A DNA stretch of 64,000 bases from Bullifex porci. GTDB lineage: Bacteria > Spirochaetota > Spirochaetia > Sphaerochaetales > Sphaerochaetaceae. Positions 1 through 64,000 of the stretch are shown here, piece after piece; the stretch's first letter is position 1, and every line of letters begins with the position of its first letter. Location of the stretch: positions 1-64,000 of the forward strand of contig NZ_VUNN01000008.1 in NCBI RefSeq assembly GCF_009695635.1. Direction: 5' to 3'. The position numbers and the translations under genes were made by a program. A model generated the notes under the pieces. That model saw only the letters and a list, made by a program, of their open reading frames with translations, was not told where the DNA came from and made no database searches.

Positions 1-120
1 CTATTGCTTCCTTCAGACCCAACATTGCTGTTACGCCCTTGCCGTTGGCTAGCGGTTTTCTTTCAGAACTGTTCCCGCAGTGGACTTTCACCACCAAGTT
101 AATACTCATGCAGAGCAAAC
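1..120 (-). mobile_element. Group IIC intron, 5' end of the ribozyme (runs off the window)
   Basis: On the minus strand, starting with GTTTG at 120, the sequence follows the 5' domain I of bacterial class C group II introns: a GCATGAGT segment, GGTGAAAGTCC, ACCGCTAGCC, GGCAAGGG and TCTGAAGGAAGC occur in the order known from the Oceanobacillus IIC intron. The first base lies directly after the U-run of the terminator at 121-150, which is the classical target of class C introns. The reverse transcriptase ORF and domains II-VI would lie beyond base 1, so completeness and mobility cannot be judged. The 5' end is GTTTG rather than the usual GTGYG, so the exact boundary is approximate. Confidence 0.85.
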
Positions 121-150
121 AAAAAAACAGCCCTCAATAACTGAGAGCTG
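121..150 (-). terminator. Rho-independent terminator of the sugar dehydrogenase gene
   Basis: The minus strand shows CAGCTCTCA, a short loop, TGAGGGCTG (9-bp stem with one U-G pair) and then seven Ts. It lies 22 bases after the stop codon of the dehydrogenase gene and is the insertion target of the adjacent intron. Confidence 0.9.
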
Positions 151-171
151 CTAGTAAGTAGTTTAATACTA

Positions 172-972
172 TTACTTAGGCTGCTTACCGATATAAGCAA
201 GAATACCACCATCAACATAGAGAATGTGACCATTAACAAAGTTAGATGCATCACTTGCGAGGAATACTGCAGGTCCCTGAAGATCCTCTGGATTTCCCCA
301 ACGAGCTGCTGGAGTCTTTGCGATGATGAACTGATCAAATGGATGACGTGAACCATCTGGCTGGATCTCTCTGAGAGGTGCTGTCTGAGGAGTAGCAATA
401 TATCCAGGTCCAATACCGTTACACTGAATGTTGAATTCACCATATTCTGAAGCAATATTCTTTGTAAGCATCTTGAGACCGCCCTTAGCTGCTGCATAAG
501 CACTTACAGTCTCACGTCCGAGCTCACTCATCATTGAACAGATGTTAATAATCTTACCGTGACCATTCTTGATCATTGATGGGATAACTGCCTTAGCACA
601 GATGAATGGAGCATTGAGGTCTACATCGATAACCTGTCTGAATTCAGCTGCTGTCATATCACACATTGGAATTCTCTTAATGATTCCAGCGTTGTTTACA
701 AGAATATCAATCTTACCGAGCTCATTGATAATCTGAGCAACAGTTGCATTTACCTGCTCTTCGTTTGTTACATCACATACATAACCCTTAGCATCAATAC
801 CTGCATCTGCATATGCCTTGAGTCCCTTGTCTACAAATTCCTGCTTAAGATCATTGAATACAATCTTTGCACCTGCAGCTGCAAAAGCTGAAGCGATAGC
901 GAATCCAATACCATAAGAAGCACCTGTAACCCATGCTACCTTTCCCTCTAATGAGAAATCTTTCATATTCAT
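172..972 (-). CDS. SDR-family gluconate 5-dehydrogenase / 2-deoxygluconate 3-dehydrogenase-like
   Basis: 266-residue classical short-chain dehydrogenase. Visible features are the N-terminal nucleotide-binding motif TGASYGIG (about residues 17-24), NNAG near residue 92, a catalytic Ser in the ICSMMSE segment, YAAAK (Tyr and Lys), and a C-terminal DGG. The best resemblance is to gluconate 5-dehydrogenase (Gno/IdnO) and KduD, NAD(P)-dependent cytosolic enzymes that interconvert keto- and hydroxy-hexonates in hexuronate/gluconate catabolism; which substrate is used cannot be told from sequence. The ATG at 972 has a good Shine-Dalgarno GGAGG. It is a single gene with its own promoter and terminator. 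The palindrome upstream resembles a KdgR operator and fits a ketogluconate role. Confidence 0.85.
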   Translation of the reverse strand: MNMKDFSLEGKVAWVTGASYGIGFAIASAFAAAGAKIVFNDLKQEFVDKGLKAYADAGIDAKGYVCDVTNEEQVNATVAQIINELGKIDILVNNAGIIKRIPMCDMTAAEFRQVIDVDLNAPFICAKAVIPSMIKNGHGKIINICSMMSELGRETVSAYAAAKGGLKMLTKNIASEYGEFNIQCNGIGPGYIATPQTAPLREIQPDGSRHPFDQFIIAKTPAARWGNPEDLQGPAVFLASDASNFVNGHILYVDGGILAYIGKQPK

Positions 973-1012
973 AAGATTTTTCCTCCATTTAATAACTATC
1001 TAATTCTTTAAT

Positions 1013-1041
1013 AGTATACTTTCGTATTTATTATCTTTCAA
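1013..1041 (-). promoter_or_regulatory. Promoter of the sugar dehydrogenase gene
   Basis: Minus strand: TTGAAA (1036-1041), a 17-base spacer, TATACT (1013-1018). It gives a leader of about 35 bases that includes the GGAGG ribosome binding site. Confidence 0.7.
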
Positions 1042-1050
1042 GTTAATTAT

Positions 1051-1065
1051 TGAAACATTGTTTCA
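1051..1065. promoter_or_regulatory. KdgR-like palindrome upstream of the dehydrogenase promoter
   Basis: TGAAACA-T-TGTTTCA is a perfect inverted repeat with 7-bp arms. It closely resembles the enterobacterial KdgR operator core (TGAAAC..GTTTCA). It is centred about 50 bases upstream of the predicted transcription start, just outside the -35 box, so it could serve an activator or an upstream-binding repressor. No regulator gene is visible in the window. Confidence 0.55.
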
Positions 1066-1071
1066 CTTTTT

Positions 1072-1109
1072 AAAAAATTATTCCCTTATACAAAGCTGTA
1101 CAAGGGAAT
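1072..1109 (-). terminator. Terminator of the GH37/63-like gene
   Basis: Minus strand: a 12-bp stem ATTCCCTTGTAC / GTATAAGGGAAT (one G-U pair) with a 6-base loop, followed by AATTTTTTA. It begins 5 bases after the stop codon of the glycosidase gene. Confidence 0.85.
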
Positions 1110-1114
1110 ACTTA

Positions 1115-2539
1115 TCATAGCTTATCAATTAGCATTGAACACTTACCAGAAGGAATAGGAAGAGTTTTCTTCTTATTCTCATCTAGAATTAATATTGTAA
1201 AGTAGTAAAGCTTTTCACTTTCCAACCTAATTTCCCAGCCTCTAATATTCTTATTAGATAGGATTGTAATATTATTTCTTTTTAGTGAGAGCTTCTCAAT
1301 ACCCATTGATTCAAGAGAGGTCATAGTCCAGTCAACGGTCTTTCTTGGAAGAGAGATTTCTAGACCAATGATGTTTTCGATCATTAGCGTGATAGTAATC
1401 AAACTAATCATTGCTAGATTTCTCTTTTGGTTAACAAAGTCACCATCAAGTGAAATAGAAGCACCCTCTTTATTTGGCTTATATGACTCCCATACATCAC
1501 CAACTGTTTCTCCATCTGGATGAAGAGTATCAAGGATAAAATACATATGTCTTATTGCACATTCTCTTGCAAATACAAATGAATCATATTTATTTAATCC
1601 CTTGATAACCATATAGGTATAGAAAGGAACTACACCGCCCTTATATCCATTACCCTCTTCACTGAAGACAGGATTTGAAACAGGAACACAAGGGAATGGG
1701 TTATCGGTTCCAAATTCAGCTGGATCCTTTAGAGCATCAATTAGGAAGCCTGCATATTCGTCGTTAGGAATCTCTGCAAGCATGGTCCAATAGGAACCGA
1801 TGTGCTTGTTTTTAATTATTACCTCATTTTCATCTATATCATAGTAGAAGTGATCCTCATCACTCCACATCATACTATTGATACGAGTTTTAAGAGAGAA
1901 ATAAACTCTCTTATATCTAAAGCTAAGCTCCTTATCATTTAAAATATCTCCAATATTAGACATATAAAGAGCTGCTACTGCCATCATAGCATTGAAATCA
2001 ACAGGGTAATAGGTATTGTATCTTGGAACATTTCCAAGATGACAAGCACTTATTGGTACATGAAAAAGACCATTAGCACACTGGAAATTACTAACAATAT
2101 AGTTAAAGTACTTTTCAAGATAAGGTACTACTTCCTTAAGTCTCTTCTTATTACCGATTTTATGGTAGAAGCAAAATTCTACATATGGTAAAAGAGGAGG
2201 ACAAATACCCTTAGGGTTATCCTCTGAAACTATTGGCTTTAAGGTAGTGCTGTCATAACGATCAAAGATTTGTCCATCTTCTTTTTGCTGCTTATAAAAA
2301 AAATCGACTAATGAGTAGGCATCAAAATTCTGATTACTATATGAAAGAGATATTGAAGCCATACAGTTATCGAACAAATTAATTTCATTACTTTTGCAAC
2401 CAACAAAAAAACCATTAGGGAAGAGCTCTTCTTCCTGTCTTTGAATCCAGTTCTCCTCGATCCAAACCCAGGAGCGGTCATACATGTCTACAAAATCCTG
2501 ATCATAAAAATGCACACAAGGGACTAAATCTTTAACCAC
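1115..2539 (-). CDS. Trehalase/GH63-like (MGH1-type) glycoside hydrolase
   Basis: 474 residues with the character of an (alpha/alpha)6-barrel glycosidase of the GH37/GH63/mannosylglycerate-hydrolase group: repeated helical hairpins with aromatic-rich motifs such as NYTYYP-like stretches, GSYWTMLAEIP in the middle, GGVVPFYTYM, and WESYKPNKEG near residue 355, corresponding to the family's W-E-x-Y-x-P catalytic-region motif. No signal peptide, so probably cytosolic, acting on a di- or oligosaccharide; the substrate is unknown. Translation starts at GTG 2539 with GGGAG six bases upstream. It is monocistronic with its own promoter and terminator. The neighbouring sugar dehydrogenase suggests carbohydrate catabolism but is a separate unit. 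Confidence 0.65.
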   Translation of the reverse strand: MVKDLVPCVHFYDQDFVDMYDRSWVWIEENWIQRQEEELFPNGFFVGCKSNEINLFDNCMASISLSYSNQNFDAYSLVDFFYKQQKEDGQIFDRYDSTTLKPIVSEDNPKGICPPLLPYVEFCFYHKIGNKKRLKEVVPYLEKYFNYIVSNFQCANGLFHVPISACHLGNVPRYNTYYPVDFNAMMAVAALYMSNIGDILNDKELSFRYKRVYFSLKTRINSMMWSDEDHFYYDIDENEVIIKNKHIGSYWTMLAEIPNDEYAGFLIDALKDPAEFGTDNPFPCVPVSNPVFSEEGNGYKGGVVPFYTYMVIKGLNKYDSFVFARECAIRHMYFILDTLHPDGETVGDVWESYKPNKEGASISLDGDFVNQKRNLAMISLITITLMIENIIGLEISLPRKTVDWTMTSLESMGIEKLSLKRNNITILSNKNIRGWEIRLESEKLYYFTILILDENKKKTLPIPSGKCSMLIDKL

Positions 2540-2597
2540 GAAAAACTCCCAATTTTATATAGAAAATGACCATTTAAGGCCTAGAAATTCAGTTTAT

Positions 2598-2626
2598 AGA
2601 ATACCCCATCCCAAGGCGGAAGTCAA
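2598..2626 (-). promoter_or_regulatory. Promoter of the GH37/63-like gene
   Basis: Minus strand: TTGACT (2621-2626), 17-base spacer, TATTCT (2598-2603), about 60 bases before the GTG start. The rest of the 2540-2697 gap shows nothing recognisable; no clear terminator follows the kinase gene that ends at 2698. Confidence 0.7.
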
Positions 2627-2697
2627 CAAGAATTTTACTACCTATATTTATTTTTGAAATAAAGATTTATTTTTTATAAATTAATTTTTCTTACTTT

Positions 2698-3624
2698 TTA
2701 CCTATTATAAAATAACCTCAACCCTTTTTTAACCATTTCTATACGACAAAAAGCCGCATCTCTAGAAATTTCTTCGCCATCAACATGGATTTTCATCTCT
2801 GCTCTAGCACTCTTTATATCTACTACGCTTTCTGCATTTAGCATATCCATGTATTTACTCTTTAATTGTGTCCCGGAGAAAAATCTTAGTGCTAATCTTG
2901 TAATTTTTAAGCGCTTTAATGGTCTGTTTGCATATACAACATCGAGCTTACCATCATTTATAATAGCTCTAGGTCCCATAATAAATGCACCACCCATTCT
3001 TCTACCATTACAAATAGAGATTTGCTGTGTTTTAAGGTTAATGTTTTTATCATCAACCCTCATCTCAATATCATATGGCTTTGGTATAAAGCAAAAGCAA
3101 TGTAAAAAGGCTAATAAATAGCTTGTAACACCATTAATATGCTTGTATGAGGAGGCTTTAAAGTTTACCTCAGGCTCAAAGCCTATGCCTGCTCCATTAA
3201 TAAAGAATCTACCATCAGCTGCATCCTTTCCATATAAAAGACCAACATCTATATCAGTTGCTGGTGAGGATAAAATTAAATCTACTGCCTTATCGACATC
3301 ACATGGGATATTAGCTGTATATGCAAAGTCATTTCCTCTTCCAATTGGTATAATTCCAAAGCTAGGACTTTTATCAGATTTCAATATTCCATTTGCAACC
3401 TCGTTAACGGTTCCGTCCCCACCAGCTGCAATAATAACATCATAACCTTCATCTGCACCCTGTAAGGCAAGCGTAATAGCCTGCTTTCTTTGGCTTGTAA
3501 AAATAATATCTACACTTTGGTTCCTTTTTCTGAAGGATTCTTTTATTTTATCAACCTTTGTAATTGCCTGTCCTTTAGAAGCATTAGGGTTCAAGATACA
3601 AAGGATATTACTAGTTTTTTTCAT
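2698..3624 (-). CDS. Diacylglycerol kinase family lipid kinase (DgkB/YegS type)
   Basis: 308 residues. The N-terminal DAGK catalytic domain begins with ILNPNASKG, contains the signature AAGGDGTVNEV (about residues 66-76) and GIIPIGRGNDFA, and the C-terminal half has the family's beta-rich domain with FINGAGIGFEPEV and DGKLDVVY. Enzymes of this family phosphorylate diacylglycerol or related lipids at the inner membrane face using ATP. The lipid substrate is not predictable (YegS acts on phosphatidylglycerol). The ATG at 3624 has no Shine-Dalgarno; a promoter ends 9 bases upstream, so the mRNA is probably leaderless. Divergent from the MATE gene. Confidence 0.85.
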   Translation of the reverse strand: MKKTSNILCILNPNASKGQAITKVDKIKESFRKRNQSVDIIFTSQRKQAITLALQGADEGYDVIIAAGGDGTVNEVANGILKSDKSPSFGIIPIGRGNDFAYTANIPCDVDKAVDLILSSPATDIDVGLLYGKDAADGRFFINGAGIGFEPEVNFKASSYKHINGVTSYLLAFLHCFCFIPKPYDIEMRVDDKNINLKTQQISICNGRRMGGAFIMGPRAIINDGKLDVVYANRPLKRLKITRLALRFFSGTQLKSKYMDMLNAESVVDIKSARAEMKIHVDGEEISRDAAFCRIEMVKKGLRLFYNR

Positions 3625-3633
3625 ATCTGTTTT

Positions 3634-3663
3634 ATCGTACTTCAGTTTTTCTTATGAGTGCAA
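3634..3663 (-). promoter_or_regulatory. Leaderless-type promoter of the lipid kinase gene
   Basis: Minus strand: TTGCAC (3658-3663), 18-base spacer, TACGAT (3634-3639); the -10 box ends 9 bases from the ATG. Confidence 0.5.
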
Positions 3664-3673
3664 CAAAAGGATA

Positions 3674-3701
3674 TTGCAAAAAAAGCTTTTTCCTTTAAAT
3701 A
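3674..3701 (+). promoter_or_regulatory. Leaderless-type promoter of the MATE gene
   Basis: TTGCAA (3674-3679), 16-base spacer, TAAATA (3696-3701), ending 8 bases before the ATG at 3710. An in-frame TTG at 3674 coincides with the -35 box, so it is unlikely to be the start codon. Confidence 0.45.
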
Positions 3702-3709
3702 TTACTCAA

Positions 3710-5056
3710 ATGGAACAAAGCAAATCGTTTTATAAGACATTAATGCTAATTGCATTTCCAATAATGCTCCAAAACCTGCTATCTACATCACTTTCCTTAG
3801 TAGATACACTTATGATCGGTCAGCTTGGAGCTAATCAAATTGCTGCTGTAGGAATTGCAAACCAAATATTCTTTTTAATTAACCTATTTATATTTGGAAT
3901 TGCATCTGGTGCTTCTATTTTTTTTGCTCAATACTATGGAGCAAAGAAGTATGAGGAGCTAGAAAAAATCACAGCTCTAGCACTATCAATATCTCTTATA
4001 GCGTCTATACTTTTTACAATTGTATCTTTAATTGCACCTAATTATATAGTTTACTTATTCACAACTCAAACAGATGTAGTTGAAATAAGCTCTCAATATC
4101 AAAGATGGGTTGCAATAAGCTATATATTTTTTGCAATTTCATTTACACACGGCATCGCCTTTAGATCTATCGGTAAGGGTAATATCCCTTTAATAGCAAC
4201 CTTTATATCTCTAGGTTTAAATGCAATTGGAAACTATTTATTAATCTTTGGTATAGGACCATTTCCAGAGCTAGGCGCAGAGGGTGCTGCAATCGCAACA
4301 ACCTTTTCTAGATTTATTGAGATGGTAATTCTTTTAGCTGTCACATATATCAAAAAGGAGGACTTTAGAATAAGAAAGCTTACAGCCTTCAAATGGAATA
4401 AGTCCTTTATCAAAATATATTTTGTTACCTGTTTCCCTGTACTATTAAATGAGATGCTTTGGTCTCTTGGTATGACAGCTTATAAAATTGGATATTCAAG
4501 ACTTGGTGTAGATACTCTTGCTTGTATAAATGTATCAGAGGCAATTGCAAACTTCTTCTTTGTTTTTGTTATGGGCCTTGGAAATGCGACAACTATTTTC
4601 CTTGGACAAATACTTGGACAGGGAGATATAAACAGAGCAAAGCTAGGTGCTAGAAAAACATTACAAATAGCACTATTTATTGGAACTATAATGGGCTTAT
4701 TTATAGCATTATCTGCTAGTAGCTTTACTTCTCTATTCAAGGTATCAGAAGAGATAAAGCAAATGGCTACTAGGTGCTTATATGTCAAAGCTATCTTCCA
4801 GCCACTTTGTAGCTTAAATATGGTACTCTTTGTAGGAATACTACGTTCAGGCGGTGATACTCGTTACTCTCTTATTGCAGAAACCTCATGTGTTTGGTTT
4901 ATTGGAGTTACAATGGCCTTTCTTGGAGCGGAATTTCTAAAGCTACCTATATATATTGTTGTTGCTATGACATCATTAGAGGAGATAGCAAAAATAATAG
5001 CTGTATATCCTCGTTATAAAAGTGGAAAATGGGTAAAATCCCTCGCAAAGCATTAG
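3710..5056 (+). CDS. MATE family efflux transporter
   Basis: 448 residues from the ATG at 3710; twelve predicted membrane segments in two homologous halves, with the family's PIMLQNLLSTSLSLVDTLMIGQLG opening region split over the first helices, LGANQIAAVGI, and GLGNATTIFLGQ in the second half. Members export cationic drugs, dyes or metabolites across the inner membrane with Na+ or H+ influx. The substrate is unknown. The start at 3710 is preferred over an upstream in-frame TTG because homology begins there and a promoter lies directly upstream. The nagA promoter lies inside the 3' end of this gene, so cotranscription with nagA is also possible. Confidence 0.88.
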   Translation: MEQSKSFYKTLMLIAFPIMLQNLLSTSLSLVDTLMIGQLGANQIAAVGIANQIFFLINLFIFGIASGASIFFAQYYGAKKYEELEKITALALSISLIASILFTIVSLIAPNYIVYLFTTQTDVVEISSQYQRWVAISYIFFAISFTHGIAFRSIGKGNIPLIATFISLGLNAIGNYLLIFGIGPFPELGAEGAAIATTFSRFIEMVILLAVTYIKKEDFRIRKLTAFKWNKSFIKIYFVTCFPVLLNEMLWSLGMTAYKIGYSRLGVDTLACINVSEAIANFFFVFVMGLGNATTIFLGQILGQGDINRAKLGARKTLQIALFIGTIMGLFIALSASSFTSLFKVSEEIKQMATRCLYVKAIFQPLCSLNMVLFVGILRSGGDTRYSLIAETSCVWFIGVTMAFLGAEFLKLPIYIVVAMTSLEEIAKIIAVYPRYKSGKWVKSLAKH

Positions 5057-5071
5057 TTTTAGTTGTATCAT
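5043..5071 (+). promoter_or_regulatory. Leaderless-type promoter of nagA
   Basis: TCGCAA (5043-5048), 17-base spacer, TATCAT (5066-5071), 6 bases before the ATG at 5078. The -35 is weak and overlaps the end of the MATE gene. Confidence 0.4.
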
Positions 5072-5077
5072 TTCCAC

Positions 5078-6286
5078 ATGAGTATAAAATATGTATTAAT
5101 CAATGGAACTATTATATCTGGTGTTGCTAGTATCAATGACTGTGCAATATCGATTGATGATGAAGGTAATATCGATGACGTAATTAGAATGCGTCGCTTT
5201 GATAGTACTCAATATAATGATTCTACTACAAAGATAATCGATGTAAAGGGAGCTTATATTACTCCAGGTTTAATTGATACCCACCTACATGGTATTGGAG
5301 GATATGGTACTGAAGATTGCTCCCCTGATTCTATTTTAGGAATGAGTGAAGCTCTTGCAGACTTTGGTGTTACCTCCTTCCTACCTACAGTTTATACAGA
5401 TACACTTGATAAAATGATAGCTTCAACAAAGGCTATTGTCGCTGCAATGGGTAAGGAAAAGGGAGCTATAATAGAGGGTGTAAACCTTGAAGGACCTTTT
5501 ATCTCACCTGAAAGAATTGGTGCTCAAGCTCCAGAGGGCTTGCAGGCAGTTAATCTTGATGTCTTTAACAAGCTCTATGAAGCAGGTGAAGGAAAGATAG
5601 TTGCAATGACTATTGCGCCAGAGCTTAAGCATATGAGAACTCTTGCTCTTGAGGCTCAAAAAAGAGGCATCGTTCTATTAGCTGGACACACAAATGCCAC
5701 CTATGAAAACATCATGGATGGTATGCAATGTGGAATCCTACATACAACTCACTTTTTCAATGCGATGAGTAGACTCCACCATAGAAACCCTGGATGTGTT
5801 GGTGCAATTATGATACAGCAGGATATGAAGGCTGAAATCATTTGTGATGGTATTCATGTACACCCAGAATTGATTAAGCTCCTTCTAAGAGAAAAGCCAG
5901 TTAGTAATATCGTTATGGTAACAGACTCTCTAAAGCCTACAATGCAAAAGAAGGGAGAGCTAACTGCGAATGGTGTTCCTGCCCTACTAAAGGATGGTGC
6001 TTTTGTAAGTAGAGATAACCCAGATTTATTCCTAGGCTCATCATTAACTCTATTAAAGGGTATTGAGAATATGGTTTCTTGGGGAATTCCTATAGACCAA
6101 GTTATCCAAATGGCATCATCAAACCCAGCTAGAATTTATAACTTTACTCATAAAGGTGCTTTGATCCCTGGATATAAAGCAAATATTACTATTATTAATA
6201 AGGACTTCTCTCTCGGTGGACTTTTCATCAATGGTGAATTGAAAAGAGGATTATTAAGTAAGGAATTTGTAAATGTGGTACGATAA
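5078..6286 (+). CDS. nagA: N-acetylglucosamine-6-phosphate deacetylase
   Basis: 402 residues from the ATG at 5078. Amidohydrolase-superfamily signature residues are present: TPGLIDTHLHG (HxH motif), the metal-binding Glu in NLEGPF, His in LAGHTNAT, THFFNAM, and the catalytic Asp in VTDSLKP. It converts GlcNAc-6-P to GlcN-6-P and acetate in the cytosol, for use of amino sugars from peptidoglycan recycling or host glycans. No nagB or GlcNAc transporter is in the window. It heads an operon with pepD (14-base overlap) and further genes, a combination consistent with turnover of peptidoglycan or host-derived peptides, although that link is inferred. Confidence 0.95.
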   Translation: MSIKYVLINGTIISGVASINDCAISIDDEGNIDDVIRMRRFDSTQYNDSTTKIIDVKGAYITPGLIDTHLHGIGGYGTEDCSPDSILGMSEALADFGVTSFLPTVYTDTLDKMIASTKAIVAAMGKEKGAIIEGVNLEGPFISPERIGAQAPEGLQAVNLDVFNKLYEAGEGKIVAMTIAPELKHMRTLALEAQKRGIVLLAGHTNATYENIMDGMQCGILHTTHFFNAMSRLHHRNPGCVGAIMIQQDMKAEIICDGIHVHPELIKLLLREKPVSNIVMVTDSLKPTMQKKGELTANGVPALLKDGAFVSRDNPDLFLGSSLTLLKGIENMVSWGIPIDQVIQMASSNPARIYNFTHKGALIPGYKANITIINKDFSLGGLFINGELKRGLLSKEFVNVVR

Positions 6287-7703
6287 ATTAGAAGAAAAAA
6301 AAGTTTGGAAATACTTTCAGGAAATATCTGAAATCCCTCGTGAATCAGGAAATGAAGAGGGTGTAAGACAATATCTAATCTCTTGGGCTAAGAAGCGTAA
6401 TATAGATGTACAAACAGATAAAATTGGAAATGTAATCATGTTCAAAGAGGGAGCTAAGGGTAAGGACTCTATTTGCTTACAGGGACATATGGATATGGTT
6501 TGTGTAAAGAGAGAGGGCTCAAAACACGATTTTACTAAGGATCCAATTGAAATTGTATTAGATGGTAACTATATCAGAGCAAAGGATACATCTCTTGGTG
6601 CTGATAATGGTGTTGCTGTAGCCTTTGCACTCGCTTTATTAGAAGAGGATGACCCTGAAAGACCTTCTCTTGAGGCTCTATTCACAGTATGTGAGGAATC
6701 AAAGCTACTTGGTGCAAATAATGTTGAAGCAGATAAAATCAAATCAAGAAAGCTCATCAATATCGATAGTGAGGAGGAAGGTATCATCTACATAGGATGT
6801 GCTGGAGGTCTTCAGATAAATGCAGAGAAGAAGGTTAAATATAAGGATGTTGAAAAGGATAGTGTTCATCTTAAGCTTTCAATATCTGGTCTTTTAGGTG
6901 GTCATAGTGGTGGCGAAATCCATAAGGAAAGGGCAAATGCCAATAAGCTTCTTGCTAGAATTATGCACCGCTTCCCTATTTATTCCTTAACAGATATCCA
7001 AGGTGGAACTAGAAGTAATGTAATTCCATCTAGTGCATATGCAACCTTTGTTGTTAATAAAGAGGATGTGCAAACAATTAAAATCATTGTTGATAACATT
7101 TCAAAGGATATTCAAAATGAATATAAGGTCCAGGATCCTGGTATCAAGATTACTCTTGAGGAGCTTCCTGATGTGCCTAAGCAAGCAATAAAGAATAAAA
7201 TCTCAGTTTCATTTATCGAGGCTATATACCTTGCACCATATGGTGTACAGGCAATGAGTCAATCCGTAAAGGGAGTTGTAGAGACATCAAATAACATTGC
7301 AATCATAAAGCTTGAGGATGATAAGTTTAAACTCCTTTCATCTACTAGATCTTTAGTTGAGAGTGCAAAGGAAGAAACAGCACTAAGAGTTGGAGCTGCC
7401 TTTGAAATTCTAGGCTTTAAAGTAATCTATAACGATTCATATCCATCTTGGGCTCCAAATCCAAATAGCCAATTAACAAAGAAGGTTGTAGCTGAATATA
7501 AAAAATATTCAGGAAAGGCACCTGTTGTAACTTGCATCCATGCAGGTCTCGAGTGTGGTATCATCAACTCCCTTGTTCCAGGAATGGATTCTGTCTCAAT
7601 TGGTCCAAATCTATTCGATGTTCACTCAGTTAATGAGCACATTGAATATGATAGTGCTGTAAGAACAATGGGCTTCTTAAGGCATTTAATTAAAGCACTA
7701 TGA
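6273..7703 (+). CDS. pepD: Aminoacyl-histidine dipeptidase (M20C, Xaa-His dipeptidase)
   Basis: 476 residues, the normal length of the PepD/carnosinase-like M20C family. Metal-binding and catalytic motifs appear in order: LQGHMDMVC (about residue 75), SLGADNGVAVA, CEESKLLGA (catalytic Glu pair), SEEEG, and GGHSGGEIH at the start of the lid domain; the last metal ligand is expected in the C-terminal DVHSVNEH segment. It hydrolyses Xaa-His and other dipeptides in the cytosol using Zn or Mn. Start overlaps the end of nagA by 14 bases and its stop overlaps the next gene by 4, so translation is probably coupled. Confidence 0.93.
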   Translation: MWYDKLEEKKVWKYFQEISEIPRESGNEEGVRQYLISWAKKRNIDVQTDKIGNVIMFKEGAKGKDSICLQGHMDMVCVKREGSKHDFTKDPIEIVLDGNYIRAKDTSLGADNGVAVAFALALLEEDDPERPSLEALFTVCEESKLLGANNVEADKIKSRKLINIDSEEEGIIYIGCAGGLQINAEKKVKYKDVEKDSVHLKLSISGLLGGHSGGEIHKERANANKLLARIMHRFPIYSLTDIQGGTRSNVIPSSAYATFVVNKEDVQTIKIIVDNISKDIQNEYKVQDPGIKITLEELPDVPKQAIKNKISVSFIEAIYLAPYGVQAMSQSVKGVVETSNNIAIIKLEDDKFKLLSSTRSLVESAKEETALRVGAAFEILGFKVIYNDSYPSWAPNPNSQLTKKVVAEYKKYSGKAPVVTCIHAGLECGIINSLVPGMDSVSIGPNLFDVHSVNEHIEYDSAVRTMGFLRHLIKAL

Positions 7704-8389
7704 GAAAACCAATAATTGGCATTGCGGCAGAAAAGGCAATTGAGAAACCAGGTGTTTTTCAATATCCTTGGTACTTTACTATTGAATCCTATGTTAGGGC
7801 TGTCACCTTAGTTGGTGGCACCCCTATACTTTTGTTACCAGGGTCCCCAGCAGATGAATTAATTAACATTGTTGATGGACTATTAATGCAAGGTGGTATG
7901 GATGTTACACCCTCTGAATATGGAGAAGCTAAGCTTCCAGAGTGTGGACGTACAGATTTAAAAGAGGATTCATTTCATGAGTCATTAATTAAAGCTGCCA
8001 TAAAGCAAGAAAAACCTATATTAGGTATATGTCGTGGTATTCAGATAATTAATGTTACTCTTGGAGGAACTCTATATCAGGATTTAGAGTCTAAATGGCA
8101 TAGACACTATGAGAATTATGAAGATCCTTGCCATATAATTAATATCAAAGAGGGCACAAAGCTTCACTCAATATTTGGTGATACACTATTAGTAAATAGT
8201 CTTCATCACCAAGGAATTAAAGAGCTTGCAAAGGGATTAATTCCTTCTGCATATAGCGAGGATGGGTTAATAGAAGCTGTAGAAAATGATTTAATTATGG
8301 CTATCCAATGTCATCCAGAGGCATTAAAAGAAAAGGATGAAAAGTATCTAAGATTATTTGAATATTTTATTGAAAAGTGTAAAAATTGA
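7700..8389 (+). CDS. Gamma-glutamyl-gamma-aminobutyrate hydrolase-like (peptidase C26) protein
   Basis: 229 residues of the class I glutamine amidotransferase-like fold. The nucleophile elbow LGICRGIQ contains the Cys, and the catalytic His and Glu are in QCHPEAL; a conserved HHQGIK segment is also present. PuuD-type members cleave gamma-glutamyl-GABA, but many homologs act on other gamma-glutamyl amides. In this operon with a dipeptidase and NagA it may handle gamma-linked peptides such as those of peptidoglycan, which is inference. The ATG overlaps the pepD stop (ATGA). Confidence 0.85.
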   Translation: MRKPIIGIAAEKAIEKPGVFQYPWYFTIESYVRAVTLVGGTPILLLPGSPADELINIVDGLLMQGGMDVTPSEYGEAKLPECGRTDLKEDSFHESLIKAAIKQEKPILGICRGIQIINVTLGGTLYQDLESKWHRHYENYEDPCHIINIKEGTKLHSIFGDTLLVNSLHHQGIKELAKGLIPSAYSEDGLIEAVENDLIMAIQCHPEALKEKDEKYLRLFEYFIEKCKN

Positions 8390-8393
8390 TGAA

Positions 8394-9131
8394 ATGAAAA
8401 AGTTACTCATCCTTCTTTTACTTCTTTTAGTATCCTTACCAATATTCTCAAAAAGTATAATAACAAACGTAAGTATTAATAGTGGTAAGGATACAATAAA
8501 TGATAACAAAATATATGGTTCTACTGCATTAAGCTATTCAACAGATAAGTATCTTGCAGTATTAGCTTCTGAGCTGAAGGAGCATGAAACTACAATTTCT
8601 TTGTTATCACGTTGGAAAATTGGTAAACAAACAGATCTTAGAATAAACCAATATGAAAACTTAAGATTTAGAGAAAGCAGAGATATGTTCTCAATACTAG
8701 CCTTCTCTAATATGTATTTCTACTATGGAATTTCATCAACATATTCATTAGGTGTTGCTATAGCCTTTACCTTCGAGAATAAAGGTAATATTAGACTAGG
8801 TACTAATTTATTTGGTGGTGCATATGTTAAGACAAGTAGAATTAACTATATCGATAATCTAGTAACAAGCTTTGCTCCTTTTGCTGTAATTAATTTATAT
8901 CTATCCTTATACGATAAGGTATATCTACAGTCACAGATATCAACAGGCTCATTGTTTTACCTACCATCAAACTTTGCCTATGACTTTACACTCATGGCAA
9001 GTGTTGCCATTTCTAACTCTCTGTCTCTTGGCTTTAGCTTAAGAACTGGACTTGCTGATAGCTTTGCTGAAACCTTCTTCTCAAATCGCTACGATTACTC
9101 TGTATTTATCAACTGGGAGTACTTGCTATGA
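8394..9131 (+). CDS. Exported protein of unknown function, probably outer-membrane associated
   Basis: 245 residues from the ATG at 8394. Residues 1-19 form a typical signal peptide (KK, long leucine core, cleavage near IFSKS). The mature part is rich in alternating polar/aromatic strands (for example YFYYGISSTYSLGVAIAF, NLYLSLYDKVYLQSQI) and ends in an aromatic residue cluster, VFINWEYLL, as seen in small beta-barrel proteins. No domain family recognised. It follows the C26 gene by 4 bases and overlaps the phosphoesterase gene by 4, so all belong to one operon. Confidence 0.6.
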   Translation: MKKLLILLLLLLVSLPIFSKSIITNVSINSGKDTINDNKIYGSTALSYSTDKYLAVLASELKEHETTISLLSRWKIGKQTDLRINQYENLRFRESRDMFSILAFSNMYFYYGISSTYSLGVAIAFTFENKGNIRLGTNLFGGAYVKTSRINYIDNLVTSFAPFAVINLYLSLYDKVYLQSQISTGSLFYLPSNFAYDFTLMASVAISNSLSLGFSLRTGLADSFAETFFSNRYDYSVFINWEYLL

Positions 9132-10048
9132 AAAAATTATTATTTTTATTACTAGTATTACTATTGCTAATCTCTTGTAATAACATCATTCCAATACCTA
9201 ATATTGATCAATATTCAAATCCTGGTATTAATTACTTTGAAACAGATTTAACATCTATTGGCTCAAGAAATATTAATATAGATGGAGACTTTGAGATTCT
9301 ACTTATTTCAGATACACACTTTGGAAAAACAAAGAGTGGAACTGTATTTAAGATAGCAGAGTTTGAGGATTATATTAAAAGTAACGGTATACTGAATAAT
9401 ATAGACCTAGTAATAAATCTTGGTGATGTCTCAGACAATAGTGAGCAGGCTCAATTTGATAGCTATCAAAATTGGAGTACAAATTTATTTTCGGTTCCTA
9501 TTATCAATGTTATAGGAAACCATGATAATAGAAATGGTGGTGTTGAGCGTTTTATTAATACTGTTGCTGGTACCGCTTCAACCTTTTACTGCTTTAAAGC
9601 TTCAGACATACACTTCTATGTCGTTGATTCAGCATACAGAACTCTAGGTAGACAGCAGTTAGGATATTTTATTGATGCTCTAGAAAAGGATAGTTCTTCT
9701 AAAAAGATTGTACTTACACATATTCCGCTATATGGTTCAATAACAAATTTCTATGCTTCCTTTGCAGATGAAAAGGAAAGAAATTTCTTATTATCTAACC
9801 TTTCTAAATTTGGTGTTGATCTTTTATTAACAGGCCATAAGCATGCAGATGAATCATATTATTCATATACTCAAAGCTTTACAGAAGTCGTTGTACACTC
9901 CTTTCATGGAGATGCAATGAGAAACTCTAGACCTTCATTTTATACTTGTACATATAAAAAGAATGCTTCCCTATTTACAATTAATTCATATTCATACAAT
10001 GGATCAACATTTGAAAAAATAGGAGAGCATTCTTATACATTAAAATGA
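9128..10048 (+). CDS. Lipoprotein metallophosphoesterase (calcineurin-like)
   Basis: 306 residues. Signal peptide with lipobox LLISC (Cys 17) followed by NN, so a lipoprotein processed via Lgt, which is encoded at 44199. The calcineurin-like fold motifs are complete: SDTHFG, LGDVSDN, GNHDNRNG, VLTHIPLYG and GHKHAD, giving a two-metal phosphohydrolase site outside the cytoplasm. The substrate is unknown (nucleotide, phosphodiester or phosphoprotein are all possible). Last gene of the nagA operon; a hairpin follows directly after the stop. Confidence 0.88.
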   Translation: MKKLLFLLLVLLLLISCNNIIPIPNIDQYSNPGINYFETDLTSIGSRNINIDGDFEILLISDTHFGKTKSGTVFKIAEFEDYIKSNGILNNIDLVINLGDVSDNSEQAQFDSYQNWSTNLFSVPIINVIGNHDNRNGGVERFINTVAGTASTFYCFKASDIHFYVVDSAYRTLGRQQLGYFIDALEKDSSSKKIVLTHIPLYGSITNFYASFADEKERNFLLSNLSKFGVDLLLTGHKHADESYYSYTQSFTEVVVHSFHGDAMRNSRPSFYTCTYKKNASLFTINSYSYNGSTFEKIGEHSYTLK

Positions 10049-10064
10049 CCCATCATTTGATGGG
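10049..10064. terminator. Hairpin between convergent genes
   Basis: CCCATC-ATTT-GATGGG directly after the phosphoesterase stop codon, between two convergent genes. There is no strong T-run on either side, only a T-rich tract on the minus side, so termination strength is uncertain. Confidence 0.45.
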
Positions 10065-10074
10065 CCATACTTAA

Positions 10075-11262
10075 TTATTTAATTGCTTCGATAAGCTTCT
10101 TAAAGCCATCCTCAATTTTCTGTCTATCAGCAGGAGTTCCCTTACCTCTAAACTCAATTGAATCAATAACCTCAAGCTTCATCTTCTCTGCATATGCATT
10201 AAATTCCTTTGCAGCACCACCAGACCAAAGAGATGAACCAAAGTATAGAACCTTTCTACCCTTTACAGCCTTTCTGTTTAATAAATCTAATGTGTGTGCC
10301 ATTGATGGGAAGAGCTCCATCTCATAGGTTGGAGCAGCTACAACAAAGGCTTCACTTCTCCATACCTTCTCTAAGGCATAGGAATCATTTGTATCAGGGA
10401 TTCTAACTGTATTTACAACAATACCTTCTTTCTTTGCGATCTGAACAAGATTTGAAATATAAGAAAGAGTATTTCCATACATACTAGAAATAAGAATTGT
10501 AATTTCCTTTTCTCTTGGTCCCTCAAGATATGTAGCGAGCTTTTGGTACCAGGCAACAACATAACCAGGATCCTTTCTCCATACGATTCCATGGCTTGGA
10601 CAAATTGTCTTGATATCAAGTGCTGAGAGAGCCTTAATACCTCTTAATACGAAAGGTGAGAAGGATGCAACGATAGATGCATAGTATCTCTCTGTTTCAG
10701 GCTTTAATAAAGCCCATTCCTTTTCTGTGAGCTCATCATCAAATACACTCTGATAAGAACCGAATGCACCAAAGGCATCACAGGAGAAGAGAATACCATC
10801 CTCCTTGATATATGTCATCATTGTATCAGGCCAGTGGATATTTGGTGTTGCATAGAATACGAGTGTCTTTCCACCGATATTTAGCTCTTCACCATTTGTG
10901 ATAACATGTACATTCTTATGGCCATATAAGGTCTCTGTCTCTGTTGCACCTAATCTTGTAGCATATACCTCGATATTAGGGCATCTAGTAAAAAGTACAT
11001 TTAGAGCACCAGTATGGTCAGGCTCCATGTGGTTAAGTACGAGTATATCGATATCCTCTAATCTAAGTCCCATATCTGCTAAATCAGAGTCAAAGGAAGC
11101 TCCAGATTCTGTATAATCGATAAGAACCTTTTTTTCTGTTCCACAAACACAATATGCATTAATTGAAACACCATCCCTAATAGGCCAACATCCCTCAAAA
11201 AGGTCATCATGACTCTTTTCATATCTAAATAAAGTTACGTTTTCATTTATTACTGCTTTCAT
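10075..11262 (-). CDS. fprA: Flavodiiron protein (A-type flavoprotein), O2/NO reductase
   Basis: 395 residues, two-domain architecture. The N-terminal metallo-beta-lactamase-like domain (1-250) carries the diiron ligands in NHMEPDHTG plus later His and Asp residues (NIHWPDTM, SCDAFG, CPSHGIVW). The C-terminal flavodoxin domain (255-395) starts with ITILISSMYGNT and binds FMN. In anaerobes this cytosolic enzyme reduces O2 to water or NO to N2O, taking electrons from rubredoxin; the rubrerythrin at 36887 points to the same stress physiology. No Shine-Dalgarno before the ATG at 11262; a promoter ends 7 bases upstream, so the mRNA is probably leaderless. Confidence 0.93.
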   Translation of the reverse strand: MKAVINENVTLFRYEKSHDDLFEGCWPIRDGVSINAYCVCGTEKKVLIDYTESGASFDSDLADMGLRLEDIDILVLNHMEPDHTGALNVLFTRCPNIEVYATRLGATETETLYGHKNVHVITNGEELNIGGKTLVFYATPNIHWPDTMMTYIKEDGILFSCDAFGAFGSYQSVFDDELTEKEWALLKPETERYYASIVASFSPFVLRGIKALSALDIKTICPSHGIVWRKDPGYVVAWYQKLATYLEGPREKEITILISSMYGNTLSYISNLVQIAKKEGIVVNTVRIPDTNDSYALEKVWRSEAFVVAAPTYEMELFPSMAHTLDLLNRKAVKGRKVLYFGSSLWSGGAAKEFNAYAEKMKLEVIDSIEFRGKGTPADRQKIEDGFKKLIEAIK

Positions 11263-11269
11263 ATAACTA

Positions 11270-11298
11270 AAGATAATTTTTTAATTATTTAAAAACAA
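11270..11298 (-). promoter_or_regulatory. Leaderless-type promoter of fprA
   Basis: Minus strand: TTGTTT (11293-11298), 17-base spacer, TATCTT (11270-11275), 7 bases before the ATG. Confidence 0.55.
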
Positions 11299-11306
11299 GA
11301 TTATTA

Positions 11307-11335
11307 TTGCTATATATCACTATTTTTTCTAACCT
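11307..11335 (+). promoter_or_regulatory. Leaderless-type promoter of the 11342 gene
   Basis: TTGCTA (11307-11312), 17-base spacer, TAACCT (11330-11335), 6 bases before the ATG at 11342; divergent from the fprA promoter. Confidence 0.45.
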
Positions 11336-11341
11336 ATTTTC

Positions 11342-11755
11342 ATGATATTCACATTAAATTTATCACATGAAATTACATACAAAGAGGAAACTATTTACTT
11401 CGATACAATAGAAGGCTTAGATATAGGTAGTGAAACCTGCTTTTGCTATCATTTTTACTTCGATGATGTATGCTTAAGAACCGACTTAATTTGGTCAGGA
11501 AGTAGGAAGCCTCTAACTAAAAAGGAAAAGGATATTATAGAAAGTGGTTTTCCACCTCTACCAAGAGATGATGAAAATCTCTTTATTCCTGTGGGAAGAT
11601 ATAGTCTTTTGCAAACACTCCCTGTTAGTGATAAATCAAAGCTTACAAGAGTAATACTTCCATTTACAAGCAAAAAACAGGAGGGAAAGCTATATGTTAG
11701 GTTCATTAAGGAAAATGTATTAGAGTGCGTTATGCAGCTTTTTTTCCCAGAATGA
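11342..11755 (+). CDS. Conserved-looking protein of unknown function
   Basis: 137 residues, soluble, no signal peptide, no membrane segment and no motif I recognise. It is rich in beta-prone, charged stretches (for example LIWSGSRKPLTKKEK and FIPVGRYSLLQTLP). Codon use and base composition match the neighbours, and the gene has its own leaderless-type promoter, so it is probably real. It sits in front of the TraB-family gene, which has its own promoter five bases beyond the stop codon, so the two need not work together. Confidence 0.6.
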   Translation: MIFTLNLSHEITYKEETIYFDTIEGLDIGSETCFCYHFYFDDVCLRTDLIWSGSRKPLTKKEKDIIESGFPPLPRDDENLFIPVGRYSLLQTLPVSDKSKLTRVILPFTSKKQEGKLYVRFIKENVLECVMQLFFPE

Positions 11756-11759
11756 TACC

Positions 11760-11788
11760 TTGCCGATGGTAATTTATTAATATATAGT
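11760..11788 (+). promoter_or_regulatory. Leaderless-type promoter of the TraB-family gene
   Basis: TTGCCG (11760-11765), 17-base spacer, TATAGT (11783-11788), 7 bases before the ATG at 11796. Confidence 0.55.
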
Positions 11789-11795
11789 TTTTATC

Positions 11796-12983
11796 ATGCA
11801 ACTAATAAATATCAGTGATACAGTACATAAGCTAATCTTAGATGATCAAGAAATAATCCTCGTTGGCACTGCTCATGTTAGCCAAAACAGTGTTGAAGAG
11901 GTAAAAGGTATTATAGAAACAGAAGCTCCTGATAGAGTTTGTATAGAGCTCGACGATGGAAGAATGAAGTCAAAGACCGAAAAGAAAACCTATGAGAATA
12001 TGGATATTCGAAAGGTAATTAAGGAGGGTAAGGGCTTCTTTTTACTTGCTAATACGGCACTAGCCTCTTTCCAACGTCGTATGGGTGCTCAAACAGGTAC
12101 TAAGCCAGGTGAAGAGATATTAGGAGCAGCAGAGGTAGCAAAGCAGGCAAACATCCCAGTATCACTTTGTGATAGAGATATTCAAACAACCTTTAAGCGT
12201 GCTTGGGCTAAAAGCTCTCTTTGGAATAAGTGTAAGCTTCTTGCAACCTTAATTTCTGCAGCCTTTTCTAATGAAGAAATAACAGCAGAAGAGCTTGAAC
12301 AGCTAAAAAGCCAAGATACACTACAAACTCTAATGCAGGAGATGGCTAAGGAGCTTCCTATGGTTAAGGAGGTTTTAATTGATGAAAGAGACCAATACCT
12401 AGGAAGATCTATATTTGAAGCTCCTGGCAAAAAGAAGGTTGCAGTAATTGGAGCAGGTCATACTAATGGTGTTATCTCAACAATTAAGAGTTTAAGTGAA
12501 AATAAGCAAACACCTTCTCTTGAAGAGCTAACAGTAGTTCCAAAAGGAAAACCTATTGGAAAGGTTATTTCCTATTTAATTCCAATACTAATAGTAGTTT
12601 TAATAGTTGCAAGCTTTATCTCTTCTGGATGGGATCAAGGACTAAGAACCTTTTTATATTGGATTTTAGTAAACTGTAGCTGTACATTTATTATGACATT
12701 AATATCCTTAGCACACCCACTAAATATTTTAGCTTGTACAATTACGGCTCCATTCTTTGCACTAAATCCAGTTTTAGGAGTTGGTATGCTAGGAGGAATT
12801 GCAGAGGCTACCTTCAGAAAGCCAAAGGTAAAGGACTTTGAGGGTATAAATGATGATGCTATGAAGCTAAAGGGCTGGTACAAAAACAGAATACTTCATG
12901 CACTTCTAGTTTTCTTACTCTCATCAATTGGAAGTGCTTTTGGAACTCTAGTAGCATTCCCAATATTAATTTCACATCTATGA
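11796..12983 (+). CDS. TraB/PrgY family membrane protein
   Basis: 395 residues. The N-terminal 240 residues form the TraB (EreA/ChaN-like) domain with the conserved GTAHVSQNS near residue 28, RVCIELDDGR, and GAGHTNG near 220; the GxxH and late His/Glu residues are the proposed metal-site residues of this putative hydrolase. The C-terminal third has about four membrane helices (residues 255-395). Enterococcal PrgY/TraB lowers sex-pheromone activity, and animal and bacterial homologs have poorly known roles, so function is not assigned. Monocistronic, with its own promoter and terminator. Confidence 0.85.
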   Translation: MQLINISDTVHKLILDDQEIILVGTAHVSQNSVEEVKGIIETEAPDRVCIELDDGRMKSKTEKKTYENMDIRKVIKEGKGFFLLANTALASFQRRMGAQTGTKPGEEILGAAEVAKQANIPVSLCDRDIQTTFKRAWAKSSLWNKCKLLATLISAAFSNEEITAEELEQLKSQDTLQTLMQEMAKELPMVKEVLIDERDQYLGRSIFEAPGKKKVAVIGAGHTNGVISTIKSLSENKQTPSLEELTVVPKGKPIGKVISYLIPILIVVLIVASFISSGWDQGLRTFLYWILVNCSCTFIMTLISLAHPLNILACTITAPFFALNPVLGVGMLGGIAEATFRKPKVKDFEGINDDAMKLKGWYKNRILHALLVFLLSSIGSAFGTLVAFPILISHL

Positions 12984-12989
12984 TAATAG

Positions 12990-13012
12990 GCTCTGGGAGA
13001 CCGGAGCTTTTT
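12990..13012 (+). terminator. Terminator of the TraB-family gene
   Basis: GCTCTGG-GAGA-CCGGAGC (7-bp stem with one U-G pair, GNRA-type loop) followed by TTTTT. The last Ts touch the stop codon of the opposing ABC ATPase gene. Confidence 0.9.
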
Positions 13013-13709
13013 ACCACCTAAAGGATGCTAAAAATTCTCTAACCTCATTTTCATCTCTATTTGAATTATTAAACTCTCCCGCAATTGAACCATCAACTAG
13101 ATATAGTATTCTATCAGAATAAGAAGCAACCTTAGCATCGTGAGTAACCATTAGAATTGTATTACCCATCTCCTTCAGGCTCAAAAATAGCTCCATAGTC
13201 TCTTTTGATGCTGTTTGGTTTAAGGCTCCAGTTGGTTCATCTGCTAATATTATATCAGGCATATTAATTAAAGCTCTAGCAATAGCAACTCTCTGCTTCT
13301 CTCCTCCTGATAAGTTGTTCACACTTCGATTTTGATATCCAGCTAATCCTAACTTAGCTAATAGCTCCTCACCTCTTTGCTTTATCTCTCTTTTATTTGA
13401 TAGAGCAGGAAGTAATATGTTACTTATTACATTTACCTCGGGTATTAGCTCAGGATTTTGAAAGACAAAGCCGATATGCTTTCTTCTGATATCAGATAAT
13501 TCATTTTTTCTTATCCTGCTTAGATCTTTTCCAGCTATAATTACTTCTCCCTCATCAAAGCTCTCAATACCAGATAAAATGTAAAGAAGTGTTGATTTAC
13601 CTGAACCTGAGGGACCCATAATTGACACAAACTCACCTTTATTTATTTTAAGTGATATATTTTTTATTAAACCTTCCTTAGATACATTTCTTGATTCAAG
13701 TACAATCAT
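13011..13709 (-). CDS. ABC transporter ATP-binding protein (MacB/LolD type)
   Basis: 232 residues with all ABC motifs: Walker A GPSGSGKST (about 33-41), Q-loop VFQNPEL, signature LSGGEKQR, Walker B IILADEPTG and switch His in VTHD. The MacB/LolD subgroup works with FtsX-type permeases. It probably powers the permease encoded just upstream in the same operon, whose TGA overlaps this ATG (ATGA); GAGGAGG is a strong ribosome site. Substrate unknown (peptides, drugs or lipoproteins are usual for this class). Confidence 0.92.
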   Translation of the reverse strand: MIVLESRNVSKEGLIKNISLKINKGEFVSIMGPSGSGKSTLLYILSGIESFDEGEVIIAGKDLSRIRKNELSDIRRKHIGFVFQNPELIPEVNVISNILLPALSNKREIKQRGEELLAKLGLAGYQNRSVNNLSGGEKQRVAIARALINMPDIILADEPTGALNQTASKETMELFLSLKEMGNTILMVTHDAKVASYSDRILYLVDGSIAGEFNNSNRDENEVREFLASFRW

Positions 13710-15841
13710 AAAATACCTCCTCTTATATCGTAGGCCTTAACCTTATGTATATTCATAAGCCCCAAAGCAGTAGCAATAGCAGCAATTAATAACATTAAAA
13801 TCGGTAGAGTAAATAAGGAGTAGAGTATTGAAAATATAAATTCAATATTACTACCTCCTAAGAAAGAAAGCATAAAGGAAAGAATATTTCCTCCTGTCAG
13901 CATAGATAAAACAATTCCTAAGATAAGCCCTATAAAAAGAGTTAATAGAAATTTTTTAATATAGTTAAATAAGATATTTCCTCTTCTAATACCTATAGCA
14001 AGCTTTAATGCAATAGTCCTTGAATCTCTTTCTACTGTTAATGCAGATATTAAAGTGATCAAAACTAATTCAATGAAAAGGCACACAAATAGAGCGATAT
14101 ATTTTGCTTTGTTTATGCTATTTATAGTATTTCCATATAAGCTTATTACATAGTCCTCTATCTTACCTGTTTTTGCCTTTGAAAAGGCTGTTAGTAAAGC
14201 TGAAACTAAACTATCAGGTGAATTAGAGTTTATATAAGCAATAGACCAAATTGGAGTATCCTTGTCAATAGAGGTTACTTTAGCTGTCTTTCCTCCATTT
14301 GTTATATCACCATAGATTCCTTTAACTATGTATTCTTTTCCCAAGATATTTAGCTTATCACCTATTGCTACGCTACACTCGTTAGCTAAAAGCTGTGATA
14401 AAGCTATTTCATTTTCATTTATAGGCTCACACCCCTTAATATATTTTAATTGAAATAGACTATGATTTCCCTTTTCTATTAGCATTAATAGGGTTTGTTC
14501 CTTAGCTTCTACCTTAACTCTATAGGTATCATAAATCTCATAGCTATCAACTAATGAGCTACTAGATAGATATTCTTCGATATCACTTCTATTTTCTCCC
14601 TTTAAGTCCATTCTAATATCTGCATTTCCTATTCCCATAGAGGATACAAACTCCTTAGATGCTAAGGTTGAGGCTGCGCTAGCTGGAATAAATGCTAAGC
14701 AATACATGATAGCTGTAAGAATTGAAACTAAAGCGAGAGAAATAATTCCATTACTCTTTTTATTACTATTTCTTATTTCATCGAGAATATCTATTTTTGA
14801 TATCCTCCTCATTATTAAGTAATCCCAAAGCGTAAGAATTATAAAGATTATTAAATGTCCTCCTAAAAGGATTAATATTGAAGCATTTTCTAGCATCAAT
14901 AGAAGTGTTATTAGGGATAAAGTACTACCTAATAGCAACAATATTAAATATTTAAAAGAATATAATAATATGAGTCTATCTCTTCTTATTCCAATAGCTT
15001 GTATTAGTGCAATTCTCTTTCCATCTCTTTCAATTGAAATGAGAAAAATATAACGTAAAGCAACTAATGAAATAAGCATTGCTAATATTCCTGATATGAT
15101 AATAAGGATTATCATCAAGCCATCAGAAAGTGCATTCATTAGCCTAATTAAAGAGTATGTTACTGCAGGTCCATCCTTTGGAAGCTCTGATAGTGCATAT
15201 AAATTGGATATTGCATTAATATCATCAACACTTATAGCCCTAGCTTCAATTAAAAACTCTTCACTACCTTTATCTCTTAGCTTTTGATAACTCTCTTCGT
15301 TTATTAAAAAGCGTTTAGAGGATGAAAGAGAAGAACCCATTTGAGAATCTATTAGATAGCCTTTAACAATGAAGTCTTGACCACAGATTGTAAGCTTACT
15401 TCCAAGCTCCACACTATTTTTGTAGTAGGTAGGAACATATATTCCATCATCTACATTTATTATAGAGCCATCCTCAGCTAGTAAGAAATCAAAGCTCCTT
15501 GATTGTATAGTTACTCCATTATCATCAGAGGAGAAGATAAAGGGCTCTCCATCTACTAAAAACTCATTATTATCTATATTTAAAAAGGGTTGTATTTGAA
15601 AGTCCTCAACCATAGGATTTGAAGCAAAGGATGAGAAATCAATATTATCAATGCTTCCTGCATGCATCTGTAAAAAGTGCGGTGTCTTTCCTCTCTCCAT
15701 AGTATCATCTATCTTGTTTAATAGCTCATTGGAGAGCAAAAGTCCTAAGCAAATAATAAAGGATGAGATAAATGCAAACGCTATTATAGAGCTTGCAATT
15801 AAAAGCTGCTTTTTTAAGTCAGAAAAAATAACATTAAGCAC
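13706..15841 (-). CDS. FtsX-type ABC transporter permease, two-domain form
   Basis: About 711 residues. One N-terminal helix, a large extracytoplasmic domain (about 40-230), a helix cluster (about 240-400), a second extracytoplasmic region and a final helix cluster (about 580-713). This is two FtsX domains in tandem, as in efflux permeases of the YtrF/BceB/SalY-like group. The start is taken at GTG 15841, eight bases after AGGAG; a TTG at 15847 is in frame but only two bases from it. The gene overlaps the MFS gene end and the ATPase start. Exports an unknown compound; TetR control suggests an inducible resistance or efflux role. Confidence 0.8.
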   Translation of the reverse strand: MLNVIFSDLKKQLLIASSIIAFAFISSFIICLGLLLSNELLNKIDDTMERGKTPHFLQMHAGSIDNIDFSSFASNPMVEDFQIQPFLNIDNNEFLVDGEPFIFSSDDNGVTIQSRSFDFLLAEDGSIINVDDGIYVPTYYKNSVELGSKLTICGQDFIVKGYLIDSQMGSSLSSSKRFLINEESYQKLRDKGSEEFLIEARAISVDDINAISNLYALSELPKDGPAVTYSLIRLMNALSDGLMIILIIISGILAMLISLVALRYIFLISIERDGKRIALIQAIGIRRDRLILLYSFKYLILLLLGSTLSLITLLLMLENASILILLGGHLIIFIILTLWDYLIMRRISKIDILDEIRNSNKKSNGIISLALVSILTAIMYCLAFIPASAASTLASKEFVSSMGIGNADIRMDLKGENRSDIEEYLSSSSLVDSYEIYDTYRVKVEAKEQTLLMLIEKGNHSLFQLKYIKGCEPINENEIALSQLLANECSVAIGDKLNILGKEYIVKGIYGDITNGGKTAKVTSIDKDTPIWSIAYINSNSPDSLVSALLTAFSKAKTGKIEDYVISLYGNTINSINKAKYIALFVCLFIELVLITLISALTVERDSRTIALKLAIGIRRGNILFNYIKKFLLTLFIGLILGIVLSMLTGGNILSFMLSFLGGSNIEFIFSILYSLFTLPILMLLIAAIATALGLMNIHKVKAYDIRGGIL

Positions 15842-17033
15842 TTTCAAGTCTCCTAATAGAGGAAAAGGAAAGCATTATTAATGCTAGAATAGCGAGTATA
15901 ATTCCTCCAAAAGCAATTATTAATGAGCAGCCTCTTCCAACTGAAACATTTATCATTTTTGCTAAATAGTCAGATGCATACCCAGATATTGAATATGAAA
16001 ATACATAGCCAAGCTGAGAAATAAATCCAATTGCACCCCAGATACTTCCCTCCTCACTTCTTTCAATATTTGATCTAACGAGATAATCAAGGGATGTATT
16101 AGCATATGGTATAGATAAAAAGAAAATAAAGCCAAAAGGCACAATGATAAACATATTTAAGGTTGAGCCAAAGCCAACCATTGCTACTCCAGCTATAAAT
16201 AGGGATAAACAAAGCGCTACTCTATAGCTATTTTTAATTCCTCGTTTAGAAATTAATGCTCCTGATACTATCATACCTGATGCACACATTACTTCTGTAA
16301 TCGATAGTATTGTGGCTGTAGAGAAGGATAGTATCATTGGTTCAGAGAGTATTTGAATAGTTCCCATAAAGAAGGTTAATAGTGATGTATATATCGTTAA
16401 TACTAATAGCCCTTTATTCTTTCTTAGAGCTTTAAAGCCTGTAAGCATTGAATCTTTATTACTCTTTATATTCTTCCTACTAATTCTTTTTCGAATCATT
16501 AAGGCAGCAATAATTGTAGGTATGAATGAAAGCATATCAATTATTAATAAAAGTCTAATTGAAGAAAAGGATAGTAATAGAGCAGCTAATAAGGGTGATA
16601 TTATAAATCTTGCGCCAGAGGATAGCCCATTTAAGCCTCCTGCCTTAGCATATTCCTCCTTCGTAAGTAGATCTGAGATTGTTGCTTTAAATGCAGGCTC
16701 TAATAGAGCTGAAAATGCAGAAGAAATAATAGAACCTGTAATTATATGAATAAAGGGTAGCTTTAATGCTATAGCAATTAGGATATATAGTACACCAAGA
16801 GCAGAAATGCCATCACCAATAACCATTAAGGCTCTCCTATCATGCTTATCTGCTAAAATTCCTGCCGGAACCGATATAAGTAAAAATGGAAGAAAGGATG
16901 CTAATGCAATTAATGATACATAAAAGGCACTTCCAGTCTCTCTAAAGATATAAACAGATAAGCCAAAGGATGTTAAACCACTTCCAATTGCAGATATCAT
17001 TTGGCCAAGCCACAGTATAATAAATAGTTTCAA
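15834..17033 (-). CDS. MFS transporter (drug-efflux type)
   Basis: 399 residues with twelve hydrophobic segments. Features include the loop 2-3 motif GILADKHDRRALM (the G-x-L-a-D-r-x-x-r-r/k motif of MFS exporters) near residue 60. It starts with TTG at 17033, with TAGGAG seven bases upstream. First gene of the operon MFS-permease-ATPase (8-base overlap, then ATGA). The operator at 17046-17066 lies between its -10 box and the ribosome site, so repression by the divergent-looking but same-strand TetR gene is likely. Drug or metabolite export is inferred. Confidence 0.85.
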   Translation of the reverse strand: MKLFIILWLGQMISAIGSGLTSFGLSVYIFRETGSAFYVSLIALASFLPFLLISVPAGILADKHDRRALMVIGDGISALGVLYILIAIALKLPFIHIITGSIISSAFSALLEPAFKATISDLLTKEEYAKAGGLNGLSSGARFIISPLLAALLLSFSSIRLLLIIDMLSFIPTIIAALMIRKRISRKNIKSNKDSMLTGFKALRKNKGLLVLTIYTSLLTFFMGTIQILSEPMILSFSTATILSITEVMCASGMIVSGALISKRGIKNSYRVALCLSLFIAGVAMVGFGSTLNMFIIVPFGFIFFLSIPYANTSLDYLVRSNIERSEEGSIWGAIGFISQLGYVFSYSISGYASDYLAKMINVSVGRGCSLIIAFGGIILAILALIMLSFSSIRRLESA

Positions 17034-17045
17034 ATTATTACTCCT

Positions 17046-17073
17046 AGACCGGCTGCCTGTCGGTCTTATTATA
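17046..17073 (-). promoter_or_regulatory. TetR operator and -10 box of the MFS-ABC operon
   Basis: Operator 17046-17066: arms AGACCGGCT and TGTCGGTCT around GCC, sharing TGTCGGT and the 9-3-9 spacing with the site at 17704. On the minus strand a perfect TATAAT (17068-17073) lies just upstream; no good -35 at 17-base spacing was found. The operator covers the expected transcription start. Confidence 0.75.
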
Positions 17074-17081
17074 AAAAATTT

Positions 17082-17705
17082 TTACTCAAATATTTTTAGG
17101 ATAGAATTAACTAAAGATCCTTCAGCTACACCTAAAAGTCTTTCAATATTTACAATAAAGCCCTTAATTAAAAGCTTCTTATCTTCTAAGGAAATTTCTC
17201 TTGTGATATCAAAAGCAATATATGAGTAGGTTATTATCATATCAGCTACTGCAAAAGGATAGGAACAATTAAATAAGCCCTGCTCATTTCCTTCCTTAAT
17301 CATTTGTTCAAATATTAATGCAATATTAGAAATCATAATATCCTGAACCTTTTGATGTAGGAGTGCATTTTCACTCTTATGTATTTCAGATAATAGCTCA
17401 CGTCCAAGAGGTGTATCTGAGGAAAGAGATTTCATAGTTAACGAGATTCTATCTAATAGAGGAATAGAGGTATCTTTTGAAACCTCTCTAGCTTTTTTTA
17501 TTAAATTATTAGTAAAACGCAATACAACGGCATCAAGGATTTCTTCCTTTGACTTAAAGTGATAATAAAGTGTTCCTCTTGCTATTCCAACCTTCTCAAT
17601 AATATCGTTAGTACTAGTAGATACGTACCCCTTAGAGGCAAATAGCTCTTCAGAAACATCTAATATTTGTGTTCGTCTTTCTGCTGAATCCTTTACTATC
17701 CTCAT
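17082..17705 (-). CDS. TetR family transcriptional regulator
   Basis: 207 residues. The N-terminal helix-turn-helix domain spans about 8-55 (ILDVSEELFASKGYVSTS, then GIARGTLYYHFKSKEEIL, both typical of TetR). The C-terminal ligand-binding region is family-specific and gives no clue to the inducer. It precedes the MFS-permease-ATPase operon on the same strand, and both transcription units carry the same palindrome, so it probably represses itself and the exporter operon. Its ATG at 17705 has no Shine-Dalgarno; the predicted leader is only about 10 bases and the operator overlaps the start codon. Confidence 0.92.
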   Translation of the reverse strand: MRIVKDSAERRTQILDVSEELFASKGYVSTSTNDIIEKVGIARGTLYYHFKSKEEILDAVVLRFTNNLIKKAREVSKDTSIPLLDRISLTMKSLSSDTPLGRELLSEIHKSENALLHQKVQDIMISNIALIFEQMIKEGNEQGLFNCSYPFAVADMIITYSYIAFDITREISLEDKKLLIKGFIVNIERLLGVAEGSLVNSILKIFE

Positions 17706-17752
17706 ACCGACAACCTGTCGGTATTATGAACTATCTTATATCCAAATGTCAA
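17704..17752 (-). promoter_or_regulatory. tetR promoter with operator overlapping the start codon
   Basis: Minus strand: TTGACA (17747-17752), 18-base spacer, CATAAT (17723-17728). The operator at 17704-17724 is a perfect inverted repeat, ATACCGACA and TGTCGGTAT around ACC, spanning from the -10 box to the first bases of the ATG. Confidence 0.8.
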
Positions 17753-17757
17753 GCTTT

Positions 17758-19110
17758 CTATTTTAAAGCACTACTAATCATAATTGCTTGCTTAATATTT
17801 TTGCATGTACTCATCTTTAAATCAGGAAGCTTTGTAGGAGATAAAATATTAATAAAGCCTAAATCATTGCTTGCCTTTACTCTCTTTTCTAAAAAGGAAA
17901 CAGGCCTTACCTCTCCAGCTAAGGAGAGCTCTCCAAAGCTTACTAAATCAGAGGATAGAGGCTTTCCATTTCGAGCAGAATAAAGAGCTAAAGCAACAGC
18001 TAATTCAATTGAAACCTCATTAATTTTCATACCACCAGCAACATTAATATAGATATCCTGGTCAGATAGCCTTATGCCTGCATGTCGCTCTAATATAGCT
18101 GCTATTCTATTTATTCTTGCTACATCTATTCTATCTGAATAAACACGAGATAAACCACTCTTTGCCGGAACTGTTAGCGCCTGGATTTCGACTAGAAAGG
18201 TTCTTGAGCCCTCTACAACTGCAGTATACGCTATACCGGCGGGTAGCTCTTCTCCCCTTTTCGTTGAGATGAAAAACTCAGAAGGGTCCTTTACAGCCTT
18301 CAAGCCATCACTATCCATCCTAAAGATTCCAATTTCATCAACAGATCCAAATCTATTCTTTACAGCTCTTAAGAACCTTACACCAGTTTCTGCATGTTCG
18401 AAATATAAAACTGTATCCACTAAATGCTCAACAATTTTAGGTCCTGCTAGGACTCCTTCCTTTGTTACATGACCAATAAAGAACATTGCAATATTCTTAG
18501 TTTTTGCAACCATGCTTAATGCATAGCAGCATGCTCTCATTTGATTAGGAGAGCCTGCAATAGATGGTACTGTTGAAGTAGATAATGTTTGTAGCGAGTC
18601 TATTACAACAACGGCTGGTGATATTTTTTCTATTACATCTAAAAGAGCCTCTAGACGTGTATCACAAAAAATATTGATACTTTTTAAATCTAATCCAAGT
18701 CTAATAGCTCTAAGCTTTACTTGTGATGGTGATTCCTCACCAGAAACATACAGCACACTTCCTTGTACAGCAGAGGATGATAGCATTTGAAGCATGATAG
18801 TGGATTTACCTATTCCGGGCTCACCACCAACCAATACAGAGCTAGGTCTCATAATTCCACCACCAAGCACTCTATCTAACTCACTAATGCCTGAATCAAA
18901 ACGTGTTGCTTCATCTACAGCTACATCAGATAAGCTCTTAATCTCTTTATCAATAATAGGCATAACCTGCTGTGTTTTATTACTACTTGAAGCTATTACC
19001 TTTTCCTCAACAAAGGAATTCCAAGAGCCGCAGCTAGGACATCTTCCTAGCCACTTACTCTCTTCTCTGCCACACTCACTACAAACAAAGCGTACTGTAT
19101 CTTTCTTCAT
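17758..19110 (-). CDS. radA: DNA repair protein RadA (DnaB-type branch-migration helicase)
   Basis: 450 residues, usual length. N-terminal zinc finger CSECG...CPSCGSW (residues 10-30), RecA-like core with Walker A GGEPGIGKST, the RadA-specific KNRFGSVDEIG motif, and a C-terminal Lon-protease-like domain (about 270-450) ending near SPTKLPDLKM. It acts in processing of recombination intermediates. The ATG lies three bases after the stop codon of the cyclophilin-FKBP gene, so the two are cotranscribed, probably from the parA promoter. Confidence 0.95.
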   Translation of the reverse strand: MKKDTVRFVCSECGREESKWLGRCPSCGSWNSFVEEKVIASSSNKTQQVMPIIDKEIKSLSDVAVDEATRFDSGISELDRVLGGGIMRPSSVLVGGEPGIGKSTIMLQMLSSSAVQGSVLYVSGEESPSQVKLRAIRLGLDLKSINIFCDTRLEALLDVIEKISPAVVVIDSLQTLSTSTVPSIAGSPNQMRACCYALSMVAKTKNIAMFFIGHVTKEGVLAGPKIVEHLVDTVLYFEHAETGVRFLRAVKNRFGSVDEIGIFRMDSDGLKAVKDPSEFFISTKRGEELPAGIAYTAVVEGSRTFLVEIQALTVPAKSGLSRVYSDRIDVARINRIAAILERHAGIRLSDQDIYINVAGGMKINEVSIELAVALALYSARNGKPLSSDLVSFGELSLAGEVRPVSFLEKRVKASNDLGFINILSPTKLPDLKMSTCKNIKQAIMISSALK

Positions 19111-19115
19111 ATTTT

Positions 19116-20066
19116 TTAGAAATCTAAGAGCTCAACATCAAAGATTAATGTTGACTTAGGTGGAATAACTCCTGGGTATCCGTGGATACCATATCCAAGC
19201 TGATAAGGAATAATTAGAGTTCTCTTTTCTCCCTTTTTCATTGTCTGAAGTGCTTCATTCCAACCCTCAATTACCTGTCCAATCTTAAATGTAGCTGGTT
19301 CACCTCTTAAGATAGAGGAGTCAAATATTTTACCATTTAAGAATGTACCCTGGTAGTGAACAGTAACATTTTGACCATATTTAGGAGACTTATCACCACT
19401 ACCTTCTTTGAGTACTACATATTTAAGTCCAGAAGGAGTTTTAATTGCACCTGGATAGCGGTTATCAATTTCTCTATCAATCTTTTTCTGTTCTTCAGCT
19501 TCTTTTTTATTTGCTTCCTCTTCTACCTTCTCAACTAAATCAGAAAAGGCTTGCTTAGTACAAACAAATTTTTCAGCATCCTCACCAACTCTAATGATAG
19601 TTACGCTTTCGATTCTATCACCAGTTTTGATCTTATTTACAACGTTTTGGCCTTCAACAACATGACCAAATACAGAATGCTTTCCATCCAACCATGGTGT
19701 TGCAACATGTGTAATAAAGAACTGGCTACCATTAGTTCCAGGACCAGCATTAGCCATAGAAAGAATACCTGGGCCTGTGTGCTTTAAGGAAGGATCAAAT
19801 TCATCAGGGAATCTATAGCCTGGGCCACCTGTTCCATCGCCCTTTGGACATCCACCTTGAATCATGAAATCAGGGATTACTCTGTGGAAATTAAGGCCAT
19901 CATAGAAAGGCTCTCCCTCATCCTGAAGATTTAATACACCTTCTGCAAGTCCAACGAAATTCATAACAGTCATTGGAACCTTCTTATATTCAAGCTCTAA
20001 TAAAATATCGCCCTTACTTGTTTTGATCTCTGCATAGAGACCATCTTTTAAATCACTTTTTTCCAT
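19116..20066 (-). CDS. Dual peptidyl-prolyl isomerase: cyclophilin-FKBP fusion
   Basis: 316 residues from the ATG at 20066, which has AGGAAG upstream; an earlier in-frame codon would run into parB. Residues 10-165 are a cyclophilin ([42 protein letters not shown]). A charged, coiled-coil-like linker (about 175-205) leads to an FKBP domain (215-316) with [18 protein letters not shown] and [15 protein letters not shown] and an [13 protein letters not shown] end. No signal peptide, so a cytosolic protein-folding catalyst. Fusions in this cyclophilin-first order have been described in Treponema and Flavobacterium. Operon parA-parB-this-radA. Confidence 0.93.
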
Positions 20067-20076
20067 CTTACTTCCT

Positions 20077-21015
20077 TTATTCAAATAGGTCTTCACTCTT
20101 TCCAAGTACTTTATAAAGCCTCTCTAAATCAGCTCTACTAGAATATTGAATAACGAGCTTTCCCTTCTTCAAATTACCTTTTACTTCTACTTTAGTTCCA
20201 AAAGCCTCAAGGAACTTATCTTCAACTTCTTGAACATATGGATCCTTTGCTCTTGTACTCTTTTTAACTTTTATTTTCTTTCCTTGATTAAGCTGCTCAG
20301 CCTCTAATTCTGCTTCTCTTACAGATAACTCATTTTCAATGATTTTATCTCTGAGTAGTGCTCTATCACTTGGGTTAACAAGAGAAAGAATAGCTCTTGC
20401 ATGACCAGCTGATAATACACCTGAAATAACATCATCCTTCATAGAATCTGGAAGCTGTAAAAGTCTTAAGCTATTTGCAACTGTACTTCTTTTCTTTCCA
20501 ACCTTTTCAGCAACCTCTTCTTGAGTTAATCCAGATTTTTGAATTAGATATTGATAAGCAGCTGCTTCATCGATTGAATTTAGATTTTCTCTCTGAATAT
20601 TCTCTATTAAGGCTACTTCAATTCTCTCAACCTCAGAAAAGCTTTTTACAATTACAGGAACTTCCTTAAGACCTGCAAGCTTAGCAGCACGATATCTTCG
20701 TTCACCTGCAACGATAACATATTTATCATCATTAATTTTCTCAACTAAAAGAGGCTGTAATACACCCTGATTTTTAATTGATTCAGCTAACTCCTGCAAT
20801 GTATTATCGTCAAAGGATTTTCTTGGTTGCTCCTTATTTGCTTCAATTTTATCAATTGAAATAGAAAGAATTCTATCCTTTACATCTTCATCAGACATAG
20901 AAACAGTAATCTTTTCTTTTGGCTTTGATACAACATCAGGAGTAATATCAAAATCAAAATTGCCAAGTAAGGACCCCATTCCCTTGCCTAATCCATGTGT
21001 TTTTTTAGTTGACAC
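20077..21015 (-). CDS. parB: Chromosome-partitioning protein ParB
   Basis: 312 residues. N-terminal [10 protein letters not shown] tail that stimulates ParA, ParB/Srx CTPase domain (about 45-135) with [14 protein letters not shown] (box II), [13 protein letters not shown] (the GERRxR motif), HTH region [26 protein letters not shown] (about 170-195), and a C-terminal dimerisation domain. It loads on parS as a CTP-dependent clamp; three matching parS sites lie at 22169, 22922 and 23737. Start is GTG 21015 with AAGGAGG nine bases upstream; it overlaps parA by 11 bases. Confidence 0.97.
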
Positions 21016-21766
21016 GATCTAAGACCTCCTTAGCTAGGCTATGGTACGCTTTAGTACCAGAATTTGATGCATCATAGATGTTAATCGGCATTCCATATGA
21101 TGGTGCTTCTGCAAGTCTAATACTTCTAGGAATTATTGTTTTAAAAACTAAATCTGGAAAGAAGTTAGATATATCCTCAACAACCTCATTATTTAATTTA
21201 GCTCTCTTAGTATACATAGTAAATAAAACACCAAGTATCTCAAGATTAGGATTCAATGTCTTTCTTACAGATGAAATAGTTCTCATTAACAAATTAAGAC
21301 CTTCCATTGCAAAATATTCACATTGCATAGGTATTATTACTTTCTCAGCCCAACACATTGCATTCATTGTTATAAGTCCTAGTGATGGAGGACAATCAAC
21401 AAAGATAAAATCAAAATCTGATGAGATGGGATCTAATGCCTTAGAAAGGAAAAATTCTCTATTTTCTTCATCAACCAACTCAACATTTAAACCAGCTAAA
21501 TCCAAGGAACCAGGAATAACAAATAGATTTTGAAAAGGTGTTACTTGAATTGCTTCTTGAACAGAAACCTTACCTACAACAGCATCATAACAGGTTGGTT
21601 TTCGACTATCACCAGAAACAGATCCAGTTAAATTACCCTGAGAGTCAAAATCAACAAGCAAAACCTTATAACCAAGAGCTGCAAGAGCAGACCCTAGATT
21701 AACACAAGTAGTTGTTTTTCCAACACCACCTTTTTGATTTAAAAAGATTAACTTATGTGCACTCAT
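21005..21766 (-). CDS. parA: Chromosome-partitioning ATPase ParA (Soj)
   Basis: 253 residues. Deviant Walker A KGGVGKTT (residues 12-19), Walker A' VDFDSQGN and Walker B FVDCPPSLG, normal length for chromosomal ParA/Soj. It drives segregation of ParB-parS complexes and in many bacteria modulates DnaA. The ATG at 21766 has no Shine-Dalgarno; the promoter's -10 box ends nine bases upstream, so the transcript is nearly leaderless. First gene of parA-parB-cyclophilin/FKBP-radA. Confidence 0.97.
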   Translation of the reverse strand: MSAHKLIFLNQKGGVGKTTTCVNLGSALAALGYKVLLVDFDSQGNLTGSVSGDSRKPTCYDAVVGKVSVQEAIQVTPFQNLFVIPGSLDLAGLNVELVDEENREFFLSKALDPISSDFDFIFVDCPPSLGLITMNAMCWAEKVIIPMQCEYFAMEGLNLLMRTISSVRKTLNPNLEILGVLFTMYTKRAKLNNEVVEDISNFFPDLVFKTIIPRSIRLAEAPSYGMPINIYDASNSGTKAYHSLAKEVLDRVN

Positions 21767-21775
21767 ATTGTCTTT

Positions 21776-21804
21776 AATATATTAATTATCTCTAAAATTG
21801 TCGA
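21776..21804 (-). promoter_or_regulatory. Leaderless-type promoter of parA
   Basis: Minus strand: TCGACA (21799-21804), 17-base spacer, TATATT (21776-21781), 9 bases before the ATG. Confidence 0.5.
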
Positions 21805-21818
21805 CAGTAAAAAACAGT

Positions 21819-21848
21819 TTGACCGATTATCATAATATGTAGTATTTT
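21819..21848 (+). promoter_or_regulatory. Promoter of nfuA
   Basis: TTGACC (21819-21824), 18-base spacer, TATTTT (21843-21848). The leader holds GGAGG at 21866-21870, eight bases before the ATG. Confidence 0.45.
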
Positions 21849-21878
21849 AAGTGTATCAATTATTCGGAGGTTCATTAA

Positions 21879-22121
21879 ATGGCAGAAATGACACTTGAAG
21901 AAAAAGTAATCGATGCAATTAATCAAATTAGACCTTCACTCCAAAATGATGGTGGTGATATCGAATTTGTAAGCATGGAAGGTAAAAATATATCTGTTAA
22001 GTTACTTGGTGCATGTGCTGGTTGTCCAATGTCTCAAGCAACTCTCAAAAATGGCGTAGAAAAGTATCTAAGACATGTAGTTGATCCAGAACTCGTTGTC
22101 GAAAACTCACTTCAGTTTTAA
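21879..22121 (+). CDS. NifU-like C-terminal-domain Fe-S scaffold/carrier (Nfu)
   Basis: 80 residues, a stand-alone Nfu domain. It shows INQIRPSLQNDGGDIEFV and the cluster-binding CxxC in GACAGCPMSQ (Cys 45 and 48), and a C-terminal helix. Such proteins bind a 4Fe-4S cluster as a dimer and deliver it to apoproteins; this organism uses several Fe-S enzymes (endonuclease III, serine dehydratase). Strong GGAGG ribosome site; its own promoter and terminator. Divergent from parA. Confidence 0.92.
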   Translation: MAEMTLEEKVIDAINQIRPSLQNDGGDIEFVSMEGKNISVKLLGACAGCPMSQATLKNGVEKYLRHVVDPELVVENSLQF

Positions 22122-22138
22122 TAATACTTTAAAAAATT

Positions 22139-22166
22139 AATCTGTCCAAATTGGACAGATTTTTTT
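22139..22166 (+). terminator. Terminator of the Nfu gene
   Basis: AATCTGTCC and GGACAGATT (9-bp stem, 5-base loop) followed by a run of Ts to 22166. The first parS site begins three bases later. Confidence 0.9.
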
Positions 22167-22168
22167 AT

Positions 22169-22184
22169 TGTTTCACGTGAAACA
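22169..22184. other. parS site 1
   Basis: TGTTTCACGTGAAACA, identical to the bacterial parS consensus. ParB is encoded 1.2 kb away. Confidence 0.97.
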
Positions 22185-22921
22185 ACAATCTAATAAAACA
22201 AATTAATTATTTATAATACAAAGAGTTAAATAAAATAATGTATTATAAAATAATAAAAAATTTTATTTCTTTTCATAAATCAAAAAGAAAATAGAAACAA
22301 AGACCTTTCTTTAAATAATTATAAAAGAGTAAACAAAATTTCCTATATAACGTGGTGATACTTACTATTACACAAAGAGCACTGGGTGCAGTAATAACTA
22401 CAGGACACTATTAATTCAAAGTATTATTCAATAAGAATAGACAGTATCCAATAAAGCTCTTTCTTTTATAATTGAAGTAGTAAACCTACGTACAATATAG
22501 AAAATAATAATATCTTCAGGATCAAACACAGGCTTAAGAAAAATATAAAAGTCTTTTTATACTTAATAAAAAAAATCAATCTAATTATTAATCCAGCTTT
22601 TTAGGAGGTAATAATATTAAAATAACCTTTAATTCCATATTCAATACTTATTATCGTATATTAGCTCTACTAGTATTTAAAAATAGAAAGCATTTTCGAT
22701 GTATTTTATAACAACTTTAAAATATTTTATTTAAAAGCCAGAGTATAAAACTAAAAAAATATGTTTTTCTTTTTAAAGATCATCCAAAAAATATTCGATG
22801 CTAAGATGTTAAAGTAAAAAAATAAAGAACTAATATCAGATATAAAACTAAGTAAATATTCATAATATTTAATTTTTAATTTTATTTATTAGAAAAGATG
22901 TTATTAAAACAAATAATTTGA

Positions 22922-22937
22922 TGTTTCACGTGAAACA
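22922..22937. other. parS site 2
   Basis: TGTTTCACGTGAAACA, a perfect parS palindrome, 753 bases after site 1. Confidence 0.97.
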
Positions 22938-23736
22938 ATAGCAATATATAAACTATTATAATTTTATCAAATTCTTCTAACACTAACCTCTAATATTATC
23001 TAAAGTTGACAATTGGATATTAACAATAAAAAATAACATCTTTCTTTATAAATACAATTGTTTATTGAAATACTAGTAAGCATTGCTGCTTTTAATATAA
23101 TCAATAACATATATAAGATAATTTATAATTAGCAAATCTGTAAGTAATAACCTAATTTAACATTTTATTTTTAAATGAATTCATATTATTAAAACATTTC
23201 ACTTAATTATATTTAAACAGATGTATTCCAATTAAGTAAAATGTTTTCATAATAAGCTGACATTAAAAGCTTTACTTTACAACTATAGTATCAAGCAAAA
23301 AAATAATTTTCTTTTTCACTGATAATCTAACTTCTTCAATTTCTGGTTAAATAAAAGAACTATCTAATTATGGAAGATAAAGTTTTATTATTCTTACTAA
23401 TAAAAAAGTTAAATCTTTATTATTAAATACCCTTTTTCTTCATCTTAAATTACTAAAGCTAAAATATACAACTATTATTACATCTTATGATTTCTAATCT
23501 AAAAAATTTTGCTAATCAAAATAAAACATCCAAATCGTTTATATTATTAATTACATTATTGCTTTGTTAAAGTGTATTAAGAATTCAGGGAAATTATTTT
23601 TTTATTGTACTGATTGGAAGTTTAAGTATTAAAGAAAAGAATATTAACTTTACTTTTTTTCTTAATCATAATTAATATTTAAACCTTTTATTATTCATAA
23701 ACGATGTCTGCAAAAATTTTTATTAAAAAATATTAC

Positions 23737-23752
23737 TGTTTCACGTGAAACA
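23737..23752. other. parS site 3
   Basis: TGTTTCACGTGAAACA, a perfect parS palindrome, 815 bases after site 2. Confidence 0.97.
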
Positions 23753-24134
23753 CTGATAACCAGAATCAAAGTTAAGTCTATACAATTCTATATCAGCATA
23801 AATTTATCATTAGTATTAATTTTTCATGTCCCTTCAAATGCATTAGCAAATTATATCTTCTTCTATTCTTACATCTCTTTTTCACTGCTATTTCATTAAG
23901 ATAAGAGCCTTGGTGGACTTGTCATCATCACTATATATATTCAGATAGTCAATTAATAACATCCTAGTACTTAGTTTTTTTTATCATTTTTTATTTTTTC
24001 TAAAAACCTCATTTAAACGCGTAAAACGCGGTTTTTTACTCTTAAATTACTATATATAGAAACAGTTACATGTAGGGTTATACCCTAGTTTTATTATATT
24101 AAATACAATAATAAACACTTTTATTTTAGGGTAA

Positions 24135-24169
24135 AAAAAAGCTGCCAGTAATAATTTTACTGACAGCAA
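24135..24169 (-). terminator. Terminator of gyrBA
   Basis: Minus strand: GCTGTCAGTAA and TTACTGGCAGC form an 11-bp stem (one U-G pair) followed by eight Ts. Confidence 0.93.
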
Positions 24170-24189
24170 ATCAAATTATCGTTTATTTA

Positions 24190-26730
24190 TTATTCTTCTG
24201 TTTGATTATCATTTGTAGCATCATTAGAAGCTTCTGTTTCTTCTGCTGTTTCAGGGATTTCAACTTCCTCATCAGATTCTTCCTGATAATTAGTTGCAGC
24301 CATTGCTACAATGTAATCATCCTTTTTCTTGAAAGTAGCAACCTTAACGCCATGTGCAGTTCTGCCTTGAATAGAAATATCCTTTACATGAACTCTTATT
24401 GTTTGACCATTAAGAGAAACAAATACTACATCGTTATCATCATTAACAGCTAAGGCATTTACAAGATAACTTGTCTTCTCATCAACAGAGTAAATTTTTT
24501 GACCCATAGTAGCTCTACCATGAGAATTGAATTCTTCAAATCTTACCTGTTTACCCTTACCATTTTCAGTAACCATGAGAATACGTTTATCTTCTTCAAC
24601 TCTTACAAGACCGATAATTTCATCATCATCTAAGAGCTTCATTGCTCTTACACCACGAGTAGAACGACCCATAGTTCTAATTGAATCAGAAGAAGTTCTT
24701 AATCCTTTACCTGTTTTTGAAACGATCATTACATCATCGCCTTCGTTTACAAATATAGATTGTACTAGGCTATCACCTTCATCAAGAATAATAGCTTTTA
24801 CACCTCTCTTCTTTGCATTAACAAAAGCAGAAAGCTCAACCTTCTTAGTGATACCATACTTTGTAATCATCATTAGGTATTCACCATCCTTGAAGTCCTC
24901 AAAACAGATAATTGATGTTACCTTTTCCTGGTTTTCAATCTGAAGGAAGTTTTTAATATTAGCTCCCTTAGAGTTTTTAGCTCCCTCTGGAATTTCATAT
25001 ACATATGTGTAATATGCCTTTCCAAGGTTAGTAACATACATAACTATATCATGGCTTGATGCAATAAATAGGTGCTCAATAAAGTCTCCATCTGTAAGCT
25101 TTGCACCTCTTACACCCTTACCACCTCTACTCTGAGCCTTATATTCTTCAGCAGAAAGACGCTTAGCAAAGCCCTTGTTTGAAATAAGAACTACTACCTG
25201 TTCTTCCTTGATAAAGTCAGCATCTGTTGTACTATCAAGCTCTCTCTCTTGAATTTCAGTTCTTCTTCTATCACCATATTTTTGGCCGATTTCTTGAATT
25301 TCCTTCTTAACAACAGCTAAGATTTTGTTTCTATCAGAAAGAAGATCCTTAAAGTAAGCAATCTGAGCTTCAATTTCAGCTAACTCATCTAGAATCTTTT
25401 GGGTCTCTAAATGAGATAATCTACCAAGCTTCATATCGATAATAGCAAAGGCTTGCTTAGCATCAAGACCAAATCTCTTCTGAAGCTCAAGAGATGCAAT
25501 ATTGTTATCTTCACTTGCCTTAATAATTTCAATTACTTCATCGATATTATCAAGACCAATCTTTAAGCCCTCTAAAATATGAGCTCTTTCCTCTGCCTTT
25601 TGAAGGTCATAGCGAGTTCTTCTTTCAATAACAATCTCTCTATGATCAACATAAGAAGAAAGCATCTCCTTTAGAGTTAAAACCTTTGGTCTACCATCCT
25701 TAAGAGCTAGATTGTAGATATTGAAGTTTGATTGTAATGCAGTTCTGCTGAAAAGCATATTAAGAACAATATTTGGTACTGCTCCCTGCTTTAGCTCAAC
25801 TACTATTCTAATACCATCTCTATCTGATTCATCTCTTACCTGAGAAATATTAGGAATAGCATTATCCTTTCTTAAATCATCAATCTTCTTTACAAGCTCT
25901 GCTTTGTTAACCTGATATGGAATTTCAGTGAAAATGATTCTATCATGTCCCTTATCATTTTCTTCAATTTCATAGCGTGAACGTATAACAACCTTACCTT
26001 TTCCTGTAGTAAATGCATCAACTATACCCTTTTTTCCACAAATAATACCGGCAGAAGGGAAGTCTGGGCCCTTTACATAATCTATCAACTCAAGAGATGA
26101 GATATCAGGGTTATCAATAAGAGCACATATACCATCTACAACCTCATTAAGGTTATGAGGAGCCATGTTTGTTGCCATACCTACAGCAATACCACTGGAA
26201 CCATTAGTTAATAAAAATGGGAATGCAGCAGGAAGTACTGTTGGTTCTTCAAGAGAGTCATCGTAGTTTGGTCCAAAATCAACTGTATTTTTACCAATAT
26301 CGGTGAGCATTTCCTCACCAATTTTACTCATCTTTGACTCTGTGTATCTCATTGCTGCTGGTGGGTCACCATCAATAGAACCAAAGTTACCTTGAGGTGT
26401 AACAACTGGATATCTAAGTGAGAAATCCTGAGCAAGTCTTACGAGAGCATCATATACAGAAGCATCACCATGTGGGTGATATTTACCAAGTACATCACCG
26501 ACGATACGAGCACACTTCTTATATGGACCACTGGCCTTAAGACCCATCTCATACATATCGTATAAAATTCTTCTATGTACAGGCTTTAGACCATCACGTA
26601 CATCAGGAAGGGCACGACTGATGATAACTGACATAGCATAATTCAGATAGCTGGTCTTCATCTCAGTCGATACATCAGCTATTATTGTACGGCTGTTAAT
26701 ATCATCAGCCTTTGTTATTTCATCATCCAT
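24190..26730 (-). CDS. gyrA: DNA gyrase subunit A
   Basis: 846 residues. Winged-helix/tower domain with catalytic Tyr 129 in [10 protein letters not shown], coiled coil, and a C-terminal beta-pinwheel with the GyrA box [11 protein letters not shown] (residue about 555). An acidic tail ([17 protein letters not shown]) ends the protein. The quinolone-resistance region reads HGDASVYD, so the position equal to E. coli Ser83 is Ala 90 here. With GyrB it introduces negative supercoils. gyrB lies 11 bases upstream in the same operon. Confidence 0.97.
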
Positions 26731-26741
26731 ACTTTCTTCCT

Positions 26742-28769
26742 TTATACATCAAGATTAGCTACATAAGTAGCATTCTGCTCGATAAAATCACGTCTTGGTT
26801 CTACATCCTCACCCATGAGCATTGAGAATACTCTATCTGCTTCCTCAGCATCCTCAAGATGAATCTTACTAATTAATCTTGTTTCTGGGTTCATAGTTGT
26901 TTCCCAAAGCTGCTCTGGGTTCATTTCACCAAGACCCTTATAACGTTGAATAGGTATCTTTGCTTCATCCATTCCAGCACAATTTTCTTCGATAATACGC
27001 TTCTTATCTGCTTCATCATAAGCATAGAAAATCTTCTTACCCAAAGTAATTTTGTATAGTGGAGGCATAGCAAAATAAATATATCCTGCTTCAATTAACG
27101 GTCTCATATATCTGAAGAAGAATGTGAGTAACAATGTCCTAATATGGGATCCATCGACATCGGCATCGGCCATAATAATGATTTTATGATATCGTGCCTT
27201 AGTAATATCGAAAGTTTGTTCACTATCCTCAATCTGGTTATTATACCTTGTTAAGCCTGCACCAATAGTAGAAATAACAGGCTGAAGCTTATCATTTCCA
27301 AGAACCTTATATTCTTGAGCCTTTTCTACATTGAGCATCTTACCCCAAAGAGGAAGAATAGCTTGGAATCTTCTATCTCTACCTTGCTTAGCAGAACCAC
27401 CAGCAGAATCACCCTCTACGATAAATACTTCGCACTTTGCAGGATCCTTTTCAGAGCAATCTGCGAGCTTACCTGGAAGGCCACCACCTTCGCTCTTTTT
27501 TCTAATTTGTTCACGAGCCTTTCTTGCAGCAATACGTCCAAGAGCTGCACTAATTGCTTTATCAAGTAATAGCTCAATATCACCAGGGAATTCATCAAAG
27601 TAGTTATTTAGCTTTTCATATACTAATGACTGCACAATAAATCTTACATTAGCATTACCAAGCTTCATCTTTGTTTGACCCTCAAATTGAGGATTAGGAA
27701 TCTTTATTGAAACAACACCTGTTAAGCCTTCTGAGATATCTGCTGATTCAAGCTTATCATTACCAAATTTCTTTAGCATTTTAGCATTCTTAGAAAGCTG
27801 GTTATTAATTGCCATTAGAATAGCAGTTTTAAATCCAGTTAAGTGTGTACCACCCTCACGTGTATTGATGTTATTTACAAATGAAAAAACCTTTTCATCG
27901 TATTTATCATTGTATTGAAGAGCTATTTCAACAACTACATCATCCTTTACACCTTCAAAGGATATTGGCTGGAATAATGTTTTCTTATACTCATTTAAAT
28001 AAGAAACAAACTCACTTAAGCCACCATCAGAGTGGAAGGATTCTGTTTTTATTTCTTCCTCACGCTTATCAACAATAGTAATTCTAATACCATGATTTAA
28101 GTAACTTAATTCCCTAAATCTATTAGAAAGTGTTTCATAGCTGAAGCTATTTTTCTCCATGACTTCAAAATCAGGAGAGAAGCTAATTGTTGTTCCATGC
28201 TTATCTGGATCACAATGTCCTATTATCTTCACATCTTCAACAGGAACGCCTCTATGGTATACTTGGTTATAAATATTACCATCTCTATAAACTGTAGCCT
28301 CTAAATAGCAGGAAAGAGCGTTTACACAAGAAACACCAACGCCATGGAGTCCTCCAGATACCTTATAAGCACCTTTTCCGAACTTACCACCTGCATTGAG
28401 CTTTGTTAAACATACTTCAAGAGTACTCTTACCAACCTGTGGGTGTATATCGACAGGAATACCTCTACCATTATCCTCTACAGTACAAACCTCACCATAT
28501 TCATTGTGGTCAAATGTAATTGTAATTTGATCACAGAATCCAGCCATAGCTTCATCAATACTATTATCAAGGACTTCATATACTAGATGGTGAAGACCAT
28601 CGATACCGGTAGTACCAATGTACATACCTGGGCGAAGACGTACATGCTCTAGTCCTTCTAGTACTTGAATTTCACTACTATCATACTCCTCAGACCCATT
28701 TACTACTGTATCAATATTTGGTTCCTCGGTAAGCATGGTTTGATCTTCGTTTTTCTTTGTTTCATCCAT
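26742..28769 (-). CDS. gyrB: DNA gyrase subunit B
   Basis: 675 residues. GHKL ATPase domain with [20 protein letters not shown] and [14 protein letters not shown], transducer domain, TOPRIM domain with [15 protein letters not shown] and the DADVDGSHI metal site, and a [11 protein letters not shown] motif near the C terminus. An N-terminal extension of about 30 polar residues precedes the ATPase domain. The ATG at 28769 has AAGGTGAG eight bases upstream. Divergent from dnaA; the genes switch strand here. Confidence 0.97.
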
Positions 28770-28879
28770 AAAATTGACTCACCTTATTTGAGAGCTTTTT
28801 ATAAAAAGCATAATACAATATATATAGTAACAATTTTTAAAGTTATCTTCAATAAGTCACCTTAATTTTTTATTCTTTA

Positions 28880-28900
28880 TATTTACATGTAATGTAAATA
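28880..28900. promoter_or_regulatory. Perfect palindrome in the gyrB-dnaA intergenic region
   Basis: Arms TATTTACAT and ATGTAAATA around GTA form a perfect 9-3-9 inverted repeat, about 110 bases from each start codon. It does not match a DnaA box. It looks like an operator for an unidentified dimeric regulator of gyrB and/or dnaA. Otherwise the 28770-29010 gap shows only AT-rich promoter-like sequence. Confidence 0.55.
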
Positions 28901-29010
28901 AATACTATATATATTGATACAGAAAACACAATATATACACAAAGAGTAATTAAAAACAACGATTGTGAATCATCAATCAATGTGATAAATTGAACAAGAA
29001 GGACTATCTT

Positions 29011-30348
29011 ATGCTAAAAGACTATTATCTTGAGGCCCTTGAAGAAACACAAAAAAGCTTACAAAAGGGTAAACAAATTTGGCTTACTAATGCTTCCTTT
29101 TTAAAAGAAGGAAATAATTCTATTACATTAGCTTTTCCATCAAAAATGTATCTTACAAACTTCAATAACTTTTGTAAGAGCGAATTACAATCAAAAATTG
29201 ATAGTCTAACTGGCTCACATATTGATATTGAAACAATCATTGGTGAAGCAGATTTTTCTTCTGTAGAGGAAGATGATAAAAAAGAGGTAGAAGAGGAAGA
29301 AATTCAGAGAAAAAATTCTTATTTAAACCCTATTTATACCTTTGAAAACTTTATTCCTTGTGAAAACACAAATTTTGCATATAACGCTGCTAAAGCTATT
29401 GCCATGAACCCAGGTATAAACTACAACCCATGCTTGATATATGGTGGTGTAGGCCTTGGAAAAACACACCTACTTCAATCTGTAGGAAACTACATTGAAA
29501 AGGAAAATCCAAAGAAAAAAGTTATTTATGTAACTGCTGAAACTTTTACTAATGACTTTATTAATTCATTACAGCAAAAGAACGCTTCCTCATTCAGAAT
29601 CAAATATAGAAAGGCTGATGTTCTCTTAATTGATGATATTCACTTTTTACAAGAAAAAATATCAACACAGGAAGAGCTTTTCCATACCTTTAATGACCTT
29701 TATGAAGCTAACAAACAGATTATTTTTACTTGTGATAGACCTATTAGTGAATTGAAGGGCTTTACAGATAGACTTAAATCTAGATTTACTAGAGGACTTA
29801 ATTTAAATCTTACTGCTCCTGATTATGAAACAAGAGTAGCAATATTAAAAAAGAAATGTGAAGCTCAAAATGTAAGAATCTTTGATTCTGTAATTTCATA
29901 CATGGCTGAAAACATAAAAACTAATGTTCGTGACCTTGAAGGATCACTTACTACATTAATAGCTTACTCTAAATTAATAAAAACTAATATTACTCTAGAA
30001 ATAGCCCAGGAACAGCTTAAGAACCTAATTTCTGCACCAATGGCTAGTGAACAGGACATTTCTATCAGTACAATTGTTAAAGAAGTTGCTTCCTATTACA
30101 ACGTAGAAATTAGTGAAATTAAAGGTAAAAAACGAACTGCAATCATTAAAGATGCAAGAAATTTGGCTATCTATTTAACAAGAAAAATTACTCAATATTC
30201 TACAACAGAAATTGGTAATTATTTTGATAGAGACCACTCTACAATTACCCACTCTATAGATAAGGTTGATCAGGAAAGAAAGCAAAATTCTGACATTGCT
30301 GCAGCATTAGATAGTCTAGAAAACACTATAAAATCAAAATCTAAATAA
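29011..30348 (+). CDS. dnaA: Chromosomal replication initiator DnaA
   Basis: 445 residues from the ATG at 29011, chosen because AGAAGG lies eight bases upstream; an in-frame TTG at 28990 has no ribosome site. Domain I (1-75), a short acidic linker domain II (EEDDKKEVEEEE), AAA+ domain III with Walker A GGVGLGKTH, Walker B VLLIDDIHF and sensor motifs, and domain IV with the DnaA-box binding signature DRDHSTITHSIDKV at the C terminus. Canonical DnaA proteins have R(D)HTTVxHA here, and the substitutions may go with the non-standard boxes (TTTTCAACA) found nearby. Confidence 0.97.
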   Translation: MLKDYYLEALEETQKSLQKGKQIWLTNASFLKEGNNSITLAFPSKMYLTNFNNFCKSELQSKIDSLTGSHIDIETIIGEADFSSVEEDDKKEVEEEEIQRKNSYLNPIYTFENFIPCENTNFAYNAAKAIAMNPGINYNPCLIYGGVGLGKTHLLQSVGNYIEKENPKKKVIYVTAETFTNDFINSLQQKNASSFRIKYRKADVLLIDDIHFLQEKISTQEELFHTFNDLYEANKQIIFTCDRPISELKGFTDRLKSRFTRGLNLNLTAPDYETRVAILKKKCEAQNVRIFDSVISYMAENIKTNVRDLEGSLTTLIAYSKLIKTNITLEIAQEQLKNLISAPMASEQDISISTIVKEVASYYNVEISEIKGKKRTAIIKDARNLAIYLTRKITQYSTTEIGNYFDRDHSTITHSIDKVDQERKQNSDIAAALDSLENTIKSKSK

Positions 30349-30814
30349 TTATTTTATTCAATTACTCTTCTAGTTAGGTTAATTTAATAAAAAAGTAGGG
30401 AAATTCTCTTCGATTTTTAATAGAACAAACAACTAAAATCAGAGAATCCCTACATCATACATAATTTATGATTATTACTTTTATAGCTGAAGACATCTTA
30501 CTTTTGTTGAAAACTTTGTTGATTTCTTGTTGATAACCTGTTTAAAACTATCTTAAAAGCTGTTGATAATTAAATGGTATTTTGTTGAAACTTTGGAAAA
30601 CTTTTTTAATTTCTAAAACTTTTCCTAGTTTTCAACAATCTTAAATTCTCTTTCAACAACTTTTTAGTAGAACTTTTCAACAATGTAATCTTATTCTATA
30701 TAATAAATAAAAGTAGTTTTCAACAATTAAAATCTTTATAATATTACTATTACTAAAATGAAATATACTTTATAATAACAGTATTAATAATCGAAGAGGA
30801 GTAGATATATATTT
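30349..30814. other. Probable oriC: DnaA-box array between dnaA and dnaN
   Basis: No gene. Nonamers related to the DnaA box occur as the complement (TGTTGAAAA or TGTTGATAA) at 30505-30513, 30528-30536, 30561-30569 and 30583-30591 (last base mismatched), then in direct orientation (TTTTCAACA) at 30629-30637, 30650-30658 (CTTTCAACA), 30674-30682 and 30717-30725. The array therefore switches orientation near 30610. Very AT-rich DNA at about 30685-30780 could be the unwinding element. Location beside dnaA and dnaN and the gene-strand switch nearby support oriC. Confidence 0.75.
30395..30453. other. Long imperfect hairpin between dnaA and dnaN
   Basis: GTAGGGA pairs with TCCCTAC, TTCTCT with AGAGAA and GATTTT with AAAATC, giving about 19 bp with two small bulges around a loop of some 15 bases. 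There is no T-run on either side, so it is not a standard terminator; it may still end dnaA transcripts or be an origin structure. Confidence 0.55.
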
Positions 30815-31921
30815 ATGAAATTCATTTGCCAAAAAGATACAATACTAAAAGAAGTAGAATATGCTAGTAGTTTTACAAGTCAGAGAAATTCTCTCTCTAT
30901 TTCTTCTAATATTTTGCTTGAAAACTATCAGAATATTCTCACTATTAAGGGTACTGATAATAAAATGGGTTTCATGACCTCTTTCCCTGTTTCAACAGAG
31001 GTCCCAGGCGCTACTACTGTTACTTGTGATAAGTTTCTTCAGGTTTTAAAATCACTTCCTTCAATGGATATCGAATTTTTAGAGGAAGATGGAAAATTAA
31101 AGATTACACCAATAAAGGATTCTAAGAGTATTAACTTTAATATTAGAACTATTCCTGCTGAAAACTTTCCACCTCTTTCTACTTTTGATGAAACTCAATT
31201 CTTCTCACTTTCTCAAAGAGATTTCTTTGATATGATAGATAAAACTTCGTTTGCAGTTGGTACAGATGAATCAAAATTCTTCTTAACTGGTGTTTACCTT
31301 GATAAGAAGGATGATGATGTTATAATGGTTGCAACTGATAGTAAGCGTCTTAGCTTTATTAGAAAGAAATTTGAACAAGATATTCCTGATTTTAAATCAG
31401 CAATCATTCCTGTTAAATTTTTACAGATTTTATCAAATATAGGTATTGGAGAGGGTCTTTTCTCCTTAATGATTACAGATACTCAAATTTTTGCCCAAAT
31501 TAATGGACATTTAATTTATTCATCATTAATAACAGGAACTTATCCTGCTTATCAGAGAGTAATACCAGAAAGCTTCAAATATGAATGTAAAGTTAAAGTA
31601 TCTGATATGCTGGAGGCTTTAAACAGAGTATCTATCTTCGTTGAGAATAATTCTAAGAAGGTTTTCCTAGAGCTTAAGGAAGATGGTATTATGGCTAGTG
31701 GTGAAACTAGTGATGTAGGTGATGCAAAGGAAATTATTTCTTGTGAATATTCTGGTGAGGATGTAAATATTACATTTAATAATGCATTCTTAGTAACATC
31801 TCTTAAGAAAATAGATTCAGAATACTTTAAGCTATGCTTTAATTCTGCAACAACAGCTATGGAAATAGTTCCTGATCCAGAGAAGGATTATATCTTCATA
31901 ATAATGCCAATGCATGGTTAA
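30815..31921 (+). CDS. dnaN: DNA polymerase III subunit beta (sliding clamp)
   Basis: 368 residues, normal length for the three-domain clamp. Recognisable segments are the N-terminal MKFICQKDTILKEV opening, TVTCDKFLQVLKSLP, and the C-terminal EYFKLCFNS...FIIMPM ending, where the hydrophobic peptide-binding pocket forms. It encircles DNA as a dimer and holds the polymerase. GAGGAG lies upstream of the ATG. recF begins 2 bases after the stop. Confidence 0.97.
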   Translation: MKFICQKDTILKEVEYASSFTSQRNSLSISSNILLENYQNILTIKGTDNKMGFMTSFPVSTEVPGATTVTCDKFLQVLKSLPSMDIEFLEEDGKLKITPIKDSKSINFNIRTIPAENFPPLSTFDETQFFSLSQRDFFDMIDKTSFAVGTDESKFFLTGVYLDKKDDDVIMVATDSKRLSFIRKKFEQDIPDFKSAIIPVKFLQILSNIGIGEGLFSLMITDTQIFAQINGHLIYSSLITGTYPAYQRVIPESFKYECKVKVSDMLEALNRVSIFVENNSKKVFLELKEDGIMASGETSDVGDAKEIISCEYSGEDVNITFNNAFLVTSLKKIDSEYFKLCFNSATTAMEIVPDPEKDYIFIIMPMHG

Positions 31922-31923
31922 TT

Positions 31924-33003
31924 ATGAGATTTAAATCAATAAAATATTATAATTTTAGAAATATAGATAATGGTGTCGTCCTTTTTAATAAGGACGATAT
32001 CATTCTTGAAGGGATAAATGGACAAGGAAAAACAAATATCCTTGAATCTGTGTATACCCTATGCTATGGAAATTCATTTAGAACGCAGCTATCAAAGGAA
32101 ATGATAAAGCATGGTGAAAGAGTAATGAATCTTACAGCTGTGCTTGAGGATGAAGAAGATAGCTATGATGTTTCATACTCTCTTGATGGTAATAAAAGAA
32201 AGATTTTATTAAATGGAAAGGAAGTAAAGGATAGAAAGGATTTAATATATTTATTTCCTTGCATTGTATTTATTCATGAGGATATAGATTTTATTAAGGG
32301 TGAGCCTGAGATGAGAAGAAAATTCTTTGATCAAACTCTTAGTATGTATGACCCTATCTATTTAAATTACATAAGAGCATATAGAAATGTCTTAGCACAA
32401 AGAAATGCAGCGATAAAAAATAATCAAACAACACTACTAGATATATATGATAAAAAGCTTGCTACCTATGGTTTTGAAATCATGAATAGTAGAAGAAATA
32501 TGGTTTATGAATTCAATGAGATATTTCCAATTCTTTATAAAAAAATATCAGGGACTAATAAAAATATAACAGTTTCATATAAATCCTCTTGGGATGAATT
32601 AAATGATGTTTCTTCAATAATAGAGCACTTAAAGGAAACTCATGAAAGAGATATAAGGCTACTTACAACAACATCTGGTATTCATCGTGATAGGTTTACT
32701 GTTAATGATGAGAATGGTCCTTTAGTTGTAACAGGCTCAACAGGTCAAATAAGATTAGCTTCTCTTTTATTTAGAATTGCAGAGGCAAGAATATTTAAAG
32801 AAAAAACAGGTAAAGATCCTATTTTATTATTAGATGATGTTCTTTTAGAGCTTGATGATATAAAAAGAGCAAGATTTTTAGAGGAACTCACCTCTTATAG
32901 TCAGGCTTTTTATACTTTTCTTCCACGAGAAAGCTATTTTAATGAAAGAAAAGATGATCTTTTAGATTATAATGTTGTTGAAGGTAAACTATATGAAGTA
33001 TGA
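31924..33003 (+). CDS. recF: DNA replication and repair protein RecF
   Basis: 359 residues. SMC-like ATPase: Walker A GINGQGKTN (about residues 33-41), signature region TGSTGQIRLASLLF, and Walker B DPILLLDDVLLELD. Loads RecA at gaps with RecO/RecR. Position directly after dnaN is the classic order. The DUF721 gene starts inside its last codons. Confidence 0.96.
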   Translation: MRFKSIKYYNFRNIDNGVVLFNKDDIILEGINGQGKTNILESVYTLCYGNSFRTQLSKEMIKHGERVMNLTAVLEDEEDSYDVSYSLDGNKRKILLNGKEVKDRKDLIYLFPCIVFIHEDIDFIKGEPEMRRKFFDQTLSMYDPIYLNYIRAYRNVLAQRNAAIKNNQTTLLDIYDKKLATYGFEIMNSRRNMVYEFNEIFPILYKKISGTNKNITVSYKSSWDELNDVSSIIEHLKETHERDIRLLTTTSGIHRDRFTVNDENGPLVVTGSTGQIRLASLLFRIAEARIFKEKTGKDPILLLDDVLLELDDIKRARFLEELTSYSQAFYTFLPRESYFNERKDDLLDYNVVEGKLYEV

Positions 33004-33277
33004 GGTTCCAATAGGTTATTACGTAAAAAGCTTTCAAAAGAAGGTTGAAGAGAGTCTTGGAGAGGAAGTAGTAGTTTTTAAATGGAAGGAAATAGTTGGT
33101 CCAGCTTTATATCCTCATGTAATGTTAGACACTATTGATGTTGAAAATTTAGAGGTAAGTATAGACCATCCTGCATATAAAAGTGCCTTTATTTTGAGGC
33201 AGAATTTAATTTTAAATAAGATAAAGGAATTATTTCCTAGATATGATATAAAAAATGTCAAGATACACCTAGTGTAG
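32993..33277 (+). CDS. DUF721 (DciA-like) protein
   Basis: 94 residues from the ATG at 32993, which has GAAGG eight bases upstream and overlaps recF by 11 bases. It carries the DUF721 core: VFKWKEIVGPALYPHV, then VSIDHPAYKSAFILRQNLILNKIKELF. The W-x-x-I/V-V-G segment is the family hallmark. Family member DciA loads the replicative helicase DnaB in bacteria lacking DnaC, and this location between recF and rpmH fits a replication role. Confidence 0.85.
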   Translation: MKYEVPIGYYVKSFQKKVEESLGEEVVVFKWKEIVGPALYPHVMLDTIDVENLEVSIDHPAYKSAFILRQNLILNKIKELFPRYDIKNVKIHLV

Positions 33278-33280
33278 ATA

Positions 33281-33309
33281 TTGACCATTTTTCTTATCTC
33301 ATATAAAGT
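33281..33309 (+). promoter_or_regulatory. Candidate promoter of rpmH-rnpA
   Basis: TTGACC (33281-33286), 17-base spacer, TAAAGT (33304-33309), giving a leader of about 65 bases with TTGGAG before the rpmH ATG. Confidence 0.4.
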
Positions 33310-33380
33310 TACTAATCGGACATTTTTGTCTGTGAGTTATAAAATCTGCGCTTTAATGCGAAAAATATTGGAGTATATTC

Positions 33381-33548
33381 ATGAGTTACAAAGGAAAAAG
33401 AACCTATCAGCCAAGTAAAGTAAAGAGAAATAGAACTTTTGGTTTCCGTGCACGCATGGCTACTAAGGGTGGTCGTTTAGTTCTTGCTCGCCGCAGAGCA
33501 AAGGGCAGACACAGCTTAACAGTTTCTGATGAGAAGAAGCCTTTCTAA
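33381..33548 (+). CDS. rpmH: 50S ribosomal protein L34
   Basis: 55 residues. It reads [20 protein letters not shown] then [24 protein letters not shown], a complete L34 core. The N terminus differs slightly from the usual MKRTYQP by a SYKG insertion, and the C terminus continues with [11 protein letters not shown] beyond the usual end, within which rnpA begins. TTGGAG lies about eight bases before the ATG. Confidence 0.96.
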
Positions 33549-33885
33549 GACAGAGATAATTCGTAAGAAGCAGGATATAGATCGCATTTTCAAGCAAGGA
33601 AAAAATATTTCTTGTATGGGAATGCGATTAGCCTTTTTAGAGAACAACTGTAATTTCGATCGTTTCATCATTATTCCTGCAAAGCATTATGGCAACGCAG
33701 TCGAAAGAAATAAATTAAGGCGAAGATGTAAGGAATTATTTAGGTTGTATCCTAATAGGGTAATGCTAGATGCTTCAGAAAATAGAAAAAGTCATGATAT
33801 CGCCTTAGTAGTATATCCTGGAAAGGTTCTCAGTTTTTCTTTGCTTGAGTCTAAATTTTACTCTCTTTTAGACAGAATAAATTGA
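33529..33885 (+). CDS. rnpA: Ribonuclease P protein component
   Basis: 118 residues. Opening [25 protein letters not shown] is typical (split here over the first 25 positions), followed by the RNA-binding motif [16 protein letters not shown] (the RNR motif). It pairs with the RNase P RNA to mature tRNA 5' ends; the RNA gene is not in the window. Its ATG lies 20 bases inside rpmH in another frame and lacks a clear Shine-Dalgarno, so it probably depends on translation of rpmH. Confidence 0.94.
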
Positions 33886-33967
33886 GAATTGTTCCTTTTC
33901 CTCATCTTGCAGAGTTCATATTCCTATCTTTCCTATTATTCTACGGGCCATCATCAAAGGAGATATA

Positions 33968-35719
33968 ATGGATAGGAATACTATCATTGCGATTATTTTA
34001 TCTGTAATAGTAATTACAGTTGGTATGACAGTACAAACTGTATTTTTCCCAATGGAAAATACTATTACTCAAACTGAGACAACAACTGAAGAGGTTGTAC
34101 CAGTAGAGAATATAAGTTCAATAATTACAGAACCAGTTATTTCAAAAAATCAAGTAACAGATACATCGCCATTTACAGTAGAAACAGATGCACTATCAGT
34201 TACTTTTGATCCATATGGTGCTTCTGTTAGCAGTATTAAGATGAAGAAGCATCTTGATACATCAAAGGAACCTGTAGAAATTCTTTTAAAGGATGGAAAT
34301 AGGGGTAATGCATTCTTAATGTATCAATCAAATGATACTTCAAAGCCAATTACAGAGGCCTTTAGTCATAGCATTGAAGAAAGAGATGATTTAATTTTAG
34401 TAATATTCTCACAGGTATTTGAACAAAGTGGTAGAGAATATGAAATTATTAAGAAATATGCATTTGCTAAGGATGAGGAGTATCTTTTCCAAATTGCAGT
34501 AACATTAAATTCTCTAGATGGCAATGCTCTTCCATTTACTGTATATACAATTGGTGTTGAGCCACAGGTTGGACCAGAGTTTGAAAGCTTAAATGGTAAC
34601 TATGACTATAGAAGAATGTATTACAAGCTTAGTGATAAAAACAGTAAGAAAAATGTAAGCTTTAAAAATGGTGTAGCAACAGTAAATGAAAGTGTTTCAT
34701 GGGTAGCTTTAGCAAGTAAGTACTTTACTATTATGGGTATTCCAGCAAGCGAAGCTGATTATTCTGTTAAATTTACACAAAATACTGAGGAAAAGCAGGA
34801 GAACTCCTTCTACTTAACAAGAAATGGTATTTCCTCATCTAGTGTTACAGATCTTTATAGCTTCTATTGTGGCCCAAAGCTTACTTCTTACTTAAATAAG
34901 TATGATATTGCTAATGATAATACCTTTAAGCTTACAAACCTACACCTTGCAAAGGTAATGGATAGCTCTACATGGCTTGGATGGCTTGAGACAATTCTTA
35001 AGTGGGTATTAACATTAATTTATAAGGTTATTCCAAACTATGGTGTAGCTATTATTATCCTCACACTATTAATTAAGCTAATGCTACAACCAATAAGCAA
35101 GAAGGGTATGGAATCAACAGCAAAGATGTCTGCACTAAATCCTAAGCTAGAAGAGCTTAAGGCTAAGTATGCTGATGATCCAAATGCACTTAATGCAGCA
35201 ATGGCTAAGCTATATAAGGAAGAAGGTATTAACCCAATGGGCTCATGTCTTCCAATGCTTATCCAGTTCCCTGTATTCATTGCACTTTACGGACTATTAA
35301 ATAACCACTTCGAGCTTCGTGGTGCTATGTTTATTCCTGGTTGGATCCCTGATCTTTCAATTCCAGATACAGTATTTACATTAGGATTTAACATTCCTTT
35401 AATTGGTAATCAAATTCACTTATTACCTATCATCTATACTGTTTCAATGATCTTCTCTATGAAGATTACTCAATCTGGTGCTACAGATTCTTCTCAGGCA
35501 GGAATGATGAACTTTATGACATATGGAATGCCTATAATATTCTTCTTTGTATTGTATAATGCACCATCAGGATTGCTAGTATATTGGACTGTAACTAATG
35601 CTATTTCTATCATTCAGCAAATCTATGTGAATGCAAAGAAAAAGAAGCAATTTGAAGAAGAGATGATTACTAAAAATGAAAGTAAAAATGTTAAGTTCAA
35701 AAGCAAAAAGAGAAAGTAA
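33968..35719 (+). CDS. yidC: Membrane protein insertase YidC
   Basis: 583 residues, Gram-negative type. N-terminal helix (5-27), large periplasmic P1 domain (about 60-340), then the 60 kDa inner-membrane-protein domain with WLGWLETILKWVL, NYGVAIIILTLLIKLML (region with the conserved Arg/Lys groove), ARRK-like cytoplasmic loop ALNPKLEELKAKYADDP, and CLPMLIQFPVFIALYGLL. Basic C-terminal tail. The gap after rnpA (33886-33967) contains no yidD. AAAGGAG precedes the ATG. jag follows by 14 bases. Confidence 0.96.
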   Translation: MDRNTIIAIILSVIVITVGMTVQTVFFPMENTITQTETTTEEVVPVENISSIITEPVISKNQVTDTSPFTVETDALSVTFDPYGASVSSIKMKKHLDTSKEPVEILLKDGNRGNAFLMYQSNDTSKPITEAFSHSIEERDDLILVIFSQVFEQSGREYEIIKKYAFAKDEEYLFQIAVTLNSLDGNALPFTVYTIGVEPQVGPEFESLNGNYDYRRMYYKLSDKNSKKNVSFKNGVATVNESVSWVALASKYFTIMGIPASEADYSVKFTQNTEEKQENSFYLTRNGISSSSVTDLYSFYCGPKLTSYLNKYDIANDNTFKLTNLHLAKVMDSSTWLGWLETILKWVLTLIYKVIPNYGVAIIILTLLIKLMLQPISKKGMESTAKMSALNPKLEELKAKYADDPNALNAAMAKLYKEEGINPMGSCLPMLIQFPVFIALYGLLNNHFELRGAMFIPGWIPDLSIPDTVFTLGFNIPLIGNQIHLLPIIYTVSMIFSMKITQSGATDSSQAGMMNFMTYGMPIIFFFVLYNAPSGLLVYWTVTNAISIIQQIYVNAKKKKQFEEEMITKNESKNVKFKSKKRK

Positions 35720-35733
35720 AAAAGGATTATATA

Positions 35734-36396
35734 ATGATAAGAGAATTTGAAGGAAAGACTGAGCAAGAAGCCATAGATATGGCTATTAGCGAGTTAGGTC
35801 TAGAAAGAGATGATTTTGATGTTGAAATCATCGATCAACATAAAAAAACACTATTTAAAAGAGGTAGTGTAAAAATAAGAGTACATATTCCTGAGCCTGT
35901 ATCAGAGGAAACCTATTCAAATGAGGTTCTTTCAAGTGAAAGCGAGAATGAAGAAAAGATTCTTGAGTTCATTCAAAACTTAATTACCAAGATGGGCTAT
36001 GAATGTAAGGTCAATATTAATTTTAGAAAGGATCTTAAGCTTGGCTTTAATATTGATAGTCCTAATTCTTCAATTATTATTGGTAGAAAGGGTAAGAATC
36101 TTGATGCTATTCAGCTTCTTGCAAATGTATATGCAGCAAAGCTTGATGAGGACTATAAAATCATTATTGATAGTGAAGACTATCGTATGAGGCATGAAGA
36201 GTATATTGTGAGAAATGCTTTTAAGAATGCTGAATATGTTAGAAAGACAGGAAAGAGTAAGTTACTCGAACCAATGAATCCTTTCGAACGAAGATTAATT
36301 CATACAGCATTAAATGATTTTAATGGTGTAGAGACAAAGAGCGAAGGTGATGGTCTTTATAAGCAGGTTAGAATTATTCCTGTTAAAAACAAATAA
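35734..36396 (+). CDS. jag: RNA-binding protein Jag/KhpB
   Basis: 220 residues. Jag-N domain (REFEGKTEQEAIDMAISELGL, residues 2-22 region) with KTLFKRG, a KH domain including SSIIIGRKGKNLDAIQLL (about 110-128), and an R3H domain with RNAFKNAEYVRKTGKS and PMNPFERRLIHTAL near the end. In other bacteria it binds many mRNAs with KhpA and affects cell elongation and division. Partner of yidC in a two-gene unit; followed by a terminator. Confidence 0.94.
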   Translation: MIREFEGKTEQEAIDMAISELGLERDDFDVEIIDQHKKTLFKRGSVKIRVHIPEPVSEETYSNEVLSSESENEEKILEFIQNLITKMGYECKVNINFRKDLKLGFNIDSPNSSIIIGRKGKNLDAIQLLANVYAAKLDEDYKIIIDSEDYRMRHEEYIVRNAFKNAEYVRKTGKSKLLEPMNPFERRLIHTALNDFNGVETKSEGDGLYKQVRIIPVKNK

Positions 36397-36403
36397 AGGA
36401 TAG

Positions 36404-36428
36404 TACCGATCATTTGATCGGTATTTTT
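36404..36428 (+). terminator. Terminator of yidC-jag
   Basis: TACCGATC-ATTT-GATCGGTA followed by TTTTT. Confidence 0.92.
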
Positions 36429-36435
36429 ATAATTA

Positions 36436-36467
36436 TTGACATCTAAAAAGTTTTAATAATATTATTA
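36436..36467 (+). promoter_or_regulatory. Promoter and probable PerR/Fur box of the perR-rubrerythrin operon
   Basis: TTGACA (36436-36441), 18-base spacer, TATTAT (36460-36465). The perfect palindrome TAATAATATTATTA (36454-36467) covers the -10 box and resembles AT-rich PerR boxes; a second AATAATTATT repeat follows. Autoregulation is inferred. Confidence 0.6.
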
Positions 36468-36492
36468 GTAATAATTATTGATAAGGATTTAT

Positions 36493-36906
36493 ATGAAGGA
36501 TATAAGAAATACAAAGCAGAGAGAAGAAGTATTAAATGCAGTATATACCCTCTGTAATCATCCGCGAGCAGAGGATGTGTATAATTGTGTCATTGAAAAT
36601 AATCCTAATATCAGTAAAGGTACAGTTTATAGGAATTTAAACCTACTATCTGAGCTTGATGAAATAAGTAAAATTCAAATGCCTGGAAATGAACCAGATA
36701 GATTCGATGTTAGAATAGATGAGCACCACCATGCATATTGTAGGGTTTGTAAAAAGCTTTTTGATATCGATTTAGATGATTCATTAAAGGTTAATTGTCA
36801 TCTACAAAGGATGAATTTCTTAGTAGAAAAGAGTCAATTATTCCTTACTGGTATTTGTAAAGAATGTTATGAGAAGGAGAAGAAAAATGGAATTAAAGGG
36901 AAGTAA
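36493..36906 (+). CDS. Fur family regulator, PerR-like
   Basis: 137 residues from the ATG at 36493, which has AAGGA five bases upstream. Fur-type winged helix ([23 protein letters not shown], then [19 protein letters not shown]) and a dimerisation domain with metal ligands [13 protein letters not shown], a regulatory HHHxxC segment, and zinc-site CxxC pairs CRVC and CKEC. PerR members sense peroxide by iron-catalysed His oxidation. Assignment as PerR rests on the downstream rubrerythrin, whose start overlaps this gene by 20 bases. Confidence 0.85.
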
Positions 36907-37429
36907 GACAGAAAAAAACCTACAATCAGCATTTGCAGGTGAGAGCCAGGCAAGAAATAAGTACACATACTTTGCTTCAAAGGCTAAAAAAGATGGTTAT
37001 GTTCAGATTGCAAAAATCTTTGAAGAAACAGCTGATAACGAGAAAGAGCATGCTAAGATTTGGTTCAAGCTCTTACAGGAAAATGGTCAGATTGCTTCTA
37101 CAGCAGAGAACTTAAAAGAAGCTGCAGCTGGTGAAAACTATGAGTGGACAGATATGTATGCAACATTCGCAAAGGAAGCAGATGAGGAAGGCTTTACTCA
37201 GATCGCTGCATTATTTAGAAGTGTTGCTAAAATCGAAGCTGAGCATGAAAAGAGATATCTTGAGCTTCTTAGCAATGTAGAAAATGGTCTTGTTTTCTCA
37301 AGGGATAATGAAATGGTTTGGAAGTGTTCTAACTGTGGTCACATTGTTATTGGAAAAAAAGCTCCAGAGGTATGTCCTGTTTGTGCACATCCACAATCAT
37401 ATTTTGAGATTGCAGCAAAGAACTGGTAA
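36887..37429 (+). CDS. rbr: Rubrerythrin
   Basis: 180 residues from ATG 36887, with GAAGGAGA about 8 bases upstream. Diiron four-helix bundle with [15 protein letters not shown], the second ExxH in [13 protein letters not shown], and [15 protein letters not shown], followed by a rubredoxin domain whose Cys4 iron site is CSNCGH and CPVCAH. It reduces hydrogen peroxide in anaerobes with electrons via rubredoxin and NAD(P)H. Coupled to the PerR-like gene, so peroxide-inducible expression is likely. Confidence 0.96.
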
Positions 37430-37448
37430 TAATTAGTTTCTTAAGTAG

Positions 37449-37483
37449 GAGAGTATTTGATGATATCAGATACTCTCTTTTTT
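37449..37483 (+). terminator. Terminator of perR-rubrerythrin
   Basis: GAGAGTATTTGAT and ATCAGATACTCTC form a 13-bp stem with one U-G pair, followed by six Ts. Confidence 0.93.
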
Positions 37484-37532
37484 ATTTACAATTAGGAATT
37501 AAATATTATATTTATTTCTAAGGAGTAAAGTA

Positions 37533-37811
37533 ATGGCAGAATATTATTCAAATGAACCAGACAATAGAAGAAAAGGAGATGAAGGAACTCTTCCATTAAT
37601 TTTAGGAATTCTTTCAATTGTATTTGCCTTCACCTTTTCTAGATTGGTAGGTTTTATTTTAGGTATCATTGCAATCGTTAAAGGAAATCAATACAGACAT
37701 ATAGATAATGATGCTAAGGTAGGATTTATCTGTGGCATAGTAGGATTATGTATTTCCTCTATTGCACTGATGTTCATCTTTTTTATATTTAGCATCTTTA
37801 TTTGGCTTTAA
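37533..37811 (+). CDS. Small DUF4190-like membrane protein
   Basis: 92 residues. A polar N terminus (about 18 residues) precedes two or three membrane segments (LPLILGILSIVFAF, LVGFILGIIAIV, GFICGIVGLCISSIALMFIF) with the glycine-rich G-I-L-x-I-V pattern and KGNQYRH loop seen in DUF4190 proteins. Function unknown. GGAG lies before the ATG. Its stop overlaps the end of the convergent kinase gene. Confidence 0.75.
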   Translation: MAEYYSNEPDNRRKGDEGTLPLILGILSIVFAFTFSRLVGFILGIIAIVKGNQYRHIDNDAKVGFICGIVGLCISSIALMFIFFIFSIFIWL

Positions 37812-38800
37812 AGGTAAGTTTTTTCTATATAGCTTCTTAATTCAGAGCTTTTTTCCTTTGTGAATTGAGCACCAATTTGACTTATTATTTCTCCTGCAAG
37901 GAAGGAAGCTATCATACCAGCTGTTTTGCTATCACAGCCTTTAGCTATACCATATAAAAAGCCAGCAGCATATGTATCTCCTGCTCCTGTAGTATCAACA
38001 GGAGTAGCTGATCCTTGTACATCAATTTTTGTTATAACTCTATTATCTGAAACGTAGGAGCCTTTCTTTCCATTCTTTACAATAGCAATATTTGCAAGCT
38101 TTCCCATGCTCTTACAGCATTCATATGCATCATAGTTATCAAAAAGATATCTAGCCTCTTCACTATTTGCAAATACAATATCACAGTAGTTTGTAATTAA
38201 ATCTAAGAAATCAGCTCTATAGCGACCAACAGCAAAAGGATCTGCAATATCAAAGGCAACCTTAATGTTATTCTCTTTGCAAAAAGCTAAAACCTTTCTA
38301 ATAGCTCTCTTTTGAGGTTCTGTATCCCACATATATCCAGTGAAATAGAATATATCTGAGCCTTTAACACTATCTAAATTAACATTAGGAGCATCAAAGC
38401 ACTTATTTGCGCCTAAGAATGTATTCATTGTTCTCTCTTTATCATCTGTTAGCATGATAATAGAGGTACCTGTAGGCTCATCATATGAGATTAAATCATC
38501 CTTTACGCCTATTTCCTTTAATTTAGCTCTATAAACGTTTGCAAGCTCATCCTTACCAACTCCACCTGCTAGGGTAGTTGGAATACCAAGAGAACAAAGA
38601 GTTACCATGGTATTTGGACAGGAACCACCAGGTGAATAAACAAGCTGCTTACTCTTAAGATAATCAATTAATTCCCTATGTCTTTGCTTATCAATTAAGT
38701 GCATAGTGCCTTTATATAAATTAAGGGCATTTAAATCATCGTTAGTAATATTTGATAAAATATCAATTAGTGGGTTTCCAATACCATAAATCTTGCTCAT
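37808..38800 (-). CDS. PfkB family sugar/adenosine kinase (adenosine-kinase-like)
   Basis: 330 residues from the ATG at 38800. The PfkB signatures are SPGGSCPNTM (signature 1 region) and DTTGAGDTYAAGF (signature 2 with the catalytic Asp). GNPLIDI at the N terminus, followed by the long N-terminal lid segment, is typical of the adenosine kinase subgroup. It would phosphorylate adenosine or a ribosyl/fructosyl substrate with ATP. The start was chosen because homology begins there and a promoter's -10 box ends 7 bases upstream, with no Shine-Dalgarno (leaderless type). Confidence 0.85.
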   Translation of the reverse strand: MSKIYGIGNPLIDILSNITNDDLNALNLYKGTMHLIDKQRHRELIDYLKSKQLVYSPGGSCPNTMVTLCSLGIPTTLAGGVGKDELANVYRAKLKEIGVKDDLISYDEPTGTSIIMLTDDKERTMNTFLGANKCFDAPNVNLDSVKGSDIFYFTGYMWDTEPQKRAIRKVLAFCKENNIKVAFDIADPFAVGRYRADFLDLITNYCDIVFANSEEARYLFDNYDAYECCKSMGKLANIAIVKNGKKGSYVSDNRVITKIDVQGSATPVDTTGAGDTYAAGFLYGIAKGCDSKTAGMIASFLAGEIISQIGAQFTKEKSSELRSYIEKTYL

Positions 38801-38807
38801 GATGAAA

Positions 38808-38836
38808 AGTATAAAACAGGTCGAGTTATAAAACAA
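38808..38836 (-). promoter_or_regulatory. Leaderless-type promoter of the adenosine-kinase-like gene
   Basis: Minus strand: TTGTTT (38831-38836), 17-base spacer, TATACT (38808-38813), 7 bases before the ATG. Confidence 0.6.
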
Positions 38837-38881
38837 CGACTTACCAATGCAAAAGAAAAGGATACATGATAAACTTTATCT

Positions 38882-40165
38882 ATGAGTCAGTATGTTATAA
38901 AGGGTGGAAAGCCTTTAAAGGGTGAAATTAATATAAGTGGTAATAAGAATGCAGCACTTCCGTGTATTGCTGCTGCTTTATTAACAGATGAAAAAGTAAC
39001 CTTGAGAAATGTTCCTAACATACTAGATGTATCTGTAATGCTATCTCTAACAGAGCAGCTGGGAACAGATGTTAAGAGAGTTGATAAAAATACAGTTGAG
39101 TTAAATTCAAATGTTAAGTTTAATGGCTTAGATCCAGCATTAGTTGATAGTGTTAGAGGATCAATACTATTTTCTGGACCACTTCTAGCTAGAGGTGAAA
39201 AGGTTATAATTCCACCTCCAGGAGGAGATGTAATAGGCTTAAGACGATTAGATACTCACTTTTTAGGATTATCCTCATTAGGTGTAGATTGCGCTGTAGA
39301 TGAAAGAGGCTATTTAATATTAACTCCTCCAGTAAGATTGATGGGAGCCTCAATATTTTTAGATGAAGCATCTGTAACAGCTACAGAGAATGTAATTATG
39401 GCAGCAGCCTTAGCCTTTGGAGAGAGTACTATTTACAATGCTGCTTGTGAGCCACATGTTCAAAATCTATGTGAAATGCTTAATGAGATGGGAAGTGAAA
39501 TTGAAGGAATAGGTTCAAACTTCTTAAAAATAAAGGGTAAGGAAAGACTATTTGGAACAGACCATACTATAGTTAGTGATCATATGGAGACAGGATCCTT
39601 TATTGGATTAGCTGCTGCTACAGATAGCGAGCTTTTATTAAAGCATGTTGATACTAGATTTTTAAGACCTCTACAGCTTGGCTTTGATAAGCTAGGTATT
39701 ACCTTTGAGATATTTAAAGATAGCGTATACATCCCTAAAAATCAAAAAAAGGTGATGGCAAAAACTTATTCTGGAGTAACAAATAAATTAGATGATGCTC
39801 CATGGCCAGGCTTTCCTGCAGATTTACTATCAATAATGACAGTAACTGCAACACAAATGACAGGCTCTCTACTTATTCATGAGAAGATGTTTGAATCACG
39901 ACTATATTTTGTTGATTATTTAATCAGAATGGGTGCAGATATTATTCTTTGTGATCCTCATAGAGCTGTTGTAAATGGAAAGAGTAGATTAAGACCTTGT
40001 AATTTAGTAAGTCCAGATGTAAGAGCAGGAATGGCTATGGTAATTGCTGCTTTAGCAACAGATGGAAAGTGTACAATAGAAAGAATAGATCAAATAGAAC
40101 GTGGATATGAAGCTTTATTAGAAAAGCTAGTATCTATTGGTGGTGATATCAAACGAGAAGAATAA
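38882..40165 (+). CDS. murA: UDP-N-acetylglucosamine 1-carboxyvinyltransferase (Asp-type MurA)
   Basis: 427 residues. EPSP-synthase fold with GEINISGNKNAALP (Lys 22), the active-site loop PPGGDVIGLRRLD, and DDAPWPGFPADL near residue 305. It transfers enolpyruvate from PEP to UDP-GlcNAc, the first committed step of peptidoglycan synthesis in the cytosol. The loop residue equal to E. coli Cys115 is Asp 116, the change that gives natural fosfomycin resistance in Borrelia and Mycobacterium. No clear Shine-Dalgarno; TAAACT ends six bases before the ATG but without a good -35. Confidence 0.96.
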   Translation: MSQYVIKGGKPLKGEINISGNKNAALPCIAAALLTDEKVTLRNVPNILDVSVMLSLTEQLGTDVKRVDKNTVELNSNVKFNGLDPALVDSVRGSILFSGPLLARGEKVIIPPPGGDVIGLRRLDTHFLGLSSLGVDCAVDERGYLILTPPVRLMGASIFLDEASVTATENVIMAAALAFGESTIYNAACEPHVQNLCEMLNEMGSEIEGIGSNFLKIKGKERLFGTDHTIVSDHMETGSFIGLAAATDSELLLKHVDTRFLRPLQLGFDKLGITFEIFKDSVYIPKNQKKVMAKTYSGVTNKLDDAPWPGFPADLLSIMTVTATQMTGSLLIHEKMFESRLYFVDYLIRMGADIILCDPHRAVVNGKSRLRPCNLVSPDVRAGMAMVIAALATDGKCTIERIDQIERGYEALLEKLVSIGGDIKREE

Positions 40166-40666
40166 AATCAAATTAATTCCATTTAGAATATATTTATCCG
40201 TTTGAAAAATCAAAAATTGGAAAAACTTGATCATTGCTTTTACTTAGAGCTTTAAGTATAAAAAAACACTAGATATAGGTTTTCCACAAGTTTTCAACAA
40301 GTTTTCCACAAAGGCGTTGAAAAGGTTGTTGAAAACATTAAAATAACAAAATTTATTCGTTTATTAATACAGCTTTAAAATAAATGTTAATAATATATAT
40401 TGTAAAGAATTAATTAAAATGGAAGGTTATAAAAAATACCCAAAAATTATATAATTTTTGCATTGTTTATATTGTTTAAAAGTTTTCAACAGGACCAATT
40501 TTTAACAGAGTTTTCAACAGGTTTTCAACAAGTAAAACTTTTGATGTGCAAAAGTAGTTAAATACTAGTTATTGTTGAAATTAGATATGGGGAAAACTAT
40601 TTTTTCAAATAGTAATCCCCAAAATTGTATGCAATATACTTACATATCTATAGTGTAGTTTTTATA
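40166..40666. other. Second DnaA-box-like cluster (possible origin part or DnaA titration site)
   Basis: No gene in this 500-base gap. TTTTCCACA occurs at 40280-40288 and 40302-40310; TTTTCAACA at 40291-40299, 40483-40491, 40511-40519 and 40522-40530; the complement TGTTGAAAA at 40327-40335, CGTTGAAAA at 40315-40323 and TGTTGAAAT at 40573-40581. The same nonamers form the array between dnaA and dnaN. AT-rich DNA separates the two subclusters (about 40340-40480). Several boxes repeat at 11-base spacing, one helical turn. Confidence 0.7.
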
Positions 40667-41761
40667 TTAGTAAAAGTACTCTGGTAGAGCATAGATAAAT
40701 TTATCACTATTCCTAGAGATGTAATGAACATAATCTACTACACTAAATAGTTGTCTTGCATTTCCATTCCATTGATTATCAAGAAAGAATGAATAATCAT
40801 CGATATTCCTTTCATAGTTCTGTTTGTCTTCCCAGTATTTTACTAAAAGAGGAATATCTTCCTTTCTCTCTCTTAATGGCTTGATATAAATTATGTGAGA
40901 GCTAATTCTATGGTAAAGGTCTTCTCTTAGCTTTCCTTCTTGTATCAAAGAAATTGGTGACTTATTAGAAATCGTAATAAGCTTACAATTAGAATGATTT
41001 TGAATGAAAGAATAATCACCAATCTTTCTATACTTACCATCCTGAATAAATCTCAATAATTGAGATTGAGTTGGTTGTGAAAGATTTTCAATTTCATCTA
41101 AAACTAAGTATTTACCATCAGCATGCTCAACATATCCAGTAATATCGTGGTCAGCACCAGTAAATGATCCCTTCTTTGCACCAAAAATAGCCGATTCACT
41201 TAATGTAGAGTTTAGAAGACCGCAATCTACATAAACTGCATTATCTTCTCCTCCTGTTATGTAACGAGATATTATCTCTTTACCTGTACCAGTCTCTCCA
41301 CATATGAAGATAGGCTTGCCAGATGCAGCATAGGCTCTTGCCTGCTCCTTTACTTGGATTGCATTTTCAGAGATACCAATAAAGTAATCATCAATATCAT
41401 ACTTTTTCTTATTTACTATTTTTGAAGGTTGATAGTTAATAGCGCTCAAAAATTCACCCTCTGCAAAAGGCTTTCTAAGATGTATGCAATTTCCAATCTT
41501 TAAAGTGATAGAATTATTCATCATCTTAGGTGAACAAAGAAAAACTATCTTTCTATCTTTGTCATCAAATAGTGCCGGTAATAATTGTGTGTATAATTCG
41601 CTTGAATCGATATCCACAACAATTATACTTCCGAATGCAGATTTATTTATCTCGGTGAGAATATTTTCACGAGATTTAATAAATCTACAGTTTGTCTGTA
41701 ATGCTTTGTTAATGATTGTTCTGTAATGAACATTATTAGAAAATAATAAACAGTCATCCAT
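40667..41761 (-). CDS. AAA+ sigma54-activator-like protein without a DNA-binding domain
   Basis: 364 residues. Residues 1-115 look like a degenerate response-regulator receiver (IIVVDID, HLRKPF). The AAA+ domain (about 120-360) has Walker A GETGTGKE, the sigma54-contact loop as GSFTGAD instead of GAFTGA, Walker B YLVLDEI, and REDLYHRI. The protein ends straight after the AAA+ domain, with no Fis-type helix-turn-helix, as in a few solution-acting activators. No rpoN or -24/-12 promoter was seen in the window. AAGGA precedes the ATG. It is transcribed toward the DnaA-box cluster; the target is unknown. Confidence 0.8.
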   Translation of the reverse strand: MDDCLLFSNNVHYRTIINKALQTNCRFIKSRENILTEINKSAFGSIIVVDIDSSELYTQLLPALFDDKDRKIVFLCSPKMMNNSITLKIGNCIHLRKPFAEGEFLSAINYQPSKIVNKKKYDIDDYFIGISENAIQVKEQARAYAASGKPIFICGETGTGKEIISRYITGGEDNAVYVDCGLLNSTLSESAIFGAKKGSFTGADHDITGYVEHADGKYLVLDEIENLSQPTQSQLLRFIQDGKYRKIGDYSFIQNHSNCKLITISNKSPISLIQEGKLREDLYHRISSHIIYIKPLRERKEDIPLLVKYWEDKQNYERNIDDYSFFLDNQWNGNARQLFSVVDYVHYISRNSDKFIYALPEYFY

Positions 41762-41935
41762 CTTTTTTATCCTTTTTTATTAAATTTTTTTTTTATGAAT
41801 GATGTTTAAGAGCTCCCAAACTTTAAAAAAATCCCCCCGAATATATTTTCAGAATAAAATCACTTTTACATTCTAGCAAGTAAATTTTTCGAATTAGTAA
41901 AAAAAATAGTAAAAATAACAAAAATAATCAAAAAT

Positions 41936-42673
41936 CTATGACCAAATTGTTTCTATAGCGCCAACAGCAAAGATTCCAGCGGTTTCTGCTCTTAATATAT
42001 TGGTTGATAGAAGAACAGGAGTAGCTCCTAAGCCTTCTAAAGCCTCGCACTCCTCGTCAGAGATACCACCCTCACTACCAATGATTATAGAAACCTGCTT
42101 TTCCTCAATTAGTGATAATGCCTTTGAAAGTGAAATTGTATCACCTCGGCTGCTTTGATGCAAAAAGAGAACCTTATATGGAGAATCCTTTACAACCTCA
42201 CTAATATCGATAGTTCTTATAGGTTTAACTTTAGTTTTTGAACCACTTTGCTGTACAGCTTCTCTTTGAATATCATATAGTCTTTGCTTATCATGGTCGT
42301 TAAATGTTTTCTCTTGGCAAAAGGTAGAGGTAATAAAAATAGTCTCCTCTACACCTGCCTCAGTTAGCATTCTAATAATTTGTTCATTCTTTTTACCCTT
42401 ACATATAGCCTGGTAAACTCGAATTGGTGGAAGCTTTTCACGATAGGAAGAAAAATGATCAAGTAGAGTTGCTTCTATATCCTCGCAGGGAGAAATAGTT
42501 AACATATCTTCAGATACTATAGTTGCACTATAATAATTATCTTTAGTGTCCCTACAAGTGAAAACATCACCAATTTTAAGACGTAATACCTTAATTAGGT
42601 AATCCTTTTCTCTTTTTCGTAGGATATAATCCTTTTCTCCTGAATATGCTTTATCGAGTATAAATATTCTCAT
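41936..42673 (-). CDS. rsmE: 16S rRNA (uracil-1498-N3)-methyltransferase RsmE
   Basis: 245 residues. N-terminal PUA-like domain (1-75) and a SPOUT methyltransferase domain with the knot motifs SIIIGSEGGISDEECE and LSTNILRAETAG (S-adenosylmethionine site). It methylates U1498 in the decoding region of 16S rRNA. It starts one base after the S41 protease stop, with AGAAGG upstream inside that gene, so both form one operon. The 41762-41935 gap downstream of it holds AT-rich sequence only. Confidence 0.94.
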   Translation of the reverse strand: MRIFILDKAYSGEKDYILRKREKDYLIKVLRLKIGDVFTCRDTKDNYYSATIVSEDMLTISPCEDIEATLLDHFSSYREKLPPIRVYQAICKGKKNEQIIRMLTEAGVEETIFITSTFCQEKTFNDHDKQRLYDIQREAVQQSGSKTKVKPIRTIDISEVVKDSPYKVLFLHQSSRGDTISLSKALSLIEEKQVSIIIGSEGGISDEECEALEGLGATPVLLSTNILRAETAGIFAVGAIETIWS

Positions 42674-44113
42674 TTACTCTACCTTCTCTAAGAAGCTTAT
42701 AGCTTCAATAAGAGCACTATCATAAATTGTATCTACCTTAGGTCGTTCAGAATAAGGTAATGAGTAAATATATTCATTTCTAATTAGCAGTTTTAATGCA
42801 AGCTCAGGGAAATCAATATCAGAGTGCAGCATTACATAGTTATCCATATTTTCTTTAGTATATTCAGGATGAGCTTTAATATATGCACTAATATCATCTC
42901 TATTATCTTCAATAAACTTGTAATAAGCCTTTATCTCTTCATCTGTATATACATGATCTTCAATTAGAATATCTGGCTCAATTCCCTTTTCGTGGATATT
43001 ATCTCCATTTGGTGTTAGGTAATATGCTGTTGTAAATTTAATATATCCATTTTTCCACATTGCAGAATCTTGAACGATACCCTTACCAAATGTCTTTGAG
43101 CCAATAACTGTAGCTCTATTATTATCCTTTAGAGCGGCAGTTAATATTTCACTTGCAGATGCTGTTCCTCCATTTGTTAAAATAACTATAGGGATGTTTA
43201 ATACCTTTCTTGTATCATTTGATGCAATTGCAGAGTAGTTTTGCTTACCAGAGCCCTCCTTATGCTGAATTGACATAATTGTCGCTCCATCTGGAAGGAA
43301 GAAATTAGCTATCATAGTAGCTGAGTCAACAATACCGCCACCATTATTTCTTAAATCTATGATTAGCCCCTTAATATTATTATTCATTAGGTTTCTTAAA
43401 TCCTCACTAAATAATTCATGAGTTTTCTGAGTAAAGGTAGAAATACTTATATAACCAATATTAGTTTTATCAATAATTAATGATGTTGTATTAGGTGTTG
43501 TTACTTCTTCAGGATATAGAGTGACATCAAATACAGCATTACCTCTATTAATTGTTAAGGTAATTGGCTCTCCTTTTTTACCTCTAATTAATTTTGATGC
43601 CTCAGTAGCGGTTAAATCATATACAGTTTCACCATTTACATGAGAAATTAAGTCTCCAGAACGAATACCCGCACGATCTGCAGGACCACCTGGAAATGGT
43701 GCAATGATTTCAACCATATAGGTTTCTTTTTTATCCCAATCAATATATGAAGGGGAGTATTTAGTTAGATAGGTTCCAATTCCAACATAGGTTCCTGTAA
43801 TATCCTCTGTAAACTCCTCGCTTTCCTCTTCGGTTATATATTCAGAGTAAGGGTCATTAAGTGCTTTAAAAAGAGCCTTAGTAAGTTCCTCTTCCACCTT
43901 ATCGATATCTATGTCATAAAGAAAGTTTTGATTTAAATATTGATAAAGAGTATTTAATCCTAGCAGAGTTTCTGAAATATTTGTTACTTGAACCTGAGCT
44001 AGAGGTGAAGAATAACTTGATGATTTGCTAGTGCTCTCATTGCTAGCACCTGCAAATAGTAGAGTAGCAGATATTAATATTATAATAAGTGATAATAAAG
44101 TCTTTTTTAGCAT
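42674..44113 (-). CDS. C-terminal processing protease (S41 family, CtpA-like)
   Basis: 479 residues. Signal peptide (about 1-22), helical N-terminal region, PDZ domain (about 110-190, with GGPADRAGIRSGDLI), and a tail-specific protease domain with LIIDLRNNGGG, the catalytic Ser in NGGTASASEI and the catalytic Lys in FGKGIVQ. It degrades or trims envelope proteins in the periplasm from the C terminus. The start ATG lacks a Shine-Dalgarno; TACAAT ends 7 bases upstream. Operon with rsmE; divergent from lgt. Confidence 0.92.
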   Translation of the reverse strand: MLKKTLLSLIIILISATLLFAGASNESTSKSSSYSSPLAQVQVTNISETLLGLNTLYQYLNQNFLYDIDIDKVEEELTKALFKALNDPYSEYITEEESEEFTEDITGTYVGIGTYLTKYSPSYIDWDKKETYMVEIIAPFPGGPADRAGIRSGDLISHVNGETVYDLTATEASKLIRGKKGEPITLTINRGNAVFDVTLYPEEVTTPNTTSLIIDKTNIGYISISTFTQKTHELFSEDLRNLMNNNIKGLIIDLRNNGGGIVDSATMIANFFLPDGATIMSIQHKEGSGKQNYSAIASNDTRKVLNIPIVILTNGGTASASEILTAALKDNNRATVIGSKTFGKGIVQDSAMWKNGYIKFTTAYYLTPNGDNIHEKGIEPDILIEDHVYTDEEIKAYYKFIEDNRDDISAYIKAHPEYTKENMDNYVMLHSDIDFPELALKLLIRNEYIYSLPYSERPKVDTIYDSALIEAISFLEKVE

Positions 44114-44120
44114 AATAAAT

Positions 44121-44149
44121 ATTGTAAATAAAATATGTTAATAATTAAA
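44121..44149 (-). promoter_or_regulatory. Leaderless-type promoter of the S41 protease gene
   Basis: Minus strand: TTTAAT (44144-44149), 17-base spacer, TACAAT (44121-44126), 7 bases before the ATG. The -35 is poor. Confidence 0.4.
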
Positions 44150-44163
44150 GTCTCCTTTCTCGA

Positions 44164-44192
44164 TTGACTGATTATCTTTTGATAACTACACT
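44164..44192 (+). promoter_or_regulatory. Leaderless-type promoter of lgt
   Basis: TTGACT (44164-44169), 17-base spacer, TACACT (44187-44192), 6 bases before the ATG at 44199. Confidence 0.6.
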
Positions 44193-44198
44193 TTTCTT

Positions 44199-45164
44199 AT
44201 GTTTTGCTACGTAAATTATCCCACTTGGATAAGACCTGAGATATTTTCCTTTTTGCCTATAAGGTGGTATGCCTTAATGTATATCGTTGCTTTTGCTATT
44301 GCATATTTACTATTTAAATATCAAGTAAAGCATGATGGATTATTAGTGTTATCAAATGATGATACAGACTCTCTATTTATGTACTGTATTATCCTGCTAT
44401 TGATATTTGCTCATCTATTTTCTGTACTATTTTATAGCGATGCAAAATACTATTTAACACATCCATGGCTGATATTCTGGCCATTTGAAAATGGATCCTT
44501 TGTTGGTCTTCCTGGAATGAGCTACCATGGTGGTGTTGTTGGCGCAATCCTTGGTGGAATATGGTTTGCAAAAAAGAAGAAGAAAAACTTCTTTTTACTT
44601 GCAGATACAGCATGTGCTGGTATTCCTCTAGGTTATACCTTTGGTCGCCTTGGAAACTTTATTAATGCAGAGCTTTATGGAAGAGTAACAACATCACCTA
44701 TGGGTATGATTTTCCCTGGTGCAGAGAGATTTTCAACTAACTATGAATGGGTAAGAGAGCTTTGCGATAAGTGTGGCATTACATATACCTTAGGTGAATA
44801 TGTAAATCTTCCACGACACCCATCACAGCTATATGAGGCATTATTCGAAGGTATAGTACTTTGGCTTATATTATGGTTTATTTGTCGTCCTTTGATCAAG
44901 AAAAGAGGGCTAAAACCAGGTTCTATGCTATCATTCTATTTGTTTGGATATGGCTTTTTCAGATTCTTTATAGAGTATATGAGACAGCCAGATAGTAATA
45001 TTGGATATGTTATTGCACTGGGAAAGCAAAGTGATAACATTGCGATTTTCCAGTCGTTTTTAAATATCTCGAAGGGACAGATTTTCTGCCTCTTAATGAT
45101 GGCTTTTGCTATCATTGTGTTCTTTATTGTTAATAGGAGAAAAGAAAATGTTAAGCATCGATGA
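44199..45164 (+). CDS. lgt: Prolipoprotein diacylglyceryl transferase
   Basis: 321 residues, polytopic inner-membrane enzyme with about seven helices. The family signature GRLGNFINAELYGR is complete (about residues 150-163), with MSYHGGVVG and the C-terminal RFFIEYMRQPD. It attaches diacylglycerol from phosphatidylglycerol to the lipobox Cys of prolipoproteins such as those at 9128 and 59835. No Shine-Dalgarno; the promoter ends six bases before the ATG. The pepP gene begins 17 bases inside its end. Confidence 0.96.
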   Translation: MFCYVNYPTWIRPEIFSFLPIRWYALMYIVAFAIAYLLFKYQVKHDGLLVLSNDDTDSLFMYCIILLLIFAHLFSVLFYSDAKYYLTHPWLIFWPFENGSFVGLPGMSYHGGVVGAILGGIWFAKKKKKNFFLLADTACAGIPLGYTFGRLGNFINAELYGRVTTSPMGMIFPGAERFSTNYEWVRELCDKCGITYTLGEYVNLPRHPSQLYEALFEGIVLWLILWFICRPLIKKRGLKPGSMLSFYLFGYGFFRFFIEYMRQPDSNIGYVIALGKQSDNIAIFQSFLNISKGQIFCLLMMAFAIIVFFIVNRRKENVKHR

Positions 45165-46926
45165 GAAAGTTAAAGCATTAAGAGCATTGATGGAAGAGAA
45201 AGGATATGATGCCTACCTTGTCACAGGCACAGATCCTCACATGAGTGAATATGTAGCTCCTCGTTGGAGAACAAGAGCTTTTATTAGTGGTTTTACAGGC
45301 TCTGCAGGTACTGTTTTAGTTACAAAGACAGAGGCTATTTTGTGGGTAGATTCAAGATACTTTATTCAAGCAGCAGCAGAGATCAAGGGAACCTGCTTTA
45401 GAATGATTAAGCTTGATATTGATGATAATCCTGATGCTTATAAATATATTGAGGATAATATGGCTAATGGCTCCTGTGTCGCAACAGAGGAGTGTGGCAT
45501 TAATATTGAATCCTTCAATACATTAAAGAAAAGATTTGCAAAGAAGGGTATTAGCTTTGTTGCAAGTGAAGATCTCTTAGATAAAATTTGGGATGATAGA
45601 CCAGCAATTCCTAACTCAACACTAAGAAGTGTTCCTCTTGGATATTGTGGACTTGATAGCTGTGATAAGCTTAAAAAGGTTCGTGAGGAATTAAAGAAAA
45701 GAGGTGCAGATAATACATTTATTTCATCAATTGATGATATTGCATGGCTCACAAACCTAAGAGGTGATGATATTAAGTGTAATCCTGTATTTATGGCATT
45801 TGCTTACATTTCTATGGATAAGGCTTATCTCTTTACCTCTCCTTCAAGATTTACAGATGAAGTAAGAGCCATTTGTGAGAAGGATTTCATTATTAAGCCA
45901 TATGAAAGTGCATATACAGATTTAAAGGATTTAATTAGCGGTGTTTCATATTATAACCCTGAAAGAGTTAATATGGCATTCTCATCTCTTTTAGATAAGG
46001 AAGAATCTATTAAAGGCCGTGATATCACAACAGATCTAAAGGCAAAGAAAAATGAAATAGAGCTTAGAGGTATGAGAAGAAGCCACTTAATGGATGGTGT
46101 TGCATTTATTAATTTCTTATCAAAGCTAAATACAACTCCAGATGGATCTTTAGATGAGATTGCAGTTTCAACATTACTTGAAAAGGAAAGAGAACGTCTT
46201 GAAGGCTATCTAGGACCATCCTTTAATCCTATCTCTGGCTTTAAAGAGCATGGTGCTATGTGTCACTATAGTGCAACTCCTGAGTCTTCAAAGAAGATTG
46301 ATAGTGATGGCTTATTAGTTCTAGATACAGGCTCACAGTTCTACTATGGTATGACAGATATAACAAGAACTCTTTGCTTCGGTACTCCTACAGCTGAACA
46401 AAAGAAGGATTATACTCTTGTTTTAAAGGGACACCTTGCTCTTGCAAGACAGATCTTTTATAAGGGTACAAAGGGCTATCAGCTAGATGTTCTTGCTAAG
46501 CAATATATGTGGCAGGCAGGTATGACATTCTACCATGGAACCGGTCATGGAGTAGGCTTTAACTTAAATGTCCATGAGGGTCCAATGAATATTTCTGGAA
46601 AGCCAATCGATGTTGCTCTAGAAAAGGGTATGATAGTTTCTGATGAACCAGGTATATATAAGGAAGGAAGACACGGAATTAGAATTGAAAACCTTATAGC
46701 TGTTGATGATTATATTGAAACAGAGTTTGGTCAATTCCTAGCCTTTGAGGTATTAACAATGGTTCCTTATGAGAAAAAGCTAATTGATTTAAAGTATCTT
46801 GATGATAGTGAGATCCAGCAGATCAATGCTTATCATCAGTGGATAAAAGAGGAATTAATTGGCCTTGTAGATGAGAGTGCTAAAGCTTATCTTGAAAGTG
46901 CTACTTCTCCACTTGAGAGAGAATAG
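45148..46926 (+). CDS. pepP: Xaa-Pro aminopeptidase (M24B, aminopeptidase P)
   Basis: 592 residues from the ATG at 45148 with AGGAGA seven bases upstream. Long three-domain aminopeptidase P: two creatinase-N domains (about 1-310) and a C-terminal pita-bread domain with metal ligands in LLVLDTGSQ, GMTDITRT, FYHGTGHGVGF, DEPGIY and RIEN. It removes N-terminal residues before proline in the cytosol using two Mn ions. Coupled to lgt by a 17-base overlap; gpmI follows after 38 bases. Confidence 0.93.
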   Translation: MLSIDEKVKALRALMEEKGYDAYLVTGTDPHMSEYVAPRWRTRAFISGFTGSAGTVLVTKTEAILWVDSRYFIQAAAEIKGTCFRMIKLDIDDNPDAYKYIEDNMANGSCVATEECGINIESFNTLKKRFAKKGISFVASEDLLDKIWDDRPAIPNSTLRSVPLGYCGLDSCDKLKKVREELKKRGADNTFISSIDDIAWLTNLRGDDIKCNPVFMAFAYISMDKAYLFTSPSRFTDEVRAICEKDFIIKPYESAYTDLKDLISGVSYYNPERVNMAFSSLLDKEESIKGRDITTDLKAKKNEIELRGMRRSHLMDGVAFINFLSKLNTTPDGSLDEIAVSTLLEKERERLEGYLGPSFNPISGFKEHGAMCHYSATPESSKKIDSDGLLVLDTGSQFYYGMTDITRTLCFGTPTAEQKKDYTLVLKGHLALARQIFYKGTKGYQLDVLAKQYMWQAGMTFYHGTGHGVGFNLNVHEGPMNISGKPIDVALEKGMIVSDEPGIYKEGRHGIRIENLIAVDDYIETEFGQFLAFEVLTMVPYEKKLIDLKYLDDSEIQQINAYHQWIKEELIGLVDESAKAYLESATSPLERE

Positions 46927-46964
46927 ATAAATATATAGAATAAAGTAAATAAAAGGAAAGTCAA

Positions 46965-48611
46965 ATGGTTGAAGCATTAAAGAAAAATGGCAAGATTACA
47001 AGAAAGGGTCCTGTCGTATTAGTCATCATGGATGGCGTAGGTTTCGGTAAATATTCAGATGGTGATGCTGTTGCTCGTGCAATGACAAAGAGCTTAGATG
47101 GATTATATAAAGACTATCCATGGACAAAGCTTAAGGCTCATGGCCTTGCTGTAGGACTACCATCAGATGCAGATATGGGTAACAGTGAGGTTGGTCACAA
47201 TGCAATGGGTTGTGGTAGAGTTTTCGCACAGGGTGCAGCTCTTGTAAGTAACTCAATTAAATCAGGAGATATGTTTAAGGGTGCTACATGGGTTAAGCTT
47301 ATTGAAAACTGCAAGAAGAACTCATCAACACTCCATTTTATCGGTTTGTTATCAGATGGTAATGTCCACTCCCACATTGATCACCTTAAGGCAATGGTAA
47401 AGGAAGCTAAGCAAGAGGGTGTTAAGAAGGTAAGAATACACGCACTATTAGATGGTAGAGATGTTGGTGAAATGTCAGCATTAGAGTATTTTGATCCTTT
47501 TGTTGAGTATCTTGAGAGCTTAAACGATGCATCCTTTGATGCTCAAATTGCTTCAGGTGGCGGAAGAATGGTAATTACAATGGACCGCTACAATGCTAAC
47601 TGGGATATGGTTAGAAAGGGCTGGGAAACACACGTTCTTGGAGAAGGTAGACAATTTGCATCTGCACATGAAGCAATTGAAACTCTTAGAGCTGAAACAG
47701 GCGCTATTGACCAGGATTTACCTCCATTTGTTATTGCAAAGGACGGTAAGCCAGTTGGAACAATCGAGGATAACGACTCTGTAATTCTATTTAACTTCCG
47801 TGGTGATAGAGCCCTAGAAATCACAAAGGCTTTTGAAGCAGAGGATTTAAAAGAGTTCGATAGAAAGAGAAAGCCAAATGTAGAATATGCAGGTATGATG
47901 GAATACGATGGAGACTTACATGTTCCTGCACAGTACTTAGTTTCTCCTCCATCAATTGATAGAACTATGGCAGAGTATCTCTGTGCTACAGGTCTAAAGC
48001 AGTTCTCTATCTCAGAAACTCAGAAGTTCGGTCACGTTACATATTTCTTCAACGGTAATAAGACTGGTAAGTTTAATGAAGAGTTAGAAGAGTATGTTGA
48101 AATTCCTTCTGATATCGTTCCTTTTGAAGAAAGACCTTGGATGAAGTGTGCAGAAATTGCTGATAGAGTTATCAAAGAGGTTGAAAGCGGTAAGTGGGAT
48201 CTTATCAAGCTCAACTTCCCTAATGGTGATATGGTTGGACACACAGGTGTTTTTGAAGCAGTAGTATGCTCAATGGAAGCTATGGATCTTCAAATTGGAA
48301 GAATTTGGGATGCAATAAAGAAAGCTGGTGGTGTAATGGTTGTAACAGCTGACCATGGTAATGCAGATGATATGTATGAGCATGGTAAGGATGGTTCCTT
48401 AAAGCTTAAGAAGGATGGAGAGCCAAAGAGTAAGACCTCTCACTCACTCAATCCAGTTCCATGTATCATTTGTGATTCAGCATATAACGGTGAGTATAGT
48501 AAGGAGTTAAAGAGTGGCTTAGGTATTTCTTCAATTCCTGCAACACTTATGAACCTACTTGGCTATGATGCACCAGAAGATTACGATCCTTCTGTAATTA
48601 CATTAAACTAA
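46965..48611 (+). CDS. gpmI: 2,3-bisphosphoglycerate-independent phosphoglycerate mutase
   Basis: 548 residues, slightly longer than most. Alkaline-phosphatase fold with VIMDGVGFG (Asp ligand), the catalytic Ser in DMGNSEVGHNAMG, HALLDGRDV, FNFRGDRA, and late ligands NGDMVGHTG, TADHGNAD and SHSLNPVP. It interconverts 3- and 2-phosphoglycerate in glycolysis using two Mn ions. AAGGAAAG upstream of the ATG; a strong terminator follows. Confidence 0.96.
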   Translation: MVEALKKNGKITRKGPVVLVIMDGVGFGKYSDGDAVARAMTKSLDGLYKDYPWTKLKAHGLAVGLPSDADMGNSEVGHNAMGCGRVFAQGAALVSNSIKSGDMFKGATWVKLIENCKKNSSTLHFIGLLSDGNVHSHIDHLKAMVKEAKQEGVKKVRIHALLDGRDVGEMSALEYFDPFVEYLESLNDASFDAQIASGGGRMVITMDRYNANWDMVRKGWETHVLGEGRQFASAHEAIETLRAETGAIDQDLPPFVIAKDGKPVGTIEDNDSVILFNFRGDRALEITKAFEAEDLKEFDRKRKPNVEYAGMMEYDGDLHVPAQYLVSPPSIDRTMAEYLCATGLKQFSISETQKFGHVTYFFNGNKTGKFNEELEEYVEIPSDIVPFEERPWMKCAEIADRVIKEVESGKWDLIKLNFPNGDMVGHTGVFEAVVCSMEAMDLQIGRIWDAIKKAGGVMVVTADHGNADDMYEHGKDGSLKLKKDGEPKSKTSHSLNPVPCIICDSAYNGEYSKELKSGLGISSIPATLMNLLGYDAPEDYDPSVITLN

Positions 48612-48630
48612 TAGGGTAATAATTTAATAG

Positions 48631-48657
48631 AACGGCACATAGCGTGCCGTTTTTTTT
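48631..48657 (+). terminator. Terminator of lgt-pepP-gpmI
   Basis: AACGGCAC and GTGCCGTT around a 5-base loop, then seven further Ts. It ends ten bases before the next ATG. Confidence 0.93.
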
Positions 48658-48667
48658 GAGGTACAGC

Positions 48668-49132
48668 ATGTCATTTGAAAGCGCAAAAAAATATCTATCA
48701 GATAGAGGCTTTGGAGACAAAGTAATTACCTTTGAAGTCTCTACAGCTACCGTTGAGTTGGCAGCTAAAGCACTAAATACCCAAGAGTGTAGAATCGCAA
48801 AGACCTTAGGCTTTATAGTTAAGGATACTCCTATCTTGATAGTTATGGCAGGTGATGTTAGGGTAGACAATAAAAAGTATAAGCAAGTCTTCCATGAAAA
48901 GGCTCATATGCTATCCTATGAATCAAGTGTTGAATTAATTGGTCACGCTCCAGGAGGTGTTTGTCCATTTGGTATTAATGAAAATGTATCAATTTATCTT
49001 GATGAATCATTAAAACGCTTTGAGACAGTATTCCCTGCTGTAGGAAGTAGTAATAGTGCTATTGAGCTAACTATTAAGGAAATAGAGGAATTACTACCAA
49101 ATGCTTCTTGGGTTGATGTAGCGAAAGAATAA
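48668..49132 (+). CDS. YbaK/EbsC family aminoacyl-tRNA deacylase
   Basis: 154 residues from the ATG at 48668; an earlier in-frame ATG would lie inside the terminator. YbaK/ProXp fold with CRIAKTLGFIV (catalytic-pocket Lys), HEKAHMLSYESSVELIGHAPGG and VCPFGI. Such proteins hydrolyse misacylated tRNAs, for example Cys-tRNA(Pro). A GAGG lies between the preceding terminator's T-run and the ATG; expression may come from readthrough of gpmI or from a promoter not recognised. Confidence 0.9.
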   Translation: MSFESAKKYLSDRGFGDKVITFEVSTATVELAAKALNTQECRIAKTLGFIVKDTPILIVMAGDVRVDNKKYKQVFHEKAHMLSYESSVELIGHAPGGVCPFGINENVSIYLDESLKRFETVFPAVGSSNSAIELTIKEIEELLPNASWVDVAKE

Positions 49133-49157
49133 GGGGTCCTTGACCCCTTATTTTTTT
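49128..49157 (+). terminator. Terminator of the YbaK-family gene
   Basis: AATAAGGGGTC-CTT-GACCCCTTATT (11-bp stem) then further Ts. The stop codon lies in the stem, and the end of the convergent membrane-protein gene touches the T-run. Confidence 0.92.
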
Positions 49158-49905
49158 AATATCCATCTGGGCTTACAATACAGAGCATGATAGCTCCTGT
49201 AATACAGAATATCATTCCAAAAATATTAGTTATTGCATAGTTATTTGATAGAAGAATTAAAAACTGTCCAATAGATAAAAAGAAGCATGTTAAGAAACGT
49301 TTAATTTTATATAGCTCTCTTGTCTTTAAAAAGGCTAATAGATATGTAGCATTTGCTAATAAAATTAATATAAGCAGTGTTATTGTAAAGAAAATATTAT
49401 GATAGTTTTTATTTGGATTTAGCTCATCAACTGGGATTATAAAGGATACAATAAAGGAAGCTACAATAGAGATAAATACATAGATATTTATCCTTGAAAT
49501 TGAATCACTTTGTAAATTTAATATTGAACCAAAAAGCAATGACATTGCAGCAGAAAGCATAAAGCCTCTAGTTAATGTACTGCTTAAATAGTAGCTTACA
49601 ATATAGATGCCATAATAATCATAAAAGGCTGGAAGTATTGTGAAGGTTTCTAGTGTAATAAATAGTAGAAACAATGGTATGAGTGAGCCTTCAACAGCCT
49701 CTGATTGATGTCTAACTCTAAGTACAATAGAAGGAACCAACGCAGAGAGTACTAATACTAATTTAGGTAATATTTCTAAATATATAAATAAGTAATCCCC
49801 TGCATTGTATAGTGCATAGCCCATTAAACCTAAAATAACGACCACTAAAATAGATGAACACAATTGAATAGTCGATATTATTTTTGTATTACTATTTGAG
49901 GTCAC
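49156..49905 (-). CDS. Polytopic membrane protein of unknown function
   Basis: 249 residues with about eight hydrophobic helices and very few soluble residues. No family motif recognised. It starts with GTG at 49905, overlapping the symporter stop by one base, with AAGGA about 10 bases upstream, so it is translated from the same mRNA as the symporter and may assist it or act independently. Confidence 0.6.
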   Translation of the reverse strand: MTSNSNTKIISTIQLCSSILVVVILGLMGYALYNAGDYLFIYLEILPKLVLVLSALVPSIVLRVRHQSEAVEGSLIPLFLLFITLETFTILPAFYDYYGIYIVSYYLSSTLTRGFMLSAAMSLLFGSILNLQSDSISRINIYVFISIVASFIVSFIIPVDELNPNKNYHNIFFTITLLILILLANATYLLAFLKTRELYKIKRFLTCFFLSIGQFLILLSNNYAITNIFGMIFCITGAIMLCIVSPDGY

Positions 49906-51149
49906 TATAAAATATCCTTATAAGGTGGTTTAATATCTGTCTTAATAAAGGTTGCTGCTACTACATTTCCGAGCATTGCTAATTGTGCATCTAAAAGAAG
50001 TGCAAGACCATTTATTAATGGAAGAATTCCCATAATAGTCATTTCAGCACCATATAAGGTTACATTTGCTAGCTTAAATACAATAATAGAAGTAAACATA
50101 ACCTCAAATCCTGGAGCAAGAGAAGCTGCGAAGGAGGAAAGAGCACTAAATAGTGCTACTATTAAAGATGTCTTGATATCAAGAGAATTTCCTGTGACAG
50201 CTGTTAGTATTGATAATGTACTAATTGCTGTAATTGTAGCAGTACCACCTCTTGAAATAATTGTATAAAGAGGAGTTGCTGTTGCAGCTGTTCTCTTTTG
50301 AACACCATTATTATGTCTACTAGTAGATTCAATTACTGGAGCTGTAACTAAGATATTAGATGTAGTTAAAGCCATAAACATAGCAGATAAGGATCTGAAG
50401 GTGTCCTTATAAGGATTTCTTTTTCCTTTTGTTATAATTGCATAAATTATTGGAATTATAATTAAAGAGGTTAAAGCTGTAATAGAGGTAAATATAGCAA
50501 CAAATTTAGGAGCTACAAAAACAGTCTTTTCTTGATATAGAGCTGTAAATGTCTGTGTTGATGCGATATAGACAATAATATATCCAAGGACTGTATATGC
50601 TCTTGAGAGCCTAAACATAACCTCACTAAATGAATTTACAATACTATAGGCAGGTTTGATTACATCTGCATTTGGCTTTAATGCATATCCTAAAATCCAT
50701 GAAATAATTACTATAGGAAGGATAAAGCTAGAAGCAGTTGCTAAAGTATAAAATGGATTTCCACTTAGTAGCTGATTACCTGCAGATGAGAACATTGAAA
50801 CTAATAAGGAATCAGAAAATGACTCTTGTCCTGCAGTAGAGGTTACAGGAAATGCAACTGGATATAGTGTAAATATCAAAGTAGCACATATAGGAAGAAT
50901 TAATGCTGTTACAACAGACCAAAGTACAATTCCCTTTAGATTATTGCTCCCAAGGTTATCCTTTCTTAAGGATGCTACTCCTGATGAAAAACCTACTAAG
51001 ACTAGAGGTATGAATAATAATAACCCAACGTTCATCACAATTTGTGATAATGTGGATATCAGTGAGCTAATATATATGCTATCACCCAAAAGAAGTGTTG
51101 TCGCTAGCCCCAATAATATGGAAGCTAGATAAGTTATCCAAGTCTTCAT
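49905..51149 (-). CDS. Dicarboxylate/amino acid:cation symporter family (DAACS) protein, divergent
   Basis: 414 residues with eight helices and two re-entrant-like serine/threonine-rich hairpins. The HP1-like segment is TTSNILVTAPV and the HP2-like segment GGTATITAISTLSILTAV follows GVQKRTAATATPLYTIIS. The usual NMDGT motif of glutamate/C4-dicarboxylate carriers is replaced by SRGGT, so substrate specificity is uncertain. It probably imports an organic anion or amino acid with Na+ or H+. Downstream of the GH13 gene, separated by a hairpin. Confidence 0.75.
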   Translation of the reverse strand: MKTWITYLASILLGLATTLLLGDSIYISSLISTLSQIVMNVGLLLFIPLVLVGFSSGVASLRKDNLGSNNLKGIVLWSVVTALILPICATLIFTLYPVAFPVTSTAGQESFSDSLLVSMFSSAGNQLLSGNPFYTLATASSFILPIVIISWILGYALKPNADVIKPAYSIVNSFSEVMFRLSRAYTVLGYIIVYIASTQTFTALYQEKTVFVAPKFVAIFTSITALTSLIIIPIIYAIITKGKRNPYKDTFRSLSAMFMALTTSNILVTAPVIESTSRHNNGVQKRTAATATPLYTIISRGGTATITAISTLSILTAVTGNSLDIKTSLIVALFSALSSFAASLAPGFEVMFTSIIVFKLANVTLYGAEMTIMGILPLINGLALLLDAQLAMLGNVVAATFIKTDIKPPYKDIL

Positions 51150-51168
51150 ACCCTTAGCCTACTCCAAT

Positions 51169-51196
51169 AGCCCCCGTAAGTCAATTTACGAGGGCT
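51169..51196. terminator. Hairpin between the GH13 gene and the symporter gene
   Basis: AGCCC/GGGCT and CGTAA/TTACG with one mismatch form a 10-bp stem. On the minus strand no T-run follows, so partial termination or mRNA processing between the two genes is as likely as full termination. Confidence 0.45.
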
Positions 51197-51204
51197 TTTA
51201 TGAT

Positions 51205-54200
51205 TTAGTCTTTAAGAAGTTTGTTGAGCTTATACTCTGCAAGACTTTCCTTTTGTAGTAGCTCTGCAATATATTCATCTGCAACAAACTTACCTTTTGA
51301 ACCATATAATGTTACATAAGATAGTGCTGATAATACTATTAGGTTCTGCATGAGTTCCTTGTTGTACCATGTTACACCTTGATATTCATTACACTTAACA
51401 GCAGTACGAATTTCTTTATCATCCAGAATTGCCTTAAGCATACCAACATTACTCTTATCCTTACTCTTAGCCATTATATGACCGAGAATGTTAAATAGAC
51501 TGCCGAAGTGAACAACCTGTAGGAACTCTTGGTCATTAAGCTTTAAGGATGACTTCTTTTCCTCAAAGAAATAGGTAGTTAGAAGTCTATCACATGCGCT
51601 TAGAGCATCGATTGCTTTAGCCTCTTCCTCATTAATAAAAGGCTTAAGAGTTATAGCTGTCGCAATAATCATTGGAAGCTCTGGAGCTATCTTAGTAAAT
51701 GCTTCAAAGGCCTTTTTACCCTTTGTTCCTTTCATAGCCTTTGCTAAGTTACCAAGCTGCTTAATCATTACATCTGGTTCAATTTCTACAGGAAGCTGAT
51801 ATAACTGTGCTTGTAAAGCTTCGTCAAAGGTTTCTCTTTCACCATAGAGATGAGTGTAGGTCTCTGCAATCATCAATAGTAGAGTTCTTTCACTTTGAAC
51901 AGTAGAAGTACCAAAGATGATTTGAGATATTCCCTTAAAGAATGCAGGTGATCTAAAACTTTCAAGTAGCTTATAAATAGGCTTAAGTCTAAATAGAGCA
52001 ACTGCGATATTGATATTTGGAACACCACTACCATTTAAGAAGTTACAAAGCTTCTCATATGAACCATCTGTATCCTCAACCTCTCTAATATTCCATAGAA
52101 CAATAGAGTCATATCCATCAATAGTAAAGCTATAGCCCTCCTCAAAGAACTTAATAGAAGGAACAATGTATGTAAGTCCATCTGAGAAGTTTTCATAGAT
52201 TACAAATCTTCTACCACTGAAGGTTAAGCCAAGGTTCTCTGCAAGAGTAACAGTCTCAGTACGTTTATCTGAGCCCTTCTTAAGCTTAGGAGCTGATACC
52301 TTAATATTTGCACTTACTCTCTCAAATTGGTTGTTAACGATTACAAGGTTTCTTTCCTCTCTATCACCATTTGCATATGCAAATATTGATTCCTCGACAC
52401 CATAATTTGAATAAGCATCATAGATATTAAAGTGCTCAACACCACTAAATAGATATCTTCTTCTTAAAAGAGGGAAAATCTTTCTGTAGTGCTCTGAAAT
52501 AATCCAATCATTTGGTGTCTCATTCCAGTATGCTCTCTTATACTCCATTCCATACTTTTCCTTAAAGCCTTCAATTTGGCCATGACCAAACATTGGAAGA
52601 CCAGGAAGAGTAGAAAGAATAGTACAAATACTGAAGTATCTATTTCCATCGCCAAATTGAGCAATAGCAGTCTCTTCATCTGGGTTATTCATGAAGTTTA
52701 CATAGCGCTTTAGAATCTCTGGCTCATAAGCAAGAGTATTCTTAATTGCTAAACGATATTTCTGGTTCTCTTGGTTTTTAAGCATATTCATGAATGCTGA
52801 GTTATATACTCTGTGCATACCAAGAGTTCTTACAAAGTATCCTTCGAGCATCCAGAAGGCCTCTGCAAGTAGAAGTGTATCAGGAACCTCTTGAGCTATT
52901 CTATCAACAACCTCTCTCCAGAACTCCTGAGGAATTCTTCTGTTAAACTCCTCATCGCTCATTGCATAGATAAATCTTCCTGCGATATCACCACCTGTTC
53001 CTGGCTTTGGGTACCAGAGACGCTGAATATGACGTTTTGCAAGAGTCATTGCAGCATCAAATCTGATGATAGGGAAGTTGCGAGCAACGTGTAAAATTTT
53101 CTGAATAACAGCCTCACGAGTGATAGGATTGAGATAATCAAGCTGTGCAGTGTCATTCCAAGGCATCGATGTACCATCATTTCCATGGAATACATATTTA
53201 GTTTCACCAGTTCTCTTATCTCTTCTTCTAAAGGTTACAGCTGCATCTGTTCTATTATAATAGTGATCCTCAAGCTTAATCTCGATATTAGGATTTGTAG
53301 AAAGATCTGGTCCATTAAAGGTATATGATGGGAATGGAGAATAGTCCTGAGAAACGAAGTATTCAGGGTGCTCATACATCCAATTACTATCAAGACCTGT
53401 ATGGTTTGGAACCATATCAGAAGCAAGTCTAATACCTCTTGCATTACATCTTTCTCTTAAATTCTCTAAAGCCTTCCAGCCACCGATACTCTGTGCAATT
53501 TCATAGTCCTTTAAGGAGTAAGCCGATGCATCAGCATCTGGGTTACCACATAAAATCTTAATTTCCTTAGACGCACTACTTCTTTCCCAAAGTCCGATAA
53601 GCCAAAGAGCTGTAAAGCCTCTTTCCTGTAATAGGTCAAGCTCATGATCAGGAATTTGATCAAGAGTTCTAATATCCTTATGGTACCACTTTGAAAGCTG
53701 GTCTAACCAAACTAAAGTACACTTTGCAATCATAACAACACGAGGCATCCAGTTTGTATCGGCACTGAAGGCTTCATATTCGTTATTTAAACCGGAGTAA
53801 TCAGGAACCTCCATAACAGGTGCTGGACCGCCACCACCATTAAAGGTACCATGGTCCTTCTCTTCCTGAGCAATAAAATCAAGTCCTGATTGCAGTAATA
53901 GCTTAAGCTCCTCTGGAAGAATAAAGCTCCACTCTCTTAAAATAAACTTAAGCTGCTCAGATAAGCTATTTGGGAATAATCTTCCTGGACGAGTTAAGAA
54001 TTCAAAAATATCATCCTCGTCAAAACCTGAAATCATTTTTCCCTTAGAATAGCTACCTAAAATAGATTGTAAGCTTTTGTATCCCATTGGGAATGTAATT
54101 CCATCTGGAGCAACAAAAGGTTTTGCTGCTTTTGTTAAAGCAGGGTTTTGAAGCATAATTTGGTGTATAAAGAAGCCTCTTAAATCCTCTTCAAGCTCAT

Positions 54201-54573
54201 AAACACTATCTGGCTCAATAGATTTTAGGAGAGGAGAAGGGAAATTGTCTCTATAGTAAATAATGACATCCTTCATCGCTGAATCATCAACAACTAATGG
54301 AAGAGCTCTTGAGAATAAATCAGGATTATTCTCTTTAAGATAAGTGCTTAATACACTTTGATATAAAAGATGAAGAACTGCAACTGTGTGCAATTTACCT
54401 GCACTTATAAACTCACCCTCATTAGTTTTCTTTACTAACTCATTATATTTAAAGGCAATATCATTCGCTTCGTTATATATACGCTGTAAATCAAACTCTG
54501 TAACAAATACAGATTTCTTAATATCAAGCTTTTCTCTTATCTGCTTTGAGATACGAAAATCATGTTGTAGCAT
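51205..54573 (-). CDS. Very large GH13 alpha-amylase family protein
   Basis: 1122 residues, about twice a usual GH13 enzyme. Residues 1-260 form an unrecognised, helix-rich N-terminal domain ending in a GGGG linker. The catalytic barrel (about 270-740) has DMVPNHTG (386-393), the nucleophile Asp 506 in IIRFDAAM, acid/base Glu 571 in LLLAEAF, and Asp 632 in NNPDEETA. Residues about 860-1122 are a second unrecognised helical region. No signal peptide, so cytosolic, acting on alpha-glucans or related sugars; specificity unknown. AAGGGGTG lies about seven bases before the ATG. Confidence 0.85.
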   Translation of the reverse strand: MLQHDFRISKQIREKLDIKKSVFVTEFDLQRIYNEANDIAFKYNELVKKTNEGEFISAGKLHTVAVLHLLYQSVLSTYLKENNPDLFSRALPLVVDDSAMKDVIIYYRDNFPSPLLKSIEPDSVYELEEDLRGFFIHQIMLQNPALTKAAKPFVAPDGITFPMGYKSLQSILGSYSKGKMISGFDEDDIFEFLTRPGRLFPNSLSEQLKFILREWSFILPEELKLLLQSGLDFIAQEEKDHGTFNGGGGPAPVMEVPDYSGLNNEYEAFSADTNWMPRVVMIAKCTLVWLDQLSKWYHKDIRTLDQIPDHELDLLQERGFTALWLIGLWERSSASKEIKILCGNPDADASAYSLKDYEIAQSIGGWKALENLRERCNARGIRLASDMVPNHTGLDSNWMYEHPEYFVSQDYSPFPSYTFNGPDLSTNPNIEIKLEDHYYNRTDAAVTFRRRDKRTGETKYVFHGNDGTSMPWNDTAQLDYLNPITREAVIQKILHVARNFPIIRFDAAMTLAKRHIQRLWYPKPGTGGDIAGRFIYAMSDEEFNRRIPQEFWREVVDRIAQEVPDTLLLAEAFWMLEGYFVRTLGMHRVYNSAFMNMLKNQENQKYRLAIKNTLAYEPEILKRYVNFMNNPDEETAIAQFGDGNRYFSICTILSTLPGLPMFGHGQIEGFKEKYGMEYKRAYWNETPNDWIISEHYRKIFPLLRRRYLFSGVEHFNIYDAYSNYGVEESIFAYANGDREERNLVIVNNQFERVSANIKVSAPKLKKGSDKRTETVTLAENLGLTFSGRRFVIYENFSDGLTYIVPSIKFFEEGYSFTIDGYDSIVLWNIREVEDTDGSYEKLCNFLNGSGVPNINIAVALFRLKPIYKLLESFRSPAFFKGISQIIFGTSTVQSERTLLLMIAETYTHLYGERETFDEALQAQLYQLPVEIEPDVMIKQLGNLAKAMKGTKGKKAFEAFTKIAPELPMIIATAITLKPFINEEEAKAIDALSACDRLLTTYFFEEKKSSLKLNDQEFLQVVHFGSLFNILGHIMAKSKDKSNVGMLKAILDDKEIRTAVKCNEYQGVTWYNKELMQNLIVLSALSYVTLYGSKGKFVADEYIAELLQKESLAEYKLNKLLKD

Positions 54574-54640
54574 GCAATAACACCCCTTGTTTCCTAGATA
54601 ATTTTATAATATCAGAAAATATATTAATTGGGTATAATTA

Positions 54641-55165
54641 TTAAATATTTATTGTTTGTGCAGAAAGTGGAGGAAAGATAAAAGTATCCTTTGCTTTTGT
54701 TAATAATTGACTTAAAATTACAGCCTCGTCCTTTGTAAAATCACTTGTTACATATAGTCTGACATCTTTATGTACAGGTCTCCCAATACCAATCCTAAAG
54801 CGATAAAAATTGTCATTGCCTAAACGCTGTTTAATATCTCTAAGGCCATTATGTCCCTGTAATCCACCTCCCTGTTGGTATTTAGCACACCCTAAAGGAA
54901 GCTCAAGATCATCGTGTACAATTAAAATTTCATCACTTTTAATCTTAAAAAATGAGGCAGCTTCACTAACTGCAGTACCAGAAAGATTCATATAGGTCAT
55001 TGGCTTTAAGTAAATCATGCTACCTTCTTTTGCATAAGCACTATGAAACTTTACTTGCCAACTTAAATTAGGAAAAAGTGTATCTGCAGCAATAAAACCA
55101 GCATTATGTCTAGTCTTTGCATATTCCTTAGTGGGATTACCCAAAAAAACTGTCATTTTTATCAT
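54641..55165 (-). CDS. pth: Peptidyl-tRNA hydrolase
   Basis: 174 residues, slightly short for the family. FLGNPTKEYAKTRHNAGF (active-site Asn and His 20), LKPMTYMNLSG, IVHDDLELPLG and GGLQGHNGLRDI. It recycles peptidyl-tRNA dropped by ribosomes. The usual FxGLGNPG is FLGNP here. Start at ATG 55165 or ATG 55156; no Shine-Dalgarno for either, and TATCCT lies 7 bases before the first. Confidence 0.93.
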   Translation of the reverse strand: MIKMTVFLGNPTKEYAKTRHNAGFIAADTLFPNLSWQVKFHSAYAKEGSMIYLKPMTYMNLSGTAVSEAASFFKIKSDEILIVHDDLELPLGCAKYQQGGGLQGHNGLRDIKQRLGNDNFYRFRIGIGRPVHKDVRLYVTSDFTKDEAVILSQLLTKAKDTFIFPPLSAQTINI

Positions 55166-55254
55166 GATATTAAGGATAGCAAAAAAGTAAGAATGAATGT
55201 ACCAAATTTCCGGTTATATTCTATTTACCGCCTCTGAAAGGGATAGAAATTGAG

Positions 55255-55629
55255 TTACTTACTTTCAGCAAATAAATATGCTTCTTTTATCCAAGAAAGA
55301 AGCTCTTTAGCAATTTCTTTAGAGTCGAAGATTGGAATATGAACTGTCCAGCGCCCTGGATATGGCTCTGTCATAGCCTTGACTCTCAATGATGATAGAG
55401 CATAGGGAAGGCCTAATGTCAAAACTATATAAGGAGACCTAGTTTCACTCTTCTTAACTACTTTTAAAAAAGAAACACAACCAAAAACTCGAGTATTAGA
55501 GAAAGTAATTTGAGTTTTCTGCACTCTTATATTTACTACAGGAAAAGAAGAAATAAGCTTTTTCTTTAAATCATTATAGATATCTTCTGCCCACTCTCTA
55601 TACTGAAAGAAGGCTTGTTCATTATTCAT
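55255..55629 (-). CDS. Small protein resembling DUF5655
   Basis: 124 residues from the ATG at 55629, preceded by AAGGGG at good spacing. Helix at the N terminus (FFQYREWAEDIYNDLKKKL), then beta-rich sequence with QKTQITFSNTRVFGCVSFLKV and IVLTLGLPYAL, similar in layout to DUF5655 domains. Function unknown. Transcribed toward pth, with an 89-base gap. Confidence 0.6.
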   Translation of the reverse strand: MNNEQAFFQYREWAEDIYNDLKKKLISSFPVVNIRVQKTQITFSNTRVFGCVSFLKVVKKSETRSPYIVLTLGLPYALSSLRVKAMTEPYPGRWTVHIPIFDSKEIAKELLSWIKEAYLFAESK

Positions 55630-55736
55630 TGTTTTTCCCCTTAAGCTAATAAAAATTCTAGCATCAATAAAAGTATAGTTCATTATAAAAGCTATATAAT
55701 AGAGATGATAAAAACGATATCAAAAAGGAGAAATGA

Positions 55737-56051
55737 ATGTATCAAATATCCGTTTATATTCCATTACCTGCTTTAGAAAAGGTTAGAGATGCAATGTTTG
55801 AAGCAGGAGGTGGTTCTTTTGGTTTTTATGATAGCTGCTGTTGGATTACAAAGGGAAAAGGAAGGTTTCGTCCCCTTAATGGCAGTAACCCATATCTAGG
55901 TGAACAAGGAAATGTAGAGGAGGTTGATGAGTATAAGCTAGAGATGAGCTGTGATGATAAAGTCTTTGAAAGCGTAATAAAGGCAATGAAGAAAGCTCAC
56001 CCATATGAGACTCCTGCTTTCAATTATTTCCATTTTAACGAGAATATTTAA
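55737..56051 (+). CDS. Stand-alone NIF3/YqfO insert-type (CutA-like) domain protein
   Basis: 104 residues. YQISVYIPLPALEKVRDAMFEAG at the N terminus, CCWITKGKGRFRPLNGSNPYLG, VEEVDEYKLEMSC, and HPYETPAFNYF near the end match the PII/CutA-like domain inserted in NIF3-family proteins such as YqfO. Its role is unknown, possibly trimerisation or metal binding. AAAGGAG lies seven bases before the ATG. Its last 17 bases overlap the convergent nth gene. Confidence 0.8.
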   Translation: MYQISVYIPLPALEKVRDAMFEAGGGSFGFYDSCCWITKGKGRFRPLNGSNPYLGEQGNVEEVDEYKLEMSCDDKVFESVIKAMKKAHPYETPAFNYFHFNENI

Positions 56052-56703
56052 GACCCTTCTTTGGACATTCTTTACATATTGGACACTCACTACAAAGAGG
56101 AGAGATGCTTAGACAAACATTTTGTCCATAGGCAACTAATAGCTCATTTAGAGGTATCCAAAACCTTCTTGGCATAATGCTTTCAAGAGCATCAACACTT
56201 TCCTCTGGGGTTTTAGTATCTATCCATCCAATACGGTTTGCTATTTGATGTACATGACAATCAACACAAATTGCATCGATATTAAAGCCTAAATTTAAGG
56301 TTAAATTAGCAGTTTTAATTCCAACACCAGGAAGTGCTAATAGCTCCTCCTGTGTTGAAGGCACCTTACCATCATATTTTTCTATTAAGGTTTTTGAGAT
56401 CTCTTTTATGTTTTGTGCCTTTCTCTTATAAAAGCCAGCAGGGTAAATTGCCTTTTCTATCTCCTCATCACTTAATGAAAGCATCTTCTCTGGATTATCT
56501 GCCAATGAGAATAATCTTTCAGAGGCAGCAAGTGTAACATCATCCTTTGTCCTTAGTGATATTAGTGTCGAAATAAGAACTGTATAGGGAGTATTCATCT
56601 TGAGAGCAATTAAAGAAACAGATGGAAGATTTCTCTTCTTCTTTTTTAATGCCTCCTGAAATAAAGCAAAGATTCTATCAAAATAAGCTTCATCAAAATT
56701 CAT
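56035..56703 (-). CDS. nth: Endonuclease III
   Basis: 222 residues from the ATG at 56703 with GGGAG seven bases upstream. Helix-hairpin-helix LLALPGVGIKTANLTL with the catalytic Lys, catalytic Asp in AICVDCHVHQIANR, and the C-terminal Fe-S motif C-x6-C-x2-C-x5-C (CLSISPLCSECPICKEC). It removes oxidised pyrimidines in base-excision repair. It overlaps the end of the HNH gene by 11 bases and is probably cotranscribed. Confidence 0.95.
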   Translation of the reverse strand: MNFDEAYFDRIFALFQEALKKKKRNLPSVSLIALKMNTPYTVLISTLISLRTKDDVTLAASERLFSLADNPEKMLSLSDEEIEKAIYPAGFYKRKAQNIKEISKTLIEKYDGKVPSTQEELLALPGVGIKTANLTLNLGFNIDAICVDCHVHQIANRIGWIDTKTPEESVDALESIMPRRFWIPLNELLVAYGQNVCLSISPLCSECPICKECPKKGLKYSR

Positions 56704-57865
56704 AGTTATACTCCCATCTCTTAAATCCACAGCTTGAGGCTGCTAAATATTGAGGTCCTAGTACCTCCTCAAGAGCATTTGAAAAGCTTTGCTTATTATG
56801 CTCCTTTTTTAAATACAATCTTTCTTTAACCTCAAGGCTTGAAAAGTGGTTTTTTGATGTATTCATAAATACATCCATAAGCTTAGGATGCTTATGAATT
56901 AATAAATATGAGGTGTACTGTAAATCACAAAGTAGAGGAAAATAAATATTCCAATCTGGTAAATTATTACTTTTAGAGCTATTTATTTTCTTTGTTGTTG
57001 GATGTAAATTCCAAAACTCATCACTTACTGTATATGACCAAGGAATGAAGTGGTCTATAGAGATATCATTAGCATTAAGAGTCTTTTTGCTATATATCTC
57101 TCTAATAGATTTAAATGATAAGCATTCCTTCCAGAATTTAGATATATCTACAAGCTTTCTCTCTATTGGTGGTTCTATTTTATCAGGAATACCAGGTACT
57201 GCTGGGTTTCTCTTTTGTAGGTACTCAATTAAATTATATTTGTACCAGCCTTCAAAGAAAACACTATTTTGTTTTATATATTTTGCCCAATCATTATCGA
57301 TGTAAATCTTAGTATTTAACCCATTATATGGGCCAAACTTGTAAATTAGGCCATCATTTCTATTAATCATCTCAATTCTAGCTTTACTGCCCTTTTTCCA
57401 ATCATCGCTATTTAAATCGACCATTGTACTTAAAATTCTATATGGAACCTCGTTGATTAATACCTTTTTAGTTTTTTCAATAAAGTCAAATTGATTAGAA
57501 TTAAGAAATGAAATAATACTACCTTTCTCTTCTGTAGGCTTTAATGTAGTAGAGTCCTGAAGCGCTAGAATAAATTTTTCCATTGTGTCACTTGGACCTA
57601 GATTAAGATGAAATTCACTAACCATGTACCAAGCAGTTGCAATCATATCATCTACTAGCTCATTGAATGTAAGCTCTCTTTTATCCTCTCTAATCTTTGA
57701 AAGTAAAGCCCCAAACCAAAAAAGCTTATAGCTTTCGCTTTTACTATCAAATATTCTAGAAAGCTCATTAATTTTTAGCTTACTATCGAGGGGAAAAGAG
57801 GAAATCATAAAAACATGATAGCTCATTTCATCTTTGTTGACCATTAGATAAAATATCACTAGCAT
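56693..57865 (-). CDS. HNH-endonuclease-domain protein
   Basis: Up to 390 residues. A large helical N-terminal part (about 1-250) of unknown family, then an HNH-type nuclease segment near residues 277-315: SIDHFIPWSYTVSDEFWNLHPTT and an SSKSNNLP stretch, matching the D-H-x-x-P-W ... N-L-x-P-x ... N-x-x-K-x-x-x-L-P pattern. Solitary HNH proteins of this type occur in defence and restriction contexts, but no methyltransferase or partner lies here; the next gene is nth. The start is uncertain: ATGs at 57865 and 57844 are both possible and neither has a ribosome site. An upstream start would overlap the divergent aroF-pheA promoter. Confidence 0.65.
   Translation of the reverse strand: MLVIFYLMVNKDEMSYHVFMISSFPLDSKLKINELSRIFDSKSESYKLFWFGALLSKIREDKRELTFNELVDDMIATAWYMVSEFHLNLGPSDTMEKFILALQDSTTLKPTEEKGSIISFLNSNQFDFIEKTKKVLINEVPYRILSTMVDLNSDDWKKGSKARIEMINRNDGLIYKFGPYNGLNTKIYIDNDWAKYIKQNSVFFEGWYKYNLIEYLQKRNPAVPGIPDKIEPPIERKLVDISKFWKECLSFKSIREIYSKKTLNANDISIDHFIPWSYTVSDEFWNLHPTTKKINSSKSNNLPDWNIYFPLLCDLQYTSYLLIHKHPKLMDVFMNTSKNHFSSLEVKERLYLKKEHNKQSFSNALEEVLGPQYLAASSCGFKRWEYNYEF
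57837..57865 (+). promoter_or_regulatory. Leaderless-type promoter of the DAHP synthase-prephenate dehydratase gene
   Basis: TTGACC (57837-57842), 17-base spacer, TAGCAT (57860-57865), 8 bases before the ATG at 57874. Confidence 0.5.
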
Positions 57866-57873
57866 AGTTGATT

Positions 57874-59784
57874 ATGATTGTAGTATTAAAACAAGGTATA
57901 GATTTACAGGATAAGAATAAAGTTAAATCCTTCTTGTCTGATAGAGGATTTTTAGTCAAAGAGATTAAAGGTGAGCAGGATACAGTACTCGGTGCTGTAG
58001 GAATGGCACATATTGATCCTAGAGAGGTTGAATTACTCCCTGGGGTTGCTTCTGTAGTTCCTATTTCAAAGCCTTATAAGCTTGCTTCAAGAGAATTAAA
58101 AGCTGAAGACACTATAGTAAAGGTTGGAAATGTAAAAATAGGTGGTAATAGAGTAGCGCTTATAGCTGGTCCATGCGCTTGTGAATGTCGTTCTCAAATA
58201 ATGGAAATTGCTGCAAGTGTAAGAGAGGCTGGAGCTGTAATCCTACGTGGTGGTGCATTTAAACCTAGAACAAGTCCTTATTCCTTCCAGGGCCTTGGAG
58301 AGGAAGGTCTTAAATATCTTCGTGAAGCAGGTGATAAATACGGTATGCCTGTTACAACAGAGGTAGTTTCACCTCGCGATGTAGAGATGATGAAAAACTA
58401 CATCGATATGTTCCAAATCGGCGCAAGAAACATGCAAAACTTCGAGCTATTAAAGGAAGTAGGTAAAACTGGAATGCCAGTATTACTTAAGCGTGGTATG
58501 AGTGCAACAATAGAAGAGTGGTTGATGGCTGCAGAGTATTTAATGGCAAATGGTACAGACCAAGTAGTATTATGTGAGAGAGGTATTAGAACCTTTGAAC
58601 GAGCTACTAGAAATACTCTCGATTGCTCAGCAATTCCAGTTGTACAAAAGCTAACACACCTTCCTGTAATTGGAGATCCTTCTCATGCAACAGGTATTAG
58701 AGACATGGTTTCCCCAATGGCTCTTGCTTTAGTTGCTGCTGGAGCTTCTGGCCTTATGGTAGAGGTTCATAACCATCCTGAAAAGGCTCTTTCAGATGGC
58801 CCTCAATCGCTATATCCATCACAGTTTGAGAAGCTCGTTAGAGATGTTCAGGCCCTTTGCCCAGTAGTTGGTAAATCTCTAGAAACATCACCAAGAATTA
58901 TTCCTTCATCAATAACAGATGAAAGTGCTTGTGAAACAACACAAGGTGACAACGTAATTGCATTCCAGGGTGAACGTGGTGCATTTAGTGAATTAGCTAT
59001 TAGACGTACCTTTGATGAGGATGTAAAGGTATTACCTTGTAAGAGCTTCAAGGATACCTTTGATGCAGTTAATTCTGGAAAGGTACGTTATGCAGTACTC
59101 CCAATTGAAAATACTTTAGGTGGTACTATATTAGAGAACATTGATTTACTTGGCTGTTACCCTGCTTTAACAGTTGTTGGAGAGCAGCAAATTAGAGTTA
59201 TTCATAATCTAATTGTAAACCCAGGTACTCAGCTTTCAGATATCAAGAAGGTTCTATCACACCCACAGGGATTAGCACAGTGTCGTGAATTCTTGGAGAA
59301 GGAGCTTCCAAATGCAGAGCAGGTTCCTTTCTTTGATACTGCGGGTTCTGTTTCCTATATCAAGCAAACAGGTGATAAATCACTTGCAGCAATTGCTGGT
59401 GCACCTGCTGCAGCATACAATAAGATGGAAATACTAAGGGAAGGAATTGAGACTAATCCAAAGAACTATACAAGGTTCTATATTCTTTCTCGTGAAGAAA
59501 ATTCAGAGGAATTTAAATCATGCTTTGCATCAAATGTTGCATCTATTCTTTTCAGTGTTTCAAATGAATCTGGTTCCTTATTTAAGGTTCTTAAAATCCT
59601 ATCTGACCATGGCTTAAATATGAAGAAGCTTGAATCACGCCCAATTCCAGGAAAACCATGGGAGTATTCCTTCTTTGTAGAGGTAGAGATGAAGGATGAA
59701 GAGGAGTTTAAAAATACAATTAAGCTATTAAAGGAAAAGACTACATCATTCAGAGTTCTTGGTACATTTAAGAGCGCTCACTAA
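57874..59784 (+). CDS. Fusion of DAHP synthase (type I-beta) and prephenate dehydratase with ACT domain
   Basis: 636 residues from the ATG at 57874. Residues 1-80 are a ferredoxin-like regulatory domain; about 95-350 is DAHP synthase (IAGPCACECRSQI, RGGAFKPRTSPYSFQGLG, GARNMQNFELL, DPSHATGIRDMV). After a linker, about 368-550 is prephenate dehydratase (AFQGERGAFSELA, PIENTLGGTI, FDTAGSVSYI, NYTRFYI), then an ACT domain with the phenylalanine-binding ESRP motif. It would catalyse the first step of the shikimate pathway and the last-but-one step to phenylalanine in one chain. No chorismate mutase domain is visible. Phenylalanine feedback on both activities is plausible. Confidence 0.93.
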   Translation: MIVVLKQGIDLQDKNKVKSFLSDRGFLVKEIKGEQDTVLGAVGMAHIDPREVELLPGVASVVPISKPYKLASRELKAEDTIVKVGNVKIGGNRVALIAGPCACECRSQIMEIAASVREAGAVILRGGAFKPRTSPYSFQGLGEEGLKYLREAGDKYGMPVTTEVVSPRDVEMMKNYIDMFQIGARNMQNFELLKEVGKTGMPVLLKRGMSATIEEWLMAAEYLMANGTDQVVLCERGIRTFERATRNTLDCSAIPVVQKLTHLPVIGDPSHATGIRDMVSPMALALVAAGASGLMVEVHNHPEKALSDGPQSLYPSQFEKLVRDVQALCPVVGKSLETSPRIIPSSITDESACETTQGDNVIAFQGERGAFSELAIRRTFDEDVKVLPCKSFKDTFDAVNSGKVRYAVLPIENTLGGTILENIDLLGCYPALTVVGEQQIRVIHNLIVNPGTQLSDIKKVLSHPQGLAQCREFLEKELPNAEQVPFFDTAGSVSYIKQTGDKSLAAIAGAPAAAYNKMEILREGIETNPKNYTRFYILSREENSEEFKSCFASNVASILFSVSNESGSLFKVLKILSDHGLNMKKLESRPIPGKPWEYSFFVEVEMKDEEEFKNTIKLLKEKTTSFRVLGTFKSAH

Positions 59785-59789
59785 GACAT

Positions 59790-59854
59790 AATCACTCTCT
59801 TTATATTTTTTAATTAAAAATTTGTATTATTAATATGAAGAGAGTGATTTTTTT
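59790..59854 (+). terminator. Terminator-like hairpin covering the start of the next gene
   Basis: AATCACTCTCTT (59790-59801) and AAGAGAGTGATT (59838-59849) form a perfect 12-bp stem with a 36-base AT-rich loop, followed by TTTTT. The ATG of the lipoprotein gene (59835) lies in the loop and its codons 2-5 form the right arm. Confidence 0.6.
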
Positions 59855-60545
59855 ATCTATTTTATTTTTATTATTTTCTTGTTCTATGGACCAAAGCCAT
59901 AGCGTAAATGTCTCTATTTTAGAGAGCCACTATTGGGAATATCAAACACAAAAGCCAATGTGGCTAACACTAAAGTATTTCGATGGAGAAGAGGTAAAGA
60001 AAAAGACAGTTTTTTCTACTAATACTCGATTTGATATTGAAATAAAGCTTGGAAGGACAGCTATATTTGTTGCTTATCCTTTAGATATGCTCTCCCCTCT
60101 AGGGGGAGGATATACTCCTGGTGATGATACAAATATATATCTACATAATAGTGAGGGAAGACTTGCTGCAACACTATTAGAGGCTTTAGAGTACAATCCT
60201 AAACTAGTTGCTAATTTAAATTATACAAAGCTAGTATCTGAGCTAGGAAGCTACTTTGATGAAGAGGCCTTCCTCGTTGATTTATTAAATGGTGATTACT
60301 CTAATCCTAAAAATTATAAGGTAAAGAAATATAAGGTTAATATAGAAGCTATTCCAAAGGGGTACTATATCCCTGAATATGATGATTTACCAGTATTTGA
60401 AATTAGTGATGGTGACAGTACTGCAACAATAGAGCTATATCCAGGACTATATCGCTTTTTAAACTGTTCATCTCTAATTTATATATCTATCAGAGTAAAT
60501 AGTGATGGAAGCTATGATATTAGAAGCTATAAGCCAATAATATGA
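59835..60545 (+). CDS. Lipoprotein of unknown function
   Basis: 236 residues. Signal peptide with lipobox LFSC (Cys 16), followed by a Ser, so an exported lipoprotein. The mature part alternates beta-prone stretches (for example RFDIEIKLGRTAIFVAYPL and ATIELYPGLYRFLN) and looks like a single beta-sandwich domain; no family recognised. No Shine-Dalgarno is present before the ATG and the start lies in a terminator-like hairpin. Convergent with the exported protein at 60549. Confidence 0.7.
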   Translation: MKRVIFLSILFLLFSCSMDQSHSVNVSILESHYWEYQTQKPMWLTLKYFDGEEVKKKTVFSTNTRFDIEIKLGRTAIFVAYPLDMLSPLGGGYTPGDDTNIYLHNSEGRLAATLLEALEYNPKLVANLNYTKLVSELGSYFDEEAFLVDLLNGDYSNPKNYKVKKYKVNIEAIPKGYYIPEYDDLPVFEISDGDSTATIELYPGLYRFLNCSSLIYISIRVNSDGSYDIRSYKPII

Positions 60546-60548
60546 AGG

Positions 60549-61973
60549 CTATAAATCAAAGCCTATTTCAACACCAAAACCAATTCTAGGTAGAAGGTAA
60601 TTAATCCTTTCGCTATTATCTGTAAGATCCTCTAGGTAAGCTTTAACCTCAGAAGGGTTATGAATTAATGTTAAGCCAGCAAAGATAATAAGCTTTGCTT
60701 CTGTATTCTTTGTTCTTACTGCGTATTGATTAAATAGCTTAAGACCTAATTCTAAATCTAAAGCTAGGGAGTAAATCATAGGATATACTTCTTTTTGTAT
60801 ATTATTATTTACTAGCATATTCCTTTGGATTATTACCTGCCAAAGCATTATTCCACCCTTTAAATTAATATATGGTGTTAATATTAAATTAGTATTTCCA
60901 AAGCTATAGTCATATCCAACAAATATACTAGGGAAAGATTTTCTATATCTTTCCTTATAGTTTGTATCCTGCTTTTGTTCTATAGAAACAAAAGATTGAT
61001 TATCAGATAAATATCTTATTGATAATGATATACTTGCTTTATCTATAGGATAAGAGAACATTATTTCATAGAAATAGGAATTAATTTGTTTAAACTCCTT
61101 GAAGGTAAGATATATATCACTATTCTTCCAATATGCTTCCTCAAAGAGAGATAATACATCAAAGCTTACTATTCCATATCCATTATTAGTTAGTAAATTA
61201 GAATGAAAGCTTAGCTTCATAAAGCCAGAATCAATTGATAGCTCTAGGGCTGGACCCTTTAGGTGCTCATAATATACTTCTTGTGTTTTCCACTGACTTT
61301 TCGCTGTAACAAAGCTATAGCTTAATGAGAGCTTAAAGTTTTCTAAATTTCCTATAGAAAGATATAACATAGTAATGGATGAAAAGGTAGGAATGTATTG
61401 TATTTTTGCGCCAAAGCCTAAATATGACTTTAAAGGTAATCTAATACCTCCATCTAGTTGACTACTTAATTGAAGCTTGATTTCATTTCCTGTAGCTTCG
61501 TATGGAATTTCGACAGTAGCAATTTGTAGAAGCTTATGAAAGTTATTTTGTATTTTCTCATAACCTTGGTTTCCTACAATAGAAATACCTGCTTCAGGCT
61601 TCAAATTAAGGAAAAAGCTATCGTTATTAACTATATTCATAAATAGGGTTAAGGATATTTCTGTTACATCATATCGCCCATCAAATTTAATACCATCCCC
61701 TATGGCATGCTCGTTTTCTGGTAACCAGCCGTCCTGCCAGCCTCTATTAGAAATAGCCATCATATTTAAATTAAGGCTCCATAGTGGAGCACTTAATCTT
61801 ACGTGTTCTGAAAAGGTTAATTGGTCATCTGCATTATACGATAATAAACCAATATCCCACTTATCATTTCCCATGCCAATAACTAAACTATTGGGAATCA
61901 ATAGCTTACTTACTGCACATAATGGGAATAACATTATACAAAGTATAAATATAATTGACACACACCTTTTCAT
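60549..61973 (-). CDS. Exported protein, putative outer-membrane beta-barrel (paralog A)
   Basis: 474 residues. Signal peptide (about 1-22, cleavage near LCAVS). The mature protein is a long series of amphipathic strands (IGMGNDKWDIGLLSYN, LNLNMMAISNRGW, LSLSYSFVTAK) and ends in aromatic/aliphatic residues, IGFGVEIGFDL, as in beta-barrel proteins. Its sequence is clearly related to the adjacent gene at 62011 (shared GMGNDKW, YNADDQLTFSEH-like, DGRYDV, SLSYSFV, TQEVYYEHLKGP), so they arose by tandem duplication. Function unknown. Leaderless-type promoter directly upstream. Confidence 0.7.
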   Translation of the reverse strand: MKRCVSIIFILCIMLFPLCAVSKLLIPNSLVIGMGNDKWDIGLLSYNADDQLTFSEHVRLSAPLWSLNLNMMAISNRGWQDGWLPENEHAIGDGIKFDGRYDVTEISLTLFMNIVNNDSFFLNLKPEAGISIVGNQGYEKIQNNFHKLLQIATVEIPYEATGNEIKLQLSSQLDGGIRLPLKSYLGFGAKIQYIPTFSSITMLYLSIGNLENFKLSLSYSFVTAKSQWKTQEVYYEHLKGPALELSIDSGFMKLSFHSNLLTNNGYGIVSFDVLSLFEEAYWKNSDIYLTFKEFKQINSYFYEIMFSYPIDKASISLSIRYLSDNQSFVSIEQKQDTNYKERYRKSFPSIFVGYDYSFGNTNLILTPYINLKGGIMLWQVIIQRNMLVNNNIQKEVYPMIYSLALDLELGLKLFNQYAVRTKNTEAKLIIFAGLTLIHNPSEVKAYLEDLTDNSERINYLLPRIGFGVEIGFDL

Positions 61974-61981
61974 TGAGAAAA

Positions 61982-62010
61982 AGATTAATGAAATTGTTTA
62001 ATAATGTCTA
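61982..62010 (-). promoter_or_regulatory. Leaderless-type promoter of paralog A
   Basis: Minus strand: TAGACA (62005-62010), 17-base spacer, TAATCT (61982-61987), 8 bases before the ATG; it lies right after the end of paralog B. Confidence 0.5.
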
Positions 62011-63501
62011 TTATGTTAAATCAAATCCAATTTCAATACCAAATCCCCATCTTGGAATGATAGCACCAATCTTTTCACTATCCTCAGTTGTGTCGTATAG
62101 GTATGTAGCAACCTTTTTTGAGTTGTGGATAAATGTAAATCCAGAGAAAATAGAGAACATAAACTCTGAATTTGCTGTTTTTAATGCACCACTTGGAATA
62201 AACTTTTATCCTATCTCTAAATCAGCGGCAAAGGAAAGTAATTTTGGGTTAACGATAGAGTGCACCTTCTCTTCATTTTCAATTGGGTCTAGCATATTAT
62301 TAAGAGTTCTTACCTCCCAAGTCATTAAGCCAATTGTTATCTCTGAATATGGTGTTACTATCGCTTCTTTATTATCAAACTCATATCTTGTTCCAAGTAA
62401 AAGTGCAGAATAAGATCTTTTAAATCTTGGCCATTCTTTTGGATCCATCTCTGTTTCCCATCCTTTAAACGAAGGGTTTCCTGATAGGAATCTAGTAGAA
62501 AGAATTGCAGAGAAACGAGTATCTAAGATAGGTATACCAAGCTTGATATTATAGAATGTACAATTAAGCTGTGATGATGTTCCTAAATTTAGGAAGATAT
62601 CACTGTTCTCCCAGGTTGGTTTTTTAAATAATGATAATACATCGACACTTATAACTCCAAAACCAAAGCCTGTTTGTAATCGTGCTGTGTAATCAATTCT
62701 AATTAAGCCAGAGTTAATTGAAAGTGATAATATAGGTCCCCTTAAGTAATCATGATAAACCTCTTGTGTCTTAAAGCCACTATATGACTGTACAAAAGAA
62801 TATCCTAAGCTAAGTGTTAATATATCTAAATTATCACGAATAAGCCCAACAGAGCCATAGATTATCTGTTTTGATGAGAAATCAATTGTATTTAATAAAT
62901 CTGTTCGAAGAGCTAAAACTAAAGCTGCACTTTTTATATTTGCAATAACTCCACCTGCTTCTAGATATAAATTTAATGTAGATTTTACAATATTATTATC
63001 TATCTCATAGTCTACTTCCAAAGGTGCAGCTTTTATTATTTTATGTAGTGTATTTTGTAAAACGTCATAGTGCTGGTTACCTATTATTGATAATCCAAAT
63101 TCTGGCTTTGTATATAGGTAAAAGCCTTTTGTATTTACTATATTTAATGGTAGACCTAGTAATATTTGTGAAACATCATATCTACCATCTATTCTTTCTC
63201 CACTACCAACCTTAGTAACATCCTTAGCAGACCAGCCTTCCATCCAGCCTCTGTTTGTAATGCTAAGTAGGTTAACATTCATAGTCCAAGCGGGAGCTTC
63301 TAAATAAAAATGTTCAGAAAAAGTTAATTGGTCATCCATATTATATGAAATAGTACCTATGGCCCACTTATCATTTCCCATACCAATGCATAAAGATTCA
63401 GGAATCCATGATTTTGCATCACTATAATCAAGAAAGGAAGTAGCTAATAGTGAAGAAATAGAAATGAATAATATTAAAATAAATAGAAGTAACTTTTTCA
63501 T
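62011..63501 (-). pseudogene. Putative outer-membrane protein (paralog B) interrupted by one in-frame stop
   Basis: From the ATG at 63501 the frame reads a signal peptide and 431 residues homologous to paralog A, ending at a TAA at 62206-62208 after AADLEIG. Reading on in the same frame to 62011 gives 64 more residues that align with the C terminus of paralog A: DLEIG-stop-KFIPSGALKTAN against DLELG-L-KLFNQYAVRTKN, later SGFTFIHN and FGIEIGFDLT. The stop stands where A has Leu, so one base change explains it. The lost part holds the terminal strands needed for barrel assembly, so the product is probably defective unless the stop is read through. Start lacks a separate ribosome site; TATAAT is six bases upstream. 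Confidence 0.8.
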
Positions 63502-63507
63502 ACCCTT

Positions 63508-63537
63508 ATTATAAACAATTGAAGTGATAAATTGTAA
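63508..63537 (-). promoter_or_regulatory. Leaderless-type promoter of paralog B
   Basis: Minus strand: TTACAA (63532-63537), 18-base spacer, perfect TATAAT (63508-63513), 6 bases before the ATG. Confidence 0.6.
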
Positions 63538-63548
63538 TAATGTATCAT
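63519..63548 (+). promoter_or_regulatory. Leaderless-type promoter of the serine dehydratase gene
   Basis: TTGAAG (63519-63524), 18-base spacer, TATCAT (63543-63548), 7 bases before the ATG at 63556. It interlocks with the divergent promoter of paralog B. Confidence 0.55.
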
Positions 63549-63555
63549 ATGAAAT

Positions 63556-64000
63556 ATGGAATCTTTAAGAGAATTATTTAGGATTGGATATGGTCCATCC
63601 TCATCTCATACAATGGGCCCTAGGGCTGCTACAGAAAAGTTTCTTTCAATATGCCCTAATTGTGACTCATATCAAGCAGAGCTTTATGGCTCTCTCGCTG
63701 CTACTGGTAAAGGACACTTAACAGATAAAGCTATTAGACAGGTCTTTGAAAAGCATTCAAAGAGTGTAAATATATTGTGGTTTCCTGATATCTTTAAGCC
63801 TTTTCACCCAAATGCTTTAACCTTAAAGGGGTTTAATGAGAATAAGGAAATAGTGTTAGAAAAAACCTATTACTCTGTCGGTGGTGGCAAAATCGTTGAG
63901 GAGGGAGCTATAGAAGAGGGTCCTACTGATATTTATCCAAAGGAAAAGTGTGGCTCTATGGCCAACCTATTGAAGTACTGTAGTGATGAAGGCATGCAAA
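63556..64000 (+). CDS. L-serine dehydratase, iron-sulfur type (5' part, runs off the window)
   Basis: First 148 residues visible, beginning MESLRELFRIGYGPSSSHTMGPRAA. The GPSSSHTMGP motif is the hallmark of the beta domain of iron-sulfur L-serine dehydratases; GSLAATGKGHLTDKAI and HPNAL also fit. The enzyme deaminates L-serine to pyruvate with an oxygen-labile 4Fe-4S cluster, suited to an anaerobe fermenting amino acids. Whether it is the single-chain or two-subunit form cannot be seen. An out-of-frame ATG at 63549 is not used for this frame. No Shine-Dalgarno. Confidence 0.92.
   Translation, partial: MESLRELFRIGYGPSSSHTMGPRAATEKFLSICPNCDSYQAELYGSLAATGKGHLTDKAIRQVFEKHSKSVNILWFPDIFKPFHPNALTLKGFNENKEIVLEKTYYSVGGGKIVEEGAIEEGPTDIYPKEKCGSMANLLKYCSDEGMQ

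Follow-up and report, generated by a model that had tools for sequence, protein, structure and literature searches.

We found a noncoding element in Bullifex porci in which two tandem pairs of DnaA boxes, each with an 11-bp step and both in the same orientation, are separated by about 210 mostly AT-rich bases, and this core architecture recurs downstream of murA in most of the genomes examined from a family inferred to be the Sphaerochaetaceae. On balance, we lean towards the view that positions 40280-40530 of the window (the whole 64,000-nucleotide stretch of DNA analysed here) form a dedicated extra-origin control site, at which a loop-forming complex of DnaA would titrate or inactivate the protein.

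Architecture of the element

An initial annotation of the window had described a second DnaA-box array about 10 kb from the dnaA-dnaN array, and this second array is real. The cluster of nine nonamers reported after murA is also present, but the exact count is seven, the figure of nine including near-matches. The two box groups, the 11-base steps, the AT-rich middle and the gene-free gap are all as first described. The features are collected in Table 1.

Table 1. Positions in the window of the element, its neighbouring genes and the dnaA-dnaN array
Feature	Position	Strand	Remarks
dnaA	28990..30348	+	only DnaA-like match in the genome
dnaA-dnaN box array, presumed oriC	30505..30725	left boxes -, right boxes +	
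murA	38882..40165	+	ends 115 bp before the element
Gene-free gap holding the element	40166-40666		between murA and the AAA+ gene
Whole element, 251 bp	40280-40530		two tandem box pairs and AT-rich middle
Exact TTTTC(A/C)ACA boxes in the gap (n = 7)	40280, 40291, 40302, 40327, 40483, 40511, 40522	+, +, +, -, +, +, +	
One-mismatch TTTTC(A/C)ACA copies in the gap	40315, 40473, 40499, 40545, 40573	-, -, +, -, -	
Left DnaA-box group	40280..40310	+	11-bp steps: TTTTCCACA 40280, TTTTCAACA 40291, TTTTCCACA 40302
Conserved pair within the left group	40280-40299	+	
Opposed boxes of the left group	40315..40335	-	TTTTCAACG 40315 (one mismatch), TTTTCAACA 40327
AT-rich middle between the box groups	40340..40480		14% GC
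Central conserved motif	40385..40397		TGTTAA... in the window, TGTCAAnTtaTT in many relatives; from alignment profiles
TTATATAA motif	40447..40454		
Extra boxes preceding the right pair	40483..40507	+	TTTTCAACA 40483, TTTTTAACA 40499 (one mismatch)
Right conserved pair	40511..40530	+	TTTTCAACAGGTTTTCAACA; starts 231 bp past the left-pair start
Outlying one-mismatch box	40573..40581	-	ATTTCAACA
AAA+ gene, sigma-54-interaction domain, 364 aa	40667..41761	-	3' end facing the element

We tested the clustering of the boxes by pattern searches of the genome. Exact TTTTC(A/C)ACA boxes number 164 in the 2.42 Mb draft genome, or one per 15 kb, compared with 53 for a reversed-pattern control. With seven boxes in 251 bp, the array is far denser than the genome as a whole, and a Poisson estimate puts the chance of at least seven boxes in such a length far below 1e-10. 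The array is thus a DnaA-box cluster far above background and away from oriC. Pairs of TTTTCMACA boxes at most 30 bases apart exist in the murA-AAA+ gap and nowhere else in the genome. When TTATC-type boxes are allowed too, pairs are also found in the dnaA-dnaN gap and upstream of an nrdD-like gene. A tandem pair TTATCAACAAGTTTTCCACA lies at L047 1501-1520 (G000:C2:68450-68469), upstream of an ORF that by eye resembles nrdD (anaerobic ribonucleotide reductase), and a similar pair is found in G010. This pair possibly serves DnaA control of nucleotide supply.

Conservation and spacing

We then investigated the relatives, which are mostly draft metagenome assemblies. The element follows murA in 55 of the 59 family genomes having sequence downstream of murA; in one of the other four (G379), it is found on another contig than the murA match. 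The strict element pattern exists in 61 of 395 genomes of the class, the reversed pattern in none of the 395, and members of other families of the class carry the element as well. A scan of named genomes with the element pattern returned mostly spirochaetes among the matches listed. The matches outside the spirochaetes often adjoin dnaA and may be ordinary origins. At two loci of distant spirochaetes, L156 (G090) and L228, the two-pair pattern lies in the gyrB-dnaA gap and not near murA, so the two-pair arrangement may also occur within origins.

In the window's genus, a tandem pair TTTTCCACAAGTTTTCAACA is followed 230 or 231 bases on, start to start, by TTTTCAACAGGTTTTCAACA, and the other family members have pairs based on TTATCCACA. 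Comparison of species within the window's genus gives 89-100% identity for the pairs, 43-48% for the intervening DNA and 27% for the right flank, the last being close to random. The spacing of 230-231 is kept in 14 genomes of this genus despite the poorly conserved DNA between the pairs. Opposed boxes are common in the window's genus and are not conserved outside this genus and genus g16. The middle of the element, at 14% GC in the window, reaches about 45% GC in relatives.

The pair spacings fall into three classes about one helical turn apart (211-213, 221-224 and 229-233 bp), of which 229-233 is usual and 221-224 is found in some genera. The TTATATAA motif lies 166-169 bp past the left-pair start in most of the family, and about 64 bp from the right pair, or about 54 bp in the short-spacing genera. 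In the short class, about 10 bp are lost solely between TTATATAA and the right pair, the left part staying at 166-169 bp. When helical phase was tested with 12 values, each for a genus or a family, P was ~0.002, a value that ignores shared ancestry and uses a range set post hoc, and the clustering of the spacings in helical phase is suggestive only. The conserved central motif (TGTCAAnTtaTT) is found about 104-106 bp past the left-pair start. The E. coli site datA depends on IHF. We considered the central motif as an IHF site, but the match to the consensus WATCAANNNNTTR is no better there than elsewhere in AT-rich sequence. The genome carries a single HU/IHF-family gene.

Link to DnaA

The boxes are mainly TTTTC(A/C)ACA in both the element and the dnaA-dnaN gap of the window's genus, and TTATCCACA in both places in most other genera examined. 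The box type changes in step at the two sites, as is expected when one protein reads both, and this points to DnaA as the ligand. In the window, four exact copies of TTTTCAACA lie in the dnaA-dnaN gap, along with TTATCAACA and further boxes that have one mismatch, in agreement with the early observation that the same nonamers exist between dnaA and dnaN. The accompanying remark that the element box TTTTCCACA is closer to the classical TTATCCACA is not supported, because the two TTATCAACA copies of the dnaA-dnaN gap are equally close (one mismatch each). The automatic call of this gap gave few or no boxes in G001, G005, G009 and G012 of the window's genus, where the gap was shortened by a predicted ORF or read at fixed length; these four genomes have box pairs about 1 kb beyond dnaA. 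In the 200 kb surrounding the G017 origin, every exact TTATCCACA lies either in the dnaA-dnaN gap or in the element and its immediate vicinity; G397 and G303 have only one or two further exact copies besides those two places.

A similarity search of the genome found no second DnaA- or Hda-like match, and this single DnaA-family match suggests that there is no Hda, with the reservation that a divergent Hda could escape such a search. An absence of Hda would leave room for the element to matter.

Neighbouring genes

The window has gyrA and gyrB leftward and dnaA, dnaN, recF and others rightward; some of its gene names, beyond those confirmed by search, were read from the sequences. The Pfam hits of the AAA+ protein include no DNA-binding domain. 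Several further families of the class also have a related AAA+ gene next to the element. In the closed genome G036, the element has remained with murA and an AAA+ gene, although rsmE-ctpA is located elsewhere and dnaA lies at a distance of 28 kb. The g16 genomes listed gave no MurA match at E <= 1e-100. This genus (for example, G030) may have lost peptidoglycan synthesis, its relatives having MurA. Two strict pairs 229-231 bp apart exist in 22 of 48 g16 genomes, and at the loci examined the g16 element is flanked by rbr or pfkB on one side and by the AAA+ gene on the other. The element of G005 has, as a whole, the opposite orientation with respect to murA.

A promoter scan of the element found promoter-like sites at background level only. 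TGTCAA (the reverse of TTGACA) was considered as part of a minus-strand promoter and rejected: by eye there is no -10 at the right distance, and the scan is at background. No terminator was found in the gap, and no known RNA family in 28000-44000. The folding z-score of the gap (-2.6) fits opposed boxes pairing with each other and is not taken as a sign of an RNA.

Alternative explanations

The initial annotation had raised a bipartite origin. DnaA at the element would then contact DnaA at dnaA-dnaN and help opening, or the AT-rich middle would itself unwind. As in the bipartite origins of Helicobacter pylori and Bacillus subtilis, there are two box groups with AT-rich DNA, which the arrays flank, and the element lies within about 10-30 kb of dnaA wherever both are on one contig. 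The fitted GC-skew switch, which marks an oriC, has an intermediate position, with dnaA-dnaN on one side and the element on the other, in three closed genomes from genus g3 (G017, G303 and G397); this placement is ambiguous and leaves the proposal some support. However, the cumulative skew of the window reaches its minimum near 30 kb, which is the location of dnaA-dnaN, and in G036, the clearest of the closed genomes, the minimum is at 2 kb, again by dnaA-dnaN, with the element 28 kb off at 30.4 kb. The skew check suggested at the outset thus places the minimum at dnaA-dnaN in both cases and not at the element, which is probably not the main origin. In addition, the dnaA-dnaN gap has boxes and AT-rich DNA of its own, and the two parts of the H. 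pylori and B. subtilis origins lie close by on either side of dnaA, compared with a distance of 10-28 kb here. We consider a distant second part of the origin unlikely. A site for segregation or chromosome organisation, for example a centromere bound by ParB, would also be at home near the origin, but we give this reading almost no credence. Three perfect parS sequences (TGTTTCACGTGAAACA) are found immediately past gyrA at 22169-23752, where the DNA is very AT-rich (21-23% GC); with up to 3 mismatches allowed, chance would give 0.25. Four closed relatives likewise have their parS group just beyond gyrA, on the other side of dnaA, and the element has no parS. The group at 22169-23752 is likely the chromosome centromere.

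In E. coli, the DARS sites are distant from oriC. Like DARS1 and DARS2, the element is a noncoding DnaA-box cluster outside oriC with conserved spacing, and in the window's genus each half, with two tandem boxes and an opposed third, loosely recalls the DARS core. A site of this kind would exchange ADP for ATP on DnaA and promote initiation. The DARS core is a single three-box unit in which box I is opposed to boxes II and III (PMC5742627), whereas the element has two distant half-sites, tandem pairs of the same orientation about 230 bp apart, and opposed boxes in some genera only. Given also its closeness to oriC, we think a DARS-like activity quite improbable. Of the titrating or reactivating site first suggested, the titrating or DnaA-converting part stays the best reading, and the reactivating part is disfavoured by a box arrangement that does not fit DARS. 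Another early suggestion was DnaA control of murA or the AAA+ gene. Both genes adjoin the element, and the two-box site upstream of the nrdD-like gene indicates that DnaA may act on transcription elsewhere. Yet in the window the two genes converge on the gap, so that the promoter of neither lies there, promoter-like sites are at background, and the element outlives a detectable murA in g16 and is inverted in G005. An operator for either gene is therefore very unlikely.

Comparison with known DnaA-binding sites

The element resembles datA of E. coli, whose minimal region is 262 bp with a spacing that matters (PMC5742627) and which is conserved near oriC (PMC4585315). It is about 250 bp long, noncoding, composed of separated DnaA-box groups with conserved spacing, and located after gene ends close to oriC. 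Its box order and phylum differ, the genome has one HU/IHF-family gene, the central motif is not IHF-specific, and any datA-like activity is a prediction from sequence; we do not claim that it is a datA. B. subtilis also has DnaA-box clusters (DBCs) beyond its origin, and removal of all six leads to early initiation (PMC5295017). However, those are several dispersed clusters, while here a single syntenic element has a fixed spacing. A Streptomyces DnaA-box cluster outside the origin is reported to restrain initiation (Smulczyk-Krawczyszyn 2006, as cited in PMC5742627), which is a likeness in position and in the effect proposed here.

Proposed mechanism and significance

In the reading that we prefer, a looped and inhibitory DnaA complex, each tandem pair would be occupied by adjacent DnaA molecules. 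The pairs are about 22 helical turns apart, and the AT-rich, readily bent DNA between them would bring both groups of DnaA together on one face, in a loop. The looped complex would remove or inactivate DnaA, by titration or by a datA-type stimulated ATP hydrolysis. At only about 10-30 kb from oriC, the element would be copied very soon after initiation, its capacity would be doubled, and a second start would be held back. The sequences directly show the boxes, their conservation and fixed spacing, the closeness to dnaA and the matched change of box type; that DnaA binds, that the DNA loops and that the effect is negative are inferences. Titration, hydrolysis and reactivation would give the same picture, of which a negative effect is the preferred interpretation.

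In the openly accessible literature searched, we found no description of the element. The same literature includes Borrelia DnaA binding studies, and we found in it no spirochaete equivalent of datA or DARS. A broader proposal, which we put forward tentatively and regard as doubtful, is that the family uses a single helically phased, looped DnaA element, without IHF or a detected Hda, as its main replication timer, or else that the element forms the distal half of an origin whose two parts are 10-30 kb apart.

The control that limits initiation to once per cycle is little studied in spirochaetes, and a conserved, precisely spaced, single-copy element makes this question testable. The natural spacing variants across species are a ready test of helical phasing. 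At stake is whether regulation by a looped DnaA site close to the origin has arisen outside the proteobacteria.
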